Source of the DNA: Fimbriiglobus ruber | GTDB lineage: Bacteria > Planctomycetota > Planctomycetia > Gemmatales > Gemmataceae | Direction: 5' to 3' | DNA length: 64,000 nucleotides | NCBI RefSeq assembly: GCF_002197845.1 | Contig: NZ_NIDE01000001.1 | Coordinates: 744,001-808,000, forward strand | Shown: piece by piece, positions 1-64,000 of the stretch | How positions within the stretch are numbered: the first letter of the stretch is position 1 | Layout of the letters: each line of letters begins with the position of its first letter | Notes under the pieces: model-generated | Seen by the model: only the letters and a program-made list of their open reading frames with translations | What the model was told of the DNA's origin: nothing | Database searches by the model: none | Program-made: the position numbers and the translations under genes

Positions 1-148
1 CTTCGACTTCTTCAAACACAACGAGCTGTTGTGCGGCGCGCGGGCCGACGAGCGGTACCTCTGCCGGGGCGATACGAAGGTCGGCGGCCGCGACAGGCAG
101 TGTGAGAAGAAAGACGACGGCGAACGTCGGAAGAGTCGAGCGTGGCAT
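1..148 (-). CDS. N-terminus of a secreted planctomycete protein (DUF1549/DUF1553-like), cut by the window edge
   Basis: The minus strand opens with ATG at 148 and stays open for 49 codons to the window edge. The start reads MPRSTLPTFAVVFLLTLPVAAA, a classic Sec signal peptide (basic n-region, hydrophobic core, small residues at the cleavage site), followed by a mature N-terminus of the type DLRIAPAEVPLVGPRAAQQL. That sequence style is typical of large planctomycete proteins that begin with a bacterial Ig-like segment and carry DUF1549/DUF1553 domains. Those are usually encoded beside DUF1501 genes, and one lies 1 kb upstream here. The domain assignment is an inference, because only the first 49 residues are visible. 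Confidence 0.6.
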   Translation of the reverse strand, partial: MPRSTLPTFAVVFLLTLPVAAADLRIAPAEVPLVGPRAAQQLVVFEEVE

Positions 149-192
149 GAGTCGATCCCGGTACGGGCGGCAAGTCCAGGTGGGGAGAGCGT

Positions 193-219
193 CCGTTGAG
201 GTGTGGTGCGCCTCAACGG
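193..219. terminator. Possible hairpin terminator downstream of the Uma2-like gene
   Basis: A perfect 9-bp stem (193-201 with 211-219, arms CCGTTGAGG/CCTCAACGG) with a 9-nt loop lies between the end of the Uma2-like gene (279) and the start of the partial secreted protein (148), both on the minus strand. There is no T-tract, so terminator function is only a guess. Confidence 0.35.
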
Positions 220-278
220 TTGATCCACGTTCGGGTGGTGTCGGCTATCGATAAGTGCAGACAAAGAACCATAAGTTC

Positions 279-1076
279 CTATTGTGTTGGCGGTTGCCTT
301 CGTATCGCCTCGATCTCGGCCCGGAGACGGGCGAGTTCGGCGTCGGCCGAATCGGCCCTCTGCTTCTCGACATCGGCCCGTTGCTTCTCGACATCGGTTC
401 GCTGTTTCTCGACTTTGACCCGCTGTTTCTCGACTTCGATTCGTTGTTTCGCGGCCTCGTCAAACGTGAGAATCACGTTACCGGATGCGTCAAAAAACCG
501 CAGCCAGACTTCTGTTCGCGTTTGAAATTCACTTTCCCAGGGTCCGAGATACAGTTCCAGTTCCGAACTCCACAAGCGCCCTCCTTCTGGCTCGATCGGT
601 TCGTAATTTCCGTCGTACAGCCGCCAGCCGACCAGTTGAGAACCGTCTGGGTCGTAGCAATAGTATTCCGGGGTTCGGAACGTCTGGGCGTAGAGTGTTT
701 TTTTTGTCGTGAGATCGACCTTCTTGGTTGTCGGAGAGGTCAATTCAACAATGACGTTGGGGAACTTGCCCTCTTCTTCCCAGACGACCCAACTCGGTCG
801 CGATTTGTCGTGCGCCGCGCCGTTTACGTAGAAGAAATCGGGCCCCCGGAAATCTCGGTTGAAGACCATTTTCGGACTGAAATACATGAACATGTTGCCG
901 CCGACGAAGAAGTCCTTCCGCCCCTGAAAATGTTGCTCGATACATTCGATCAGCAAATTCATGGCACGCAGGTGCCAAAACGTATCCATCGGCTCTCCGT
1001 CTTCGTAGGGGAGATCCTCAGCCCGCGGCAGCCCGGGAATCCAATCGAGGGGCATTTCCAGTTCGGTCGGCGACAT
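279..1076 (-). CDS. Uma2-family putative endonuclease (DUF820) with C-terminal coiled coil
   Basis: The protein is about 265 aa. The first 190 residues fit the Uma2/DUF820 family, a PD-(D/E)xK nuclease-like fold abundant in Planctomycetes and Cyanobacteria. Visible family features are the acidic 'PDFFYVNG' segment, 'SWVVWEEEGKFPNVIVELTS' as the E-x-x core, and 'KKTLYAQTFRTPEYYCYDPD'. Residues from about 205 form a coiled coil built from five near-identical heptads of the type (V)EKQRxDVEKQR, a common Uma2 tail. The chosen ATG at 1076 directly follows an in-frame GTG and has GAGG nine bases upstream. It sits 46 bp after the DUF1501 stop, so the two may be co-transcribed. The true role of Uma2 proteins is unknown. 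Confidence 0.8.
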   Translation of the reverse strand: MSPTELEMPLDWIPGLPRAEDLPYEDGEPMDTFWHLRAMNLLIECIEQHFQGRKDFFVGGNMFMYFSPKMVFNRDFRGPDFFYVNGAAHDKSRPSWVVWEEEGKFPNVIVELTSPTTKKVDLTTKKTLYAQTFRTPEYYCYDPDGSQLVGWRLYDGNYEPIEPEGGRLWSSELELYLGPWESEFQTRTEVWLRFFDASGNVILTFDEAAKQRIEVEKQRVKVEKQRTDVEKQRADVEKQRADSADAELARLRAEIEAIRRQPPTQ

Positions 1077-1121
1077 CACGTCGGCCCTCGTTCACTCAGT
1101 GCGCAAGATCAAAAACATTGA

Positions 1122-2513
1122 TCAGAACAGCTCGGCGATCGGCTTGACGCCGAAATCGGCCAGGGGGATCGGGCGGTTCTGCGGGCCGGGGAGTTCCTTG
1201 TGCGGGTCGAGCCCGAGCGCGCGGTAGATGGTGGCCGCGATCTCGCCCGGTGTGACCGGCCGGCTCTTGGGGGCGTACGCCAGTTCGTCCGATTCGCCGA
1301 CCACCCGGCCGCCCTGAATCGGCCCGCCGCCGATCAGCATCGACCAGACGCCGGGGTGGTGGTCGCGCCCGCCAGCCGGGTTGATCTTGGGCGTCCGCCC
1401 GAACTCGCCGGTGGCGACGACGACCGTGTTCGAGAGCAGCCCCCGCGCCGACAGGTCTTCGAGCAAGGCACTGTACGCGCGGTCGAAATTCGGCACGATT
1501 TGCTTAGCCATCTCGTTGATATCGGTAAACGGTTTCGACCCGTGGATGTCCCACGTTAGCTCGTCGAACACCGTTTCAAACATATTCACCGTGACGAACC
1601 GCACCCCGGCTTCGATCAACCGCCGGGCCATCAGGCAGCTTTGCCCGAAACGGGTGCGGCCGTACCGGTCGCGGACCTCGGAAGACTCTTTTTGAAGGTC
1701 GAACGCCTCCCGGGCCTTCGGCGACGACATGAGCTTGTAAGCGAGTTGAAACGTGTCGTCCATCTGCTTCGCGGCCGGGCTGGTGTCGAAGGCGGCCACG
1801 CCGCCGTCTACTGCCGCCCGGAGTTTCTGCCGGCGGTCGGCGCGAACGCCGGTGATGTAGTCGGGCGGCAACAGGTCGGGGACTTTGAAGTTCGGGGCGG
1901 ACGGGTCGGCGTTGAGGATGAGCGGGTCGAACCGCTTGCCGAGGTAGCCCGCGGATTCGCCGTGCGGGAGGTTCCCGCCGGTTCGGCCGATCGGCTTGGG
2001 GAGCAGGACGTGAGCCGGGAGTTCGCCGCGGCCACCCTTCAAATACCCGAGTACGCAGCCCATGTGCGGGTACTCGATGCCGCCGGCGAACAGGCGGCCC
2101 GATTGCATCATCTGATAGCCGGTGTCGTGGACCGCGGTCGCGGTGTGGTAGAGCGAGCGGACGACGGAAAAGTGGCGGGCGAGCGCTGCGGTGCGGGGAA
2201 AGAGTTCGCTGATTTGAATGCCCGGCACCGCGGTGGCGGCCGGTTTGAACGGCCCGCGAATCTCGGCGGGCGCGTTCGGCTTCGGGTCGAACGTGTCGAG
2301 CTGGCTCGGTCCGCCCACGAGCATCAGCAGGATGCAATTTACGTCGCCATCTTTGCCGCCACTACTCGGGCCGCTATCTTTCGCTGCCGCTTGTGCGGCA
2401 AGGAATTTCGGGAGGGTGAGGCCCAGCGGCGCGAGCGCGCCGGCGTGGAGGAAATCGCGGCGAGTCGCGCCGTCGCAAAACGTCGCGGGGCGCTTGGCGT
2501 CGAGACGAATCAT
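1122..2513 (-). CDS. DUF1501 domain-containing protein with twin-arginine signal
   Basis: The protein is 463 aa. It begins with a twin-arginine export motif (TRRDFLHAGALAPLGLTLPK, residues ~17-36), so it is probably exported folded by Tat. The body matches DUF1501, a planctomycete-expanded family of the alkaline-phosphatase/sulfatase superfamily: 'LLMLVGGPSQLDTFDPKPNA' near residue 65, 'HDTGYQMMQSG', 'DIHGSKPFTDI', and 'VVVATGEFGRTPKIN-GRDHHPGVW' near residue 370, where the H/D residues would bind metal. Length is normal for the family. DUF1501 genes usually pair with DUF1549/DUF1553 genes, consistent with the partial gene at 1-148, though here a Uma2-like gene separates them. Substrate unknown. 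Confidence 0.9.
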   Translation of the reverse strand: MIRLDAKRPATFCDGATRRDFLHAGALAPLGLTLPKFLAAQAAAKDSGPSSGGKDGDVNCILLMLVGGPSQLDTFDPKPNAPAEIRGPFKPAATAVPGIQISELFPRTAALARHFSVVRSLYHTATAVHDTGYQMMQSGRLFAGGIEYPHMGCVLGYLKGGRGELPAHVLLPKPIGRTGGNLPHGESAGYLGKRFDPLILNADPSAPNFKVPDLLPPDYITGVRADRRQKLRAAVDGGVAAFDTSPAAKQMDDTFQLAYKLMSSPKAREAFDLQKESSEVRDRYGRTRFGQSCLMARRLIEAGVRFVTVNMFETVFDELTWDIHGSKPFTDINEMAKQIVPNFDRAYSALLEDLSARGLLSNTVVVATGEFGRTPKINPAGGRDHHPGVWSMLIGGGPIQGGRVVGESDELAYAPKSRPVTPGEIAATIYRALGLDPHKELPGPQNRPIPLADFGVKPIAELF

Positions 2514-2703
2514 GAAATGATACCGCGGGGCAGGGGAGCGTGTTGAGCCGGCCGGGCGCCATCAGAGTATGATGGCCATCCCTCTCCGATCAAGATCTCA
2601 TATCGAAGTCGATTGTACCACCCCGCGATGTTCCGATAAATACGCTGATGACAAAGAGTTTAGGCGACCGAGAACCGGTCGCCTTCCCGCGAGTTGTTAA
2701 TCC
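2514..2703. other. Intergenic region with hairpins, upstream of the DUF1501 gene
   Basis: No gene is seen. It holds a 7-bp stem (GCCATCA/TGATGGC, around 2560-2580) and an 8-bp stem at 2663-2683 (GGCGACCG, 5-nt loop, CGGTCGCC). The promoter of the leftward DUF1501 gene should lie here; no convincing -35/-10 pair stands out. Confidence 0.4.
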
Positions 2704-2707
2704 TTAA

Positions 2708-4698
2708 CCAAGCGAACTACGAGCCATGCTTTTTTGAGGGACGAGGGGAAAGCTTGAAATCCCCCTGCGTTTCGGCTGTTTTGGTCATTACCACACGACC
2801 CGAACCGCCGCCCCACAGAAGGATTTCAAGTGAACACCATTTTCCGGCGTTGGTTCCGCAAACACAAGACGCGTCTCGAACGCCGTCTCCAGAAACGGAC
2901 CGGGGGATCGCCCGCCCGACCCGTTCTCTCGGACCACACCCTTCACTACGAGGTCGCCGATCAGACGCGCGCCATTCCCTGCGGGGGCATCGGCCTCGTC
3001 CACCAACTCGTCGGCCGGATCGGCCTCGTGGGGGACATGGATGACGCCGTCCACGTCCTCAAGACTCACCTCCCGTACCACGAATCCGACCATGTCCTGA
3101 CCCTCGCGTACAACGCCCTGTGCGGCGGGACGTGCCGGCAGGACATCGACCGCCTTCGCAACGACGCGGCCGTCCTCGATGCCCTCGGGGCCACCCGCAT
3201 CCCGGATCCGACGACCGCCGGCGACTTCGGCCGACGATTCCACGACAAGGATGCCCGCTCTCGACTCGACGCCTTCGACCGCACCCGCCGCCGCGTCTGG
3301 GCCGAGCAACCCGACGCCTTCTTCGACCTCGCCGTCGTCGACGCCGATGGGACGATCGTGGAAACCGCCGGGCGGTCCAAACAGGGCCCGGACATCACGT
3401 ACGACGGGCGGTGGGGAGACCACCCGCTGGTCCTCACCCTGGCCAACACCGGGGAGGTTCTGAGCCTCGTCAACCGGCCCGGGAACCGCCCGTCGCACGA
3501 GGGCGCGGCCGGCGAACGGACCCGGGCGGCTACGCAGTGCCTGGAGGCCGGGTTCCGGAAAGTTCTGTTCCGCGGGGACACCGACTTCTCCCAGACCGCG
3601 TGCCTCGACGGGTGGAACGCGATCGCCGGCCTACGGTTCGTATTTGGGTACGACGCCAAACCGAATCTGGTGGCCCGGGCCGAGGAATTGCCGGCGGCCG
3701 CGTGGCAGCGGTTGACCCGTCCGGCCCGGTACGCGGCCGCCACCGCGACCCGGCAGAAGCCGGCCGATGTCGGGACGGGGATCGTCCGGGACCGGGAGTA
3801 CGAGACCTTACGGCTGCAATCCGAGGACGTGGCCGAGTTCGCGTACCCCCCGACCGCGTGCGCCCGGGAGTACCGGATGGTGGTCGTCCGCAAGACCATC
3901 GCGCGGACGAAAGGGCAGCGGGCGTTGTTCGACGAGACGAGGTACTTCTTTGACCTCACGAATGAGCGCGAGTGGACGCCCGCGGAGATTGTCTTCTCGG
4001 CCAACGACCGATGCCATCAGGAGAACCTGATCGCCCCGTTGAAGGGTGGGGTGCGGGCTCTGTCGGCCCCGACGGACACGCTGGCGAGTAACTGGGTGTG
4101 TATGGTCATGACGGCCCTGGCGTGGTCCCTGAAAGCGTGGTGGGCGTTGATGCTGCCGGACACGACGGGCCGGTGGCAGGATCGGCACCGGGACGAGAAG
4201 CGGCAGGTGCTCGGGTGGGAGTTCCGGACGTTCGTGACCGCGTTCGTGTCGTTGCCGTGCCAGGTCGTGACCTCCGGGCGGCGGCGGATCTTGCGGGTCC
4301 TGAGTTGGAATCCGCACCCGGCGATCTTCTTCCGGTTGGTCGATCGGTTGCGGCAGTGAGGCCGGGCGAACCGACATCGGGATCCGGATGTCCCGATCCG
4401 TGGTAACGCCGAACGAGCCACGGGACGGAAGGGAGGAGGCCGGATCAGCCATCGTATCATGCAACAGGCCCGACCCACGGCGGGCTCCAGGGCTCACGCA
4501 CTATGTTTTTCCCTGAAAATCATGGGATTTCGTACCTTGCAACTCCAAAAATTACCGCTCAAAACACATACAATACATACGCGAACGCCTAGTATTCAGC
4601 GGTTTTCAGTCAAGGACAAGGGCGTAAGCCCTGCGGCGGGCTCCGAGGGAGTTCGTCGGCTGAATCAATGTGCAAAATGTGTAAGAAAACCCGCTTGT
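2708..4698 (+). mobile_element. IS1380-family insertion sequence (ends tentative)
   Basis: The transposase gene at 2830-4359 defines the element. Tentative ends come from a matching pair: CCTTAA-C-CAAGCG at 2702-2714 and its reverse complement CGCTTG-T-TTAAGG at 4692-4704 (12 of 13 match). This would give a 4-bp TTAA target duplication (2704-2707 and 4699-4702) and short, poor terminal repeats. Beyond CAAGCG the two ends stop matching, and 339 bp of non-coding DNA after the transposase is more than usual, so the right end may lie nearer 4400-4560. Treat the boundaries as a hypothesis. Confidence 0.5.
2830..4359 (+). CDS. IS1380-family transposase
   Basis: The protein is 509 aa, intact, and of normal length for IS1380 transposases (DDE_Tnp_1 fold). 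Seen: first catalytic Asp in 'FDLAVVDADGTIVET'; the family block 'GPDITYDGRWGDHPLVLTLA-NTGEVLSLVNRPGNRPSHEGAA'; second Asp in 'VLFRGDTDFSQT'; the Tyr-containing YREK-like region near 'DRCHQENLIAPLKGG', where the E (QEN) would be the third catalytic residue. The start at 2830 is a GTG (sequence gtgaacacc) preceded by an AAGGA-type ribosome site (agaaggatttcaa). The gene looks functional. Confidence 0.88.
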   Translation: MNTIFRRWFRKHKTRLERRLQKRTGGSPARPVLSDHTLHYEVADQTRAIPCGGIGLVHQLVGRIGLVGDMDDAVHVLKTHLPYHESDHVLTLAYNALCGGTCRQDIDRLRNDAAVLDALGATRIPDPTTAGDFGRRFHDKDARSRLDAFDRTRRRVWAEQPDAFFDLAVVDADGTIVETAGRSKQGPDITYDGRWGDHPLVLTLANTGEVLSLVNRPGNRPSHEGAAGERTRAATQCLEAGFRKVLFRGDTDFSQTACLDGWNAIAGLRFVFGYDAKPNLVARAEELPAAAWQRLTRPARYAAATATRQKPADVGTGIVRDREYETLRLQSEDVAEFAYPPTACAREYRMVVVRKTIARTKGQRALFDETRYFFDLTNEREWTPAEIVFSANDRCHQENLIAPLKGGVRALSAPTDTLASNWVCMVMTALAWSLKAWWALMLPDTTGRWQDRHRDEKRQVLGWEFRTFVTAFVSLPCQVVTSGRRRILRVLSWNPHPAIFFRLVDRLRQ

Positions 4699-4714
4699 TT
4701 AAGGTCTAGTTCCT

Positions 4715-5251
4715 TTGCTGCGAGACGCCGAGGAGTTGAATGACGCATACACTCAGCTTCAAGGCGTCCCTGCGATGCAGCACTTCGCCACCGCGGCGCT
4801 CAGTCGGGCTGTTGTCGTCATGTGTATATCTGCATGGGAAACGTACATTGAGGAGCTTGTTCGTGAATCGCTGCAAGCGATCCATACCCCTTTGCCGCAT
4901 CCCGGACTCGTCCAAGCTCTGAACGAATTGCTTCGAGCTGATCTGGATAGATTCAACACGCCGAGTGCTGGGAATGTGCCGTCACTTCTTCGCCAAACTA
5001 TCGGGTTGGCAGACATCAGGCGATCTTGGTACTGGCCTGGGATGACGATAGGCCAGGCAGGTTCGGATTTCGGACAGGCATTGAACCTCCGTCATCGGAT
5101 CGCCCACGGGGTTCATCCGCGGCCTTTCGTCCACAATCACTACACAAGTCAATTGCCAGATTTCTTTCGCCGGTTAGGGCGAAGGACCGACGCCGCAGTG
5201 CGTAATCGTCTGGTTAACCATCACGCGATTGCTGCTCCTTGGTCGCCCTGA
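4715..5251 (+). CDS. HEPN-domain protein (RiboL-PSP-HEPN / MAE_28990-like)
   Basis: The protein is 178 aa. It has the layout of small HEPN proteins of the RiboL-PSP-HEPN kind: an N-terminal helix (ELNDAYTQLQGV), a second helix 'ALSRAVVVMCISAWETYIEE' and the catalytic R-x4-H motif in 'NLRHRIAHGVHPRP' (R, then H five residues on). HEPN domains with this motif are often metal-independent RNases acting in toxin-antitoxin, abortive infection or RNA processing systems. The start is TTG with AAGG ten bases upstream; an in-frame TAA at 4700-4702 sits just before it. It lies directly beside the tentative right end of the IS1380 element, so the original N-terminus may have been changed. No partner (MNT nucleotidyltransferase or antitoxin) is visible next to it. 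Confidence 0.65.
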   Translation: MLRDAEELNDAYTQLQGVPAMQHFATAALSRAVVVMCISAWETYIEELVRESLQAIHTPLPHPGLVQALNELLRADLDRFNTPSAGNVPSLLRQTIGLADIRRSWYWPGMTIGQAGSDFGQALNLRHRIAHGVHPRPFVHNHYTSQLPDFFRRLGRRTDAAVRNRLVNHHAIAAPWSP

Positions 5252-5302
5252 TTCGAGATCCCGCGTTGTCTCACGTCATAACCTGTTGGCATGTACACGT
5301 CC

Positions 5303-5425
5303 CGCCACGAAACTCAGCCTAACTGATCTTGCGCATCTGGTACATGTGAATGCGAAAATCCGGGCGGGTGTTCACGAGGCAACAACTGTTGCTCGGCGTG
5401 TAACCACTGACTGGCGATTCATTCC
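5303..5425 (-). pseudogene. Remnant of the 3' end of an acetamidase/formamidase gene
   Basis: Reading leftward from ~5425, the minus strand gives YTPSNSCCLVNTRPDFRIH then MYQMRKIS and a stop. The intact acetamidase at 16216-17181 ends FTPTDAYCLVSTCPDFRIH then VYQMCKIA. The match is clear in protein and DNA (for example GATCTTGCGCATCTGGTA versus GATCTTGCACATCTGGTA on the plus strand). Nothing of the rest of the gene remains. This is a decayed copy, not a gene; the flanks (5252-5302, 5426-5488) show nothing else. Confidence 0.7.
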
Positions 5426-5488
5426 CCAGACGTTGCCCGACGAATAGCCCGCCCTCGCCTTCGAGTTGGCGCCGGGCAACGCCGGCCA

Positions 5489-7438
5489 CTAGCGCAGATA
5501 GCCCCTCGATTTCATCAGCTCAATGATACGCCTGACGCATTCGTCGACGCCGATCTGGTCGGTCTGCAGCACGAGGTCGGGCGCTTTCGGCTCCTCGAAC
5601 GCCGCCGTCACGCCCGGCATCTGCGCGATCTTGCCCTCGTCGGCCAGCCGGTACGCGCCGCTTTGGTCGCGCGCCCGCAGCACCTCCATCGGCGCCGTGC
5701 AGTACACCTCTAGTACGCGGTCCCGGCCGATCAGCTGCTTGGCCTTCTCGCGCACCGCGTCGTGCGGCGCTACGAACGCTGCGACGGTGATCACCCCCGC
5801 GTCGTTCAGCAATTTCGCCACCTCGGCCGACCGCCGCAGGTTCTCCGAGCGGTCGTCGGCGGTGAACCCCAGATCGCGGTTCAGCCCCTGTCGCATGTTC
5901 TGGCCGTACAACACCGTCACCGCCCGGCCTTCGTCCCACAGGCGGCGCTCCAGGGCGTATGCGATCCGGCTCTTGCCACTGCCGGTCAGCCCTACCAGCA
6001 GCACCGTCACCGGCACCTGACCGTAGCGCTGTTCCCGCTCGGCCGGCGCGACCTCGCTCTCGCGCAGCTTGAGGCGCACTGTTGCCGGCTCCGTGGCCCA
6101 CACGTCCCCCTGCGCCCGGCCGCTGCCCACTTCCAGGATCATCCCCGCCCCGACCGTGGTGTTCGTCAGTCGGTCGATGAGGATGAACGCCCCGGTCGCG
6201 GCGTTGGTCCGGTACGGGTCGAACGCCAGCGCCTGAGTCAGGCTGAGCTGGACGTGCCCGACTTCGTTCAACCCCAACCGTGCGATGGCCCGGTGCTCCA
6301 GCGTGTTGACATCAACGCCATAGCGGAACGACGCGACCTCCGCCGCCACCTGCCGCGTGGTCTGCTTCAGCGTGTACGCCCGGCCGGGCACGAGCGGCTG
6401 TTCGGCCATCCACACCACCATCGCCTCGATCTGGCTGCCGACATGCGGCGGGTTGTCCGGCCGCACCAGCATGTCGCCGCGGCTGACGTCCACCTCGTCT
6501 GTCAGTGTGACCGTCACCGCCTGGGGCGCGAACGCCTCGTCCAGTTCGCCGTCGTAGGTCACGATCGACTTCACCCGGCTGCGCTTGCCCGACGGCAGCA
6601 CCATCACCTCGTCGCCCTTGCGGACGGTGCCGGATGCCACCGTGCCGGCGAAACCGCGGAAGTCGAGGTTGGGGCGAATGACGTACTGGACCGGGAACCG
6701 CAGGTCGGTCAGGTTCCGGTCGCTGGCGATGTGGACCGTTTCCAGGTGGTCCAGCAGCGACGGGCCGGAGTACCACGGCATCTTGTCGCTCTTGGACGCG
6801 ACGTTGTCGCCCTTCAGCGCCGACATCGGGATGAAGGTGATGTCGCCCAGGTCGAGTTTGGCGACGAAGCCGGTGTAGTCGGCCTTGATCCGCTCGAAGA
6901 CCTCGCGAGAGAAGCCGACGTCTTTATGGTCCATCTTGTTGATGGCGACGACGACGTGTCGAATGCCCAGGAGCGACACGATGAACGAGTGCCGGCGGGT
7001 CTGGGTCATTACGCCGTGACCGGGACGGGCGTCGATGAGGATGATGGCCAGCTGGCACGTCGAGGCGCCGGTGGCCATGTTGCGGGTGTACTGCTCGTGG
7101 CCGGGCGTGTCGGCGATGATGAACTTGCGGCGGTCGGTCGAGAAGTAGCGGTACGCCACGTCGATGGTGATGCCCTGCTCGCGCTCGGCCTTTAGGCCGT
7201 CGGTGAGCAACGCCAGGTCGATCTCGCCCGCGCCGGTGGTCCCGACCTTCGCGCTGTCACGTTTCACCGCGGCGAGTTGGTCCTCGTAGATCGTCTTGGT
7301 GTCGTGTAACAACCGGCCGATGAGCGTACTCTTGCCGTCGTCGACGCTGCCGCAGGTGAGGAACCGCAACAGTTCCTTCTTCTGGTGGCGGGCGAGGTAC
7401 GTGTGAATGTCTTCCCTGCTCAGGTCAACGGCTTGCAT
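5489..7438 (-). CDS. cysNC: Bifunctional sulfate adenylyltransferase subunit 1 / adenylylsulfate kinase
   Basis: The protein is 649 aa, the usual size for a CysN-CysC fusion. Residues ~25-440 are the translation-factor-like GTPase CysN: P-loop [15 protein letters not shown], switch [17 protein letters not shown], and NKMD for guanine recognition, followed by EF-Tu-like beta-barrel domains. Residues ~470-649 are the adenylylsulfate (APS) kinase CysC with P-loop GLTGSGKS and '[15 protein letters not shown]'. The residue before '[11 protein letters not shown]' reads N where many CysC have D (DGDNxRxGLxxDLGF); here it is [15 protein letters not shown]. With CysD it makes APS from sulfate and ATP, driven by GTP hydrolysis, then phosphorylates APS to PAPS. 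The subunit gene cysD lies 1.1 kb upstream on the same strand, separated by two unrelated genes. Confidence 0.95.
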
Positions 7439-7476
7439 CTCGGAATTTCCGCTCGCGTTCCAAATCGGGATGAAAA

Positions 7477-8106
7477 TTAGTAACCCGTGTTCAACCGCAG
7501 GTGCCGGTCCATGTGTCGATAGAGTTCGTCGAATGTCACGCAGATCACGTTGTTGCTATCGACACTCACTTTGTCGGCCCTCCAATCGAGCCGAAACTGG
7601 TCGTGTGGGTCCGTGATCCCGGTATCGCGGCCGATGATCAGCATCGCGGAAAACCGGATGTGCCCGTCACCGAAATCTCTTTTAAACCGCTCAGTCTTTT
7701 TTAGATCGTCGAGCATCGTGTACCAGTCGATGATCTGCGAGAAGCCGTGTTCGAACCGGGGGCTCCAGACCCGACTATTTCCTGACGGAGAGGGTCTGAA
7801 GATGCTCTGCAATCTCCCGTCCTCGAACTCGACCACACAGAATCGACGGTGAGCCTTATCGCCGAGCACAAGGTCAGCGGCATAATCGCCGAAGAAGTTG
7901 TACTCGAAGCAGATGTGGGTCGCCGGGCCGATGTTCAGCATGAATGAACCGACAAAGGCGGAAACCTGCACCCGACTCTTGAAAAACGGTTGGATGTCGT
8001 ACTTCTCCGACAATTCCGCTTTCGTGCGAAGCAAATCCCCGAACTCGTCGGTCTCGATGCGACACTGCTTGGGGTTGAGCTTGACGGCAGTGAATTGTTG
8101 AGCCAA
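7477..8106 (-). CDS. Shedu-like (DUF4263) putative nuclease
   Basis: The protein is 209 aa. It resembles the C-terminal SduA/DUF4263 domain of Shedu anti-phage proteins, a PD-(D/E)xK nuclease fold. Seen: '[20 protein letters not shown]' (Asp, then the E-x-E strand 'VVEFEDG'), '[19 protein letters not shown]' (the conserved Q in the helix after the core), '[10 protein letters not shown]', and a final '[13 protein letters not shown]'. The start is TTG at 8106 with GGAG nine bases upstream; no ATG fits. It starts 6 bp after the RelE-like gene ends, so the two are translationally close, and it ends 38 bp before cysNC. The catalytic residues are inferred from the family pattern, not proven. It lacks the long N-terminal domain of many Shedu proteins. 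Confidence 0.6.
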
Positions 8107-8112
8107 GGCCGA

Positions 8113-8394
8113 TTACTCCGATGCCGCCCCGGCAAACTCGAACCGGGATGGCCTAGCCAAATCGATAACGACAATCTCCCCGTCCGCCTCGTTCAAGGTA
8201 AAGAAGATGCGGATGTCATCGGACGTGTTCAGGGCGTAGGTGTCCCGATAGATCGTTTTCTTCGTCATTCTTCGGACCTGTTCGTCGTTTTCCCAGTTAC
8301 CGAGCTGATCAAACCACGATAACACCTTCAACCGCTCGTCGTCAGCGAGTGTCCGCAGGGCCGCGGTGATGGCTGCTGTCTTAATAACCTTCAT
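8113..8394 (-). CDS. RelE/ParE-like toxin-family small protein
   Basis: The protein is 93 aa from the ATG at 8394, which has a strong ribosome site (GGGAGGGG) five bases before it; an ORF extension to 8415 is not needed. The shape is RelE/ParE-like: N-terminal helices (ALRTLADDERLKVLSWFDQL), then strands 'DTYALNTSDDIRIFFTLNEA' and 'GEIVVIDLARP'. That is the region where RelE/ParE toxins place their basic or aromatic catalytic residues. The usual RelE Arg/Lys set is not obvious, so it could be an inactive relative. No antitoxin gene is seen beside it; its immediate partner is the Shedu-like gene 6 bp downstream. It lies 120 bp after cysD. Confidence 0.55.
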   Translation of the reverse strand: MKVIKTAAITAALRTLADDERLKVLSWFDQLGNWENDEQVRRMTKKTIYRDTYALNTSDDIRIFFTLNEADGEIVVIDLARPSRFEFAGAASE

Positions 8395-8514
8395 TGTCCC
8401 CTCCCGCTCCCGCAATGCGAGGTCTCCATCCCTTCGCCGGTATTCTGTCTTTCATTGTACCAGGCCTTCCACGCGAACTTTCCCCGCGTATCGGGTGAAA
8501 TGCCTGACGATTAC

Positions 8515-9435
8515 TCAGAAATACCCTTCTCGTTTCTTCTGCTCCATCGACCCCGCCTCGTCGTGGTCGATTACCCGGCCCTGCCGCTCGGAGTTCCTCG
8601 CCACCAGCATCTCTTCGATGATCTCCGGTAGCGTCGTCGCGTCGCTCTCGATTGCCCCCGTGAGCGGGTAGTCGCCCAGCGTGCGGAACCGCACCCGCTT
8701 CATCATCGGCTCCTCGCCGGGCCGCAGCCGCGCCTGCATCCGCTCGTCGTCCACCATGATGAGCGTGCCGTCGCGCTCGACGACCGGGCGGACGTCGGCG
8801 AAGTAGAGCGGCACGATCGGGATGTTATCCAGGTAGATGTACTGCCAGACGTCCAGTTCGGTCCAGTTACTCAACGGAAAGGCGCGGATGCTCTCGCCCT
8901 TGTTCACCTTGCCGTTGTACAGGTTCCAGAGTTCCGGCCGCTGGTTCTTCGGATCCCACTGGTGCAGGCGGTCGCGGAAGCTGTAGACCCGCTCCTTCGC
9001 CCGGCTCTTCTCCTCGTCGCGGCGGGCGCCCCCGAACGCCGCGTCGAACTGGTAGTGGTTTAGCGCCTGCTTGAGCGCCGCCGTCTTCATGATGTCGGTG
9101 TGCTTCTTCGAGCCGTGGTCGAACGGGTTGATGCCCTGGGCCTTCCCCTCCGGGTTGATCCAGATCTTCAGGTCGAGCCCCTGTTCGCGACAGTACCGAT
9201 CGCGGAACTCGATCATCTCCCGGAACTTCCAGGTCGTGTCGACGTGCAAAAGCGGAAAGGGGAGCCGGCCTGGGTAGAACGCCTTCTGCGCAAGGCGCAG
9301 CATAACGGCGGAGTCCTTCCCGATCGAGTAGAGCATCACCGGCCGCTCGAACTCGGCCGCGACCTCGCGGATGATGTGGATGCTCTCGGCCTCGAGTGCT
9401 TTCAGGTGGGTTAAATTGTAACTGCTGCTGCTCAT
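8515..9435 (-). CDS. cysD: Sulfate adenylyltransferase subunit 2
   Basis: The protein is 306 aa, a full-length CysD of the PAPS-reductase/ATP pyrophosphatase superfamily. Seen: the PP-loop '[20 protein letters not shown]' (SxGKDS), '[20 protein letters not shown]', '[18 protein letters not shown]', '[20 protein letters not shown]' and '[19 protein letters not shown]'. It ends '[10 protein letters not shown]', the conserved CysD tail. It adenylates sulfate to APS together with CysN. AGGAGG lies four bases before the ATG. It heads a four-gene leftward cluster: cysD, RelE-like, Shedu-like, cysNC. Confidence 0.96.
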
Positions 9436-9843
9436 CCGCCCTCCTACTTTGGCCTCTCTCCTATCAATCCTATGAGATTCGATTCCCAGTCGGGTAGGGG
9501 GGACTCATCACCGGCTCGGACGGGATGTGGTCCCGCCCTCGCTGACGGTGTCGGCACGGCTCCGCCAAGGGCGGTGCGTGTCATTGGGGCCATCGGCACC
9601 CCTGTGTTCACCGCCCACGTGTTGGGCGACGGTCACATCGACCGACATACCAATCGGCGTGCAACGACAAGCCCCCCTCACCAAATTCAGCCGAGGCCCA
9701 GTTCGCGACAGGTTCTTGACAGAAAAATACTATCCTTACACCAAACGCCCCTGTTTCTATGGGGCAGCATGCATGGCCGGCGTGGCCTTGTGACTTTCCG
9801 AGATTCGGAACGGGGTGTCCGGTTGCTTGGTTACCCCCTATCG
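9436..9843. other. Intergenic region, no gene recognised
   Basis: About 400 bp between cysD and the 3' end of the WD40 pseudogene. Short open frames exist on both strands but none has a ribosome site or recognisable content. The promoter for cysD (leftward) should lie near 9440-9600. The phrase GTTCTTGACAG at ~9710 recurs near 12590, which may point to a shared, decayed repeat. Confidence 0.4.
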
Positions 9844-10357
9844 TCACAGCTCGGCATCCCAGAGGATGACCTGTCCCTTCTCCCCGCCTGCGGCAGCCAA
9901 CAGACCGTCGTGACTGACATCCACCGAGTGCAGCTTCCCTATTCCCCATTTTATTGCTTGATGGGTGAGAGGTCGGTTGATGTCCAATAGCGGGCCACCC
10001 CATCCCCTGAAACCGTGACCATGAACCGCCCTGCCGGATGGACTGCCAGCCCCTGGAAATACGCTTTACCCGGCGCCGGCAATCTGTGCGTCCGTCTACC
10101 AGCCCGGAGATCCCACCGCTCCAACACCTTGTTATCCCATGCGTAAACCGCTTGGGCGTCGGGCGCGAAGCAAAGCCGCACTTGAAAAGTCGCATCCGTC
10201 CTGCCGAGTTCGGCGATAGACTCACCGGTCTGCCCGTGTCGGAGAACAATGGACGCCGCGACACCACTATGAGCCGTTCGTTGTTCTTCGGCCATGACAA
10301 TGAGCTGACCATCACGGCTGATGGCGACTGCGTTCGTGAACGAATTTGCCTGATTAA

Positions 10358-11727
10358 CAGTACAGCGCGTATTTTACGTAACACGTTTGTGCCGCTGCTT
10401 CTTATGAGATCGGGTGGCTTGCTTGTTTCGCCGCTGGTGGTATTGAATTACGTCGCTGGTATGTTGGGTGGCCCCGGTTCCCCGTCGCCGCCGGAACAGG
10501 ATCGCGCACCGGACGTTGAGCGCCCGGCACACCTGCTCCATCGTCACGTCTGGGTTTTTCCCCCCGGAGCCGCTCCGTGTGGGCGGCGACGAATCCGAGG
10601 ACGACCACGGCCAGGGTCCGGTGCCGCATCAGCCCCGTGTAATCCCGCCCCTCGTAGTGCATCAGTCCGACTTCCTGTTTGGCGACCCGGAATAGATGCT
10701 CGACCGTCCACCGGCGGAAGGCGACGGCGAGAATCCGAGCCACCGGCTCGGCCGTGGCGTTCGTCAGGAAGTACTTGATCTCCCCGGTCGCGTCGTTGCG
10801 GGCGACCATCAGGGTGTGCTTGCGGTCGGCCACCCAGACGATGGCGGTGGCCACCCGCCAGACCGACGGGCGGGTCGTCTGGCGGGTCAACCGGTACACT
10901 CGCCCCCGCTCGGCGTGACCCCCGGTCAACCGCTCGTCGGCCCGCCGGGAGGGGCCCCCGGCCGCGTCCCGGACGGCGAAATGCGTCGGGATTTCACCCA
11001 CGAACCGCTGTCCCATCACGCCCAACACGGTCAGGAGCGGGACGGCTGCCCCGTACCCTTCGTCGAACGTCAGCCCGTCGAACGTGATCCCGTTCGTGTT
11101 CGCCCGGAGGAGTTGGTCGAGGGCCAGCCGCCACTTCGGGTGGTGCCGGACGGTGTCCGGGATGCCGGCCGCCTGACACCGCGCGCGGTCCACGTCCCAC
11201 GACTCGGGTAGGAACAGGTCGGCGTCCAACAGGGTGCGAAAGGTGCCGTGGGTGACCCCCACGTGGACGGTCACGATCCCATTGTCGACCTTGCCCACAC
11301 ACCCCAGGTACTGCCGTTGGACGCCCGGAGTGTGATCCCCCCACTTCCGGCTGCTCGTCTCGTCGATCACCCCGACCGTTCCGACGGGATCGGTCGGGAG
11401 ATCGGCCAGCGTATCGGCCACGAATCGGTGCAACCGCGTCCGGGCCTCGTCGTACGACCACACCGAGGTCGTCACGAACAACTGGAGGGTACGGACCGTC
11501 GTCCCGCTCGCCAACGCGATCGGTTCGATCGATTTCCGCGGCAGGTCGGATAACAGGCCCCGACAATACGTGTCGAAGTGGGCGGCCGTGCGGTCTTGCC
11601 GGAACACGTCCCGATACCGGCCCAGATACCGGGCGAACGCCGGGCCGACGCCCACGATTTCCTGCTCGGTCATGTGATTCCTCCTAAATCCTTCCCTCCC
11701 ATCCTATTAAATTACTGCGCTGTACTG
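10358..11727 (-). mobile_element. IS701-family insertion sequence with TTAA target duplication
   Basis: It is 1,370 bp. Both ends begin CAGTACAGCGC (10358 inward, and 11727 inward on the other strand), continuing with imperfect similarity (GTATTTTA versus AGTAATTTAA). The element is flanked by TTAA at 10354-10357 and 11728-11731, matching the 4-bp YTAR target known for IS701. The host gene frame is restored by excising IS plus one TTAA, which proves the boundaries to the base. Size and single-ORF layout fit the family. Confidence 0.92.
10374..11673 (-). pseudogene. IS701-family transposase with a C-terminal frameshift
   Basis: The start is ATG 11673. The body is typical IS701 (DDE_5): 'FARYLGRYRDVFRQDRT', 'YCRGLLSDLPRKSIEPIA', first Asp in 'GVIDETSSRKWG', 'GVQRQYLGCVGKVDNG', 'LFLPESWDVDRARCQAAGIP', second Asp in 'LTFDEGYGAAVPLL', and the Glu in 'VEHLFRVAKQEVGLMHYEGR'. 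The frame shifts at a G6-A5 run (plus strand T 10555-10559, C 10560-10565). The open frame then runs on as nonsense to 10402, whereas the next frame gives the natural tail 'DVTMEQVCRALNVRCAILFR' ending at TAA 10374, 16 bp inside the IS end. All catalytic residues lie before the shift, so activity is possible; it could also be programmed slippage or a sequencing error. Confidence 0.8.
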
Positions 11728-12263
11728 TTAAGGTAGTATGGTTCATCCGGATCAACGAGTTTGCCATCACGTGCTGACCACGCCGCTGCGAACGACCCGT
11801 CGGGGAGGACTTCCCAACACTCGACGCGATTTAAACCTGTGCCACCCCGACTCATCACGAGGCGTCCGCCCTCGGCCGCGAGGCTGAATGACGGGACGTG
11901 CCGCTCATGCGGTGAGCCCGGTACAGGCTGAGGTTCGTGCCCCTTCAGGGGGAGAAGCCGAAATCCGCCGAGCGAGTCGGAGACGTAGACCCATCGCCCG
12001 AGAGCGTCGTAGATACAGCCGTAGAAGTATTTGACGGCGTGAGACTTCACGAACTGGTTAGAGAGAGTGGCTAGATCCCAGAGATCGAAACCGCCGCTAC
12101 CACCAGCTATGAGTGACCTGCCACCAAGGTCGAAAGAGACCCCGGCAATCAATCGTGCGATTGTGTTGCGGAGTAGTCGCAAAACGTCTCCCCACTGGAA
12201 CCAGTTCCTCGCTTCTTCTGTTAGTACCCTACGGCACCGAAGCCAAATCAATGTCCGCGCCAC

Positions 12264-12841
12264 GTAGAACTCCGACCAACGGACCAGTGGAGCCCGATTC
12301 GTGTCACCTCATCCGCGCGTTACCATTCGCACAGGAACTATCGCCTATTGTCTACCAAACGGACAGCCCATAGCGTGCGGAAAACGTCTGCAACTATTCA
12401 GCGAGTATTACGTAACCAAATAACATTTCGGCACCTCCGCCCCCGCTACGAAGCTCAGCTTGCCGATCTTGCACGTCTTGAGCGTATTTTGGCGTCTTGC
12501 GTTAACTTCTGTCCCGCAAGGATTTGCGTCAACACCTAATCGATGGTCGAGTCCACGGAGTCTATGAAAAACCCTCGTTTCCATGGGGTTCTTGACAGAT
12601 TCTTGACAGGCGGTCGTGGCAGTGCTCGCACTGAATGCGGTCGGCTCGACACTGCAATCCCGGCGACGGTTGTCTCCAGATACAGGCCCCTGGGGACTGT
12701 GTCCCACGCGGCCCTCGGCGGCCCGTTGCCGGTCGCCGGTAACGCCCGCATTCACACGACCGAACCCAGTCCGGCGAGCCACTGTCTTGAAGTGGACGGC
12801 CTTCACTGTCGCTGGGTCATTCTACGGACTGAGGGGGCGTC
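12264..12841. other. Gene-poor region with an acetamidase remnant
   Basis: Apart from the remnant at 12405-12480, no coding content is convincing. A long open frame covers 12408-12806 on the minus strand, but only its last 23 residues resemble a protein (the acetamidase tail). Around 12592-12618 the phrase TTCTTGACAG occurs twice, 13 bases apart. Confidence 0.4.
12405..12480 (-). pseudogene. Second remnant of an acetamidase/formamidase 3' end
   Basis: The minus strand reads KTCKIGKLSFVAGAEVPK then CYLVT and a stop, against QMCKIARLSFVAGAELPK then RYLVT at the end of the intact acetamidase (16216). The DNA matches over about 75 bp, including the ATTACGTAAC at the stop codon. The upstream part of the gene is missing. 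It sits just upstream of the broken WD40 gene. Confidence 0.7.
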
Positions 12842-13081
12842 ATGCCGTACACGCTAACCGATTATCCGGAGTTGCGGGCGAGGTTGCTCGGCGATGGCAG
12901 GCAGTGGCACATGCTGCGAAAGGACCTACTCCAGCATCTCGACGAGATGCCCGCGCACTTCGACCAGGCCACCAGCCTCGACGTGGGTTGCGCCCCCCAA
13001 CCTGTCGGTTATAATGATCGCGATGGGCGGGCTGGAGACGATGGCCACGATGGCGAAGGTCGGCGGGCGAGTTCCTGGTAA
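12842..13081 (+). CDS. Small hypothetical protein
   Basis: It is 79 aa with ATG 12842 and a GGGGGCG ribosome site two to eight bases upstream. The first ~45 residues (MPYTLTDYPELRARLLGDGR..., HMLRKDLLQHLDEMPAHFDQ) look like real protein. The rest is low-complexity Gly/Asp/Arg and may be out-of-frame read-through, so the gene may be truncated. It precedes the double-HEPN gene by 72 bp on the same strand and could be its partner or a fragment of a decayed gene. Not recognised. Confidence 0.3.
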   Translation: MPYTLTDYPELRARLLGDGRQWHMLRKDLLQHLDEMPAHFDQATSLDVGCAPQPVGYNDRDGRAGDDGHDGEGRRASSW

Positions 13082-13153
13082 TGGCGCCGGCGGCGTGAAA
13101 GCAGGCCGAACCTTCGCCGGAAGTGGCGGTGTCGAGTAGACAAAGAGGCGACG

Positions 13154-15010
13154 ATGACGCAACAACAGATAGCCCGCGAAGGACTGAGAGCCGAGTGGCC
13201 GGCCCTGCGGGATGCGGTTTTGGAAGAAGCTCTTGCCGAGGTGCAAGAAGAAACGGCTGCCACGGCGATTGCGGACAGGCTGGGGACGGTCTGGGCCGTC
13301 GAGGACATTGTCCGCCTTGATCGAGCCGATGCGGCGCTGTTCTCGCCTTCTGTTGGCGTACCTGAGGGGTTCAAGGAGCGCCTCAAGGAGAAGCTGGCAT
13401 CTGCCGCGGAAACGAAACTAAAGGAGTCGGTCTCCGATAACCCCCATGCCAGAGGGGGCAAGCTCAGGCGGCTTATCGATCAGGAAGTCGAATCGCAAAT
13501 TGCGCATCTCCGTGGGCAGGCCGAGAGGATCGCCGCCAGCCGCCCCGGCGGAACGCTTGCCTCGCCCGATATCGTCCGGAGGCGGACAATCCAACTCTTG
13601 TCCAGCAAAGTCGCGACCGAGCTTCGCGCGATGCCTGCAGCGGGGGATGAATCGGAATCCAAGCGACGCCTCAAGCTGCTCACCGCCCTCTCGACACCCG
13701 GAGGGACGCCGGATCAACGGGTTGCCATGTTGCGCGGTATCGTTGACGGCCGGACAGCATCATTTCCCTACATCCTCAAATACCTGGTCGATGGGGCTGA
13801 CCCGGCCATAGGGACCTTCACCGCTCCGGGTGTCGCCACTCTTGCCGGCTTCACCACTGAACTCGAAAGAACGTTTCCGGAGGCCAAACTGATCCGCACT
13901 TGTCTTGAGCGGTATCAGAAGCGCGAGGGCGTGCTCTGCCGGTTCATCAATCCCGAGAGCGCCATAACGGCGCACCTTGCAGAAGACTTCGAGAGATTGC
14001 CGGATGTGGTACCACGCAAAGCTGGCGGACTCGTGATGCCAAAATCGGTGGCGCTCACCGAGACACGCCGTGATCGCTTCCGGATTCCGGACGGCGTGGT
14101 CTGCGCGGTGGGCCTGGGCACCTTGCTTGAGTCGCTACTTCGCCAGACGGTGATCGCCCTCAAGCTGGGCGGCCCCATAAAAGCACGCGGCGGGGAACTG
14201 GTTCGGCGCGTCGGCGAAAAGCTCGCTCTTCGCGACGAGACTAAAGAAGCACTCCAGATCGTCTTCGACCAGCGTTCGCTCTCCCTGCGCGACGCCATGT
14301 CGCACTCCGCGTTCTTTGCCGACGACGAGGCCAGGCTCGACGCCGTTATCGCCGGCCTGACCCGGACGCTCGCCCTCCTTGTCGAGGATCTCGTCTCGAC
14401 CGGCCAGCTCGGCGCGATCCTCGCTCAAGATCGGTGGGATAAGGGAGAGTCGCTCAGGGCAGACGACGTGGCAACCCTGACACAGCAATTCCAGCCGGGG
14501 TACAACCTGGTGGACCAGTTGCTCGATGACACGGCACGAAAACACGTGTTCAGGGTGATTAGGATCTTGACCCCAGACAAGCGACTGCTCGGGTGGTCGG
14601 GGTTCCTGCTCTGGGTGTCTGGCCAGCACGACGAGAAGGTCGATACGACCGACGACGCGCAGCAGTTCGCGGCGCTTTTCGCCGGCCTTATCACGCTCGA
14701 AGAACTGTTCCGCGCCCTCTACGAAGTCGATAAGCAGCGCGTGCTGACCACGATTGACGACGGCGATGGCATCCTCCGCTGCCACCTCGCCATGCTCGAC
14801 GATCAACCCGGTCAACTGCTGGACCCGACGAAACTGGGGAAACTGTTCCTGTTCGCGCCTCTCGACGCAGCAACGCAGAAGAGTTTCCAGGCGGTGCGGG
14901 CGGTGCGCGACAAGGCCTTCCACGGTGCCTGGGAGGCGCTGCCTGCACCATGGGCGAGGTATAATCACCTTACGATGAAGGTCATATTCCTGATTTGCTC
15001 GATCGTCTGA
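13154..15010 (+). CDS. Large uncharacterised protein with two HEPN-type R-x4-H motifs
   Basis: The product is 618 aa from ATG 13154 (GAGG five bases upstream). No full-length family is recognised. The N-terminal ~130 residues are helical and charged (EEALAEVQEETAATAIADRL). Two segments fit the HEPN RNase signature R-x4-H: 'LRDAMSHSAFF' at ~residue 378 preceded by helix 'GLGTLLESLLRQTVIALKLG', and 'AVRDKAFHGAWEAL' at ~593 preceded by 'LEELFRALYEVDKQ'. This suggests two HEPN units in one chain. The last ~11 residues look wrong. The adjacent frame from 14974 continues DEGHIPDLLDRLSVGKLKEA and ends at TGA 15069, so a one-base deletion near 14973 probably altered the C-terminus. HEPN function is inferred from motifs only; an anti-phage or RNA-processing role is plausible. 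Confidence 0.6.
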   Translation: MTQQQIAREGLRAEWPALRDAVLEEALAEVQEETAATAIADRLGTVWAVEDIVRLDRADAALFSPSVGVPEGFKERLKEKLASAAETKLKESVSDNPHARGGKLRRLIDQEVESQIAHLRGQAERIAASRPGGTLASPDIVRRRTIQLLSSKVATELRAMPAAGDESESKRRLKLLTALSTPGGTPDQRVAMLRGIVDGRTASFPYILKYLVDGADPAIGTFTAPGVATLAGFTTELERTFPEAKLIRTCLERYQKREGVLCRFINPESAITAHLAEDFERLPDVVPRKAGGLVMPKSVALTETRRDRFRIPDGVVCAVGLGTLLESLLRQTVIALKLGGPIKARGGELVRRVGEKLALRDETKEALQIVFDQRSLSLRDAMSHSAFFADDEARLDAVIAGLTRTLALLVEDLVSTGQLGAILAQDRWDKGESLRADDVATLTQQFQPGYNLVDQLLDDTARKHVFRVIRILTPDKRLLGWSGFLLWVSGQHDEKVDTTDDAQQFAALFAGLITLEELFRALYEVDKQRVLTTIDDGDGILRCHLAMLDDQPGQLLDPTKLGKLFLFAPLDAATQKSFQAVRAVRDKAFHGAWEALPAPWARYNHLTMKVIFLICSIV

Positions 15011-15091
15011 GTGTCGGGAAACTGAAAGAGGCTCAAGCCTACATGATCGCAGCCCGATCGCTTAGATGAGCGATGAACGATGCGGCGGCAT

Positions 15092-15958
15092 TCAAGGTAA
15101 GGGTGGAATCGGACCATTAAGTGGCGGCACGTCAACTGCTTGATTGATTTGAGGAGCAGGCCCAGGCTGTGCCTGATGTCCTTCTACTAAAGCAGGATGA
15201 GGCTCCTTGAAAAACGCGACTTGTAATTGTCCACCAACCACCTGAATGGTTCTTCTCAGGCGATACCCAGATCCTCGGATCACCTTCGGCACGGTCAGGC
15301 CACATCTGGGGCAGGTGAAAACATCAACTTGGTCGTTGAACCAACTTCCCGGCTGGCCATGCAACCTATGGTGGTTTAGTGCGTGGGCTTGAGTTCTGCC
15401 AGCAGTATGCCGGTCATCTGGGATAGCCGTTGCATAGTGGTATTCTTTATCCTGATCTGGTTTGGCAGCAGGAGCACCTTGCAGAGCAGGCGAATGACCG
15501 AAATTCTCGGAAACAATTTCCCTCTCGCGTACTTCGCTAAGATGGGCATTGTTTCCACTATCGGAAACCGCTGTTACGGTAAGCCGGATACCTACTCGGT
15601 GTGGGTCGTCGTTGATATCGCCAACATAGGCATACTCGATTGCGTCCGGATGCGCACACACACTGAACGGCAGCGATGATGCAACTGCGTTCCCATTGAC
15701 CAGCCCCCGGATGACGAGGCCACCTCCGTGGCCGGGAGCAGTTTGTTGTCCACCGAGGATTTCAATGGTCCCACTTGCCGACAAGGTCGGGTTTCCAACG
15801 ATGGTAGCACTGCCATTGTTGGCTGATTCGCCAACGATTTCAAATGTTGCATGCTGTCCATCAAGTGGCGGCCCAATTGTCACTTGAACAATCGCCGTGC
15901 CGCCTGGCGAGACGCTGTGGGGAAAGGTTTGCCTTCTTTCAACAGGACCGATTTCCAT
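15092..15958 (-). CDS. Hypothetical protein with a C-terminal CPxCG motif
   Basis: It is 288 aa. The start at 15958 has GGAGG seven bases upstream. The first ~110 residues look like a beta-sandwich ('VSPGGTAIVQVTIGPPLDG', 'GTIEILGGQQTAPGHGGGLV'). The middle has 'IEYAYVGDINDDPHRVGIRL', and the C-terminal part has a single CPRCG pair that could be half a zinc ribbon. There is no signal peptide. G+C is lower than in neighbours, suggesting acquired DNA. Family and function not recognised. Confidence 0.5.
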   Translation of the reverse strand: MEIGPVERRQTFPHSVSPGGTAIVQVTIGPPLDGQHATFEIVGESANNGSATIVGNPTLSASGTIEILGGQQTAPGHGGGLVIRGLVNGNAVASSLPFSVCAHPDAIEYAYVGDINDDPHRVGIRLTVTAVSDSGNNAHLSEVREREIVSENFGHSPALQGAPAAKPDQDKEYHYATAIPDDRHTAGRTQAHALNHHRLHGQPGSWFNDQVDVFTCPRCGLTVPKVIRGSGYRLRRTIQVVGGQLQVAFFKEPHPALVEGHQAQPGPAPQINQAVDVPPLNGPIPPLP

Positions 15959-16215
15959 TGCGTCGCCTCCAGGTAAAAGAAACTCCCAAGCACTGAGACA
16001 ACCCCAATTCCACTCAGGCGGTTAGCCTCCTCGCGCTCAGCGTCCGCTACGGCCATTGTAGCAGCGACAAGCTGGGCTGTGAGTCTCTGTGCGGGAAAAG
16101 CAACTCAAGCCAAGAAGCTGATACGACTTCCGCAATAACTAACGCAATATTTATCATATGTACGAAAACTCTTGATACATCTTGATGGAAGTCGCCTCCG
16201 CACATCTGGTGCAAA

Positions 16216-17181
16216 TTACGTAACTAGATACCTTTTCGGGAGTTCCGCTCCAGCAACAAATGAGAGCCGGGCGATCTTGCACATCTGGTAAACGTGAATA
16301 CGGAAATCGGGGCAGGTACTCACGAGGCAGTAGGCGTCGGTCGGCGTGAAGCCGTACTCGGTGATGAGCCAGTCCATGAGGTTGACGGTCGCCGTCTCGA
16401 CGGCCACTTCGAGCGGCCGATCGGCGTGGACGGAGATGATCGAATCGGGCTTCTCGATGCGGACCCACGGCAGGCGCTTTTGCTTGATGACGCTCAGGCG
16501 GAGCCGGACGGTCGATTTCGTCTCGGCCGCCGTCCCGGTGAATTCGGTGTCGCCCTGGCTGGCGTGGACATCGCCGAGGTACAAGAGCGCGCCGGGATGG
16601 TAGACCGGCAAATAAATGGTGTTGCCGACGGCGAAGTCGCGGATGTCGAGGTTGCCGCCCCACGGACCCTGGCCGTCCAAACTCGTCACCACTTCTCGGT
16701 CCGGGCAGACGCCCAGCGTGCCGACGAACGGCGTGATCGGCCACGTCAGTCGGTCGTTGAACCGGAGGGTGCCGTCGCGGGTCGTGCCGCTCGGCCCCGG
16801 CGTGTGGCGGAAGATGCGCGTGGTGTAGTCGCTGGAGAGTTCCGGCCAGCGGGTCGATTCACCGAGCGGGCCGCGCCTCGGCCCGACGGCGATCCACGAG
16901 TAGTCGTCCACCAGAATGTCGTCCAGGGTGACGACGAGGACGTCCCCGCGGTCGACCCCGTTGACGTAGACGGGGCCGCCGATCGGGTTGGCGAGCGGCG
17001 GCGAGCGGTCGAAGCCCGGCCGTTTACCGGGAACGGCCTTGTCCGCCTGGGTCTTGAAGTAGCCCGTCGAGGCGTCGTAAGTCTCGATCTCGAAGGGTTC
17101 GCCACAGTCGACCCGGAGAAGGGGTTCGTCGCGCCAATCGAACGCGTATTTCTTGGCCTGCTCTCGTTCGATGCGCTGCAC
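16216..17181 (-). CDS. Acetamidase/formamidase family protein
   Basis: The protein is about 321 aa and matches the FmdA/AmdA family, which hydrolyses short-chain amides to ammonia and the acid. Seen: 'NPIGGPVYVNGVDRGDVLVV', 'TPFVGTLGVCPDREVVTSLD', the family's 'GPWGGNLDIRDFAVGNTIYL', 'PGALLYLGDVHASQGDTEFT', and the C-terminal 'TPTDAYCLVSTCPDFRIHVY'. I chose GTG 17181 because AGGGAG lies six bases before it; an upstream GTG at 17199 lacks a good site. The ORF is intact. The ending is of interest because two partial copies of it lie at 5303-5425 and 12405-12480. The metal ligands were not located individually. Confidence 0.85.
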   Translation of the reverse strand: MQRIEREQAKKYAFDWRDEPLLRVDCGEPFEIETYDASTGYFKTQADKAVPGKRPGFDRSPPLANPIGGPVYVNGVDRGDVLVVTLDDILVDDYSWIAVGPRRGPLGESTRWPELSSDYTTRIFRHTPGPSGTTRDGTLRFNDRLTWPITPFVGTLGVCPDREVVTSLDGQGPWGGNLDIRDFAVGNTIYLPVYHPGALLYLGDVHASQGDTEFTGTAAETKSTVRLRLSVIKQKRLPWVRIEKPDSIISVHADRPLEVAVETATVNLMDWLITEYGFTPTDAYCLVSTCPDFRIHVYQMCKIARLSFVAGAELPKRYLVT

Positions 17182-17199
17182 GTCGTTCTCCCTGGTCAC

Positions 17200-17733
17200 G
17201 GCCTGGGCTGGGTGGGGTAGTAATCGTTACCGCCGATTATAGAAATCCGGTCGAGTCAATCGGTGATTCAAAGCGGCAATTCTGCCCACAGAGTAATTTG
17301 TGTTACAGTCGCTGATAACTCTGCAATCTGTCTAATTGTTAATCGTTGTAACCCGCAAAACCCCTCAACCGCTCCGTAACTCTCCCACATCATCATAAGT
17401 CGCTGCCGTGAAATCGTTTGCGATGCGTTGTGATCTGCGGGCTCGCGAAACGACGCAAATTCAAGATTAGTAACGTCTTTCTTCCACTCCGCGCACTGCT
17501 GAACGACCAGCCGTTGAAAGCTTCGCGGTGGTGGAATTGAAGCGACCTTGCGGGCGCGATTTAGACAAAAACTCGGGCAGTACTGTATTTTTACCGCTCC
17601 GTCCGTGTTCATATCCGTCATACTCGACAATGTTTTTGACTCGCAAGAAACCTTAACGCGCCAGTGCCGACGACCCAGAATGCCCATTTAATCGATATTC
17701 TTGCGAAGCTATTACATTTTAAGGATTGCACCT
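17200..17733. other. Long upstream region of the giant NHL-repeat gene
   Basis: It has lower G+C than its surroundings. A 139-codon open frame runs leftward at 17268-17687, but its sequence resembles no protein I know and it has no clear ribosome site. The region should contain the promoters of the divergent acetamidase and NHL genes. AAGGA at 17720-17724 is the ribosome site for the NHL gene. Confidence 0.4.
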
Positions 17734-20700
17734 ATGTCTCGTACCGGCGCCACCTCCCCATCGGTCCGTCGCCGCTTACATATCGAGAGGCTGGAAGACC
17801 GTCTGACTCCCGCCTCCTCGATCGTCCGGATCGCCGGGAGCATCATGGGTGACGGGATTGCGGCGACGACCGCCGCCCTGAACAATCCCGACGACGTCGC
17901 CGTGGACGCCAGCGGCGACATTTTTATCGCGGACACCGCGAACAACCGGATTCGGGAAGTCAACGCCGCCACCGGCCTCATCACGACCGTCGCCGGGACC
18001 GGGGTCGCGGGGTACTCCGGCGACGGCGGCCAGGCGACCAACGCGACTTTCTCGTACCCGACCGGCATCGCGGTGGATTCGAGCGGCAATTTATACATCG
18101 CCGATACCGGGAATAGCCGGATACGCGAGATCACCGCCGCGAACGGAGTCATCAATACCATCGCGGGCACCTCGACCGCGGGATACACCGGGGACAACGG
18201 CCCGGCGAAAGGGGCACAGCTGAACCAACCGACCGGCGTGGCCGTCGCCAACGGGAACGTGTACATCTCGGACACCGGCAACAACGTGGTCCGCTTCGTC
18301 ACCGGCGGGACGATCACGACCATCGCGGGCGTCGGGACGGCGGGCTATACCGGCGACACGAAGTTGGCCACGGTGGCTCAACTCAACGCCCCGGAAGGTG
18401 TTGCGTTGGACGCGAGCGGAAATCTTTTCATCGCGGACACCGGCAACAACGTGATCCGTGAAGTCGCGGCGAAGTCCGGTCTGATCTCGACCGTCGCGGG
18501 GAACGGTACCGCCGGCTATAAGGGGGACACCAAGGCCGCCACCCTCGCGGAACTCAACGCCCCGGCCGCGGTTACGGTGGACGTGAGCGGGGATCTCCTG
18601 ATCGCGGACACGGCCAACAGCGCGGTCCGGGAAGTGACTCCCGACGGGAATATTGCCACGCTCACGGGGAACGGGACGCCATCGTACGCGGGGGACGGCG
18701 GCCCCGTCGCGGCCGGCCGGGTCAGTTCGCCGAACGGGGTGGCGGTCGATTCGGCCGGGAACGTGTACATCGCGGACACCGGCAACAGCCGGATTCGCTT
18801 CGTCTCGGGTGGCAAGATTTCCACCGTCGCCGGGAACGGGACCGCCGGCTACTACTCCGGCCCGAACGGCGACGGCGGGGACGCGACCGCCGCACAACTC
18901 TACCTGCCGACCGGCGGCGTGATCGATTCGGCCGGCGACGTGTACATCGCCGACACGGCCAACAACCTCATCCGGATGGTGTCCCCCGCCGGCGTCATCA
19001 CGACCGTCGCCGGGACCGGGGTCGCGGGGTACTCTGGCGACGGCGGGTTGGCGACGGCCGCCGAAATCAACCAACCGGTGGGGCTCGCGGTCGACGCGGC
19101 CGGCAACTTGTATTTCGCCGAAGCGGGCGACGACCGGGTGCGCAAAATCACGGTGGCGACCGGCAAGATCACGACCGTCGCCGGGAACGGGAACAACTTT
19201 TACTCCGGCGACGGCGGGCAAGCCACGGCCGCCTCGTTCGGGACGCCCGGGGGGGTCGCGGTCGACTCCAAGGGTGACATCTTCATTTCCGACACGGCCA
19301 ACAGCGTCGTCCGCGAGGTGAACACGAAAGGCGTTATCAGTACGTACGCCGGGTCCGGTGGGGAGGCGTCGTTCGAGGCTTCGTTCCCCGGCTATTCCGG
19401 GGACAACGGTATCGCGACCAACGCGACGCTGAACGAGCCCGAGGGCCTCGCGATCGACGGCAACGGAAGTTTGTACATCGCCGACACGAACAACAGCGTC
19501 ATCCGCGTGGTCAACGCTTCGGGGATCATCTCCACCTTCGCCGGGACCGGGCAACGCCCCGGGTTCTCGGGGGACGGCTCCTCGGCGACCGCGGCCAAAC
19601 TGCGCGCACCGACCGCGGTCGCGGTCGACCAGCTCGGCAACGTCTACATCGCCGACTCCGGGAACAACCGCATCCGCTGGGTCGACACGAGCGGGGCCAT
19701 CCGGACCGTCGCGGGTAACGGCACGGTGGGCTACTCCGGCGACAACGGGCTCGCGTCGCTCGCGGAATTTAACTCGCCCCAGGGCGTGTTCACCGACGCG
19801 AACGGCAACATCTACATCGCGGACACGAACAACAGCGCGGTCCGCGCCGTCCTCCCGAACACGGCCCCCGTGTTCACCGCGGACACCCCGCCCAACGCCG
19901 TGGTCGGCGTGCCGTATTCCTATCGGTTCAAAACGACCGGCGTGCCCGTGGCCACCTATACCATCGCCGGGTTGCCCTCCTGGGCCCAGTTCAACTTGAC
20001 GAGCGGCGTGTTGAGCGGGACGCCGACCGCCCTCGGGAATTTCACCGTCACCGTCACCGCCCTCAACGGGATCCTGCCGAACGCCCAGGCGACCGCCACG
20101 TTCGCGGCGAACTTCGCGACGCCGATGCCGCAGACGATCTCGTTTACCCTCGCCAGCCCCGTCGGGTACGGCGTCGCCCCGATCACCCTCTCCGCGACCG
20201 GCGGCGGGTCCGAGAACCCGGTGACGTTCTCCGTCGTGTCCGGCCCGGGGACCGTCAACGGGTCGACGCTCACGGTCACCGGCGTCGGCGACATCGTGGT
20301 CCAGGCCGACCAGGCCGGGAATGTCAATTACACGGCCGCCCCGTCGGTCCAGCAGACGCTCGTAGTCGAACCGGGGTCCCAAAAGATCACGTTCGCGCCT
20401 CCCGCGCAAATGCCGATCATTCCGGGCCAAATCGACCTGAGTACTTACGCGACCGGCGGCGGTTCGACGAGTCCCGTGACCTTTACCGTCATCTCCGGCC
20501 CGGGAACGATCAACGGGACCACCTTGACCGCGTCGGCAATCGGGCCGATCGTGGTCGAGGCGGACCAGGCCGCGGACGCGAACTTCACGGCCGCCCCGCC
20601 GGTCCAACAAACCATCACGGTCGTCCCGACGCCCCAGGTGATTTCGTTCTCGCTGCCCAGCCCGGTCACCTACGGCGTCGCCCCAATCACCCTGACCGCG

Positions 20701-23097
20701 ACCGGCGGCGGGTCCGGGAACCCGGTGACGTTCTCCGTCGTGTCCGGCCCGGGAACCATCACCGGGTCGACGCTCACGGTCACCGGCATCGGCACCATCG
20801 TGGTCGAGGCCGACCAGGCCAGCAGCGCGGATTACGCCGCCGCCACGCCCGTCCAGCAGACGCTCCAGGTCAACCCGATTCCGCAGTCCATCTCCTTCTC
20901 GCTGCCCACCTCGGTGCTGTTCAACACCACCCCGATCCCGCTCACCGCGACCGGCGGCGGGTCCGGGAGCCCGGTCACGTTCTCCGTCGTCTCCGGCCCG
21001 GGGACCGTTAACGGTGATAGCCTCACGGTGACCGGTGCGGGGAACGTCGTGGTCGAGGCCGACCAGGCCGGGGGGAACGGGTACGGGGCCGCCGCCCCCG
21101 TTCAGGAAACCATCTTCGTCATCTCGCAGACCCAGTCGATTTCGTTCAGCTTGAACGCCGGCCCGGTTACGTTCGGCGTGCCGCCGATCTTGCTGTCCGC
21201 GACCGGCGGGACGTCCGGGAATCCGGTCACGTTCTCTGTCGTGTCCGGCCCGGGGCTGATTTCCGGAGCCTTCCTCGTTCCCACCAGTGCGGGAACCATC
21301 GTGGTGGAGGCCGACCAGGCCGCCGCGCCGGGCTTCACCGCTGCCGCGCCGGTCCAGCAATCCCTCCAGGTCAACCTCCAACCCCAGACGATTTCGTTCT
21401 CGGTGGCCAGCCCGATTACCTTCGCTCCGGGCGCGATTCTTCTGACCGCCAGCGGTGGCGGGTCGGCGAACCCGATTACGTTCAGCATCGTGTCCGGCCC
21501 GGGCTCGCTCTCGGGCTCCATCCTGACCGTACTCGGGGCGGGCGCCATCGTGATCGAAGCCGACGAGGCGGGAGACGGCGGGCACTCGGCCGCGACGCCG
21601 GTCCGGCAGACGCTGCAAGTTAACCAGGCGGCACAAGCGATCACGTTCAATTTGACCAGCGAGGCGACGTACGGGACGGCCCCAATCCCGCTGGCCGCGA
21701 CCGGCGGTCTGTCCGGGAAGCCGGTCGTCTTTTCCGTCGTCTCCGGCCCCGGCAGTATCACCGGGTCGACCCTGACCGTGACCGGCGCGGGCGCCATCGT
21801 GGTCGAGGCGGACCAGGCCGGCAACGTCAATTACACGGCCGCGACCTCGGTGCAGGAAACCGTCCAAATCGACCCCGCGACTCTCACCGTGACCGCCAAC
21901 AACGCGGCCGGCTCGACCCTTTCCCCCCTGCCGTCACTCACCGATACGGTCTCGGGCCTGGTTAACGGGGATACGTCCTCGGTACTTTCCGGGGTCTCGC
22001 TGTCGACGACTGCGACCTCGACGAGCCCGCCGGGCACGTACCCCATCCAGGTTTCGGGGGGAACGGCCGCGAACTACACGATCACCCCGCAAAACGGCAC
22101 ACTGACGCTCACGAGCCCGTCCACCAATCTGCTCGGCACGCAATTTACGGCGGTCGGCGCGGACGCGGGCGGGGGGCCGGTCGTTCAGCTCCTGAACCAG
22201 AGCGGGACGGCCCTGTTGACACTCATGGCGTTCGACCCGTCGTTCACCGGCGGCGTCCGGGTGGCCACCGGGGATTTCAACGGCGACGGATACCCCGACA
22301 TCGTCGCCGGCACCGGGCCGGGCGTGCCGTCTCAAGTGAGGATTTTCGACGGCAAAACCGGCCAACTGCTCGAGACGCTTTTCCCGTTCGAGTCGACGTT
22401 CACCGGCGGCGTTTTCGTGGCCGTGGGTGACCTGACCGGGAAAGGCTACCCGGACCTGGTCGTCACACCCGACGAAGGTGGCGGACCGCGGGTTCGGGTG
22501 TACGACGGGAAATCGTTCAACACCGTCGCCGACTTCTTCGGGATCGACGACCCGAACTTCCGGGGCGGTGCCCGCGCGGCCGTCGGCGACCTCGGGGGGA
22601 ACGGGTACGGCGATCTCATCGTCGCGGCTGGATTCGGCGGCGGCCCGCGGATCGCCGGGTTCGACGGCCTCTCGGTCGCGGCCGGCGCGCCGGTCAAGGT
22701 CTTCGCCGACTTCTTCGCGTTCGACCCGTCGCTCGTGAACGGGGCTTACGTGGCCGTCGGTGACGTGAACGGCGACGGTGCGGCCGACGTGATCGTCGGG
22801 GGCGGACCGGGCGGTGCTCCCCGCGTTACCGTCTTCGACGGCCGCTCGCTGCTGGACAACATCCAGTCCACCGACGCCGACTTCTTCGCCGGCGATCCCA
22901 ACAGCCGGAGCGGCGCCCGCGTCGCGGCCAAAAACCTCGACGGGGACGACGAAGCTGATATCGTGGTCGGCTCCGGCACGGGTGCGACGGTGACGGCGTA
23001 CCTCGGCAAGCAAATTAATCTGAACCCGGGCAATCCGGCCGTGGATTTTAGCACCGACGTGTTCCCGGGATTCACCGGCGGCGTGTTCGTCGGGTAA
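17734..23097 (+). CDS. Giant surface protein: 12 NHL units, Ig-like modules and FG-GAP/VCBS repeats
   Basis: It is 1,787 aa from ATG 17734 (AAGGA nine bases upstream). The N-terminus RRLHIERLEDRLTPAS is the planctomycete 'LEDRL-x-P' motif seen on exported giant proteins; no ordinary signal peptide is present. Residues ~40-700 hold twelve NHL blades of the form 'P-x-GVAVD-x-SGNLYIADTGN-x-RIREV', enough for two six-bladed propellers. At ~708-800 is a putative Ig domain (GVPYSYRFKTTGVP). At ~800-1380 come seven ~80-residue modules with 'NPVTFSVVSGPG' and 'IVVEADQA' cores, then an MBG-like segment. From ~1470 to the end are five FG-GAP/VCBS-type repeats with Ca-binding loops such as DFNGDGYPD and DVNGDGAAD. 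It is likely cell-surface or secreted and probably binds ligands or partners. Confidence 0.9.
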   Translation: MSRTGATSPSVRRRLHIERLEDRLTPASSIVRIAGSIMGDGIAATTAALNNPDDVAVDASGDIFIADTANNRIREVNAATGLITTVAGTGVAGYSGDGGQATNATFSYPTGIAVDSSGNLYIADTGNSRIREITAANGVINTIAGTSTAGYTGDNGPAKGAQLNQPTGVAVANGNVYISDTGNNVVRFVTGGTITTIAGVGTAGYTGDTKLATVAQLNAPEGVALDASGNLFIADTGNNVIREVAAKSGLISTVAGNGTAGYKGDTKAATLAELNAPAAVTVDVSGDLLIADTANSAVREVTPDGNIATLTGNGTPSYAGDGGPVAAGRVSSPNGVAVDSAGNVYIADTGNSRIRFVSGGKISTVAGNGTAGYYSGPNGDGGDATAAQLYLPTGGVIDSAGDVYIADTANNLIRMVSPAGVITTVAGTGVAGYSGDGGLATAAEINQPVGLAVDAAGNLYFAEAGDDRVRKITVATGKITTVAGNGNNFYSGDGGQATAASFGTPGGVAVDSKGDIFISDTANSVVREVNTKGVISTYAGSGGEASFEASFPGYSGDNGIATNATLNEPEGLAIDGNGSLYIADTNNSVIRVVNASGIISTFAGTGQRPGFSGDGSSATAAKLRAPTAVAVDQLGNVYIADSGNNRIRWVDTSGAIRTVAGNGTVGYSGDNGLASLAEFNSPQGVFTDANGNIYIADTNNSAVRAVLPNTAPVFTADTPPNAVVGVPYSYRFKTTGVPVATYTIAGLPSWAQFNLTSGVLSGTPTALGNFTVTVTALNGILPNAQATATFAANFATPMPQTISFTLASPVGYGVAPITLSATGGGSENPVTFSVVSGPGTVNGSTLTVTGVGDIVVQADQAGNVNYTAAPSVQQTLVVEPGSQKITFAPPAQMPIIPGQIDLSTYATGGGSTSPVTFTVISGPGTINGTTLTASAIGPIVVEADQAADANFTAAPPVQQTITVVPTPQVISFSLPSPVTYGVAPITLTATGGGSGNPVTFSVVSGPGTITGSTLTVTGIGTIVVEADQASSADYAAATPVQQTLQVNPIPQSISFSLPTSVLFNTTPIPLTATGGGSGSPVTFSVVSGPGTVNGDSLTVTGAGNVVVEADQAGGNGYGAAAPVQETIFVISQTQSISFSLNAGPVTFGVPPILLSATGGTSGNPVTFSVVSGPGLISGAFLVPTSAGTIVVEADQAAAPGFTAAAPVQQSLQVNLQPQTISFSVASPITFAPGAILLTASGGGSANPITFSIVSGPGSLSGSILTVLGAGAIVIEADEAGDGGHSAATPVRQTLQVNQAAQAITFNLTSEATYGTAPIPLAATGGLSGKPVVFSVVSGPGSITGSTLTVTGAGAIVVEADQAGNVNYTAATSVQETVQIDPATLTVTANNAAGSTLSPLPSLTDTVSGLVNGDTSSVLSGVSLSTTATSTSPPGTYPIQVSGGTAANYTITPQNGTLTLTSPSTNLLGTQFTAVGADAGGGPVVQLLNQSGTALLTLMAFDPSFTGGVRVATGDFNGDGYPDIVAGTGPGVPSQVRIFDGKTGQLLETLFPFESTFTGGVFVAVGDLTGKGYPDLVVTPDEGGGPRVRVYDGKSFNTVADFFGIDDPNFRGGARAAVGDLGGNGYGDLIVAAGFGGGPRIAGFDGLSVAAGAPVKVFADFFAFDPSLVNGAYVAVGDVNGDGAADVIVGGGPGGAPRVTVFDGRSLLDNIQSTDADFFAGDPNSRSGARVAAKNLDGDDEADIVVGSGTGATVTAYLGKQINLNPGNPAVDFSTDVFPGFTGGVFVG

Positions 23098-23120
23098 CGA
23101 ACGACGGCTTCAGGCGCGTC

Positions 23121-23178
23121 AAACGTCGAGCGGCCGGGGCGGGGTCTTCAAAGACCCCGCCCCGGCCGCTCGACGTTT
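23121..23178. terminator. Strong bidirectional terminator hairpin
   Basis: A perfect 28-bp inverted repeat (23121-23148 with 23151-23178) with a 2-nt centre begins 24 bp after the stop of the NHL protein and ends 17 bp before the stop of the leftward TPR gene, so it can serve both convergent genes. It opens with AAACG and closes with CGTTT. Confidence 0.85.
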
Positions 23179-23194
23179 CAACAATCGCGTTGTC

Positions 23195-23992
23195 TCACCC
23201 GCCCCGGCCGGCCCGATAAGCGCGGACCCGGCCGATGTGCGGAAACGGGCGCGAGCCCGCGTCCATTCGGACGGTCGCCCCGCCTGTCGCCGCTTCACCG
23301 GAGTAGACCCGAATAAAGGGGAGAAGGTGCGGGCCGGCGGGTCCGGGCCGGCGCTGGGTCCGGGTCTGGTCTTGTCCGACCCGGGCCAGAGCCAGTGCGT
23401 ACCGCACTTCTTCACTGAGTTGGCGGAGGGCTTTATTTCCCGGTGCCAGAAACAGAGCCTTCGTGATCACTTTCCACGCCAGCGCCGCACGCCCGGCGTC
23501 GCAGAGTCCGTCGACGACGACCCGCAAGACGTCCGCATCGGCCCCGACGGTCGCGGCGGCCGCCCGCAAATGCTTGACGCCCGAACCGACCCGGTTAATA
23601 CGCACCAGGGCACGGCCAAGGGCCGCCAGATACTTCGCGTTCCCGCTGCCCAGGCTCACCGCCCGGCGGAACCGCCGGGCCGCCCGGCGGTCGCAGCCGT
23701 AGGGATCGTTCTCGAATGCGGTGCCGAGTTCGTACTGGATTTCCGCCCCGGTCGCGTCGAGCTTTTCCGCCGCGTACAGGAAGCGGCGGGCCTTGCGATA
23801 CTGCTCGGCCGCCGCGTACAGTCTCGCCGCGAGCCGGTGCGCGAGCAGGACGAGACGTTGTGGGACGTCTGGACCGGCGGGCGTTTGCAGGAGCGGGGCC
23901 AGAGCGGCGAGCGCGTCGGCACGGTGTCCCGACGTCGCCAGTTCGCGAGCCCGGGCCCACGAAGAATGGTAAAAGTTGAGCATCATGCTCAT
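23195..23992 (-). CDS. TPR-like helical repeat protein
   Basis: The protein is 265 aa. I chose ATG 23992 (MSMMLNFYHSSWARA) because GGAGG lies nine bases upstream; the longer open frame to 24292 has no such site. The body is tandem helix pairs of the TPR type: 'ARELATSGHRADALAALAPL', 'AAEQYRKARRFLYAAEKLDA', 'NDPYGCDRRAARRFRRAVSL', 'GNAKYLAALGRALVRINRVG', 'GLCDAGRAALAWKVITKALF'. The C-terminal ~60 residues are Pro/Arg/Gly-rich and disordered. It is probably a cytoplasmic scaffold; a partner is unknown. It is convergent with the NHL gene and divergent from the ExeA-like ATPase gene. Confidence 0.7.
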   Translation of the reverse strand: MSMMLNFYHSSWARARELATSGHRADALAALAPLLQTPAGPDVPQRLVLLAHRLAARLYAAAEQYRKARRFLYAAEKLDATGAEIQYELGTAFENDPYGCDRRAARRFRRAVSLGSGNAKYLAALGRALVRINRVGSGVKHLRAAAATVGADADVLRVVVDGLCDAGRAALAWKVITKALFLAPGNKALRQLSEEVRYALALARVGQDQTRTQRRPGPAGPHLLPFIRVYSGEAATGGATVRMDAGSRPFPHIGRVRAYRAGRGG

Positions 23993-24312
23993 ATTCGGCT
24001 GCCTCCTGCAGCTAAGACTCGGATGTGGTAAACATGACCAGCTGCTCGAGTCGAGAGGGAAGATACCGAATAGAACGGTTATACCGCAAGTCGAAATCTG
24101 ATGCCGTTGATTAGCCAAAATCAGTGAAGTTTTTCTCCCAGCGTATAGCACAGGCTGAACTCTGCGCCCGTCTGAATCAACCGGGCAATCTGTAGCGTGT
24201 GCCCGTACAAGTTCAAGTCGCGGGGATTGCGAACCGATCTTTGAAGTGGAGGGACGGTTACTCTTCGTTTGCCGTCGGCCACCACGCGGCATAGATCGCA
24301 GGGACGCGGGCT
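23993..24312. other. Divergent promoter region with a possible third acetamidase-tail remnant
   Basis: It lies between the TPR gene (leftward) and the ExeA-like gene (rightward). On the minus strand 24121-24230 can be read as LNLYGHTLQIARLIQTGAEF followed by SLCYTLGEKLH and a stop. This weakly echoes the acetamidase tail (YQMCKIARLSFVAGAEL). The similarity is short and may be chance. Promoters for both genes should lie here. Confidence 0.35.
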
Positions 24313-25272
24313 ATGGACTACACCTTTTTCGGTCTTTCCCGTCGGCCCTTCCGCCCGACACCCGACACGAACACCTATTTTCCGACGGCCGCTCACGAAA
24401 CCGCACTAGCGAACCTCCGCCACGCCTACGACGCCCGCGACGGGCTCGCACTGGTCGACGGCGAATCCGGGGCCGGCAAGACGCTGGTCGCGCTGCGATT
24501 TCTCGAGACGCTCGACGACAGGACGCCGCGGGTCTTCATCCCGGCCCCCCGGTTCGCCCGTCCGGCCGACCTGTTCCAGGCTCTGCTGTTTGATTTCGGG
24601 GTCGCGTACCAGGGGTTGAGCGAACAAGAACTGCGCCTGGCCGTGACCGGGCAACTCCTCGACCAACTCACCGCGGGCACGCCCACCGTGGTCGTGATCG
24701 ACGAGGCCCAGCACCTGACCGCGGACATCCTCGAAGAAATCCGGCTGCTCGGGAATCTGGAATCGCGGACCGCCAAGGCGGTGTTCTTCGTCCTCGTTTC
24801 GCAACCGTCGCTCCGGGAGCGGCTCTCCAAGCCCGAGGCGGCCGCGTTCGCGCAGCGGATCGTCGTCCGGTATCGGGTCGAGCCGCTCACCCGCGAGGAA
24901 TCGGCCCAGTTCGTGTGCCAGCAACTCCGGATCGCGGGCGGCCGGCCGAACGACCTGGTCAGCGACGAGGCGTTGACCTTGTTGGCTGCCAACTGCAAGG
25001 GCCTGCCGCGGCTCCTGAACCAGACCGCGTACCTCGCGTTCACGCTGGCGGAATCGGTCGGGGACCGGGCCGTCGACATCGAGGCGGTCCTGGAAGCACT
25101 CACCCAACTCGGGCTATCGATCGACACGTCCGCCGATGAGCTGACGCTGTTCCCGCACGGCACCCCGGCCACCGGGTACACCGCCACTAAACACGAAGAC
25201 CTCGAACCGGCCGCTCCCGAACCGGCCCCGCGGTCGACTCGCGGCAAGCTGCCGAAGCGGCGGTCGGCGTAA
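24313..25272 (+). CDS. ExeA-like AAA ATPase
   Basis: The protein is 319 aa. Start MDYTFFGLSRRPFRPTPDT is the typical opening of ExeA/GspA-type ATPases ('YxxFGLxxxPF'). Walker A is GESGAGKTLVALRFLE (~residues 50-65) and Walker B VVVIDEAQHLTADILEEIRL (~130-149). A sensor-like 'NLESRTAKAVFFVLVSQPSL' and the C-terminal lid 'SDEALTLLAANCKGLPRLLN' follow. The last ~50 residues are Pro/Ala/Lys-rich. Such ATPases assist secretin or polysaccharide export assembly, or act as transposition helpers. Here the next gene is a BY-kinase-like P-loop protein, which favours an exopolysaccharide/export role, but no exporter gene is in the window. Confidence 0.82.
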   Translation: MDYTFFGLSRRPFRPTPDTNTYFPTAAHETALANLRHAYDARDGLALVDGESGAGKTLVALRFLETLDDRTPRVFIPAPRFARPADLFQALLFDFGVAYQGLSEQELRLAVTGQLLDQLTAGTPTVVVIDEAQHLTADILEEIRLLGNLESRTAKAVFFVLVSQPSLRERLSKPEAAAFAQRIVVRYRVEPLTREESAQFVCQQLRIAGGRPNDLVSDEALTLLAANCKGLPRLLNQTAYLAFTLAESVGDRAVDIEAVLEALTQLGLSIDTSADELTLFPHGTPATGYTATKHEDLEPAAPEPAPRSTRGKLPKRRSA

Positions 25273-25323
25273 CGCGGGCACACGTACCACGACCAAGATT
25301 TATCGCAGGCGAGGGTTACGGTT

Positions 25324-26268
25324 ATGGGGCGGATGTTCCGGATTATTACCGAGGGCGGGCAAGAAATGCTTCACCCGCCCGAGCCGATGAACCGCGTCTC
25401 CGCCCCGGTCACGGTTCCGACGCCGGCGCCGGAACCGTTCGTGCCTTACGTCGAGATCGGCGGTCCGGAAGGCGTGGTGACGTCGGTCCCGAAGCGGGCG
25501 ACCCCCACGATCACGCGGATCGACCCGCCGGCCCCCCGGCCCAAGCCGAAGACGGAACCCGAGCCGATCCCCACGCCGGACGCCCGGGTGTTGTCGGTCG
25601 CGTTCCACCGGGTTCCGAAGCCCGGCCTGCGGATGATCCCGGCCGGGATCGCTTCCGAAGTCGTTGCGTACCACCGGCCGGAACACCCCATCAGTGGTGA
25701 GTACCGCGCCGTCCGGGACGAGATTCGCCGTCAGTTTGAAGACCCGGGAGCCCGCTCGCTGCTGTTCACCGCGGCTGCTACGGACGCCGGAACGACGACG
25801 GTCCTGCTGAACTTCGCCGTCGCGCTCACCCAGGAAACCGGGAACAAAGTCCTCGTCGTGGACGCGAACTTCGTTCGCCCCTCGGTCGGCCGGCGGCTCG
25901 GCGTGGCGGACGCCCCGGGCCTCGCGGAAGTCCTGAGCCAGACGACCCCGCTCGCCTGGGCGATCCAACCGACGGCCGTGCAAAGCCTCCACGTCCTCTC
26001 GGCCGGGGCTCCCGCGGCTTACCGCGCGGGCGTGGCCGCCACCGAGTTCCCGCGGCTCCTCACGCAAATGCGGCAGTGGTTCGACTGGATTCTGGTGGAC
26101 GCCGGCGTGTGGTCCGAAATGGCCGGTCGGGACGTGGTCAGCACGACGACCGATGCGGTCTACCTGGTGAGCCGGCAAGCGGATTTCGAGCGGTCCGAGT
26201 TCGCGAACTTGCGGAACGCCGTGACCGCGACCTCGGCCGTCCTCCGCGGGTACATCACCACCCGATGA
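25324..26268 (+). CDS. BY-kinase/CpsD-like P-loop protein with a degenerate Walker A
   Basis: The protein is 314 aa. The first ~120 residues are Pro-rich and probably disordered. From ~120 it follows the CpsD/CapB/Wzc kinase pattern: 'HPISGEYRAVRDEIRRQFED' (as in 'EAYRxLRTNI'), then a P-loop position reading 'FTAAATDAGTTTVLLNFAVA' where the usual GxGKT lysine is replaced by T, then Walker A' 'NKVLVVDANFVRPSVGRRLG' (DxDxRxP type), 'GLAEVLSQTTPL', 'LHVLSAGAPA', and Walker B 'FDWILVDAGVW'. Loss of the lysine suggests weak or no ATP hydrolysis. GAGGG lies eight bases before ATG 25324. It follows the ExeA-like gene by 51 bp on the same strand, a likely two-gene operon. Confidence 0.75.
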   Translation: MGRMFRIITEGGQEMLHPPEPMNRVSAPVTVPTPAPEPFVPYVEIGGPEGVVTSVPKRATPTITRIDPPAPRPKPKTEPEPIPTPDARVLSVAFHRVPKPGLRMIPAGIASEVVAYHRPEHPISGEYRAVRDEIRRQFEDPGARSLLFTAAATDAGTTTVLLNFAVALTQETGNKVLVVDANFVRPSVGRRLGVADAPGLAEVLSQTTPLAWAIQPTAVQSLHVLSAGAPAAYRAGVAATEFPRLLTQMRQWFDWILVDAGVWSEMAGRDVVSTTTDAVYLVSRQADFERSEFANLRNAVTATSAVLRGYITTR

Positions 26269-26290
26269 CCCACGTCGGGAAGAAAAAATG

Positions 26291-26328
26291 ACCGCGTGGG
26301 GACGGGAAAATGATCCGGCCCACGCGGT
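26291..26328. terminator. Bidirectional terminator between convergent genes
   Basis: A 10-bp stem (ACCGCGTGGG 26291-26300 with CCCACGCGGT 26319-26328) has AAAAAA before it and TTGATTATTTGTT after it, so both strands have a T-rich tail. It separates the P-loop gene (ends 26268) from the leftward small gene (ends 26332). Confidence 0.75.
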
Positions 26329-26331
26329 TGA

Positions 26332-26598
26332 TTATTTGTTGCCCTGCAATTCCTTCACCAGATTCGCGACCAGTTCCGGGCTATTCTGGGCGACAATGTG
26401 GTCGATCCGGCTCTGCGGCACTTCGAGCTTTTGCATCGCGGTGACGACCGACTTCCACACCTTCTCGCGCTTCTTCCCTTCCGCCAGATAAAGCTCGCCC
26501 ACCAGTTCGGCGAGCTTTTGCACGTGGAGCGAATCGGCGTTCTGGTAGTACCGCTTGATGATCCCCTGCTGGTACTTCGAGTAGTTTTCCATTCCCAT
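26332..26598 (-). CDS. Small conserved helical protein
   Basis: The protein is 88 aa with a good ribosome site (GGAG seven bases before ATG 26598). It is highly charged and helical: MGMENYSKYQQGIIKRYYQN, 'AELVGELYLAEGKKREKVWK', 'QSRIDHIVAQNSPELVANLV'. It has the look of a short soluble protein conserved in planctomycetes, with no known domain that I can name. It lies between the P-loop gene and dtd and has its own terminator. Codon use matches the neighbours. Confidence 0.7.
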   Translation of the reverse strand: MGMENYSKYQQGIIKRYYQNADSLHVQKLAELVGELYLAEGKKREKVWKSVVTAMQKLEVPQSRIDHIVAQNSPELVANLVKELQGNK

Positions 26599-26793
26599 CG
26601 TGCGACTCCGTTGGAAGTAGGCGGCCCGTTCGCCGGGGCGTCTTGTTTATTTAGCAGACCGTCCGGCGGGCGGTTGGTCAATCTCGGTACAGGGTGATCG
26701 TTTCCCCTGGCGGGTTCGTGGGGCGGTTCATACCATTGTCACCGACAGCATTCCTCTCCACGATGGCCCCGGATCCTTCTTCCCCCGCACCAA

Positions 26794-27285
26794 ATGCGCG
26801 TGGTACTCCAGCGGGCCGGCCGCGCCCGCGTTACGGTCTCCGGCGAAACGGTCGGCGAAATCGCCCGCGGGTGGGTCGCTTTGCTCGGCGTCGCCCGCGG
26901 GGACACAGCCGACGACGCCCGCTGGTTAGCTGACAAGATCAGCAATCTGCGGGCATTCGCGGACGCCGACGGGAAGATGAACCTCTCGATACAAGACATC
27001 GCAGGTGGGGTTTTGGTGATCAGCAATTTCACGCTTTATGCCGATTGTCAGAAGGGCCGCCGCCCGAGTTTCATCGCCGCCGCTTCGCCCGCGGACGCGG
27101 AACCACTCTACAAGACCTTCGCGGACGCGGTTCGGGCGCTCGGCGTGCCGGTGGCCGAGGGGCGGTTCGGGGCGGACATGCAAGTCGAGCTGACGAACGA
27201 CGGCCCGGTGACACTGGTCATCGATACCCCGCCGCGGGCCGCCGGGGCCGCCCGCCCGCTTGCCGACGGTCCTACGGAAAGTTAG
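26794..27285 (+). CDS. dtd: D-aminoacyl-tRNA deacylase
   Basis: The protein is 163 aa. It removes D-amino acids wrongly attached to tRNA, recycling the tRNA in the cytoplasm. Seen: '[20 protein letters not shown]', the active-site block '[20 protein letters not shown]' (SQFTL in most bacteria, SNFTL here) and '[14 protein letters not shown]' (the NxGPVT motif with the Gly-cisPro chirality gate replaced in form by D-G-P). Length is slightly over the ~150 aa typical, owing to an Ala/Arg-rich tail. The ribosome site is weak. The next gene starts 46 bp after its stop. Confidence 0.93.
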
Positions 27286-27331
27286 CATTCAAGAATTCTT
27301 ACGCGATCGTCCTCTTCCTGGAGTACCAGCC

Positions 27332-28573
27332 TTGAATCTGCGAGCCATGATCCTGGCGAACGGCGTTGCCGCGGTGGGCTTCGTCTTCGGAGCGGTCGGG
27401 ATTGGGTGCAGCGGGTGCCACGGGTCGGGGGGCGGCGACCCGACCAAAATTAAGATCGTGTCGAGCCTGCCCCGGACGGGCTCCGCCCAGGGGCAGACGG
27501 ACACCATCGTTAACGGCATCCGGATGGCTATCGACGATTACAACGGTGAGGTAGCCGGGCTGAAAATCGAGTTTTTGGACTGGGACGACGCGACCGCCGC
27601 GCAGGGCCAATGGGCGGCCGAGGCCGAAGGGACGAACGCCCAGAAGGCCGCCGCCGACCCGGACGTGGTGGCGTTCATCGGGCCGTACAACTCCGGGGCT
27701 GCCAAAGTCTCGATCCCGATCCTGAACGAAGCCGGTCTCGTGCAAGTCTCTCCCGCGGCCACGTGGCCCGGCCTCACCAAGAAAGTCCCCGGCGACACGA
27801 GCGGCGAACCCGAGATCTACCGGCCGGGCAAACGGATCACATTCTGTCGAGTTTGCCCCACCGACTTCGTCCAGGGACCGTTGAGCGCCGACTTCGTCAA
27901 AAACAAATTAAAAGCCAAAGCGGTTTACATCCTGGACGACAAGGAACTCTACGGCCAGGGCATCGCCACCCTCTTCCACCGGCGGTGCGACGAGATCGGG
28001 CTCACGGTTCTCGGCCACGAAAGCATCGTCGTCACGCAACCGGACTTCCGCTCCCTGATGACCAAGATCAAGGCGCTCAACCCGGACCTCATCTACTTTG
28101 GCGGAACGACCCAGACCAAGGGCGGCCAGATCGCCAAGGACATGAAGAACGAAGGCTTGACCTGCCCGATGATGGCCCCGGACGGGTGCTACGAGAAGGC
28201 GTTCATCACGTCGGCCGGGGCGGACGTTCTGGAAGGCCGGGCCTACGTGACGATCGGCGGCTCGGACCCGTCGACCCTGACCGGCAGCGGGGCCGAGTTC
28301 GTCAAGAAATACAAAGAAAAATATAAGAAGATGCCGGAAGCCTACGCGGTCTACGGGTACGAGTCCGGCAAGGCCGTACTGGAAGCGGTCAAGAAAGTCG
28401 GCAAGAAGGACCGGAACGCCATCCGCGACGCGGTCCTCGCGACCAAGGATTTCACCGCCGGCGCGATCGGGAAATGGAGCTTCGACGAGAACGGCGACAC
28501 CACGCTGGAACAACTCACGATCAGCCGCGTGGAAGGTGGCGAATTTAAGCCGGTCGAGACGATCACCAAGTAA
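27332..28573 (+). CDS. ABC transporter substrate-binding lipoprotein, branched-chain amino acid type
   Basis: The protein is about 413 aa. I chose the TTG at 27332 (MNLRAMILANG) because GGAG lies eight bases upstream; ATG 27347 and an ATG at 27260 overlapping dtd are alternatives. The hydrophobic start ends at 'GAVGIGCSGC', a plausible lipobox, so the mature protein is likely lipid-anchored. The body is a type I periplasmic binding protein (LivJ/LivK/UrtA group): 'KIKIVSSLPRTGSAQGQTDT', 'DPDVVAFIGPYNSGAAKVSI', 'AYVTIGGSDPSTLTG', 'AYAVYGYESGKAVLEAVKKV'. It heads the livHMGF genes on the same strand. The exact substrate (amino acid, urea or other) cannot be told. Confidence 0.9.
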   Translation: MNLRAMILANGVAAVGFVFGAVGIGCSGCHGSGGGDPTKIKIVSSLPRTGSAQGQTDTIVNGIRMAIDDYNGEVAGLKIEFLDWDDATAAQGQWAAEAEGTNAQKAAADPDVVAFIGPYNSGAAKVSIPILNEAGLVQVSPAATWPGLTKKVPGDTSGEPEIYRPGKRITFCRVCPTDFVQGPLSADFVKNKLKAKAVYILDDKELYGQGIATLFHRRCDEIGLTVLGHESIVVTQPDFRSLMTKIKALNPDLIYFGGTTQTKGGQIAKDMKNEGLTCPMMAPDGCYEKAFITSAGADVLEGRAYVTIGGSDPSTLTGSGAEFVKKYKEKYKKMPEAYAVYGYESGKAVLEAVKKVGKKDRNAIRDAVLATKDFTAGAIGKWSFDENGDTTLEQLTISRVEGGEFKPVETITK

Positions 28574-28630
28574 GGCAGGCGGAGGAAACGATTAGATCAC
28601 CTGATGACGTGGGCCTCCCAAGGTTTAGAT

Positions 28631-28768
28631 TTCCCAGGGCGTTGCCCTGGGCTGAGAACCACCAGTCCTTCGGACTGAAAACCATTGGAATGCAGTCGAA
28701 TCGTTCGGAGACGTGTCTGATCACCCCAAAGGGGTAAAAGTTCTCAGCCCAGGGCAACGCCCTGGGAA
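28631..28768. repeat. REP-like element: 29-bp perfect inverted repeat, each arm itself palindromic
   Basis: The arms 28631-28659 and 28740-28768 are perfect reverse complements. Each contains the palindrome CCCAGGGC-GTT-GCCCTGGG. The 80-bp centre has another small hairpin (AGTCC-TTC-GGACT). Partial CCCTGGGA copies follow to 28805. It sits between the binding-protein gene and livH, so it could attenuate or stabilise the operon transcript. Confidence 0.85.
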
Positions 28769-28885
28769 GACTGACGCCCTGGGAAATTAGCATCCTGGGA
28801 TGGTTAGTATGCTGGGACGATGCGAGGTCGGGCTTATTCCCCGGCCTTCGTACCGACGACACCGCTGACAGAGTTTGGGGGACCG

Positions 28886-29830
28886 ATGGGGGAGTTGTTC
28901 GCCGCAATCGATGCGCCCGCGTCGGTGTGGCAGTTTATTATCATCGGTCTGGTCACCGGGGCGCTGTATGCCCTCATCGCACTCGGCTACACGATGGTGT
29001 ACGGGATCATCGAGCTGATCAACTTCGCCCACGGCGACCTGTTCATGCTCGGGTCGTTCCTCGCCCTCCAGGTCGCGGTCACGCTGGGGGCGGCGACGGC
29101 CGATGACGGCGCGATCGGCATGGTCGCCATCGCCCTGATGCTCGTCACCGCCCCGCTCTTTTGTGCCGGTCTGAACGTCGCCGTCGACCGGATCGTGTAT
29201 CGCCCCCTGCGAAATGCACCCAAGCTCGCGCCGCTCGTCTCCGCCATCGGCGTCAGCTTCATCTTCATGAACATCGGCTTGTTCTGGCGCGGGGCGACCG
29301 ACGTCAACTTCCCCAACCTGATCCCGCCCACGAACCTGCTCGAAGGGACGGGCCTGCGGTTCACGGCCAAGGACGCGATGGTGATCGGCGTCACCGTGCC
29401 GACGATGGTCGCGCTGACCGTGTTCGTCCGGTACACGTCGCTCGGCAAGGCGATGCGGGCGACCGCCCAAAACCCGACGGCGGCCCAACTCATGGGCATC
29501 GGCGTCGACCGCGTGATCGCCCTGACGTTCGCCCTCGGCGGCGCGCTGGCCGGCATCGCGAGCGTCGTCTACGGGCTTTACAACAACACCGTCAGTTACC
29601 AGATGGGCTTCCAGAACGGACTCTACGCATTCACGGCGGCCGTCCTCGGGGGCATCGGCAACATCCCCGGGGCCGTGCTCGGCGGCCTCGTGATCGGGCT
29701 GGTGAAAGCACTCGGCGACGCTTACGTCGGAGCTCAGTGGAGTGAGGCCCTCGTCTTCGCAATCCTGATCGTCATCCTGATCTTCCGGCCGACCGGCATT
29801 CTCGGCGCCCGCACCCGGGAGAAAGTATGA
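28886..29830 (+). CDS. livH: Branched-chain amino-acid-type ABC transporter permease
   Basis: The protein is about 314 aa from ATG 28886 (MGELFAAIDAP; GGGGGA upstream); an open extension to 28820 adds residues unlike the family. It is a LivH-type inner-membrane permease with about eight hydrophobic segments, including 'FIIIGLVTGALYALIALGYT' and 'MVYGIIELINFAHGDLFMLG' (the conserved LivH INFAHG motif), 'TALTVFVRYTSLGKAMRATA'-like cytoplasmic loop with 'AQNPTAAQLMGI' (EAA-type coupling loop) and 'AVLGGIGNIPGAVLGGLVIG'. It overlaps livM by 4 bp (ATGA), a sign of translational coupling. Confidence 0.92.
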   Translation: MGELFAAIDAPASVWQFIIIGLVTGALYALIALGYTMVYGIIELINFAHGDLFMLGSFLALQVAVTLGAATADDGAIGMVAIALMLVTAPLFCAGLNVAVDRIVYRPLRNAPKLAPLVSAIGVSFIFMNIGLFWRGATDVNFPNLIPPTNLLEGTGLRFTAKDAMVIGVTVPTMVALTVFVRYTSLGKAMRATAQNPTAAQLMGIGVDRVIALTFALGGALAGIASVVYGLYNNTVSYQMGFQNGLYAFTAAVLGGIGNIPGAVLGGLVIGLVKALGDAYVGAQWSEALVFAILIVILIFRPTGILGARTREKV

Positions 29831-30939
29831 CCTGGACCGCCCCGTTCCGGTACTGGCTGCTGGCCGTACTCGTCCTCGTCGTCGCTTACCCGCTGATACC
29901 GGGGTCGAACCCGATCCTGGGTCAGCAACTCGTCCCGTTGGTGTGTTACGCGATCCTGGCCCTCGGGCTGAACGTGGTGGTCGGGTACACCGGCCTGCTA
30001 CACCTCGGCATCGCCGCTTTTTTCGGCATTGGGGCCTACGTCACGGGCATCCTGACGGTGCCGATGTTCCCGTTCCAGCAGAGCTTCCTGGTCGCCGTCA
30101 TCGCGTCGACGGTGATCGCGTCCGCCGTCGGCGTCGTGACCACTGCCCCGACCCTCAGGCTCCGCGGCGACTACCTCGCCCTCGTGACACTCGGCTTCGG
30201 GCTCATCACCACGTTCGCGATCCGCAATCTGGACAACATCACGGACGGCACAAAGGGGCTGAACCCCGTTAGCCCGAATCTTCTGCCCTGGGTGGACGAC
30301 CCCGACCTGACCAAGTTCGACCGCCCAACCGGGTGGGCCGCGACGTGGCGAGGGTATCCGTACTTCTACTACATCTGCGTCGGGCTCCTCGTTCTGGTCA
30401 TGTGGTTGCTCCGGAACCTGGAGCGGTCCCGCCTCGGCCGTAATTGGGTGGCCCTCCGCGAGGACGAACTCGCCGCCACCTGCATGGGCTTGAACCCGGC
30501 CCGTCTGAAGCTGTCCGCGATCGCCGCCGGGGCCGCGTTGGCCGGACTCGCCGGCGCCCTCTACGCGGTCTCACAACGGACCACCGCCGGCCCTCAGGCT
30601 TACGACTTCAACCGGTCGATGATTACGCTCTGTTGCGTGATCCTCGGCGGGCTCGGTAGCCGCCCCGGTGTGCTCGTCGGTGTGTTCTTACTTCTCGGCT
30701 ACGACACCATCCTCACGCCGTATCTGGATAACCAGATTCAGTTGCTACAGATCAACCCGAACGGGAAAAGTTACCTGAAGGTCAGCGGGTGGCGGTTGTT
30801 CGTATTCGGGCTCGCGCTCATCGTCATGATGCGGTTCCGGCCGGCGGGACTGCTCCCGGCGTGGCGCGTCCGACACGAATTGCAGCCCGCGAACGCGAAC
30901 GAATCCGCCAAACCCGTCGAACCGACTACCGGAGCCTGA
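29827..30939 (+). CDS. livM: Branched-chain amino-acid-type ABC transporter permease
   Basis: The protein is 370 aa, a LivM permease. Seen: 'YAILALGLNVVVGYTGLLHL' followed by 'GIAAFFGIGAYVTGIL' (LivM signature), 'TLRLRGDYLALVTLGFGLIT', 'NITDGTKGLNPVSP' (the ITGGxxG-like loop), the coupling loop 'LREDELAATCMGLNPARLKL', and 'MITLCCVILGGLGSRPGVLV'. Its ATG overlaps the livH stop. The last ~30 residues are hydrophilic (ELQPANANESAKP). It works with LivH as the transmembrane pair. Confidence 0.92.
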   Translation: MTWTAPFRYWLLAVLVLVVAYPLIPGSNPILGQQLVPLVCYAILALGLNVVVGYTGLLHLGIAAFFGIGAYVTGILTVPMFPFQQSFLVAVIASTVIASAVGVVTTAPTLRLRGDYLALVTLGFGLITTFAIRNLDNITDGTKGLNPVSPNLLPWVDDPDLTKFDRPTGWAATWRGYPYFYYICVGLLVLVMWLLRNLERSRLGRNWVALREDELAATCMGLNPARLKLSAIAAGAALAGLAGALYAVSQRTTAGPQAYDFNRSMITLCCVILGGLGSRPGVLVGVFLLLGYDTILTPYLDNQIQLLQINPNGKSYLKVSGWRLFVFGLALIVMMRFRPAGLLPAWRVRHELQPANANESAKPVEPTTGA

Positions 30940-30942
30940 TGC

Positions 30943-31980
30943 GTGTCCGTTCTCGCCGTCGATAACTTGACCGTCCGGTTCGGCGGGATCACCGCCGTGA
31001 ACCAGGTTTCGTTGACCGTCGAAGAGGGCCAGATCTTCTCGGTGATCGGCCCGAACGGGGCCGGCAAAACGACGGTGTTCAACGCCATCACCGGCATCTA
31101 CGAGCCGACCGAGGGGCGGGTCTCGTTCAGCGGCCGATCGGTCGCCAAGCCGTTTACGCTAAAGACGCTATTGTTTTCACTCCTGATCGGACTCCTGACC
31201 GGAGTGCTGTTCCTGCTGTTCGTCGTTGACGTCGACACCCTCTGGCGGGTCACCATCCGCGAAAACACAGTTGGCACGCGGGGATCGTTCCCAGTCCGCA
31301 AGGCGATCGGGGACGGCTGGGATTACATCACCTCCCGCGGCGACCGCGCGACCGCGGGCTTCCTCGGCGGGTTCCTGCTCGGCGTCACCGGCACGCTGGT
31401 CGTCTGGCACCGCGGGAGGGTGTCGCCGGACGTGATCTGTCAGGAAGGCATCGCCCGGACGTTCCAGAATATCCGTCTTTTTCACGCCATGACCGTGCTG
31501 GAGAACGTGCTGATCGGGATGAGCAAGGAGATGACGACCCGGTTCCCCAGCCTGGCCCTCCACCTCCCAGGCCACAAGCGGGAAGAAGCGGGCGCCCGAC
31601 ACACCGCCTGCGAGTTGCTGTCGTTCGTCGGGCTGACTGACAAGCACAACGACCTGGCCAGCAACCTCCCTTACGGCGACCAGCGGCGGCTCGAAATCGC
31701 CCGCGCGCTAGCCACGAAGCCGAAACTCCTTTTGCTCGACGAACCCGCCGCTGGGATGAACCCGAGCGAAACGACCGGCCTCATGGACCTGATCCGCAAG
31801 ATCCGCGACCGCGGCGTCACAGTTGTCCTGATCGAACACCACATGAACCTCGTCATGGGTATCTCCGACCGCGTCGCCGTCCTCGACTACGGCGTGAAGA
31901 TCGCCGAAGGCGCCCCGGGCGACGTCTCCCGCGACCCGAAAGTTATCGAGGCGTACCTCGGCAAGGAGGAAGTCTCGTGA
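30943..31980 (+). CDS. livG: LivG-type ABC ATPase with a membrane-helix insertion
   Basis: The protein is 345 aa from GTG 30943; ordinary LivG is about 255. Walker A is VIGPNGAGKTTVFNAITGIY (~residues 33-52), Q-loop region 'GIARTFQNIRLFHAMTVLEN', signature 'LPYGDQRRLEIARALA', Walker B 'KLLLLDEPAAGMN', and the H-loop in 'VLIEHHMNLVMGI'. Between the Walker A subdomain and the Q-loop (about residues 66-165) lies ~100 aa absent from the family. It holds two hydrophobic stretches, 'LLFSLLIGLLTGVLFLLFVV' and 'AGFLGGFLLGVTGTLVVW', linked by a ~45-residue charged loop. The ATPase would thus be membrane-tethered. All catalytic motifs are kept. It overlaps livF by 4 bp. Confidence 0.92.
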   Translation: MSVLAVDNLTVRFGGITAVNQVSLTVEEGQIFSVIGPNGAGKTTVFNAITGIYEPTEGRVSFSGRSVAKPFTLKTLLFSLLIGLLTGVLFLLFVVDVDTLWRVTIRENTVGTRGSFPVRKAIGDGWDYITSRGDRATAGFLGGFLLGVTGTLVVWHRGRVSPDVICQEGIARTFQNIRLFHAMTVLENVLIGMSKEMTTRFPSLALHLPGHKREEAGARHTACELLSFVGLTDKHNDLASNLPYGDQRRLEIARALATKPKLLLLDEPAAGMNPSETTGLMDLIRKIRDRGVTVVLIEHHMNLVMGISDRVAVLDYGVKIAEGAPGDVSRDPKVIEAYLGKEEVS

Positions 31981-32696
31981 CGACCCCGGCACTGCTCACC
32001 GTCGACCGCCTGCGTTCCGGCTACGGCCCGATCGACGTTCTACATGACATTTCGCTGACCGTCGCTCAGGGCGAGATCGTTGCCCTGATTGGCGCGAACG
32101 GCGCCGGCAAAACGACGACGCTGATGTCGCTGTCCGGCCTCGTGAAAGCCCGCGGCGGCCGTGTTATGTTCGACGGACACGACCTGACGACAGTCCCCGC
32201 CCACCAGATCGTGCGCCTCGGCCTCGCGCAATCGCCCGAGGGCCGGAAAATCTTCCCACGCCTGTCGGTTCTGGAAAACCTGGAGATGGGGGCGTTCACC
32301 CGGTCCGACCCGGACGGCGTGGCCGCGGACATCGAGAAGGCGTTCACCATGTTCCCGATCCTCCGGGAGCGAAAGGCCCAGGCCGGAGGGTTGTTGTCCG
32401 GCGGCCAACAGCAGATGCTCGCGATCGCCCGCGCGCTCATGGCGCGGCCGAAGCTGCTCCTCCTCGACGAACCCTCACTCGGCCTCGCGCCGCAGATCGT
32501 GGTGCAGATCTTCGGGGTCATCAAGGAATTGAACAACCAGGGCGTGTCCGTGCTGCTCGTCGAACAGAACGCCCGGATGGCGCTGAAGGTCGCCCACCGT
32601 GGGTACGTCCTCGAAACCGGCCGCGTCACCTGCGAGGACCGGGCGGACAAGCTCCTCAACGACCCGCGTATTCGTGCGGCTTACCTGGGCGAGTAG
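31977..32696 (+). CDS. livF: LivF-type ABC ATPase
   Basis: The protein is 239 aa, normal LivF length. Walker A is GANGAGKTTTLMSLSGLV, then 'LAQSPEGRKIFPRLSVLENL' (the LivF Q-loop block), signature 'LLSGGQQQMLAIARALMARP', Walker B 'KLLLLDEPSLGLAPQIVVQI', and H-loop-type 'VSVLLVEQNARMALKVAHRG', where Gln replaces His as is usual in LivF. Last gene of the operon; its start overlaps the livG stop (ATGA). It pairs with LivG to drive the transporter. Confidence 0.95.
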   Translation: MTTPALLTVDRLRSGYGPIDVLHDISLTVAQGEIVALIGANGAGKTTTLMSLSGLVKARGGRVMFDGHDLTTVPAHQIVRLGLAQSPEGRKIFPRLSVLENLEMGAFTRSDPDGVAADIEKAFTMFPILRERKAQAGGLLSGGQQQMLAIARALMARPKLLLLDEPSLGLAPQIVVQIFGVIKELNNQGVSVLLVEQNARMALKVAHRGYVLETGRVTCEDRADKLLNDPRIRAAYLGE

Positions 32697-32700
32697 TAAG

Positions 32701-33322
32701 AAGTCATCAAGTCGTCAGGTCTTCAAGTCATCAAGTCGTGTTCAGGAACCGTTGCCATCAAGGCTCGGCGCGGGTCTCCGACCCCGCCGTTCGGCCCGAC
32801 CGCAGGTCTCCCGTCCCGACGCGCGCCTCCCTCGCACTTGCGCTCGGCGCGGGTCTCCGACCCGCGCCGAGCGCAAGTGCGAGGGAGCCTTCGACCTCAG
32901 ACTAACCCCGCGCACCGGGTGGGAGGATGGAAGGGAACCCATATATCCTGCCGGGGCCACGAAACCGGAGCCCGAGGGGAGTTTCTGCGCTTTTCGCACC
33001 TTGCAGCGCGTTTTCTGACAGTGGACGGACCAGGACATCCATACACGGAAAAATGCTGGCTCAGTAGACCGCGTTCCGTCGCCACGCATCGACTTGCATA
33101 CGGACCAGGGGCGGGTTTTTGCGCGGTCTTGCGCTCGGTTCGACCGAACGTTATGTTCCCAAGAAGCGAGGCCGATGAACGTTCCTGAATAATCTTCCAC
33201 TCCGTGAATCGGGTCGTTATCCCTCGAACGGGGGCTAATCGCGAACGGGGTCTGTCCTTCACTTGTTGCGTCAATCCCCAGACTCGACTTGAAGACTTGA
33301 AGACCTGACGACTTGATGACTT
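32701..33322. repeat. MITE-like element with 38-bp terminal inverted repeats
   Basis: The arms 32701-32738 and 33285-33322 are reverse complements with one mismatch. Each arm is internally repetitive (AAGTC-x-TCAAGTC units). The ~545-bp interior has no believable gene; open frames on both strands lack ribosome sites and family likeness. It contains the long hairpin at 32827-32887. No target duplication is obvious. It fills the gap between livF and the sigma factor gene. Confidence 0.7.
32827..32887. repeat. 29-bp perfect hairpin inside the MITE-like element
   Basis: The arms 32827-32855 and 32859-32887 are perfect complements around a 3-nt loop (TCC). Part of the sequence (TCGGCGCGGGTCTCCGACC) also occurs as a direct partial copy near 32765. 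As RNA it would fold very stably and may end livF transcription, though it has no T-tract. Confidence 0.75.
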
Positions 33323-33422
33323 ATCTCTTCATAGGTAGCATTCGTACTCCAAGTCGAAATTTGTGTTCGGCCGGGCGGGGCGGATTTTTTGCAATCCGCT
33401 CCGGCCCCTTCTCCGTCTGGTC

Positions 33423-34016
33423 ATGTGGGAACCTATGGGCACACGCGGGGCCACACCAGCGGGCGGGTCGGCGAGCGGCGGTGCCAGCGAGGCGCCGGCC
33501 GCCCACCCCCTCGTTGTCGCGTTCAACGAATTCCGGGACGAGCTGGTCAGTACGCTCGTGTACATGCTCGGGAACCGGGACGACGCCCTCGACGCGGCCC
33601 AGGAATCGTTCCTCAAGTGCTGGCGCGCCCGCGAGACCCTCGGGGAAGTGACTAACCTCCGGGCGTGGGTGTTCCGGGTCGGGATGAACACCGCGCGGGA
33701 TCTCCAGCGGAGCGCCTGGAGCCGCCGGGTGAAACCCCTGGTCGGAGAAGAACACATGCTCATGGCCCGCGACACCTCTCCCGGCCTCGCCCTCGAAGAC
33801 CAGGAAGACCTCGACAAACTCCGCCGGGCGATCGCCCAACTCCGGCAGGACGAGAAGGAAGTGTTCCTCCTGCGGCAGAACGGCGACCTGACTTACGAGC
33901 AAATCGCCGAGATCCGCCACGCCCCGGTCGGCACCGTAAAAACCCAGATGCGATCGGCCCTTATGAAACTCCGAGGCGTACTCGCCGCCGGCCAGCCGGC
34001 CGACGCCGGCGTGTAG
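33423..34016 (+). CDS. ECF-type RNA polymerase sigma factor
   Basis: The protein is about 197 aa. Sigma region 2: 'FRDELVSTLVYMLGNRDDAL' then 'DAAQESFLKCWRARET' and 'NLRAWVFRVGMNTARDLQRS'. Sigma region 4: 'LRQDEKEVFLLRQNGDLTYE' then 'QIAEIRHAPVGTVKTQMRSA', the helix-turn-helix that reads the -35 element. The start is uncertain: ATG 33423 or ATG 33435 (GTGGGA just before), and an upstream frame to 33363 lacks support. The next gene, 113 bp on, begins with an anti-sigma zinc finger, so this is probably its target sigma factor. Confidence 0.88.
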   Translation: MWEPMGTRGATPAGGSASGGASEAPAAHPLVVAFNEFRDELVSTLVYMLGNRDDALDAAQESFLKCWRARETLGEVTNLRAWVFRVGMNTARDLQRSAWSRRVKPLVGEEHMLMARDTSPGLALEDQEDLDKLRRAIAQLRQDEKEVFLLRQNGDLTYEQIAEIRHAPVGTVKTQMRSALMKLRGVLAAGQPADAGV

Positions 34017-34129
34017 CCCGCCCGATCAACCTCTCATGCGATTCACCGCCGCGGGAAAATCGCCCGCGCCACCAATATTTCGTACCGCACACCCACACCC
34101 CGCCCGCGGGCCGGGAGGAGTCGATTGTC

Positions 34130-37100
34130 ATGCTTCCTTGTCGAACCTGCCAGGATCAGTTGCTCGACCACTTATACGGCCTCCTCGACCCGTCCGAGGC
34201 GGCCGCGGTCGACGCACACCTCGCCGAGTGCCCGGAATGCGCCGCGGCCCGCGATCGGGCGGGCCGCGTCCAGGGCCTGATCGCCCGCGCGGCCAAGGCC
34301 GAATTCTCCGAAGTCTCGTTCTCCCCACCGGCCCCGACGACTGCGATTGAAGCCGTTCCGGCTAACCCCCAGCCGGACACTGTGTCGCCCGTTCCGAATA
34401 CCATTCGCCGCGTATGGGTGCGGTGGGTGGTCGCCGCCAGCGTTCTGCTCGGGTTCGCCGGGCTGGGCGGTCCGGCCTCGCGCGATCTGGTCGGCTTCTT
34501 GATGTACAAGCCGAAGGTCGACCGGGGCTACGCGGCGGTTAAGCGGGCCGAAGACCAGCGCGCCGCGGCGGTCGAGGAATTAGCCCACGCCCGTGAGCAG
34601 TTGGCTAAACGGGCGGTCGACGCCCACAAGACTCAAGAAACGGTTGTTTCGGAATGGGTGAAGGCGGAAGAAGTCGCGTTGGCCGCGGCCGCGAGCCGGC
34701 CGTTCGTGGTCGACGTCCGCGGCCCGGCCGCCGCGGTCCCGGGTGCCCCGAACGAATACGCGATCAAGGTCGCCGAACGGGACGGCCAATCGAAAGCCGC
34801 CGCGGTGGAAGCCAAGGTGCGGGACGCGGACGGCAAAGTCCTGTTCGAGCGCAAGTACCCGGCTACCGACGGCGCGGCCGAGAAAATGTTGAAGTTGCCG
34901 GCCGCCATGTGGGACGGCGTCAAGCCGGGGGCCGAACTGGTCCTGTCCGTCACCGCGACCGACGAAAAGAACGGCGCGAAGAGCGAGATCACGGAGAAGG
35001 TCCGGCTCCAGGAGCCCGTTTACACGACCTTTTTGACCACCGATAAGCCGATGTACCGGCCGGGGGAAACGCTCTATTTCCGGTCACTGACCCTCGACCG
35101 GACGCGGTTCTTGCCGCCGGAGAGCGACACGAACTTGCGGATCTCGCTTCTCGCTCCGTCCGGTCAGCCGGTCCCGGAGATGGAACTGATCGGCCTGGCC
35201 AAGCCCGGCACACAAACCGCCGGTTCTCCCGTGAAATCGATCCTCGGCCCGGACGGTAAGCCGGTCCGCGGCGTCGGCACCGGGATGTTCACGCTGCCGC
35301 CGACACTCGACGGCGGGGAATACACCCTCGCGGTCCACGAAATCCCAATCAACGAATTCCAGCCCCGACCGGGTGCCCGCCCGCTCGCCGAGCGGAAGTT
35401 CGTCGTCAACAAGTACACGCCCGATTTCCTGCAAAAGAAGCTCGAATTCGACGGCAAGACCTACGGCCCGGGCGACATGGTCCAGGCCAAGATCGAGGTC
35501 AAGGACCAGGCGAAGCCCCTCGCCGGCGGGCACCTCGGGTACGCCATTTCGATCACCCTGCCGAACAACACGACCCAGTTCGTCCAACCCGACGTGGCTC
35601 CGCCGCAAACCGATGGCGCGGGGGTGGCGGCGGTCAAGTTCACACTGCCGAAGGTGGAAGAGATCAAGGACGCGCAACTGACTGTGACCGTACAAACGGC
35701 GGCGGTGGTCGAAGTCCTGGTCCGTAAGATTCCGCTCGCCACGCGGAAGCTCGACGTGGCGTTCTTCCCGGAAGGCGGCGACCTCCTGTTCGGCGTCCCG
35801 TGCCGCGTTTACTTCCGGGCCACCACGACGACCGGCAAACCGGCGGACGTCACCGGCGTCCTGACCGACGGCAAAGACCCCGTCCGCGGGCCGGACGGTA
35901 AGCCGGTGACCGTCGTCACCTTGACCGACCCCGATCACCCCGGGGCCAACCAGGGCGTCGGGGCGTTCGCGTTCACCCCGGAGAAGGGCAAGACTTACGG
36001 CGTGAAGTTCGACAAGCCCGTCGGCCTCGTCCAACCGCCGACCGGATACGCTTTGCCCGCGGCGAAAGACGACGGCGTCGTGCTGTCCGTGCCGGACGGC
36101 GTGACGAAGGGCGGTGAGAAGATTCACGTCCGCCTGTGGACGGCCGGCAAGGCTCGCAAGGTCGTGGTCGGCGCGTACACCCGCGGCCGCACGGTCGCGC
36201 ACCAGCACGCCGCGATTGAGCCCGGGAAGATGACCGAACTGGCCCTGGATCCGAGCGACGCGAAACTCGGCGGCGTGACCCGCGTGACAGTGTTCGAGGA
36301 GCCGGCGGACGAAGACCGCGGCCGTGTCGACCTCAAGCCCGTCGCCGAGCGGCTCGTCTTCCGGCAACCGGGCGAGGCGCTCAAGCTCGCGTTCAAGGCG
36401 GCCCGGGCCAACGGCAAGCCGAATACCGGAGCCTTCGTTCCGGGCGACGCGGTCGAATTGCGCGTGACCGCGACCGACGAGGCCGGCAAGCCCAAGCCGG
36501 CCGTGCTGTGGGCCGCCGTGGTGAACCAGAGCGTGATCACGATGGCGGACGAGAAGACCGCGCGGCTCATGCCGACGCACTTCCTGCTCTGCGGCGAAAT
36601 CCGCAAGCCGGACGACCTCGAACACGCCGACTTCCTCCTCACCGACCACCCGACGGCGGCTATCGCGCTCGACTTGCTCCTGGGCACCCAGGGCTGGCGG
36701 CGGTTCGCGGAGCAGGCCCCGGAGCAGTTCCGCAACCGCGAACCGGCCGAGGGTGACCGCTTGCTCGTGGCGATGGGGGCCGGCGGCCCGGTCCCGGGCG
36801 GCTGGCGGACCGAAGTGCGCCGGGTGTTCGACGAATACTGGCCGAAGTACGAATCCGCGACACTCGACCTCGACCGCGCCGAGGAAACCCGCAAGTCCGA
36901 GTCCACCACCAGCGACCTGAGGACCCAACAGGCACAAGCGGAGGCGGCTTACAATGCCGCGGTGAACCAGTACAAGACTGCCGTTTCCGACGTGACGTTT
37001 TTCGATGAAGGTCTGCAACTCCGGCGGTACTGGCTGCCGGCGACCCTGGGCTTCACCGCCGGCGTCGTACTTATCTTCCTGGCTGTCCGGGCCGCCCGCG

Positions 37101-40100
37101 GCACCTCCGCCCCCGAACGCCGCACCCTCGGATACGCGGCCGGCGCGTTTTTGGCCCTCGGCTTGTTCGTCGCCGTGACCGTTTTGGTGACTTCCCTCTC
37201 GGGCAGCGAGTGGAAGCAGTACCGCCACCTGGCGCCGACCGAAGATCGGTACGCCCGTTACCGTGGTCCCGTGGCTGCAAGTGCGCCGGTAGTTGTCTCG
37301 GCCGATCCTGCGGCACCGGACGCGGACGAGCCCGGGAAAGCGGAAGGCGTAGAGGTCGCCGAAGAGATGCTTGACAAGGCGAAAGACGGGGAAGCTAAAG
37401 GGATCGCGAAAGACGATAGAGAGCGATTCGCGGAGCGAAAGTTCGCGGTCCCCGGCAACCAACCGCCCCCGGCTCCGTTGGCGGCCCCAGCCGCTGGAGC
37501 GGCCGCACCTGTTGCTCTCGCAGCGAAGGACGGCCCGGCCGGACCTGGCGGCTTTGCACCTCATGCACGTGCGGTCGGCGGAGGGCTAGGAGGGGGAGGC
37601 TTCCCGGGTGCTGGCGGAGCTAAGCCGGGTGCCGGCTTCCCGGGTGGGATGGGTGTGCAGAATGGCAATGGCTTCGGCGGCGCCCCCGGTCAGGGAATCG
37701 CTGGAGGCATCGGGGGGATCGGTGGCATTGGCGGGATCGGTGGTGGGCTTCAGGGCGGTATCGGCGGGATCGGTGGTGGCCTTCAGGGATTCGGCGGCGC
37801 TGCTGCCCCAGGAATGCCTGCCCCAGGAATGCCTGCCGCTGCCGGTATGGCTCCTCCCGGTATGGGTGGCCTGGGCATGGGGCTCGGTGGCCCCGGGATG
37901 ATGCCCGCGGGCCAACCTGGGGCGCCGATGGGGGGACCGCAGGGTGCGGGTGGCCGAGGCGGGTTCAGAGGAAACATGCCCGCGGCCAAGAAGCGGGCGG
38001 CCGACGCCGATTTCGAGCAGCCGCACGAAAGACGCATTCAGATGGCCAAACGTCAGGAACAACTTTTACGCAAAGCCCCGATGCAAGACCGACTCATGTT
38101 CGGGCTCGAAAAAGAAGTGTTGCGCGAGAACGACGCCAAGGAAAAGCAGCAAAACGCCCGGCGAGGGGTCCAACAGGTTCTCGGGGAGATCGCCGCCGCG
38201 ATGCCGCGGACGCCGCAACTCGTCGTCCGCGAGTACGCCCACATCCACAAGACGCCCACCGACCCGAACGACGAGACGCGGACGGACTTCACAGAAACCT
38301 TGCTGTGGAAGCCGGTCATCGTCCTCCCGACGGACGGCACGACCAAGCTGAACTTCGGGCTGAGCGACGCGGTGAACGCCTACCAGGTGCTGATCGCCGG
38401 GCACACGCTCGACGGCCGGATCGGGGCGATCACCGGCTCGATCGAAGTCCGAAAGCCGTTTTCCCTGGACCCGAAGCTGCCCCAGGAGATCAGTTCCACG
38501 GACAAGATCGAAGTACCCGTCGTGCTGACCAACGGCACCGACATTGCCCGGACGGCTGATGTGTCGGTTTCCCTGTCCGGACTGAAGCTCGACGGGGCGG
38601 ACAAGTTCTCCGCACCCCTGACCGCGAACGGCGGCGGCCGGAGGATTGTCCGCCTGACTCCCGAAAAGATGGAAGGGCCGCTCGCGGTGCGCCTCTCCGC
38701 AACCGCGGGGAACGGCCTCAAGGACTCGATCGAGCGGACCCTTACCGTCGTCCCCGATGGCTTCCCGGCCCAGGGGGCCATGTCGGACGTGTTGGAGCAG
38801 ACGGCCCGGTTGGGCGTCAAACTCCCGCCGACCTGGGTTCCCGGCACTCTCAAAGTGACGGCGACCGTCTTCCCGAACACGCTGTCCGAACTCCAGGCGG
38901 GGCTCGACGGCCTCCTCCGCGAGCCGAACGGCTGTTTTGAGCAGAGTTCGACCTCGAACTACCCGAACGTGCTGATCATGGATTACCTCCGCGAGAGCAA
39001 CCAGGCCAAGCCGGACGTGAGCAAGCGGGCCAAGGATCTCATGGACAACGGGTACGTCAAACTCACCGGCTACGAGTGCCCGAAGACCGGCGCCCCGGCC
39101 CGGATCGGCTACGAGTGGTTCGGCTCCCAGGACCGCCCGCACGAAGCCCTGACCGCTTACGGCTTGCTCCAGTTCACCGACATGGCCCGCGTCTACCCGG
39201 TCGACCCGGAGATGCTCAAGCGGACCAAGGCGTTCCTGATCGACAGCCGGGACGGTAAGGGCGGCTTCAAGCGGAACAGCGTCGCCCTCGACACGTTCGG
39301 CCGCGCCCCGGACCACGTCACCAACGCCTACATCGTCTGGGCCGTGACCGAGGCCGAGAAGGCGTCCGGCGGCGACAAGGCCGACCTGACCCGCGAACTC
39401 GCCGCCCTGCAGGAAATCGCGAAAGACGGCCCGCCGGCGAAAGACCCGTACTTCCTCTCGCTGGTGGCCAACGCGCTGCTCAACCGCGGCAAGCAAGCCG
39501 AGGGCGTCGACCTGCTCAAGAAGGTGGTCGCCGTGCAAGCCAAGGACGGGAGCGTACCGGGCGCGGAAACGAGCATCACCGCCTCGGGCGGTCGCGACCT
39601 GTTGATCGAGACCACGGCCCTCGCCGTCCTCGGGTGGCTCAAGGCGAACCGCCCGGAACTCTTCGTCGTGCCCACGCAGAACGCGATGAAGTGGGTCGGC
39701 GCCCAGCGGGGCGGCGGCGGGGCGTTCGGGTCGACGCAGGCGACGATCCTGGCGCTCAAGTCGCTGATCGAGTTCGCCCGGGCGAACAAGAAGCCGGCGG
39801 AGTCGGGCGAGTTCCGCGTCTTCGTCGGCGGCAAGGAAGTCGCGAAGAAGGCGTTCACCACGGAAACGGCCGGCCCGATCGCGGTCGAGATCCCGGACGC
39901 CGAGAAGACGTTCAAACCGGGCGAGACCGAAGTCCGCGTCGAGACCGGGGCGAAGAACACGTACCCCGTCTCGGTTGCGTGGACCTGCCGGACGCAGCAG
40001 CCCAGCAGTTCGGATGAATGTGCGGTCCGCCTCGGGGCGAAACTGGCCCGGGCGGAGGTGTCCGAGGGCGAATCGGTCCGGTTCGACGTCAAGGTCGAGA

Positions 40101-40459
40101 ACCTGAAGGACAAGGCGCACGGGATGGTCGTCGCGGTCGTCGGCATCCCGGCGGGCCTGAAACTGCCCGAAGACATGAAGCAGCTCAAGGCGCTCACCGA
40201 CCGCCCCGTGAACGGGTCCGAGCCGACTGTCAGTTACTGGGAGACCCGCGGCCGGGAACTCGTGCTGTACTGGCGCGGCATGACGCCGAAGCAGACAATC
40301 TCGTTCGGGATCGACCTGATCGCCGATGTGCCCGGCGAATATCGCGGGCCGGCGAGCCGGGCCTACCTGTACTACAACGCGGACCACAAGCACTGGGTGG
40401 AACCGGCAACCGTGACGATCCGTGCGAAGTCGACCGAGGAGCAAACCGCCAAGAAGTAA
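34130..40459 (+). CDS. Membrane anti-sigma zinc finger fused to an alpha-2-macroglobulin-like protein
   Basis: It is 2,109 aa from ATG 34130 (GGAGGAG nine bases upstream). Residues 1-40 are a zf-HC2 anti-sigma finger: C4, C7, H30-x3-C34-x2-C37. A transmembrane helix follows (~97-114, VRWVVAASVLLGFAGLGG). From ~115 come macroglobulin (MG) domains with 'TDKPMYRPGETLYFRSLTLD' typical of MG2. Two more membrane helices lie at ~966-985 and ~1000-1022. Residues ~1147-1282 are a Gly/Met/Pro-rich low-complexity stretch. Then the A2M domain with 'NGCFEQSSTSNYPN' (~1600), keeping Cys and Gln of the CxEQ thioester, and an alpha/alpha-toroid thioester domain ('HEALTAYGLLQFTDMARVYP'). A2M proteins trap proteases in the envelope. 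The fusion suggests a protease or damage sensor controlling the upstream sigma factor. Confidence 0.88.
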   Translation: MLPCRTCQDQLLDHLYGLLDPSEAAAVDAHLAECPECAAARDRAGRVQGLIARAAKAEFSEVSFSPPAPTTAIEAVPANPQPDTVSPVPNTIRRVWVRWVVAASVLLGFAGLGGPASRDLVGFLMYKPKVDRGYAAVKRAEDQRAAAVEELAHAREQLAKRAVDAHKTQETVVSEWVKAEEVALAAAASRPFVVDVRGPAAAVPGAPNEYAIKVAERDGQSKAAAVEAKVRDADGKVLFERKYPATDGAAEKMLKLPAAMWDGVKPGAELVLSVTATDEKNGAKSEITEKVRLQEPVYTTFLTTDKPMYRPGETLYFRSLTLDRTRFLPPESDTNLRISLLAPSGQPVPEMELIGLAKPGTQTAGSPVKSILGPDGKPVRGVGTGMFTLPPTLDGGEYTLAVHEIPINEFQPRPGARPLAERKFVVNKYTPDFLQKKLEFDGKTYGPGDMVQAKIEVKDQAKPLAGGHLGYAISITLPNNTTQFVQPDVAPPQTDGAGVAAVKFTLPKVEEIKDAQLTVTVQTAAVVEVLVRKIPLATRKLDVAFFPEGGDLLFGVPCRVYFRATTTTGKPADVTGVLTDGKDPVRGPDGKPVTVVTLTDPDHPGANQGVGAFAFTPEKGKTYGVKFDKPVGLVQPPTGYALPAAKDDGVVLSVPDGVTKGGEKIHVRLWTAGKARKVVVGAYTRGRTVAHQHAAIEPGKMTELALDPSDAKLGGVTRVTVFEEPADEDRGRVDLKPVAERLVFRQPGEALKLAFKAARANGKPNTGAFVPGDAVELRVTATDEAGKPKPAVLWAAVVNQSVITMADEKTARLMPTHFLLCGEIRKPDDLEHADFLLTDHPTAAIALDLLLGTQGWRRFAEQAPEQFRNREPAEGDRLLVAMGAGGPVPGGWRTEVRRVFDEYWPKYESATLDLDRAEETRKSESTTSDLRTQQAQAEAAYNAAVNQYKTAVSDVTFFDEGLQLRRYWLPATLGFTAGVVLIFLAVRAARGTSAPERRTLGYAAGAFLALGLFVAVTVLVTSLSGSEWKQYRHLAPTEDRYARYRGPVAASAPVVVSADPAAPDADEPGKAEGVEVAEEMLDKAKDGEAKGIAKDDRERFAERKFAVPGNQPPPAPLAAPAAGAAAPVALAAKDGPAGPGGFAPHARAVGGGLGGGGFPGAGGAKPGAGFPGGMGVQNGNGFGGAPGQGIAGGIGGIGGIGGIGGGLQGGIGGIGGGLQGFGGAAAPGMPAPGMPAAAGMAPPGMGGLGMGLGGPGMMPAGQPGAPMGGPQGAGGRGGFRGNMPAAKKRAADADFEQPHERRIQMAKRQEQLLRKAPMQDRLMFGLEKEVLRENDAKEKQQNARRGVQQVLGEIAAAMPRTPQLVVREYAHIHKTPTDPNDETRTDFTETLLWKPVIVLPTDGTTKLNFGLSDAVNAYQVLIAGHTLDGRIGAITGSIEVRKPFSLDPKLPQEISSTDKIEVPVVLTNGTDIARTADVSVSLSGLKLDGADKFSAPLTANGGGRRIVRLTPEKMEGPLAVRLSATAGNGLKDSIERTLTVVPDGFPAQGAMSDVLEQTARLGVKLPPTWVPGTLKVTATVFPNTLSELQAGLDGLLREPNGCFEQSSTSNYPNVLIMDYLRESNQAKPDVSKRAKDLMDNGYVKLTGYECPKTGAPARIGYEWFGSQDRPHEALTAYGLLQFTDMARVYPVDPEMLKRTKAFLIDSRDGKGGFKRNSVALDTFGRAPDHVTNAYIVWAVTEAEKASGGDKADLTRELAALQEIAKDGPPAKDPYFLSLVANALLNRGKQAEGVDLLKKVVAVQAKDGSVPGAETSITASGGRDLLIETTALAVLGWLKANRPELFVVPTQNAMKWVGAQRGGGGAFGSTQATILALKSLIEFARANKKPAESGEFRVFVGGKEVAKKAFTTETAGPIAVEIPDAEKTFKPGETEVRVETGAKNTYPVSVAWTCRTQQPSSSDECAVRLGAKLARAEVSEGESVRFDVKVENLKDKAHGMVVAVVGIPAGLKLPEDMKQLKALTDRPVNGSEPTVSYWETRGRELVLYWRGMTPKQTISFGIDLIADVPGEYRGPASRAYLYYNADHKHWVEPATVTIRAKSTEEQTAKK

Positions 40460-40490
40460 GGCCCAATAGGGTCAGCAGGTGAGCCAGTTC

Positions 40491-40530
40491 TGCGGCCCGT
40501 ACCGGCGCGTTAAGCCCGGTGCGGGCCGCA
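40491..40530 (+). terminator. Terminator after the macroglobulin gene
   Basis: A 15-bp stem with one mismatch (40491-40505 with 40516-40530) and a 10-nt loop, followed by TCTTTGATT, lies 31 bp after the stop at 40459. Confidence 0.75.
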
Positions 40531-40701
40531 TCTTTGATTAAACCCGTCGTCGTCTTTTGCCGGTTATCCGGCACCGCGCGTCCCGCGACGTGGGGAACCC
40601 TTCAGCCGTGCGTTCCCTCTCATCCAGTTCGCCGTTGGCGCCTGTCGATGGCGTGTCATGGAGCCGCACGGATCACGCGGCCCAACGCACGAGGGACGGC
40701 G

Positions 40702-41481
40702 ATGCGGACGCGCGGATCGACTTTCTGGACGGGATCGTTGGTAGCGATTGCGCTGGCAGTAGGGGCTGCGCCAGCTTGCGCCCAACCCAACTTCTACGGC
40801 GGCGCGTACCCGTTTACGCCGTACCCCGGCTTGCCAGGTTCTGGTCCGGCGTACGGCTCATACAGCGGCGGCGGCCCTTACGTCAGCACCTGGGCCGGAG
40901 CGGGGTTCGGCTACGGATACCAGGGGTTCGGCATTCCGGGCGCAGCCGGCAGCTTCTGGACGAACGGTCTGTCGTTGTACGGCCCGCCGGTTCCGACCTT
41001 CGGTATCACCACCGGCTCCTTCGGCGGGAGCGACGTCGACAAAACGTTTTTCAGCAACCCCCCGCCGGCGAGTAGCGTCTATTTCGGCATCAGCTCCAAC
41101 GGGAATCGCGGGGCGTACCCGCGCGGGCCGTACCTGTCGAGCCTGGTGGTTCCCCCGCCGAGTATTCAATTCGTCCCCACGGCACCGGTGGTCGCGCCGA
41201 ACGGCGCCCCGGGTATCCGGATAGCCGTTCGTGTCCCCCAGCCGGACGCCGACCTGTGGGTCGAAAAAACGGCCATGAAGCAACGAGGCGTCGACCGGGT
41301 ATTCGACTCGCCGCCGCTGGAAGAAGGGAAAACGTATCGGTATTCGATGATCGTGAGGTGGAACGAGAACGGACAGGAACACGCCGAGTCGCGTACGGTG
41401 ATCGGTCGGGCGGGGCAGACGTTTAGCGTCGATTTTACCAAGCCCGACGAAGCCGCCGCCGCGCTGGGGGTTCAAGAGTAG
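40702..41481 (+). CDS. Secreted TIGR03000-domain protein
   Basis: It is 259 aa from ATG 40702 (GAGGGA upstream); an open frame from 40519 is not supported by a ribosome site. The start MRTRGSTFWTGSLVAIALAV... ends in 'AAPACAQPN', a Sec signal peptide. The middle is Gly/Tyr/Pro-rich (YSGGGPYVSTWAGAGFGYGY). The C-terminal ~75 residues match TIGR03000, a planctomycete domain: 'IAVRVPQPDADLWVEKTAMK', 'RGVDRVFDSPPLEEGKTYRY', 'GRAGQTFSVDF'. Function is unknown; export to the envelope or outside is likely. It stands alone between two terminators. Confidence 0.82.
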   Translation: MRTRGSTFWTGSLVAIALAVGAAPACAQPNFYGGAYPFTPYPGLPGSGPAYGSYSGGGPYVSTWAGAGFGYGYQGFGIPGAAGSFWTNGLSLYGPPVPTFGITTGSFGGSDVDKTFFSNPPPASSVYFGISSNGNRGAYPRGPYLSSLVVPPPSIQFVPTAPVVAPNGAPGIRIAVRVPQPDADLWVEKTAMKQRGVDRVFDSPPLEEGKTYRYSMIVRWNENGQEHAESRTVIGRAGQTFSVDFTKPDEAAAALGVQE

Positions 41482-41515
41482 CCCGAAAGGGTCTGTAAGA
41501 ATTCGTTCCGATCCC

Positions 41516-41557
41516 ACTCGGCCGCCGGGGTGTCTAGCGACACCCCGGCGGCCGAGT
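41516..41557 (+). terminator. Terminator after the TIGR03000 gene
   Basis: A perfect 19-bp stem (41516-41534 with 41539-41557), loop TAGC, followed by TCGTTTTCATT, lies 34 bp after the stop. Confidence 0.85.
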
Positions 41558-41843
41558 TCGTTTTCATTCCGGCCACGTCACCCACGGCTACCGTCGCACC
41601 GCCCCCACTCTCGCCAGCGCCGGGTACAAGCCGCCGGTCGATTCCGGCGACCCTCAGAACCCGTTCAGCCGTGTCGCCCCTCGCACACGGTCTTCGCGAT
41701 ACGGCTGGCGGGATCGGGCGCGGAATGTGTGAGATCGCCGTGCGTCGCGACGATTCGTCGATGGCGCCCGGCTCAGGGTTCCGATTTTGGAACCGTCGAG
41801 CCAGATGACTCGGCCTCAGTCAACTCGCAAAAGGAATGAAGTC

Positions 41844-42422
41844 ATGCGTCCACGGATTCGGATGATGGTGGCGGTGTTCGGGGTCCTCGGGTGCGCGAGC
41901 TTGGCGTCGGCCCAAGTCACGCTCGCGCCGAACACGCTGCCGAACGTACAAGCCCCCGCCGCCCCGCCGGTGGTGATGCCCTCCCCGGCCGGCGTGCCCG
42001 CCCCTGCCGTGACGGCCCTGCCGGTCACCCAGACCCCGGTTTACGGTTACGCTCCGGCGTACGCCCCCGGCGCCGTACCGCAAGGTATCTACAGCAACTG
42101 CGGCGACGGGTCCGCTTACAACGGTCCTTCAAAGATCAAGAGCCTTTCAAACCAGTACGGCATCGGCGCCGGATGTGCAATGCCGTTGACCTGTAGCAAC
42201 TGGGCGGCCGAGCGGACGTTCCTGTTCGGCTCTTGCCGCCAGTTCTTTAGCCCCGGTAACCAGTGCTGTGCGGGTTGCGGAGGCGGCCAGGGTGGCGGCT
42301 GCGGCCATGGCGGGGGCGGGGGTTGCGGCCACGGTCTCGGTCTCGGGGCTACCAACGGGAATCCCCCGCCGTCGCTGGGCACGTACAACACATGCAAGTA
42401 TTCGAGCTATCTGAACCGCTAA
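41844..42422 (+). CDS. Secreted Pro/Gly/Cys-rich small protein
   Basis: It is 192 aa from ATG 41844 (AAGGA upstream). Start MRPRIRMMVAVFGVLGCASL followed by ASAQV is a signal peptide. Next is a Pro/Ala/Val-rich stretch (residues ~25-75), a compact part with 'GIYSNCGDGSAYNG' and 'NWAAERTFLFGSCRQFFSPG', and a Gly/Cys/His-rich tail (NQCCAGCGGGQGGGCGHGGG). There are nine or so cysteines, which suggests disulfides or metal binding outside the cell. The family is of planctomycete type but has no name I know. It is flanked by terminators. Confidence 0.7.
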   Translation: MRPRIRMMVAVFGVLGCASLASAQVTLAPNTLPNVQAPAAPPVVMPSPAGVPAPAVTALPVTQTPVYGYAPAYAPGAVPQGIYSNCGDGSAYNGPSKIKSLSNQYGIGAGCAMPLTCSNWAAERTFLFGSCRQFFSPGNQCCAGCGGGQGGGCGHGGGGGCGHGLGLGATNGNPPPSLGTYNTCKYSSYLNR

Positions 42423-42452
42423 GCACCCAGGCGGCCAGACCGATTCACACCC

Positions 42453-42485
42453 GCGGCCCGGAGGTCCTCGTGACCTCCGGGCCGC
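42453..42485 (+). terminator. Terminator after the Cys-rich protein gene
   Basis: A 14-bp perfect stem (42453-42466 with 42472-42485), loop CTCGT, followed by GTCGTTTTGTGTG, lies 30 bp after the stop. Confidence 0.85.
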
Positions 42486-42641
42486 GTCGTTTTGTGTGCG
42501 GAATCGCCGAGGTTTCGGACCGAGATTCGGACGGCTTGCAGCAACTCGGTACTCGGGCGTTGGCGGCCAAGGTGTACCTGAAACTTGGCAAGCCGAAGAA
42601 TGACACGTTAATCCCTTCATATAGTTTGATAAGATTCCCCT

Positions 42642-43420
42642 ATGACCGAACCCGAGTGGCTTTCCTCCACCTACGCCCCCGAAATGCTGGTGTTCCTCCG
42701 AGGGAAAGCCAGTGACCGGAAGCTGAGGCTGTTCGCGGTAGCATGCTGTCGTAGGGTGGGACACCTGGTAAATGACGAAAGATGCAATAGTAGTCTGCTT
42801 GTTGCGGAACGATTCGCAGACGGGGGGCAAGCCTTGCAGAACTGGAGCGTGCCGGTCGAGATGCTCTGAACGCTACCAATGACGTTTTCGCCAGGTGGGA
42901 GAACGCTGTTGTGGCAGTGAGCGGCGATTTGGGAAAGGGTTACCAGCGTCACGAGAGTTGGGAAGTCGCGACCTCGGTCGTGGCCGCTTTCTCGCGGGCG
43001 TCATTAGTTCTGCATGAAGAGGAGAAGGAATCAAATTGGATCAAGCTATCCAAGGAGATCGCAACTGCTATAGTCAACGCAGTCGCATTTATGTCTGATC
43101 CGCAACCGACGGACTTGTTTCCTTCTGGAAGCTCGGAACAGTTCGAGGCGGCGCGCCAAGAAGTAATCGCTCAATCTCACCTCCTCCGCTGCATTTTCAA
43201 CCCCTTCTCTCTTTCTCTCGATCCCTCCTGGCAAACTTCCACCGTCCTCTCTCTCGCCCAGGGCATTTACACCGACCGCGCCTTCGACCGCCTTCCGATC
43301 CTCGCTGACGCTCTTGAAGACGCTTCGTGCGATAATCCCGACATTTTGAACCACTGCCGGGTCGAAACAATCCACACAAGAGGTTGCTGGGCAGTTGATC
43401 TCCTTTTGGGAAAGGAGTGA
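42642..43420 (+). pseudogene. Frameshifted member of a Gemmataceae-type paralogous family ('MTEPEWL')
   Basis: The start ATG 42642 reads MTEPEWLSSTYAPEMLVFLR, then 'KASDRKLRLFAVACCRRVGH' and 'LLVAERFADGG'. The frame is lost at a G6 run (42822-42827) and continues in the next frame as ASLAELERAGRDALNATNDV through 'LLRCIFNPFSLSLDPSWQTS', 'RLPILADALEDASCDNPDIL' and 'RGCWAVDLLLGKE' at 43420. Seven Gs would restore one ~260-aa protein. The family is common in Gemmata relatives and has no known function. The next paralog follows 3 bp on. Confidence 0.75.
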
Positions 43421-43423
43421 GCC

Positions 43424-44119
43424 GTGACGGAAGCAGAGTGGTTAGCGGCAGCCAAGCCCGATCTCCTGTTGTGGTTCGTTAAGGACCACCGGAGCTGGCG
43501 AAAGCAGAGACTATTCGCCGTCGCTTGTTGCCAATTGATGTGGGAAGCCATCGAAACAATCGGATTTGCCAGTCGCGATTTTAGGTCGGTCGCTCTCGTC
43601 GCCGAGCGATTCGCAGACAGGCAAGCGACCCGCAAGGAACTCGAACTCGCCCACGAAGCAGCAGTAGAACTGACATGGGTCTTCGCCGATGATAACCGAA
43701 CCCCGAGACTCGAAGCAGAAGCTCATTTTCATGCCACTTCCGTCGGGAAGATTGATTTCGCCAGTGTGCTCAATGGTTTAATCGAGAATTGGGATACCCT
43801 GGCGCTTCATCAAGGGCGCGGACATGGGGAGCGGGATAGGATGCGGCCTGACGCCGAACGTTCTCATTGTGAGTTACTTCGTTGCATTTTTGGTAACCCC
43901 TTCCGTCCCGTCTCCTTCGATTCCTCCTGGCTCACTTCTACCGTCGTTTCCCTCGCCCGCCAGATGTATGACTCCCGTGACTTCTCGCTGATGCCGATCC
44001 TGGCCGATGCGCTTCAGGACGCCGACTGCTCCGCTGAATAAATACTGAGCCACTGCCGAGGATCGGGACCCCATGCAAGAGGGTGTTGGGTAATCGATGG
44101 ATGCCTCCGTCGCTCGTAA
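43424..44119 (+). pseudogene. Second paralog of the 'MTEAEWL' family, with a premature in-frame stop
   Basis: GTG 43424 opens MTEAEWLAAAKPDLLLWFVK, then 'RKQRLFAVACCQLMWEAIET', 'SVALVAERFADRQATRKELE', 'LLRCIFGNPFRPVSFDSSWL' and 'FSLMPILADALQDADCSAE'. A TAA at 44039-44041 ends it, yet the same frame continues ILSHCRGSGPHARGCWVIDG up to a stop at 44119. This is exactly the family tail (compare ILNHCR...RGCWAVDLLLGKE in the neighbour). The first 205 residues could still be made. It lies 3 bp after the first paralog, so the two arose by tandem duplication. Confidence 0.7.
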
Positions 44120-44258
44120 ACTTTAAGACCCACCTCGCCCCATTTTCGCCTCCCTCTGTACGCGAAGACCGAGCCGATTTTTCGCTCAACTGTTCGTTGG
44201 GCCTGGGGGTCCGCTTAGTGGGGTATAGCATAGGACGGTGCCCCGAGGATGCAACGCC

Positions 44259-46658
44259 ATGCCGACACGCCGCTCCCTGTCACTCGATCTGGCTCCGGCC
44301 GATCAAACCGCCACCGACCCCGTGTGCGGCATGTCCGTCGAGACAACGACCCCGCGGGGAGGTACGCACTCCCACAACGGGACGATCTACTACTTCTGCA
44401 GCGACGGCTGCCGCCGCAAGTTCGCCGCGGACGCGGATAAGTATCTGTCCGGCGGCCACCAACCGATGACGGCGGAACCGCCGATCGTGGCTCCGGTCCC
44501 CGGCGCTCGCTACGTCTGCCCGATGGACCCGGACGTCGTCAGCGACCGCCCGGGGGCGTGCCCGAAGTGCGGGATGGCGCTCGAACCAGATGTCCCGTCC
44601 GATTCCGACGCACCCGATCCCGAACAACGGGACATGACTCGGCGCCTGATCGTGGGCGTTGTTCTCGGTGTGCCGTTGCTGATCCTGGCCATGACGGACA
44701 TGTTCGTCCCGTCTCAACCGCTCGCGGCGGCGATCGGGGAACGGCTGCTGGTCGTGCAGGCCGTCCTCGCCACGCCGATCGTCGTTTGGTGTGGGTGGCC
44801 GCTGCTCGTCCGGGCCTGGAACTCGGTCCGCGCGATCAGCCCGAACATGTTCACCTTAATCGGCCTCGGGGTCGGCGTCGCCTACGTTTACAGCCTCGTC
44901 GCACTGGCCCTGGTTCTGTCCGGAACGCACCTCGTCCACTCGTTGGGACAACACGAGCTGGAGCCGTTCTTCGAAAGTGCCGCCTGGGTCGTGATCCTCG
45001 TGCTGGTCGGGCAGGTTCTCGAACTTCGCGCCCGGACGCGGACCGGCGACGCCGTCCGCAAGTTGGTCCGCCTCACACCGAAGACCGCACGGGTGATCCT
45101 CTCCGACGGCCGCGAGGAAGACCGACCACTGGAAATGGTCCACCCCGGCGACGTGGTTCGCGTCCGCCCCGGGGAGTATGTCCCGGTCGACGGGACCGTT
45201 CGGGACGGGACCACGACCGTGGACGAATCGTCCCTGACCGGCGAGCCAACGCCCGTGCCCAAAACGGCTGCCGCGGCGGTGATGGCCGGCACGGTGAACG
45301 GGTCCGGGTCGATCACCGTGACCGTCGCCCGGGTCGGCGGGGAGACGGTCCTCGCCCAGGTGATCCACCTCGTCGGGATCGCCCAGCGGAGTCGAATCCC
45401 CATCCAGCGCCTGGTCGACCATGTCTCGGCTTGGTTCGTCCCGGCGGTCGTGTTGATCGCGGCGGCCACGTTCGCCGGCTGGCTCTGGTTCGGACCGCCG
45501 GAATCCCGCCTCGTCTACGCCGTCGTCTGCTCGGTTTCGGTCCTGGTCATCGCCTGTCCGTGTGCCCTCGGGTTAGCAACCCCGATGGCCCTTGTGGTCG
45601 GGATCGGCCGTGCGGCGGGGCAGGGGGTGCTGTTCCGCGACGCGGCCGCCCTGGAGCGGCTAGGGTCCGTCGATGCGGTCGTCTTCGACAAGACCGGCAC
45701 GTTGACCGTCGGGCGGCCCAAGATTCTGTCATCGACGATTGACGATGCCGCCCTCGTCCTGGCAGCGTCCGTCGAGCAAGCCAGCGAACATCCCCTGGCG
45801 ACTGCCATCGTCAAGCACGCGACGGAGGAACGCCGGTTGACTCTCCGACCGGCACAAAACGTCCAGGCGACTGCCGGGCAGGGTGTGCGTGGGACGGTGG
45901 ACAACCGCGTGGTTCTGGCGGGTAATCTGGCCTACCTTCAGGCGAACGGGCTGAGTATCGGGAAAGAAGGAGAAGCACTTTCTCCCAACCTGCCGTCAAC
46001 GGGCACGATCGTCTACGTTGCGATCGACGGGAAGTACGAGGGCTATTTCGTCGTCGGTGACGAGTTACGCCCGGAAAGCGCGGCAGCCGTCGCCAGCTTG
46101 ACCGAGGCCGGCATCCGGGTCGTGATGCTGACGGGGGACCGAAAAGCGGCGGCCGAAGCGATGGCGAAACAGGTCGGCATCCACGAGGTCATCGCGGAGA
46201 CGCTGCCGGCGGACAAGTACAAGGCAATCGAGAAGCTGAAGGCCGAGGGCCGCGTGGTTGCGATGGTCGGGGACGGGATCAACGACGCGCCGGCGTTGGC
46301 CGCCGCGGACGTTGGTATCGCGCTCGGGACGGGGACCGACGTGGCCGTCACCGCGGCCGGTGTGACGCTGGTGCGGCCCGACCTCCGTGGGGTTGTTGCG
46401 GCCCGCGAACTGAGCCGCGCGACCATCCGCTCGATCCGGCAGAACCTCGGGCTCGCCTTCGTTTACAACGTACTCGCGATCCCGGTCGCCGCCGGGTTGC
46501 TGGTCCCGTTCGGCGGCTCGCTGATCGGCCCGGTGTGGGCGGCGGCGGCCATGAGCCTGAGTTCGGTGTCGGTGATCCTTAACTCCCTGCGGCCGACCCG
46601 CCCTTCAGCCCCTGCCACCACTTTCCGAACGTCTCCCCCAGCCACCACCGCGGGGTGA
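44259..46658 (+). CDS. Copper-type heavy-metal P1B ATPase with YHS and HMBD domains
   Basis: It is 799 aa from ATG 44259 (GAGG ten bases upstream); an upstream GTG at 44238 is possible. Residues ~20-65 are a YHS domain (DPVCGMSVE ... YYFCSDGCRRKF). ~85-108 is a metal-binding domain (YVCPMDPDVVSDRPGACPKC). Then come membrane helices, A-domain 'TVDESSLTGEPTPV', CPC metal site 'VIACPCALGLATPMA' (~431), phosphorylation motif 'DKTGTLTVGRP' (~476), 'EQASEHPLATAIV', and 'MVGDGINDAPALAAADVGIA' (~670). It exports Cu(I) or similar ions across the inner membrane at ATP cost. There is no N-terminal HMA domain. The last ~20 residues (TRPSAPATTFRTSPPATTAG) overlap the convergent LOG gene and look unnatural. 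Confidence 0.93.
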   Translation: MPTRRSLSLDLAPADQTATDPVCGMSVETTTPRGGTHSHNGTIYYFCSDGCRRKFAADADKYLSGGHQPMTAEPPIVAPVPGARYVCPMDPDVVSDRPGACPKCGMALEPDVPSDSDAPDPEQRDMTRRLIVGVVLGVPLLILAMTDMFVPSQPLAAAIGERLLVVQAVLATPIVVWCGWPLLVRAWNSVRAISPNMFTLIGLGVGVAYVYSLVALALVLSGTHLVHSLGQHELEPFFESAAWVVILVLVGQVLELRARTRTGDAVRKLVRLTPKTARVILSDGREEDRPLEMVHPGDVVRVRPGEYVPVDGTVRDGTTTVDESSLTGEPTPVPKTAAAAVMAGTVNGSGSITVTVARVGGETVLAQVIHLVGIAQRSRIPIQRLVDHVSAWFVPAVVLIAAATFAGWLWFGPPESRLVYAVVCSVSVLVIACPCALGLATPMALVVGIGRAAGQGVLFRDAAALERLGSVDAVVFDKTGTLTVGRPKILSSTIDDAALVLAASVEQASEHPLATAIVKHATEERRLTLRPAQNVQATAGQGVRGTVDNRVVLAGNLAYLQANGLSIGKEGEALSPNLPSTGTIVYVAIDGKYEGYFVVGDELRPESAAAVASLTEAGIRVVMLTGDRKAAAEAMAKQVGIHEVIAETLPADKYKAIEKLKAEGRVVAMVGDGINDAPALAAADVGIALGTGTDVAVTAAGVTLVRPDLRGVVAARELSRATIRSIRQNLGLAFVYNVLAIPVAAGLLVPFGGSLIGPVWAAAAMSLSSVSVILNSLRPTRPSAPATTFRTSPPATTAG

Positions 46659-47420
46659 CGTCGGGGCCATAGGTCAGACCGAACCGCTTCATCGCCGCCG
46701 CCGTCACCCCGTTCACGACTTGAACGGGGTCGTCGTTGACGTCGAGCTTGGTCAGGTCGAGGGCGTCGATCGTGCGCTCCTCGACCATGTGCCGCAGCAT
46801 GTCGACGCCCGCCTTGTAGTATTCCGTTCCCATCAGGGCGACCGGGAAATCCGCCAGCTTTCCCGTCTGGATGAGGGTCAACACCTCGAAGAGTTCGTCC
46901 ATCGTGCCGAACCCGCCGGGCATGACGATGAACGCATAGCTGTATTTCGTCAGCATCAGCTTGCGGACGAAGAAGTATTCGAAATCGATGCTGCAATCGA
47001 CGTAGGGGTTAGGTTTCTGCTCGTGGGGCAGGACGATGTTGCAGCCGATCGACCGGCCGCCGGCTTCCTTCGCCCCGCGGTTGGCCGCCTCCATGATCCC
47101 CGGGCCGCCGCCGGTCATGACCGTGAACCCGCGATTGGCGAGCAACCGTCCGACCGCCCGCGCGAGTTCGTAGTACGGGTGCCCTTCGGGGAATCGGGCG
47201 GACCCGAACACGGTCACGCACGGCCCGATGAAGTGCAACTTCCGGAACCCGTACACCAGTTCCCGGAAAATCTTGAAGCTCTGGCGGAGTTCGAAGCCGC
47301 GGTGCTGCGGCCCCTGGAGGAACCGGATGGTTTCCGGGCTCGCCTGGGCCCAGTGGTCCCAACTCGGCGGAACACCCGCCGGCTCAGCCGGGGGGCGTTT
47401 TCAATCGATTTATCGGCCAT
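46579..47420 (-). CDS. LOG-family protein (TIGR00730, Rossmann fold), frameshifted near its start
   Basis: The main frame covers 46579-47256 (225 aa from a GTG). It has the LOG nucleotide motifs 'FTVMTGGGPGIMEAANRGAK' and 'SYAFIVMPGGFGTMDELFEV', the lysine-decarboxylase-like fold that releases cytokinin bases from nucleotides or acts on other nucleoside monophosphates. The natural start is likely ATG 47420 (MADKSIENAP). From there the frame is lost at a run of six G (47390-47395). With seven it reads PPAEPAGVPPSWDHWAQASP, then 'ETIRFLQGPQHRGFELRQSF' into the main frame. Its 3' end overlaps the convergent P1B ATPase by 80 bp. Confidence 0.8.
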
Positions 47421-47547
47421 AACAAAATCTCCAGAACCGCCCGCTACGAAACGGCGGGAGGTGCAAGGAGTGGAGAGGGAATGTGTCGCGGACTTCGGGA
47501 GTGAACGAAACCCTCCTGCTCAAATCGCGCGTTACCCGTGAAAAACG

Positions 47548-48369
47548 CTAACGTGGGATACCCGCCTCGCGCATCAACCTGTCGGTCGCGGTATACGCTT
47601 CGCGGACCCAATCCGCAATCTTGTCTGGCTCGGGCGAATACTCCAGTTCGATGCTGATCGCCCCGTCGATCGCCAGATCGCGGATTTCCCGCAGGTACGG
47701 CCCGAAGTCGACCACCCCGCGGCCCGGCGGCAGGTCGCCGTGGACCTTGCCGTCGCAGTCGCTGATGTGGACGTGGGCCGCTTTGCCCTTGAGAGCCCGA
47801 AGCTCTTCGGGCGCCGAACCCGCCAGGAGCAGGTGGCTGACGTCGATGTTCGCCCGCACGGCCGGGTGGTTCACGTCGTCGATGAACTTCACCATGTTCG
47901 GAACGCTGTTCAACAGCGACAGCTTGAACGGCTCCAGTTCGAGGGCGATTTCGACCCCGAGGGCGGCCGCGTAGTCCCCGAGGGCGGCGAGGTGTTTGAC
48001 CCCGGTGGCCCACTGCTCGGCCGGCGGGATGACCTGCCGCTCCCAGATGTACTCGCCGAGGACGAGGAGTACATTTCGGGCCCCTAATTCATACGCGAAA
48101 TCCAGGTATGCCTTGCACCGGGAAACGTGGAATCGCTGGACCGCGGGGTTGAAGTCGATGAGCCCGGCGGCCACGCACGCGACGCTAACAACCGGTAGCC
48201 CGACGCGCTCGCACTCGGTCCGGATGAGCCTTCGTTCGCGGGCGTCGATGTCGAGGGGGTCCGCAAAGATGTCGATCGTGTCGAAGCCGATCTCCTTGGT
48301 CATCTGAATGCCGTGAGCCGTTCCCTTGCCCGCTTGAACCCAGGCCGAATTGATAAGGCCGAGCTTCAT
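47548..48369 (-). CDS. Sugar phosphate isomerase/epimerase (xylose isomerase-like TIM barrel)
   Basis: The protein is 273 aa with GGGAG seven bases before ATG 48369. It has the AP_endonuc_2/xylose isomerase-like TIM-barrel pattern with metal-binding acids and histidines: 'IALELEPFKLSLLNSVPNMV' (Glu), 'VRANIDVSHLLLAGSAPEEL' (Asp, His), 'AAHVHISDCDGKVHGDLPPG' (His, Asp) and 'DGAISIELEYSPEPDK' (Glu). Members isomerise or epimerise sugars or inositol derivatives; the substrate cannot be told. It stands alone with no pathway neighbours. Length is normal. Confidence 0.82.
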   Translation of the reverse strand: MKLGLINSAWVQAGKGTAHGIQMTKEIGFDTIDIFADPLDIDARERRLIRTECERVGLPVVSVACVAAGLIDFNPAVQRFHVSRCKAYLDFAYELGARNVLLVLGEYIWERQVIPPAEQWATGVKHLAALGDYAAALGVEIALELEPFKLSLLNSVPNMVKFIDDVNHPAVRANIDVSHLLLAGSAPEELRALKGKAAHVHISDCDGKVHGDLPPGRGVVDFGPYLREIRDLAIDGAISIELEYSPEPDKIADWVREAYTATDRLMREAGIPR

Positions 48370-48904
48370 AAATCGTCTCCCGGTATGACCGACGCGATCG
48401 TTGCGATATTACCGCTAATAATTTTGGTTCGGGTATGCGGTATCGGCGGACGGAGTATCGTTTTGGTTCGAGGGATGCCGCTTCGGCGTACTCTCATTCG
48501 ATCCGGTCAAGGTTCATGGTAGCAGGTGAGTCGCCACGGCTTATCAATCAGTGAGACGACCGGAGGCCCCATGTCGGGCAACGCGATCGTAGCCGACGAG
48601 TCGAGGTTCCTACCCGATTCGGGTACCTCCGGCATCGGCGCTCGGTTCGGCCGATGCCGGACACGCCCACTTGTAGGTGCTAAAAACCCTGATTGTCAGG
48701 CGGTTATATTAATCTGCGAAATAGACTTTGCAAATGTCGATCAGATCGGGTGCAGGTCGACGTACACGTCTATCGGGCATTCGCCACCCCGCGGGGGCGG
48801 TGAGGCGTGTCCGGAATACTGATCTTCTGTGTTCGCCTTCGAGCAAGTTCGGGACGCGATCCGCCGAGAGCGAACGAAAACCTCTCGGCGGATCGCGCCG
48901 GCTA
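48370..48904. other. Gene-poor region between the isomerase and pyruvate carboxylase
   Basis: No believable gene. A 98-codon open frame at 48526-48822 on the plus strand lacks family likeness. The region holds the leftward promoter of the isomerase gene near its left side and the pyc terminator at its right side. Confidence 0.4.
48855..48897 (-). terminator. Terminator of the pyruvate carboxylase gene
   Basis: A 16-bp perfect stem (48855-48870 with 48882-48897) with an 11-nt loop starts 7 bp beyond the pyc stop on the minus strand. There is no strong T-tract. Confidence 0.7.
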
Positions 48905-51900
48905 TTATTGCTCCAGCCGGATCAGTAAGTCCCCGCCCTCGACCTGGGTGCCGGGCTTGGTCAGCACCTCGGCCACTTTCCCGGCCCGCTCGGCGTAGAG
49001 CGTCGTTTCCATCTTCATCGCTTCCATCGTGAGCAGTTTCTGGCCCGCCGCCACCTGCTCGCCGGCCGCGACCGCGACCGCGACCACCGCCCCCGGCATC
49101 GGGGCCGCGACGTGGAGCGGGTTGCCGCTCTCGGCCTTCACCTTCACGGTCGCCGGGTCCGCCGTCAGTGAGCGGTCGAGGACCAAAACTTCCCGCGGTT
49201 GCCCGTTCAGCTCGAAAAACACCAACCGCTTTCCGTCCGGATGCGGGTCGCCAATCGTCAAGAACTTGATGATGAGCCGTTTACCCGGCTCGATCTCGAC
49301 ACTCGTTTCCTCGCCCTTCTGCATCCCGTAGAAGAAGACCGACGTCGGCAGCACGCTCAAGTCCGAATACCGCTGCTGGCTCTCGGCGAAGTCGGTGTAG
49401 ACCTTTGGGTACAGCAGATAAGAAACGACATCGCGGTCGCTCGGGGCTTCGCGGAATTTGTCTTCCAGAAGCTTCTTGGCTGCCCCGAAGTCGGCCGGCT
49501 TGAGCAACGCCCCCGGGCGGTCGGTCATCGGCTTCCGCCCGCGGAGGACGCGGGCCTGCAGGTCCGCGGGGAACCCGCCCGGCGGTTGGCCGAGCTTGCC
49601 CTCGAAGAACTCGACCACCGACTCGGGGAACGCGATCTCGCGGCCCGGGTTCAGCACGTCCGCGGCGGCCAACCCGTTCGCGAGCATGAACAGCGTCATG
49701 TCGCCCACGACCTTCGACGTGGGCGTGACTTTGACGATGTCGCCGAACAGCCGGTTGACGTCCGCGTAGGTCCGGCAGACGTCCGGCCAGCGGTCGCCGA
49801 GGCCGAGCGAGTTCGCCTGCTGCATCAGGTTCGTCGCCTGTCCGCCCGGCATCTCGTGTAGGTAGACATCAGACGAGCTGGCGAGTTGACCGGACTCGAA
49901 CGGGGCGTATTCGCGGCGGACGCCTTCCCAGTACAGGGCCGTTTTTTGGAGGTCATCGAACTTCAGGCCGGTGTCGCGGTCCTGAAACCGCATCGCCTCG
50001 ACCAGCGCGTTGAGGCTCGGCTGCGCGGTCACGCCGGACAGCGGGGCGAAGGCGCAGTCGACGATGTCCACCCCCTCCTCGGCAGCCATCAGGTACGACG
50101 CGAGCTGCCCGCCCGCCGCGTCGTGCGTGTGGAAGTGGATCGGCACGTCGACCTCGGCCCGCAGCGCCTTCACCAGTCGCTTCGCCGCGTAGGGCTTCAG
50201 CAATCCGGCCATGTCTTTGATGGCCAGAATATGTGTGCCCCCTTTAACCAGTTCCTTGGCCAGGTCGACGTAATACTTCAGGCTGTACTTGTCCCGCCGC
50301 GGGTCGAGGATGTCGCCGGTGTAGCAGATCGAGGCCTCGGCGATCGCCTTGGTGTCGCGGACGGCCTCGATGGCCATCCGCAGGTTCGGCAGCCAGTTGC
50401 AGGCGTCGAAGATGCGGAACACGTCCATCCCGGCGTCGGCCGCTTCCTTCACGAACGCCTTCACGACGTTGTCCGGGTAGTTTGAATACCCGACCGCGCT
50501 GGCGGCCCGGAGGAGCATCTGGAAGAGGACGTTCGGCACCCGCTCGCGGAGCTGCGTGAGTCGGTCCCAGGGCGACTCTTTGAGGAACCGCATCGAGGTG
50601 TCGAACGTGGCCCCGCCCCACATTTCGAGCGAGAAGAAGTCGGCGTGTCGCCGGGCGTACTCCGGCGCAATTTGCAGCATGTCGAACGACCGCATCCGCG
50701 TCGCGAGCAGCGACTGGTGGGCGTCCCGCATGGTCGTGTCGGTGACGAGCAACCGCTTCTGGCCGCGGACCCACCTGGCGAACCCTTCCGGTCCGAGTTC
50801 GAGTAGTAGATCGCGGGTTCCCTTCGGCAGGCCGGTGGGTTGGCCGTCGCCCGGTAGTGGGGCCGTGGTCTGCTGGAACGGCACGGCGACGCGATCCGCG
50901 ACCGGCTCCGGGCGCGTCCGGTTTTTGACCTCGGGGTGGCCGTTGACGATCACCTCGGCGATGTAGCTGAGCAACTTGCTCGCGCGGTCGCGGCGGGCGC
51001 TAAATTGAAACAGGGCAGGCGTTTCGTCCAGAAACCGGGTGGTGACGACGCCGTCGAGGAAGTCCGGGTGGGTGATGAGGTTGAGCAGGAACGGGATGTT
51101 CGTCTTCACGCCGCGGATGCGGAATTCCTGGAGACACCTCTCCATCCGGCGGGCGGCGTCCACGAAGCGGATACCGCTGGCGGTCACTTTTACGAGCAGC
51201 GAGTCGTAGAAGGGCGTGATCACGGCACCGCTGAACGCAGTCCCGGCGTCGAGGCGGATGCCCAACCCGCTCGCCGACCGGTAAGCAGACAACCGGCCGT
51301 AATCCGGGGCGAAGCCGTTGGCCGGGTCTTCGGTAGTGACTCGGCTCTGGATCGCGTACCCGTGCGTGACGATTTTCGACTGATCGCCCATCCCGATTTC
51401 GGGGTCGGAAAGCGGGGTGCCCTGCGCGATTAAGATCTGCGTCTTGACGATGTCGTACCCGGTCACGACTTCGGTGACCGTGTGTTCGACCTGAATTCGC
51501 GGGTTGACTTCGATGAAGTAAAACGTCCCGGCATCCACGTCGACCAGGAACTCGACGGTGCTGGCGTTGTCGATGCGGACGGCACGGCCGACCGCGAGAG
51601 CCGCGTCCAGGATCGCGTTCCGGACCTTCTCGTCCAGGTTCGGGGCGGGGGCGAGTTCGACGACCTTCTGGTGCCGCCGCTGGATCGAGCAGTCTCGTTC
51701 GAAGAGGTGGACGAGGTTCCCGTGCCGGTCGCCGAGGAGCTGGACCTCGATGTGCTTGGCCCGCTGGACGAACTTTTCCAGGAAGACGTCCGGCACGCCG
51801 AACGCGGTGCCGGCCTCGCGCTGGGCGGACGCGATCGACTCTTCGAGTTTGTCCTCGCTGTGGACCACTCGCATCCCGCGGCCGCCGCCGCCCATGGACG

Positions 51901-52399
51901 CCTTGATGATGACCGGGTAGCCGAGTTGGGCCGCGAGGGCTTTCGCCCCGGCAATGGTCGTGACCGGGTCGTCACTGCCGGAGAGGACGGGCACGCCGGC
52001 TTTGCGGGCGATGGTCCGGGCGGTGACTTTGTCGCCGAGCTTTTCGAGGATCTCCGGCCGCGGGCCGACGAAGTTGATTCCGGCCTCGCCGCACGCCCGC
52101 GCGAACGAGGCGTTCTCGGACAGGAACCCGTACCCGGGGTGGATGGCGTCGGCGCCGATTTCCTTGGCGAGGGCGACGATCCCCGGGATATCCAGGTACG
52201 CCCGAATCGGCTCGCCCGGCTTCCCGACCCGGTAGGCTTCGTCGGCTTTGAACCGGTGCAGGGCGAAGCGGTCTTCGTGGGAATAGATCGCGACGGTCCG
52301 GATGCCCAACTCGTGGGCCGACCGGAACACCCGGATGGCGATTTCGCTGCGGTTCGCGACGAGCAGTTTCTTGATCGGCTGAGAGAGGCTATCAGGCAT
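48905..52399 (-). CDS. pyc: Pyruvate carboxylase
   Basis: It is 1,164 aa from ATG 52399 (GGAGG upstream), full length for the single-chain enzyme. It makes oxaloacetate from pyruvate, bicarbonate and ATP to refill the TCA cycle. Biotin carboxylase ~1-460: 'IKKLLVANRSEIAIRVFRSA', ATP-grasp 'IIKASMGGGGRGMRVVHSED', 'EVNPRIQVEHTVTEVVTGYD'. Carboxyltransferase ~550-830: 'TDTTMRDAHQSLLATRMRSF', 'ILAIKDMAGLLKPYAAKRLV', 'PIHFHTHDAAGGQLASYLMA'. C-terminal biotinyl domain 'KLLTMEAMKMETTLYAERAG' with the biotinylated Lys in EAMKM. All key motifs are present. It stands as a single gene. Confidence 0.97.
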   Translation of the reverse strand: MPDSLSQPIKKLLVANRSEIAIRVFRSAHELGIRTVAIYSHEDRFALHRFKADEAYRVGKPGEPIRAYLDIPGIVALAKEIGADAIHPGYGFLSENASFARACGEAGINFVGPRPEILEKLGDKVTARTIARKAGVPVLSGSDDPVTTIAGAKALAAQLGYPVIIKASMGGGGRGMRVVHSEDKLEESIASAQREAGTAFGVPDVFLEKFVQRAKHIEVQLLGDRHGNLVHLFERDCSIQRRHQKVVELAPAPNLDEKVRNAILDAALAVGRAVRIDNASTVEFLVDVDAGTFYFIEVNPRIQVEHTVTEVVTGYDIVKTQILIAQGTPLSDPEIGMGDQSKIVTHGYAIQSRVTTEDPANGFAPDYGRLSAYRSASGLGIRLDAGTAFSGAVITPFYDSLLVKVTASGIRFVDAARRMERCLQEFRIRGVKTNIPFLLNLITHPDFLDGVVTTRFLDETPALFQFSARRDRASKLLSYIAEVIVNGHPEVKNRTRPEPVADRVAVPFQQTTAPLPGDGQPTGLPKGTRDLLLELGPEGFARWVRGQKRLLVTDTTMRDAHQSLLATRMRSFDMLQIAPEYARRHADFFSLEMWGGATFDTSMRFLKESPWDRLTQLRERVPNVLFQMLLRAASAVGYSNYPDNVVKAFVKEAADAGMDVFRIFDACNWLPNLRMAIEAVRDTKAIAEASICYTGDILDPRRDKYSLKYYVDLAKELVKGGTHILAIKDMAGLLKPYAAKRLVKALRAEVDVPIHFHTHDAAGGQLASYLMAAEEGVDIVDCAFAPLSGVTAQPSLNALVEAMRFQDRDTGLKFDDLQKTALYWEGVRREYAPFESGQLASSSDVYLHEMPGGQATNLMQQANSLGLGDRWPDVCRTYADVNRLFGDIVKVTPTSKVVGDMTLFMLANGLAAADVLNPGREIAFPESVVEFFEGKLGQPPGGFPADLQARVLRGRKPMTDRPGALLKPADFGAAKKLLEDKFREAPSDRDVVSYLLYPKVYTDFAESQQRYSDLSVLPTSVFFYGMQKGEETSVEIEPGKRLIIKFLTIGDPHPDGKRLVFFELNGQPREVLVLDRSLTADPATVKVKAESGNPLHVAAPMPGAVVAVAVAAGEQVAAGQKLLTMEAMKMETTLYAERAGKVAEVLTKPGTQVEGGDLLIRLEQ

Positions 52400-52650
52400 C
52401 ACCGAATCATCCTCCGAGTCGAAACGGGCTCGCCGGGGATGATACGGATTCTCGGTGGAGGTGCATAGAAGTGAGAACCGGGGGGGGCGGGGTTTGCGCC
52501 CGATTTTTGAGAGGCAGCGTGCGCAAACAAATAATCGACATCAGTTCTGTTTCGGCTCGACGCCAAGGCGGCCCCGCGCATGTTCTGACTCATGCCGCGG
52601 CCGTCTTCGGTTCCCGACGAGTGTGGGCCACGTTTCCTGCGACCGCGTAA

Positions 52651-52857
52651 GCCCTCATCACCGCCCTCAACGCTGAGATCGCGGCCCTCCGCGCCCAGGT
52701 TGCCCATCTCTCCGAACGACTCGGCCAAAACTCGACCAACTCGTATCACCCGCCGTCGTTCGACCCACCGCACGCCAAGCCCTCTCCACGCCGAACACCG
52801 TCTGGCAAGAAACGGGGGGCCAACCCGGGCACTCCAAGCGCGACCGGCCCAGCCTCG
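52651..52857 (+). pseudogene. Fragment of an IS66 TnpC transposase N-terminus
   Basis: The reading gives ITALNAEIAALRAQVAHLSE then 'RLGQNSTNSYHPPSFDPPHA' and 'KPSPRRTPSGKKRG', the typical IS66 TnpC coiled-coil and 'QNSxNSSxPPSSDPP' segment. At a run of six G (52814-52819) the frame shifts; the next frame continues 'GGQPGHSKRDRPSL', the expected sequence. Homology ends near 52857. An in-frame TAA lies just before (52648). It is a dead remnant next to another IS. Confidence 0.75.
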
Positions 52858-52933
52858 GTGATAATAGTAACGGATGCGGAGAGTCTGAGGTGTAAGGTGA
52901 GAGCGGTGTATGATAGAGGGGATAGGTTTGCGG

Positions 52934-54636
52934 TAGGCTGATCAGAAGTTGGGCTTGTCGCGGATTGTGCTCGTGGTTCTACTTCCGGGAATTGTTTCCC
53001 GTTCGTCGGGCACGAGGGTCGCATGGCAACCGCAACGGCATTCCACACCCCGCCCCGGATTCTCATCCCCAAACTGATCCGCTCGCGGACGCCTGGAAGG
53101 CCAAAGCGGGCGCCCGCAAAGCCGAGCGGAAAACCCTGACCATTCGCGTCCGGGATCTTGTCGCGTCCCGCCAACGTCATCGTCAGCGGGCCGAGGACTT
53201 GCAACAGCGGGTCGACCGCCTCCAACAGCGGGTCGACCACCTCGAGCAGGAAGTCGCCCGGCACCGCCGGGACGGGGCCGACGCGGGCGAGGTCGCACCC
53301 CCCAAAAAGACGGTCCCCCTCGCGGCGGCCAGTATCCCGTCGCCGTCATCGGCCTCGCGGTCGCCCTCGTCCGACAGGCCGGGTTGTCGTTCCGCGGAAC
53401 GGCCGCCGCGCTGGCCGTCGTGGCCGCCGCCGGGCCGACCACCTCGGGCACCGACCGGACGCCGAGCCCGACCACCGTCCGGTCGTGGGTCATTCGACTC
53501 GGGTACGCCCACCTCACCCGCCCCTTGGCCCACGACCACTCGTGGGCGTGGCTGATCGACCACACCCTCCAGATCGGCCACCAGAAACTGTTCGCCATCT
53601 TCGGTGTCCCACTCGATCCGGTGCCGTTCGGGGTCCGCCCCCTCCCGTTGGCCGACGTGCATCTCCTGGCCCTGGTCCCGATGACCACCGCGAACCGCGC
53701 GCAGGTCGCCACCGCGCTGACCGCCGCGGTCGCCCGGACCGGGCCGCCGCGGCAGATCGTGTCCGACGGGGCGACCGAATTACGGGCCGGGATTCAGGAC
53801 TTCCGGATCCGGTATCCGGACACCGCCGGGGTGGCCGACGTGACCCACGTGGCGGCCAACCTGCTCAAGCACTACTGGGAGGGCGACCCCCAGTGGACGG
53901 CGTTTACCCGCCAGATGGCGGCGACCGCGGCCACGATCCGCCAGACCCGGTCGGCCCACCTGATGGCCCCGACGTTGCGGGCCCGGGGGCGGTATCGGAG
54001 TGTGGCCGCGTTCATCCGATTCGGCCGGTTCGTCCTGCGGAAATTGCAGGCGGCCGAACCGGATGCGGACATCGTGACGCACTACGGGTGGGTGACCGGG
54101 TACGCGGCCGCGATGGCCGTCCGGGCCGACCCACACGCGCTGGCCCAGGCGACCGTCCGGGTGGTTCGGGTCGAGGGGTTCGGCGCCCGGACCCCGGCCC
54201 TCGTCGCCGAGGCGTGGGAGCCGTTGGCGACCCGCGACCATCCGACCACGGAGCGCCTGCGGAACCGATTGCGGGCGCACGTCGGGCGGGAGACCCGGGC
54301 GGCCCGCCCGGGCGAACGGCGGGTCGGGAGTACGGAGATCGTGGAATCCGCGTTCGGGGTTCTCAAACGATTGTCCCGGGACCAATCGGCGAGTGGGTTG
54401 ACGGGGTTGAGCGTGGGGTTGGGGGCAATGATCGGGACGACCACCCCGGAGCAGATTCAGGCCGACCTCGAGCGGGTACCCGAGAAGGCCGTTCAGACGT
54501 GGGCCAAACAGATGTTCGGGTCGACGGTCCAGTGGCTACGGCGGAAGTTTTTCGGCACCGACCCGTGCCCGGGGAAAACCGTACCAGATCCGGGATGAAC
54601 TCGAAACCACGGCCAGCCTGACTTCCGATCAGCCTA
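52934..54636 (+). mobile_element. Insertion sequence of unrecognised family with 9-bp target duplication
   Basis: It is 1,703 bp. The ends are inverted repeats of about 24 bp with 20 matches: TAGGCTGATCAGAAGTTGGG inward from 52934, and TAGGCTGATCGGAAGTCAGG inward on the opposite strand from 54636. The element is flanked by the direct repeat GGTTTGCGG at 52925-52933 and 54637-54645. One DDE-like transposase gene fills it. I cannot place it in a named IS family. Confidence 0.85.
52965..54598 (+). pseudogene. DDE-type transposase of unrecognised family, broken by one frameshift
   Basis: The N-terminal frame from ~52965 reads 'WFYFRELFPVRRARGSHGNR' and a coiled coil 'ASRQRHRQRAEDLQQRVDRL' with repeated LQQRVD heptads. 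The frame shifts at a run of six C (53298-53303). Seven would give 'EVAPPQKDGPPRGGQYPVAV' and 'IGLAVALVRQAGLSFRGTAA' leading into the long frame that ends at 54598. Likely catalytic acids: D in 'SWAWLIDHTLQIGHQKLFAI', D in 'PPRQIVSDGATELRAGIQDF', E in 'STEIVESAFGVLKRLS'. The catalytic part (404 aa from 53384) is intact and may be expressed alone. The start codon is uncertain. Confidence 0.7.
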
Positions 54637-54663
54637 GGTTTGCGGTGGGGTAGGCGGAAAAAG

Positions 54664-54798
54664 CGTAACCGTTCACGGGGTCAAACCCCTGGTTTTTAAG
54701 GGTTTGGTGCGTTTGCGATCGCATTTTTAGGCCCAAAAACGCGATATCGACTCGAAAAACCCTTTGTTTTCAAGCAATTTACCCCGTGAACGGTTACG
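54664..54798. repeat. 135-bp element with 18-bp perfect terminal inverted repeats
   Basis: The arms CGTAACCGTTCACGGGGT (54664-54681) and its reverse complement (54781-54798) enclose 99 bp with further hairpin potential (AAACCC...GGGTTT, GCGATCGC, CGATATCG) and T-rich runs. It is non-coding. It could be a small MITE or a structured RNA. It starts 18 bp after the IS target duplication. Confidence 0.65.
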
Positions 54799-55028
54799 AA
54801 AAAGCGGCTGTTTTAGCGCCTGAAATCTGGGAGACGATGGCAAAGAGGAGAAGTGAGAGGGAGTAAGGATTTGGGCGTCGCCGCGATGCGGCCGGCGTGT
54901 TCGCGACTCGCTGTTCGCTCGGTCCCTGCGGGACTGAAGCGCTCGCGCGCCTGACGCGAAGATAATTCGATACTTATATATTACGATTTGCGATCGTTGC
55001 TCAGTGCACATGCAGTCACACACACGGT

Positions 55029-55979
55029 TTATCGGAGTGGAATTGGCCAAAATTTTATAGACGTATGTTGCCAGGAAGCGATCAAACGGTTGTTGCGATC
55101 GTAACATACACCTGACAATCCTTCGGCAAAAATGCAGCTAGCGCATTTCCCATCGGATATATCTGTAATAAATATTCTATCAGAATGAAGGTCTGCCCAC
55201 AGTAAATATTTATCGTTCTCGATGAATTGAAGAAAGCCTAGCGTTCCTTCATTGATATTAAATTCAAAAAGCTGCTTTGCCGATATGGCATTCCAAATTA
55301 TTAGTTTTCCCGACCAATCACTTGAGGCAATCAGTAATCCGTTACTACTAAAAGAGACGCAAATTATTTTCTCCTTGTGGCCAACCAAATTGAGAATGCG
55401 CTTACGCTTTGCCACATTCCAAATTTCAAGACTGGCATCAGAGTTTCCGATTGCCATGATTTCACACTTGGCGTCACACGTCACTGCGTAAGGTTTGAAC
55501 TTCTTGGTGCCTATTTCAAATAATTCTTCCCCTCTTTCAATGTTCCAAATTTTAATCGCTTCACTTCCGTCCGACATTGCCAGAGAGTGGTTGCCCTTCA
55601 GGAAAGCAAATTGAGAGGCACTGGTATTGATATTTACGCGAAATAATTGCTTGCAATTCTCCGCGTCCCAAACCCGCAATGTCTTGTCTGTCGCTATTGT
55701 CGCAAAGGCGCTGCCATTATCAAAGTAAATAATCTGATTAACATATGCTGATATGCGTCGGTCGCCGTATAATATTTTGTCGTGTCCGCCGTTTGAACAC
55801 TTTAGCTTAAATCCTTCTGTCTCCCATACCTTGATGCCGTCTCTGCCTGCACTCGCAATATACGCGCCATTCGGGCTAAATGCGGCAAAGGACAGAACTA
55901 CTGAGTCGCATTCGAGTGTTTTAATCGGTTTGTGCCCAATTTGACACAATACCGCTATAGGTATACATATGAATAGCAT
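55029..55979 (-). CDS. AT-rich WD40-repeat protein with N-terminal signal/anchor
   Basis: It is 316 aa from ATG 55979 (AGAGG eight bases upstream). Start MLFICIPIAVLCQIGHKPIK is a short hydrophobic signal or anchor, so the propeller is probably outside the cytoplasm. WD40 blades: 'FSPNGAYIASAGRDGIKVWE', 'SAFATIATDKTLRVWDAENC', 'AMSDGSEAIKIWNIERGEEL', 'IMAIGNSDASLEIWNVAKRK', 'NGLLIASSDWSGKLIIWNAI', 'LIASWQHTSIKFWPI'. DNA is strikingly AT-rich (23 G+C of 60 in 55321-55380) against the GC-rich surroundings. It lies 40 bp downstream of the Rhs gene on the same strand, the place where an immunity gene normally sits. The immunity role is inference. Confidence 0.8.
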   Translation of the reverse strand: MLFICIPIAVLCQIGHKPIKTLECDSVVLSFAAFSPNGAYIASAGRDGIKVWETEGFKLKCSNGGHDKILYGDRRISAYVNQIIYFDNGSAFATIATDKTLRVWDAENCKQLFRVNINTSASQFAFLKGNHSLAMSDGSEAIKIWNIERGEELFEIGTKKFKPYAVTCDAKCEIMAIGNSDASLEIWNVAKRKRILNLVGHKEKIICVSFSSNGLLIASSDWSGKLIIWNAISAKQLFEFNINEGTLGFLQFIENDKYLLWADLHSDRIFITDISDGKCASCIFAEGLSGVCYDRNNRLIASWQHTSIKFWPIPLR

Positions 55980-56019
55980 GACCCATGCCTCTGATGCATA
56001 TTATTGCGCAATCGTCCCC

Positions 56020-59000
56020 TTATCTACTCTCGAGCTGGTTATAATATTCGTCTATTATGGAATTGCGATTCTTGTTCCAATTGGCCTGAGCCAGTGGGTC
56101 GCCACCGTGTTTAGTCTGATCGTCATACAATTTATCTATAGCAGCCGCCTGCTTGATGGCCACATCGACATATGGCGAGTAATAGCTGTTGATCATCTTA
56201 TTGATATCTCCTGCCAGACCAAAGCCAAAACCACCGCTGCTATCCACTGACTCAGACGTATGCAAGTCAGGACAATACAGAACCTGTAACGACAGGAAGG
56301 CATTCTTGCCTTTGAAAAGACCCTCGAAAAATTTATTCCATTTCGAAGCCACGTATAGCCCATTAGCGACGTGCCCTTGTTCGTGCATTACCAAGCCGGC
56401 TGGTTTTGTGCCGTTAGTCCACGCTCCTGTTACAATTACTTTCATTTTTAAGTCCGTAATTTTGAAATCTACATATTCGCAACAGCTATTCTTGAGTTGC
56501 GTTATACCTGTAACCTTCCAATCCCATGTCAAATCGAAATTATATTTGACTATCCCTTGATAACTTGTATCAGGCGGACCATACCGTGGCAGATTAAACT
56601 GTAAATTCTTTGGATCGTCTATTGTTTCGATACCGCCATACGCGGTATGACCTGAGCCATTAGCGTACACAGGCTCAGGGGATACGGGATCTCCTCCGGG
56701 GTACACAGCTTCTGTTCCAGAAGGATCAACCCCTACATTTGGTTCATTGGAAATAAATCCATACAAATTCTCGTCGCCTGCCCCAAATCCCAGCGGATCA
56801 GTCGTCATCCACCGCCCCTGCGTTGCACTGTACCACCGCTCATCAGCCTCATACAATCCGCTGACCGTGTCGTGAGCCATGCCTTGGAATAGAACCGCCC
56901 AAGCGTAGCTAGATGTTGTTCGCGAGCCATAGCTCCCGTCCATGATTGCAACCGCTCCGAACGGGGCATAGGCGTACCGTTCAACTACGGTCCCATTGCC
57001 ATCCACTAGGGCGACTGTGTCCCAGTTCGCATCCTGAACTGGCCACAGGCGTTGGATCGAGGTTCCAGTCGCGGTCAACCCTGTCCCACTGGTATCCGTG
57101 TCCCGATCCACTAGTGCGTTTACATAAACCGGGCTCCACACGTTTCGTGCAGTGTACTCGGTTCCGACTTGCTGCTCAAGAACTTGCCACTGATTCGAGT
57201 AATACGAGTTCGTCGTCGTTCCCGAACTCGTCTGCGTAACCAATCGATTCAGCCCGTCGTACGTGTTCGTCTCAAGTGTTGTTACGCCCGACGATTTAAC
57301 GGCGACCAGCCGGTTCCAGGCATCGTACACGTACTGTAGACCCGTCTCGTCAATCGTCGTGTTCCCATTTGCATCGTATGTCGGCGTTGTCGCCCCACTC
57401 ACACCCGTGTACTCGTTCTGGGCGTTCGCCGTCCGCGTCTGTGTCGTGCCGTTTGTGGTCACACTGGTCATGTTCCCGAGCGCGTCGTAATCCCACGACT
57501 GGCTAGCGCTTGGTGTCCCGGTGATGCCTGTCTTCGTGCCGTTCAGCGTTCCTTGTGCGTACGACGTGAGCTGATTCAGCCCGTCGTACGTGAAGAGCTG
57601 GCTGAATGCGCTGTTGGCCGCGTCGTTCTCCCACAACACGTTCCCGTCCGCGTCGTACCCGTACTGCTCATCCGAGACAGACGTGCTGGTCGATGGATCG
57701 TACCAGTTCTGGTCGACTACTCGGCCGAAACGGTCTAAACCAGTATATAGGTCCCCGGCGTCTCCGGTACTTCCGGTCTGGCTGATGTATGTCAGGTTTA
57801 CCCCTGATTCAGGGTGGTCCCGCTCCACCACCGTATCCAGGCCCAGGTACAGGTACGATTCCAGCGTCCCGGTGTCGTCCGACAGCGATGTCAACCGACT
57901 GATCGTGTTGTCGAGTCCGCTCGCATAGTTATCGTCGACTACGTACCCATCGGGATAGGTCGTACTCGTCTGCCGGCTATTATTGACTCCACTCGCCATC
58001 TCGGTGTAGGCGTATTGGACTTTCGGCGTGGTCGACGTATTCACCGAGCCGGACACGGCTTGGTATTCAGTCGTGAGCTGCCCGAGGCCGTTGTAAATAT
58101 CCTCGACCTGATTGACGATGCTCCCACCGGAGGCCGCGTTGTAACTGGTGGTGAGATACGGGTTGCCCTGGCTGTCGTACGCCGTATCAATCCGCCGCAC
58201 GCTCCCGTCAACACCCGTACCGAGTGTCGTCACTGCATCAGACGTGACTCGGCCGAGGACGTCGTACGTGTAAGTGTGAGTCGTCCCATTCGGGTCAGTG
58301 CTGGTCGCCGTCTCTCCCAAGGCGTCGACCGTGACCGTCGTATCTAAAGATGTACTTGGCTCACCCGTGGTTGGGTCCGGGTTCTCGGTGACACCGACGA
58401 TGTCGTTCGAGTTGATCGCGCTGCCGCTCGCAGTAGTCACCCCGTAAACGTACTGAGTGATCTGGTTGGGACCGCTCGCCTGGACCGCGATCAGGCTGGT
58501 CATTCCGGCTGGACCGTAGGTGTATTCGGTCGTCTTGTTGGTGTCATCCGTCGGCGTCCCGTCTGTGTAATCGTCGATTTCCTCGGTCGTTCGGCCGAGG
58601 GCATCGTATGAGTATTCCGTCACCAACCCCAGCGGGTCCGTCGTAGACGCGACATTCCCGGCCGCATCGTAAGCGGTGGCCGTGACCATCACGGTTGTGG
58701 ACGCGGTCGGTACCGAACCCGGTCGGGTCCACGCGGTTCCGCCATTCGTCCCCACGTTCACATCCGCGATGTCCCGGTTCGCTGCATCGTAGTAGCTAGC
58801 GGTGTACGATACCCGAGCCTCGACACCAGTCGTCGGAGTGCCGAGCGCACCGGTTCCGGTCGCGTTGTCGAACCGATCGCTGGTGATCGTCTCAATCGGG
58901 TTCCCGTCTCCGTCGTACGCCGTTTGCGTTTGGGTCAAGACATGGTCGCCCGTCACGCTCGATGCATCGGTATACGAAGTTCCACTAGCACCATCCGTCT

Positions 59001-62000
59001 CGGAGGTCATGATCACTTGCCCGACCCCGTCGTATGCGGTCTTGGTCCACAGCCCACCAGGCGCACTCTCGCAAATTACGTTCCCGCGGGCGTCATAGTA
59101 GTCGTTCGTGGTCAGCGCGTTGGTCGACACCGAGCCGGAGGTCGGGTTCACATCGTACACTTGCGTCTGGTACACCTGACCTTGCTCATCATAACTGGTC
59201 ACAGTCTGGGCGCGAAGATCCGACGATGTGCCTGACGGGAGGCTGAGAACCCCGCTGACGATGGATGGCGTCACGCCATCCCCAACGTACTGCTGTGTTT
59301 CCGTCACCTCATTCAGGTTGTCGTAGGTGGTCACCGTCAGCGGTCGATTGACCCCGTCCGTTTCGGTCGTCTCGACCCCGTCTTTCTCGGCTACCTGACG
59401 ATCTCGCCAGTCGTACCAGTAATCAGTTACACGATTGGCGGCCCCGAGGCCCGGGTAGTCTGTCTCCTGCGTGAGATTGCCGTCCCCGACACCGCCGTTA
59501 TCGTAGACGTACGAAGCCGTCTCGACCATGTTACTCGGGGAGGTGTTGTTGGTCGGCGACCAGTAACCGCTGGCGGGCGTGTCGTCCGTCCCGACCCACA
59601 TACTCACGGCCCGGCCAAGCCCATCATACACCGTCCGGGTAATCGTCCCGGCTGGCGAGATGACCTCATCCTGCTGGCCCGTGCTGTCGAACGCGAACTG
59701 GGTGCGGTAGTAGTTGACGTTGATCGTGCCGATGTTCACGGCTGCACTGTACGTGACTCCGCTCAGGCTGAAGTAATCGTCTTCGTACACCACCTGCCCG
59801 GCATCGCTTCGGTACGACCGGGACAGGCTCTGGATGTCGCTGATCGCCTCGGTCCCGTCCGGAACCCCGCTGGTCAGATGAGGAGTAGCCGACATCGTCA
59901 ATGTCTCGGTATACCCGTTCGCTTGGTCATTCCGAGTCAGCTGGATAGGTCCGGTGGTGGTACCTGTTGACGCGTCGAAACCGGGGTACACACGGACTTC
60001 CTGGTCGGGATCGTCGTACACCGTGTAGGTCACGTTCCCGTTTGGATCGGTTTCCTTGGTCGTCCGCCCGAGGGAATCGACTTGGTATGTGGTGATCAGT
60101 TCCTGGCCGCCTCCAGATGGTGTCGTCCAGCCGCTTGGTAGGTTGGTGAAGTCGCCCGTATCGGCTGTGTTCACGTCTTGAATCGACTTGATCACGGCGC
60201 CCGTCGCCGGGTCATACGCCGTATACGTCAGATATCCACTCGCGTCCTTCGTCCAGATTGCCTGACCGAACGTGTTGTACACGACCGTCGAACTCGTCGC
60301 GCTATTCGGTCCGTTCTCGGTCGTGGTAACAGTCGGCAGGGTCGTGGTAACCGATTGTTCCTGGGCGCTGCCCGAGAACCACGTGTACGCGTAACTGGTG
60401 GTCTCGCCACCCGTCCCGTTGGTGTTTCGGTATTTCGTGTCGGTTGCCACCGGCGTGTCGGTAGCGCCGGAACTGGTAATCTGTTGGAAGTACGTCCACG
60501 CTTCCTGGGGAACAGAAGTGCCGGACAACCCCTGTTGGACGGCGGCACTCTCCTGGAACCCGGCCACTCCACCCGCGGTCGTGGCGGTTGCCGTGGTCGA
60601 GGAATAATAGGCGGTCGTCGAAATCAGCCCGGACGAAGCGCTGATGTAGGTCGTCGGCGTGCCCGACCAGTTGACGAGGTCGGCGTACGAATCGCTGTAC
60701 CCGAGCATGGCCGATGGGTTAGCCGTGAAGACGAGTTGACCACCGTCACCCACCCCACTCCCGGAACCCGACCCACTTCCGGACACGGACCCGCTGCCAG
60801 TGCCCGAGCCAGATCCCGTTCCGGAACCGCTGCCCGTGCCAGAGCCACTCCCAGTACCCGAACCGCTTCCAGTACCCGAACCGCTGCCCGAACCGCTGCC
60901 CGAACCGCTACCAGAACCCGATCCGTCGGCATAGCGATAGTACGTAATCCAGGTCTGAGAAGAACTGCCCGAGGTCGTTCCGCTTCCCGTACCGGTTCCG
61001 CTCCCCGTACCAGAACCACTTCCCGAACCGCTCCCCGATCCTGTTCCGCTCCCGGAGCCCGACCCACTGCCCGACCCGCTGCTCGCAGGCTGGGTCGCTT
61101 CCAACATGACCTCGCCGTAGGCATTTGTGTAAACAGTATTCTGAGTTCCGTCAGGTAAAGTTTCGACTGTTTTCGTTTGCCAGCTATTGTACCCAGCCGG
61201 ATTGCTGCTCGTGGTATAGCTGTAAGTAAACGTACCCTGGCCGCCGGAACAAACGGAACATCCCTGCCCGCTCGCGATCTCCTTCGTCACCCGCTGCTGG
61301 CTGTCGTACTCGAAATAATTGTCCGCGTAAGGGGCAATTGTCGAATCACTCGCGGCTTGGACATCCGCGTCCGTGCCACCGACGGCTGCTTTGAGCTGAG
61401 CGTATGCCTGCGTGCCGAATACATACTGCATCCCACCTTGATAGCCTGTTTGAATACCGCCCGTGTACGTGGTTGACGTGTAGTAGCGGTAGTAATCCTG
61501 GTCGATGACGTTCCCCGATCCATCGGTGATCGTCGCATACTCCAGATCCCCCAAATTCCCATTTGCGTCGCCCGATCCGTAATACGTGTACGTAACTTCT
61601 CGGACGGTCTGCCAGCTTCCGCCGCCTATTTGCTGCCGGAGCGTAATCGTGGCGATCTGCCCTTGGTTCGGATCGAAGGCAGGCAGATAGGTAGTGAGAT
61701 ACGAGTTGATCGTCGTGACCCCGCCGACCGTGCCCGACTGTTGCACTTCGGTGGGACGCCCCATCGAGTCCCAGCTGACAACTTGAATGACCGTCCCGCC
61801 GGGTTCGGTTTCAGACACGAGCGATCCTGGCTCAGCGTCCGCTGTAGACGAATAGAACCCCTGAAACGTAAGTTGATCCCCCGACCCATCGTTCAACACG
61901 AACGTGTCGGTAGACGACTGGTACGAAAGGGTACTCGTATCGTTGAACTCCGGCGTGTAGCTTGGGTAGTTCCCGTTACCGTCCGGCGTGCCTTGTCCGT

Positions 62001-63771
62001 CGTAGAAGCGTGCCGTGGAGCCGTTCGTGAGCAGTTCGAGTTGTGAGCCGTTTTGGATCAACTGGGGTTGCTGAGTACTCACCCAATTGTTGCCGTTCAT
62101 CGAATTGGCAGCGTAGGCCGAATTGTTCGTCCACGATCTCGTCTGCCCCCACGCACCGCCCATGCCATCCGATCCAAGATCCGAGGCCGAGAGCGTGACC
62201 ACGCCATCCGAATACCGTAGTGGAGCTTCGGTGTCTTCGTCAGGAATGTCTCCGACCGCAGCCGGATTTGGCGTGACGGCATTCGTCTGACCCATGCACG
62301 AACAGGCGCAGGGGTTGACAACTTTCGGGGCAATGGTCGGATCAATGACGGTCAACGGATCATTAGCTGTACCTGCTGCGTAAGTTGAGTCGCCCGGGTA
62401 GGATGCTGTCAGAGTATAAATGCCGGCTTCACGAATGTTGAGTGAAACATAGCCCGTGGCCCACACATTGACGACACCGGTCGCATCCAATGTCCCTGTG
62501 CCTAGGACCGTCGTTTTTCCACTTGGGTCAGTGACCGATAGGGTCGTGATGGCCGTCGGGGCCGGGAAAGCCGAGGCGTCGGCCTTGAATCGGATCGTTT
62601 TCCCAATCTGGGCTGGTGTGGTGGGGTCGACGGCGACACCGAGCATCAAGGTCAATGGCGGATCGTTCCCCGCCACCACACTCAGTCCGCTGATGCTGGT
62701 TCCGACACCCGGGTCAAAATCTCCGATCGCGCCGGCGACAATTTGTCCGCTTTCCCCGCTGTATGTCCGCACCTCCGGAGTAGCCCCCGGTCCTGTTCCC
62801 GTCACGATCGCGGCGTTCGCGTTTTGCTCGATGTAAGACGTCCCAACCTGCACCCCGGTCCGGGTTGATGGGTCGAACGCCATGAAGTCACGGGCAATTG
62901 CGCCAGTCACCCCATCGAATACTTTCACTTCAGGTCCGCCACCCATCCCGGGCCCGACCACCAGATCATCCCGGCCATCGCCTGTCACATCGCCAGTCGC
63001 AACGTTGGCTCCACCGGTAAACGACTGATTAAATGCGTAAAAATCCCCTAATGGCCCAGCGATCGACGTGCCTGCGTCATTCACGATACGAACGCGCGCG
63101 GCACCACCTGAGGCGGCCCCGATGACGATCTGCTCGGTCGATCCCGTCCCGGTGAAATTCCCGGCCGCGACATTGATCCCACCGCGGAAATTCGGTTCAA
63201 ACGCGAAGAAGCTTGATACCAGAGCGCCAGTCACGCCATCGAACACTTCAACGACAGGGTCGCCACCGGTCCCGGCCCCGACGATGATGTCGTTGTGGCC
63301 GCTACCCGTCACGTCACCGACCGCGATGCTCAGGCCGCCGGTAAATGACTGTGGTAGCGCAAAGAAATTTCCGATCGGAGACGACAGTTGTAGACCTGTC
63401 TTACCATTAAACACTTCGATCCGGGGACCGCCGTTACTTGCAACGGCCGTCACCACGTCCGGATACCCGTCGCCTGTCAAATCACCGACCGCCACATTCA
63501 CTCCTCCGGTGAACGAGGCGTCAAACGGATTCAAGGTGTACAGGGTGTTGCCGGTGTCGGCGTCGAACAGTTTGACCGTTGCAGCCTCTCCTGGTCCCGA
63601 ACCGACTGCGATCACTGGCGATGGCAGTGGTCGAGAGGATGGCACTAAACGGTCTTCGAGTTGGAGAACACCGATGCGGGCCTTGACCCGTTCCGCTGGG
63701 GTTGGTTGCCCGAGAAGATAATCCCAAATGCGGTCGGTGCGGCGGAGCCACGAGGGGACGGTGATGCGCAT
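56020..63771 (-). CDS. Giant Rhs-repeat protein with FG-GAP N-terminus and HExxH toxin-like tip
   Basis: It is 2,583 aa from ATG 63771 ([20 protein letters not shown]); a TTG at 63843 is less likely. N-terminal '[14 protein letters not shown]' is the same export-type motif as the NHL protein. ~47-360 are FG-GAP/VCBS repeats ([18 protein letters not shown]). ~370-475 is an Ig-like domain. ~900-1005 is a Gly-Ser linker. Then many YD/Rhs repeats ('[15 protein letters not shown]', '[14 protein letters not shown]'), and the Rhs core end '[20 protein letters not shown]' plus '[20 protein letters not shown]' near 2330. The last ~235 residues are a distinct AT-rich tip with '[14 protein letters not shown]' (~2463), a zincin-like HExxH. 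The Rhs shell normally encloses a toxic tip. Confidence 0.9.
60753..61086 (-). repeat. Coding micro-repeats giving Gly-Ser linkers in the Rhs protein
   Basis: Two blocks of degenerate 6/12-bp repeats encode (G-S/T)n: about 60753-60925 and 60985-61086, separated by ~60 bp coding '[13 protein letters not shown]'. Such tracts change length easily by slippage in 6-bp steps without breaking the frame. Confidence 0.85.
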
Positions 63772-64000
63772 GGGCGTCTCGGGGCAACGAGGGGCAAACG
63801 TTATAAATGCTCCGCACGGGGCGGAGACATCGTTGTTAATCAAAAAGTACGACAGCCGAAGCCGGGACTATGCGAGAAAGACGTGCCCGCAAGAGCCCTG
63901 ATCAAGTCGAAAAAATTGGTCGCTTGCTCTTAAAACTAAGATTCAACCAAGAAAATACAAGGCAACGGTTGTCAGGGAAGAGGAAGATAACACGACGAGA
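63772..64000. other. Region upstream of the Rhs gene
   Basis: It is 229 bp to the window edge and should hold the Rhs promoter. No gene, strong ribosome site or repeat is seen. Confidence 0.4.

Follow-up and report, generated by a model that had tools for sequence, protein, structure and literature searches.

A single chain of 2109 residues in Fimbriiglobus ruber joins a class I anti-sigma-like domain to an alpha-2-macroglobulin (A2M), and the evidence gives good support to the view that this fused protein serves as anti-sigma factor to the ECF sigma whose gene lies directly upstream. Through it, events at the external trap can probably activate genes in the cell interior. We analysed a window of 64,000 nt of F. 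ruber DNA, and all coordinates are positions within that window. The first-pass annotation had described an ECF sigma gene next to a zf-HC2/A2M fusion gene at a distance of 113 bp; open frames, Pfam matches and hydrophobicity peaks confirmed the arrangement, and the frame end at 34016 and the start at 34130 bear out the spacing. The features of the locus are as follows.

33392..33418, + strand: promoter-like CAATCC-N16-CGTCT element just before the sigma gene (motif in the upstream regions of relatives)
33435..34016, + strand: ECF sigma factor gene, alpha type (Sigma70_r2 and Sigma70_r4_2; tree of 55 sigmas)
34130..40459, + strand: anti-sigma/alpha-2-macroglobulin fusion gene, 2109 aa (open frame without stop; Pfam)
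34130..34303, + strand: class I anti-sigma domain predicted to lie in the cytoplasm, residues 1-58 (zf-HC2; profile; model)
34412..34468, + strand: predicted membrane helix 1, residues 95-113 (hydrophobic peak)
34700..36721, + strand: first macroglobulin half, residues 191-864 (model alignment)
36806..37096, + strand: predicted helical stalk entering membrane helix 2, residues 893-989 (model)
37031..37192, + strand: predicted hairpin of membrane helices 2 and 3, centred on hydrophobic peaks 968 and 1003 (hydrophobicity; loop charge)
37307..38263, + strand: low-complexity Gly/Ala/Pro-rich linker at the bait-region position, residues 1060-1378 (composition)
38276..40399, + strand: second macroglobulin half and thioester domain, approximately residues 1383-2090 (Pfam A2M and TED; model)
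38933..38944, + strand: thioester motif CFEQ, Cys1602-Gln1605 (translation; alignment)

The longest sigma frame spans 33363-34016, with alternative starts at 33363 and 33423. The start originally assigned, 33423, is possible, but the ATG at 33435 is likelier because of its spacing to the promoter motif in relatives. The product matched Sigma70_r2 and Sigma70_r4_2 above the Pfam cut-offs, with region 3 not among the matches listed, as is characteristic of an ECF factor. The sigma gene and the A2M fusion gene appear to form one operon.

All parts previously ascribed to the fused chain (the finger, three predicted membrane helices, two A2M halves and the CFEQ site) were recovered. Pfam placed zf-HC2 at residues 4-38 (31.3 bits, cut-off 22.2), and MG2 (300-357), A2M (1390-1478) and TED_complement (1580-1881) also scored above their cut-offs; a bMG10 match remained below its own (21.5 bits vs 26.2). 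The protein thus has the MG2, A2M and thioester domains and the CXEQ motif (as CFEQ) of a thioester-type A2M. Its three hydrophobic peaks lie at residues 95, 968 and 1003. Candidate ligands in the inner domain are C4, H30, C34 and C37, the last three forming the Hx3Cx2C motif, and the model predicted four helices in the domain (4-9, 11-15, 21-33 and 35-56), with pLDDT 89-96 over residues 1-50. Helix 1 is part of a predicted continuous helix, 93-188, and residues 61-97 were modelled at pLDDT below 50. The first-half model (193-864) aligned with residues 2-615 of human C3c chain 2qki_D over 545 residues (Z 14.7, rmsd 7.7), and the second-half model with native human A2ML1 733-1454 over 661 residues (Z 36.4, rmsd 5.2). 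The predicted stalk had block means of pLDDT 72-90 up to residue 970 and 61-68 thereafter. The bait-region position is occupied by the membrane hairpin and the linker, which is 24% G, 17% A and 11% P.

Relatives of the fusion are widespread in Planctomycetota. Whether the architecture always follows an ECF sigma gene had been posed as a check on the annotation. A sigma gene lay directly upstream in 56/56 loci that have the inner N-terminal domain and sufficient sequence ahead of the gene (window included), and a same-strand sigma gene was found at 0/40 A2M loci without the inner domain by a profile rescan, which divergent sigmas can escape. The 56 loci comprise 51 rows of our locus table plus L069, L070, L157, L098 and L102. 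Among these, L157 was counted on a zinc-less domain recognised by eye, and L098 and L102 carry an inner segment of approximately 113 residues without a recognised fold and a divergent sigma that the profile first missed, scoring above the Sigma70_r4 cut-off. The count leaves out 20 rows with less than 700 nt of upstream sequence, L107 (its N-terminus lies past the contig end), the duplicates L058, L060, L061, L065, L085 and L024, and L084, an A2M of another type (CIEQ) that is without the domain and has a sigma-like frame 373 bp upstream. No sigma family was present among the 25 listed of the 49 Pfam families matched by 52 upstream frames of domain-less loci. When ten further genes flanking the pair in the window were compared with 31 related loci, the best recurred in 3/31 and the sigma gene in 31/31; since these 31 loci were drawn from the sigma-linked set, many of them with only a few kb of flank, this comparison controls for neighbours, and the test of linkage is 56/56 vs 0/40.

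The inner domain itself resembles known anti-sigma factors. A profile of 25 zinc forms matched the anti-sigma chains 3hug (E 2.8e-6), 5frf RsrA (1.8e-4), 5wuq RsiW (1.7e-3) and 8rlz DdvA (5.3e-3), with two weaker matches to other proteins. C4 was invariant in the 25 relatives, which were chosen for an H/C-x3-C-x2-C motif that does not include C4. These profile matches and the 56/56 linkage support the earlier assignment of the finger as a class I anti-sigma-like domain linked to the adjoining ECF sigma, and on the same grounds we rejected the idea of an isolated chance match. The domain presumably binds the sigma factor.

The first-pass annotation had named, as a case that would count against it, homologs that keep the sigma gene but have no finger. 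Taken literally such homologs occur, as the Hx3Cx2C motif was absent in 21/51 sigma-linked rows that retained the sigma gene, but they do not refute the assignment, because the rest of the domain persists in the closest of them (seven zinc-less vs 25 zinc forms, hhalign probability 99.5%) and because zinc is dispensable in class I anti-sigma domains (PMC7406223). The weight accordingly shifts from the zinc to the domain, and zinc was rejected as the defining feature. The zinc-less profile gave no significant anti-sigma match among solved structures (best 3hug, E 0.11), and none of ten N-termini of the non-zinc or gamma kind was assigned an anti-sigma domain by Pfam.

One clade of the A2M tree shows the inner domain and the sigma gene being swapped or lost jointly. 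The F. ruber genome itself also has a paralogue with a beta-type sigma. Beta-type copies and copies without an alpha, beta or gamma domain (a label that in the A2M tree still includes L098 and L102) nest beside zinc-less alpha members, and the clades in the tree of 55 sigmas agree with the inner-domain types. The type labels are descriptive, since the beta and gamma profiles derive from the very sequences that bear those labels and the sigma profile was made from sigma genes in the initial locus set. This joint exchange and loss had gone unnoticed in the first-pass annotation, as had the placing of the hairpin at the bait position and the absence of the thioester domain in some members.

The bait-position membrane hairpin is a new observation of the present analysis. 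At least two membrane helices were present in the insert of 42/43 measurable sigma-linked members (L066 has one), compared with 0/39 free A2M rows. Mean net charge among members was +3.4 ahead of helix 1 and +0.2 past it, +0.4 ahead of helix 2, +2.2 in the hairpin loop (49 members) and -0.3 past helix 3. The window protein's own hairpin loop carries a net charge of +3, which predicts a cytoplasmic location, and its helix 1 is flanked by +1 on either side, which speaks against the topology. Together, the charges suggest a topology that agrees, as a prediction, with the earlier placing of both A2M halves outside the cytoplasm.

The promoter-like element ahead of the sigma gene recurs in relatives. 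The pattern CAA[ATC][CA]-N16-18-CGTC, derived from the same upstream regions in which it was counted, was present as written in 30/45 upstream regions of alpha-type sigmas and absent from 15/45, and dinucleotide shuffles gave a mean of 1.6 and a maximum of 4. The beta and gamma motifs were found in 3/4 and 4/5 of their own sigma upstreams, respectively. A type-specific motif at the sigma gene suggests that the sigma factor regulates itself through its own promoter. The strict form, CAATCC-N15-17-CGTCT, occurred at 29 places in the genome vs 5 for the reversed pattern; 13 of these fall in repeats of a single identical stretch and three in repeats of a second one. Among the remaining 13, only the site at this sigma gene had a start codon no more than 60 nt away while lying outside another same-strand frame, an exclusion that depends on the frame lengths chosen. 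We make no claim for a regulon beyond the operon, as the strict motif scan yielded no further convincing promoter in the genome.

Our favoured reading, in which we have moderate confidence, is that the fusion is a membrane-bound anti-sigma factor in which cleavage of the linker by a protease springs the trap and frees the sigma factor, which then resupplies the operon. The N-terminal helical domain would hold the sigma factor in the cytoplasm, and the long transmembrane helix, the second helical stalk and the membrane hairpin would join it to the A2M body outside the cytoplasmic membrane. Because the hairpin and the Gly/Ala/Pro linker occupy the bait position, a protease cut in the linker would detach the thioester half from the half anchored in the membrane. 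A change of shape in the A2M body, as described for bacterial A2M (PMC4498604), would follow, and the thioester half would trap the protease. Either the change of shape or a follow-on cleavage may release the sigma factor, and free sigma would transcribe its own operon from the CAATC-N16-CGTC promoter, replacing the spent trap. Direct support comes from the domain make-up, the sigma linkage, the joint exchange and loss, the position of the hairpin in the sequence and the type-specific motif; we infer the operon, the binding of sigma, the topology, protease cleavage as the signal, the way in which sigma is released and the autoregulation. A fuller version, which we put forward tentatively, is a self-reporting trap with a membrane-threaded bait hairpin, in which cleavage springs the trap and frees a sigma factor that resupplies trap and sigma alike from their own promoter, and in which planctomycetes have exchanged the sigma/anti-sigma end more than once on a trap that was kept.

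A true anti-sigma factor could also carry an A2M body that senses something other than a protease, such as envelope damage, a ligand or mechanical strain, with the thioester serving a separate defence or being a remnant. We consider this unlikely but worth serious weight. Nine sigma-linked members (L066, L068, L071, L072, L073, L075, L078, L082 and L083) are without the thioester domain, and in L071 and L072 no hairpin was seen either; trapping is therefore not needed for signalling in those nine, and the sigma linkage was equal in members with and without the domain. Against such sensing, the thioester Cys was kept in 43/44 members having the domain (Pro replaces it in L118), and its strongly conserved surroundings likewise suggest that the thioester is used.

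Membrane-bound anti-sigma factors can be freed by regulated intramembrane proteolysis, and the A2M body might accordingly be mainly a defence product that shields the cleavage site, with the stalk undergoing regulated proteolysis under general envelope stress (cf. RseA and RsiW). The stalk, the hairpin and the A2M halves form one chain of conserved layout, which seems more than a shield would need, and we regard this explanation as improbable. Least probable by far is a chance fusion, in which the finger is a roleless leftover of domain shuffling and its adjacency to the sigma gene a coincidence. The genome does offer material for one, since ECF-type sigma genes abound in it (sigma region 4 gave 120 matches), as do kinases whose N-termini resemble zf-HC2, but the 56/56 linkage, and the fact that inner domain and sigma were exchanged jointly and lost jointly, strongly disfavour it.

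The fusion shares with class I anti-sigma factors (ASDI; RslA, RsrA, RsiW, ChrR and RskA) a helical N-terminus, an adjacent ECF gene and a membrane anchor, and that family likewise includes an Hx3Cx2C zinc form and zinc-less forms (PMC7406223). Unlike them, its outer part is a complete A2M and, of its three membrane helices, two lie within the A2M body. RsiV and RsgI also combine an outer sensing domain with an inner sigma-holding domain in one chain, the RsgI sensor being carbohydrate-binding, whereas the outer domain of the fusion is a protease-trap fold of approximately 1900 residues. RsiV is reported to respond to lysozyme. An anti-sigma/A2M fusion was undescribed in the papers searched, a set outside which lie three main papers on ECF classification and planctomycetes, which could tabulate it; nothing on point for protease sensing by anti-sigma factors appeared among the first 10 of 66 literature matches.

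Like bacterial A2Ms (ECAM of E. coli, SaA2M of Salmonella) and metazoan A2M, C3, TEP and CD109, the fusion has MG, A2M and CXEQ thioester domains; unlike the 39 free bacterial A2M rows, a set that does not include ECAM, it places a membrane hairpin where the bait region lies. There is no settled role for bacterial A2Ms, and an A2M wired to a transcription switch could make its natural trigger visible through gene expression. A hairpin at that position would offer a novel route for a cleavage event across a membrane, and because inner domain and sigma were exchanged together, nature provides matched pairs for specificity tests. Carriers bearing the names of cultured strains include Zavarzinella formosa DSM 19928 (L101), Gemmata sp. 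IIL30 (L127) and Planctomycetes bacterium K23_9 (L125). As a separate observation, perhaps more striking than the fusion, four related A2M genes have UGA at the codon of the thioester cysteine, possibly encoding selenocysteine.

The Fimbriiglobus ruber genome (12.4 Mb, 20 contigs) carries in the window an ECF sigma gene and, after a gap of 113 bp, the gene for an alpha-2-macroglobulin (A2M) fusion protein, P0001, whose nearest named relatives in the A2M tree belong to Fimbriiglobus metagenome genomes (Gemmataceae, Planctomycetota).

33392-33418, promoter-like motif, CAATCC-N16-CGTCT
33435-34016, ECF sigma gene; longer starts are possible
34130-40459, A2M fusion gene, 2109 residues, with zf-HC2, MG2, A2M and thioester domains

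A scan of positions 33200-34300, gap included, found no sigma-70 promoter-like and no terminator-like site. Of 57 sigma-linked rows (duplicates counted, starts assigned mechanically), 9 show a 4-base overlap between the sigma and A2M frames, consistent with a single operon for both genes. Just 5' of the sigma gene is, by the appearance of its translations, a branched-chain amino acid ABC transporter operon (27260-32696, plus strand), and the window also encodes a protein of 2607 residues carrying FG-GAP and RHS repeats (56020-63843, minus strand).

Loci for comparison were drawn from 31 genomes of the host's order and its surroundings, to which a survey of contigs from named genomes added the best 80 of at least 579 relatives. 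A2Ms with an inner domain were present in 23 of the 31 genomes. Among loci with at least 700 nt of upstream sequence, a same-strand sigma gene lay directly 5' in 56/56 inner-domain A2M loci, window included; whether the fusion always follows an ECF sigma gene was a check proposed in the first-pass annotation. Loci without the inner domain gave no same-strand sigma match in a profile rescan (0/40). On an earlier version of these counts (53/0 versus 2/49), Fisher's test returned p about 1e-27, a value inflated by the relatedness of the loci. Ten further neighbouring genes in the window were compared with 31 related loci, many of them with short flanks, and the best recurred in 3/31. In our judgment, the A2M protein is very likely an anti-sigma fusion. 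In three Bacteroidota loci without an anti-sigma domain (L141, L142 and L169), an ECF sigma gene lies about 70-600 bp from the A2M start, on the other strand.

To characterize the inner domain, we built a profile from 25 relatives selected by the zinc motif H/C-x3-C-x2-C, in which C4 was likewise invariant. The solved anti-sigma chains that this profile matched are 3hug, which we take to be RslA (E 2.8e-6), as well as RsrA (1.8e-4), RsiW (1.7e-3) and DdvA (5.3e-3). Seven relatives lacking the motif (zinc-less) aligned with the zinc forms across the whole domain at an hhalign probability of 99.5%; their profile alone found nothing significant among solved structures, the best being 3hug at E 0.11, and a Pfam scan of ten non-zinc or gamma-type N-termini named no anti-sigma domain. 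PMC7406223 describes zinc and zinc-less members alike in the class I anti-sigma family, with zinc dispensable. In the predicted model of residues 1-1070 the inner domain forms four helices, with pLDDT 89-96 across residues 1-50. Other large proteins of the same genome (L006-L013 and L016) have zf-HC2-like N-termini; eight of the nine scanned are protein kinases, and the ninth, L006, is a DUF4349 protein whose gene directly follows a sigma gene. Pfam named zf-HC2 in L006, L007, L008 and L009 (E 1e-4, among the matches listed).

The sigma tree resolved clades that we call alpha (45 rows), beta (4) and gamma (5), plus L084, and the inner domains track them: zf-HC2-like or zinc-less with alpha, 'LCEE' with beta and a third type with gamma. 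At two further loci, L098 and L102, the inner segment (~113 residues) is of another kind and the upstream sigma is divergent, above the Sigma70_r4 cut-off and below that for r2; we term this type delta. A tree of the A2M C-half was built by a quick method, with SH-aLRT support and midpoint rooting. In it a single supported group unites ten copies, those of the beta and delta types and the domain-less ones, adjoining Zavarzinella and other zinc-less alpha members. No sigma gene was seen at the four loci of this group with a short N-terminus (L096, L097, L103 and L104). Inner domain and sigma thus change jointly while the A2M stays constant, and this is the strongest evidence that the two function as partners. 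A single beta paralogue is present in the window's own genome (L023:1143-7196, contig G000:C2); its N-terminus is of the LCEE type and its sigma gene of the beta type. L024 (G000:C13), nearly identical to it, ends at a contig edge and is possibly a recent duplication or an assembly duplicate.

Upstream of the alpha sigma genes, CAA[ATC][CA]-N16-18-CGTC occurred in 30/45 regions (mean 1.6 and maximum 4 in shuffles). It was found in 0/4 beta and 0/5 gamma regions, which instead had CGTCAACTAAGT (3/4) and GCGCATA (4/5), respectively; all these patterns were derived from the regions counted, and the counts are descriptive rather than an independent test. Since the motif tracks sigma type and stands 5' of the sigma gene, autoregulation is suggested. 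A strict scan of the window's own genome turned up no further convincing site. An identical 28-base stretch occurs 13 times in that genome, apparently in a repeated element.

Both halves of the A2M body are recognizable in predicted models. The N-half model (mean pLDDT 78), residues 193-864, superposed on human C3c 2-615 (Z 14.7, rmsd 7.7, 545 residues), and the C-half model (mean pLDDT 82), P0001 from 1390, on native A2ML1 from 733 (Z 36.4, rmsd 5.2, 661 residues). Sequence alignment with human A2M begins at P0001 residue 1378, at a point just past the bait region of the human protein. Between the halves lie roughly 500 residues, with a stalk of helical structure, two membrane helices and a linker rich in Gly, Ala and Pro. 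Two such membrane helices, a hairpin at the bait-region position, were found in 41 of the 43 measurable sigma-linked members, with three in L098 and one in L066; 13 linked members fell outside this count. None of 39 rows (37 loci) of free A2M had a membrane helix in the insert. Insert lengths were 138-345 in free A2M, 186 and 200 in gamma members and 265-675 in the remainder. Domain-less Gemmatales copies retain the hairpin, which is therefore a trait of the membrane form rather than of the inner domain itself. Mean net charge was +3.4 ahead of helix 1, which follows the inner domain, and +2.2 in the hairpin loop (positive in 44/49), and +0.2, +0.4 and -0.3 at the other flanks, leaving out L066, L071 and L072, which have no helix pair; P0001 itself has +1 and +1 flanking helix 1 and +3 in the loop. 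The hairpin at the bait position is plain as sequence anatomy, and we infer a topology with the N-terminus inside and both A2M halves outside, with which the mean charges agree.

The thioester Cys is kept in 43/44 members having the thioester domain. Nine sigma-linked members lack this domain (L066, L068, L071, L072, L073, L075, L078, L082 and L083, apart from three more cut by contig ends), and trapping is therefore not obligatory for signalling in all. Of these nine, L071 and L072 show no hairpin either. That protease cleavage is the trigger is plausible, with the chances about even. Sigma/anti-sigma pairs with a fused outer sensor are already known, as is A2M; our literature search found no account of the two combined or of a membrane-threaded bait position.

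In three Gemmatales A2M genes without an anti-sigma domain, an in-frame TGA stands exactly at the thioester Cys codon. A search of 61 genomes brought one more Gemmatales A2M gene with TGA there, L212; its homologue from the same genus, L211, has TGC.

L086:6635-6637, in-frame TGA
L081:7193-7195, in-frame TGA
L090:5981-5983, in-frame TGA
L212:1801-1803, in-frame TGA

These codons, together with the tRNA and RNA-hairpin results that follow, suggest that selenocysteine may occupy the A2M thioester; the rival explanation is a disabling mutation. All four genomes with a TGA gene have a tRNA-Sec match of at least 72.9 bits. The tRNA also occurs in genomes without a TGA-type A2M gene: in one set of 14 genomes it reached 70 bits or more in eight, with best matches of at most 53.2 in the other six, and three Cys-type genomes of another set likewise have it. 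An Rfam search of the TGA genes' RNA matched no SECIS family, and the matches listed in a search on selenocysteine and macroglobulin in bacteria held nothing on selenocysteine in the A2M thioester. In the RNA of the four TGA genes a hairpin can form ten bases 3' of the UGA, with as many as 14 pairs (-17.4 to -25.5 kcal/mol; z-scores of -1.7 to -2.3 versus shuffles in three); for the corresponding region of four Cys homologues the best folds were -6.8 to -10.5 kcal/mol, with a weaker stem at a similar place in two, L211 and L213. Across the four TGA genes the pairing covers 98% of cells, and at two pairs both sides have changed; 20/500 shuffles reached this covariation score.
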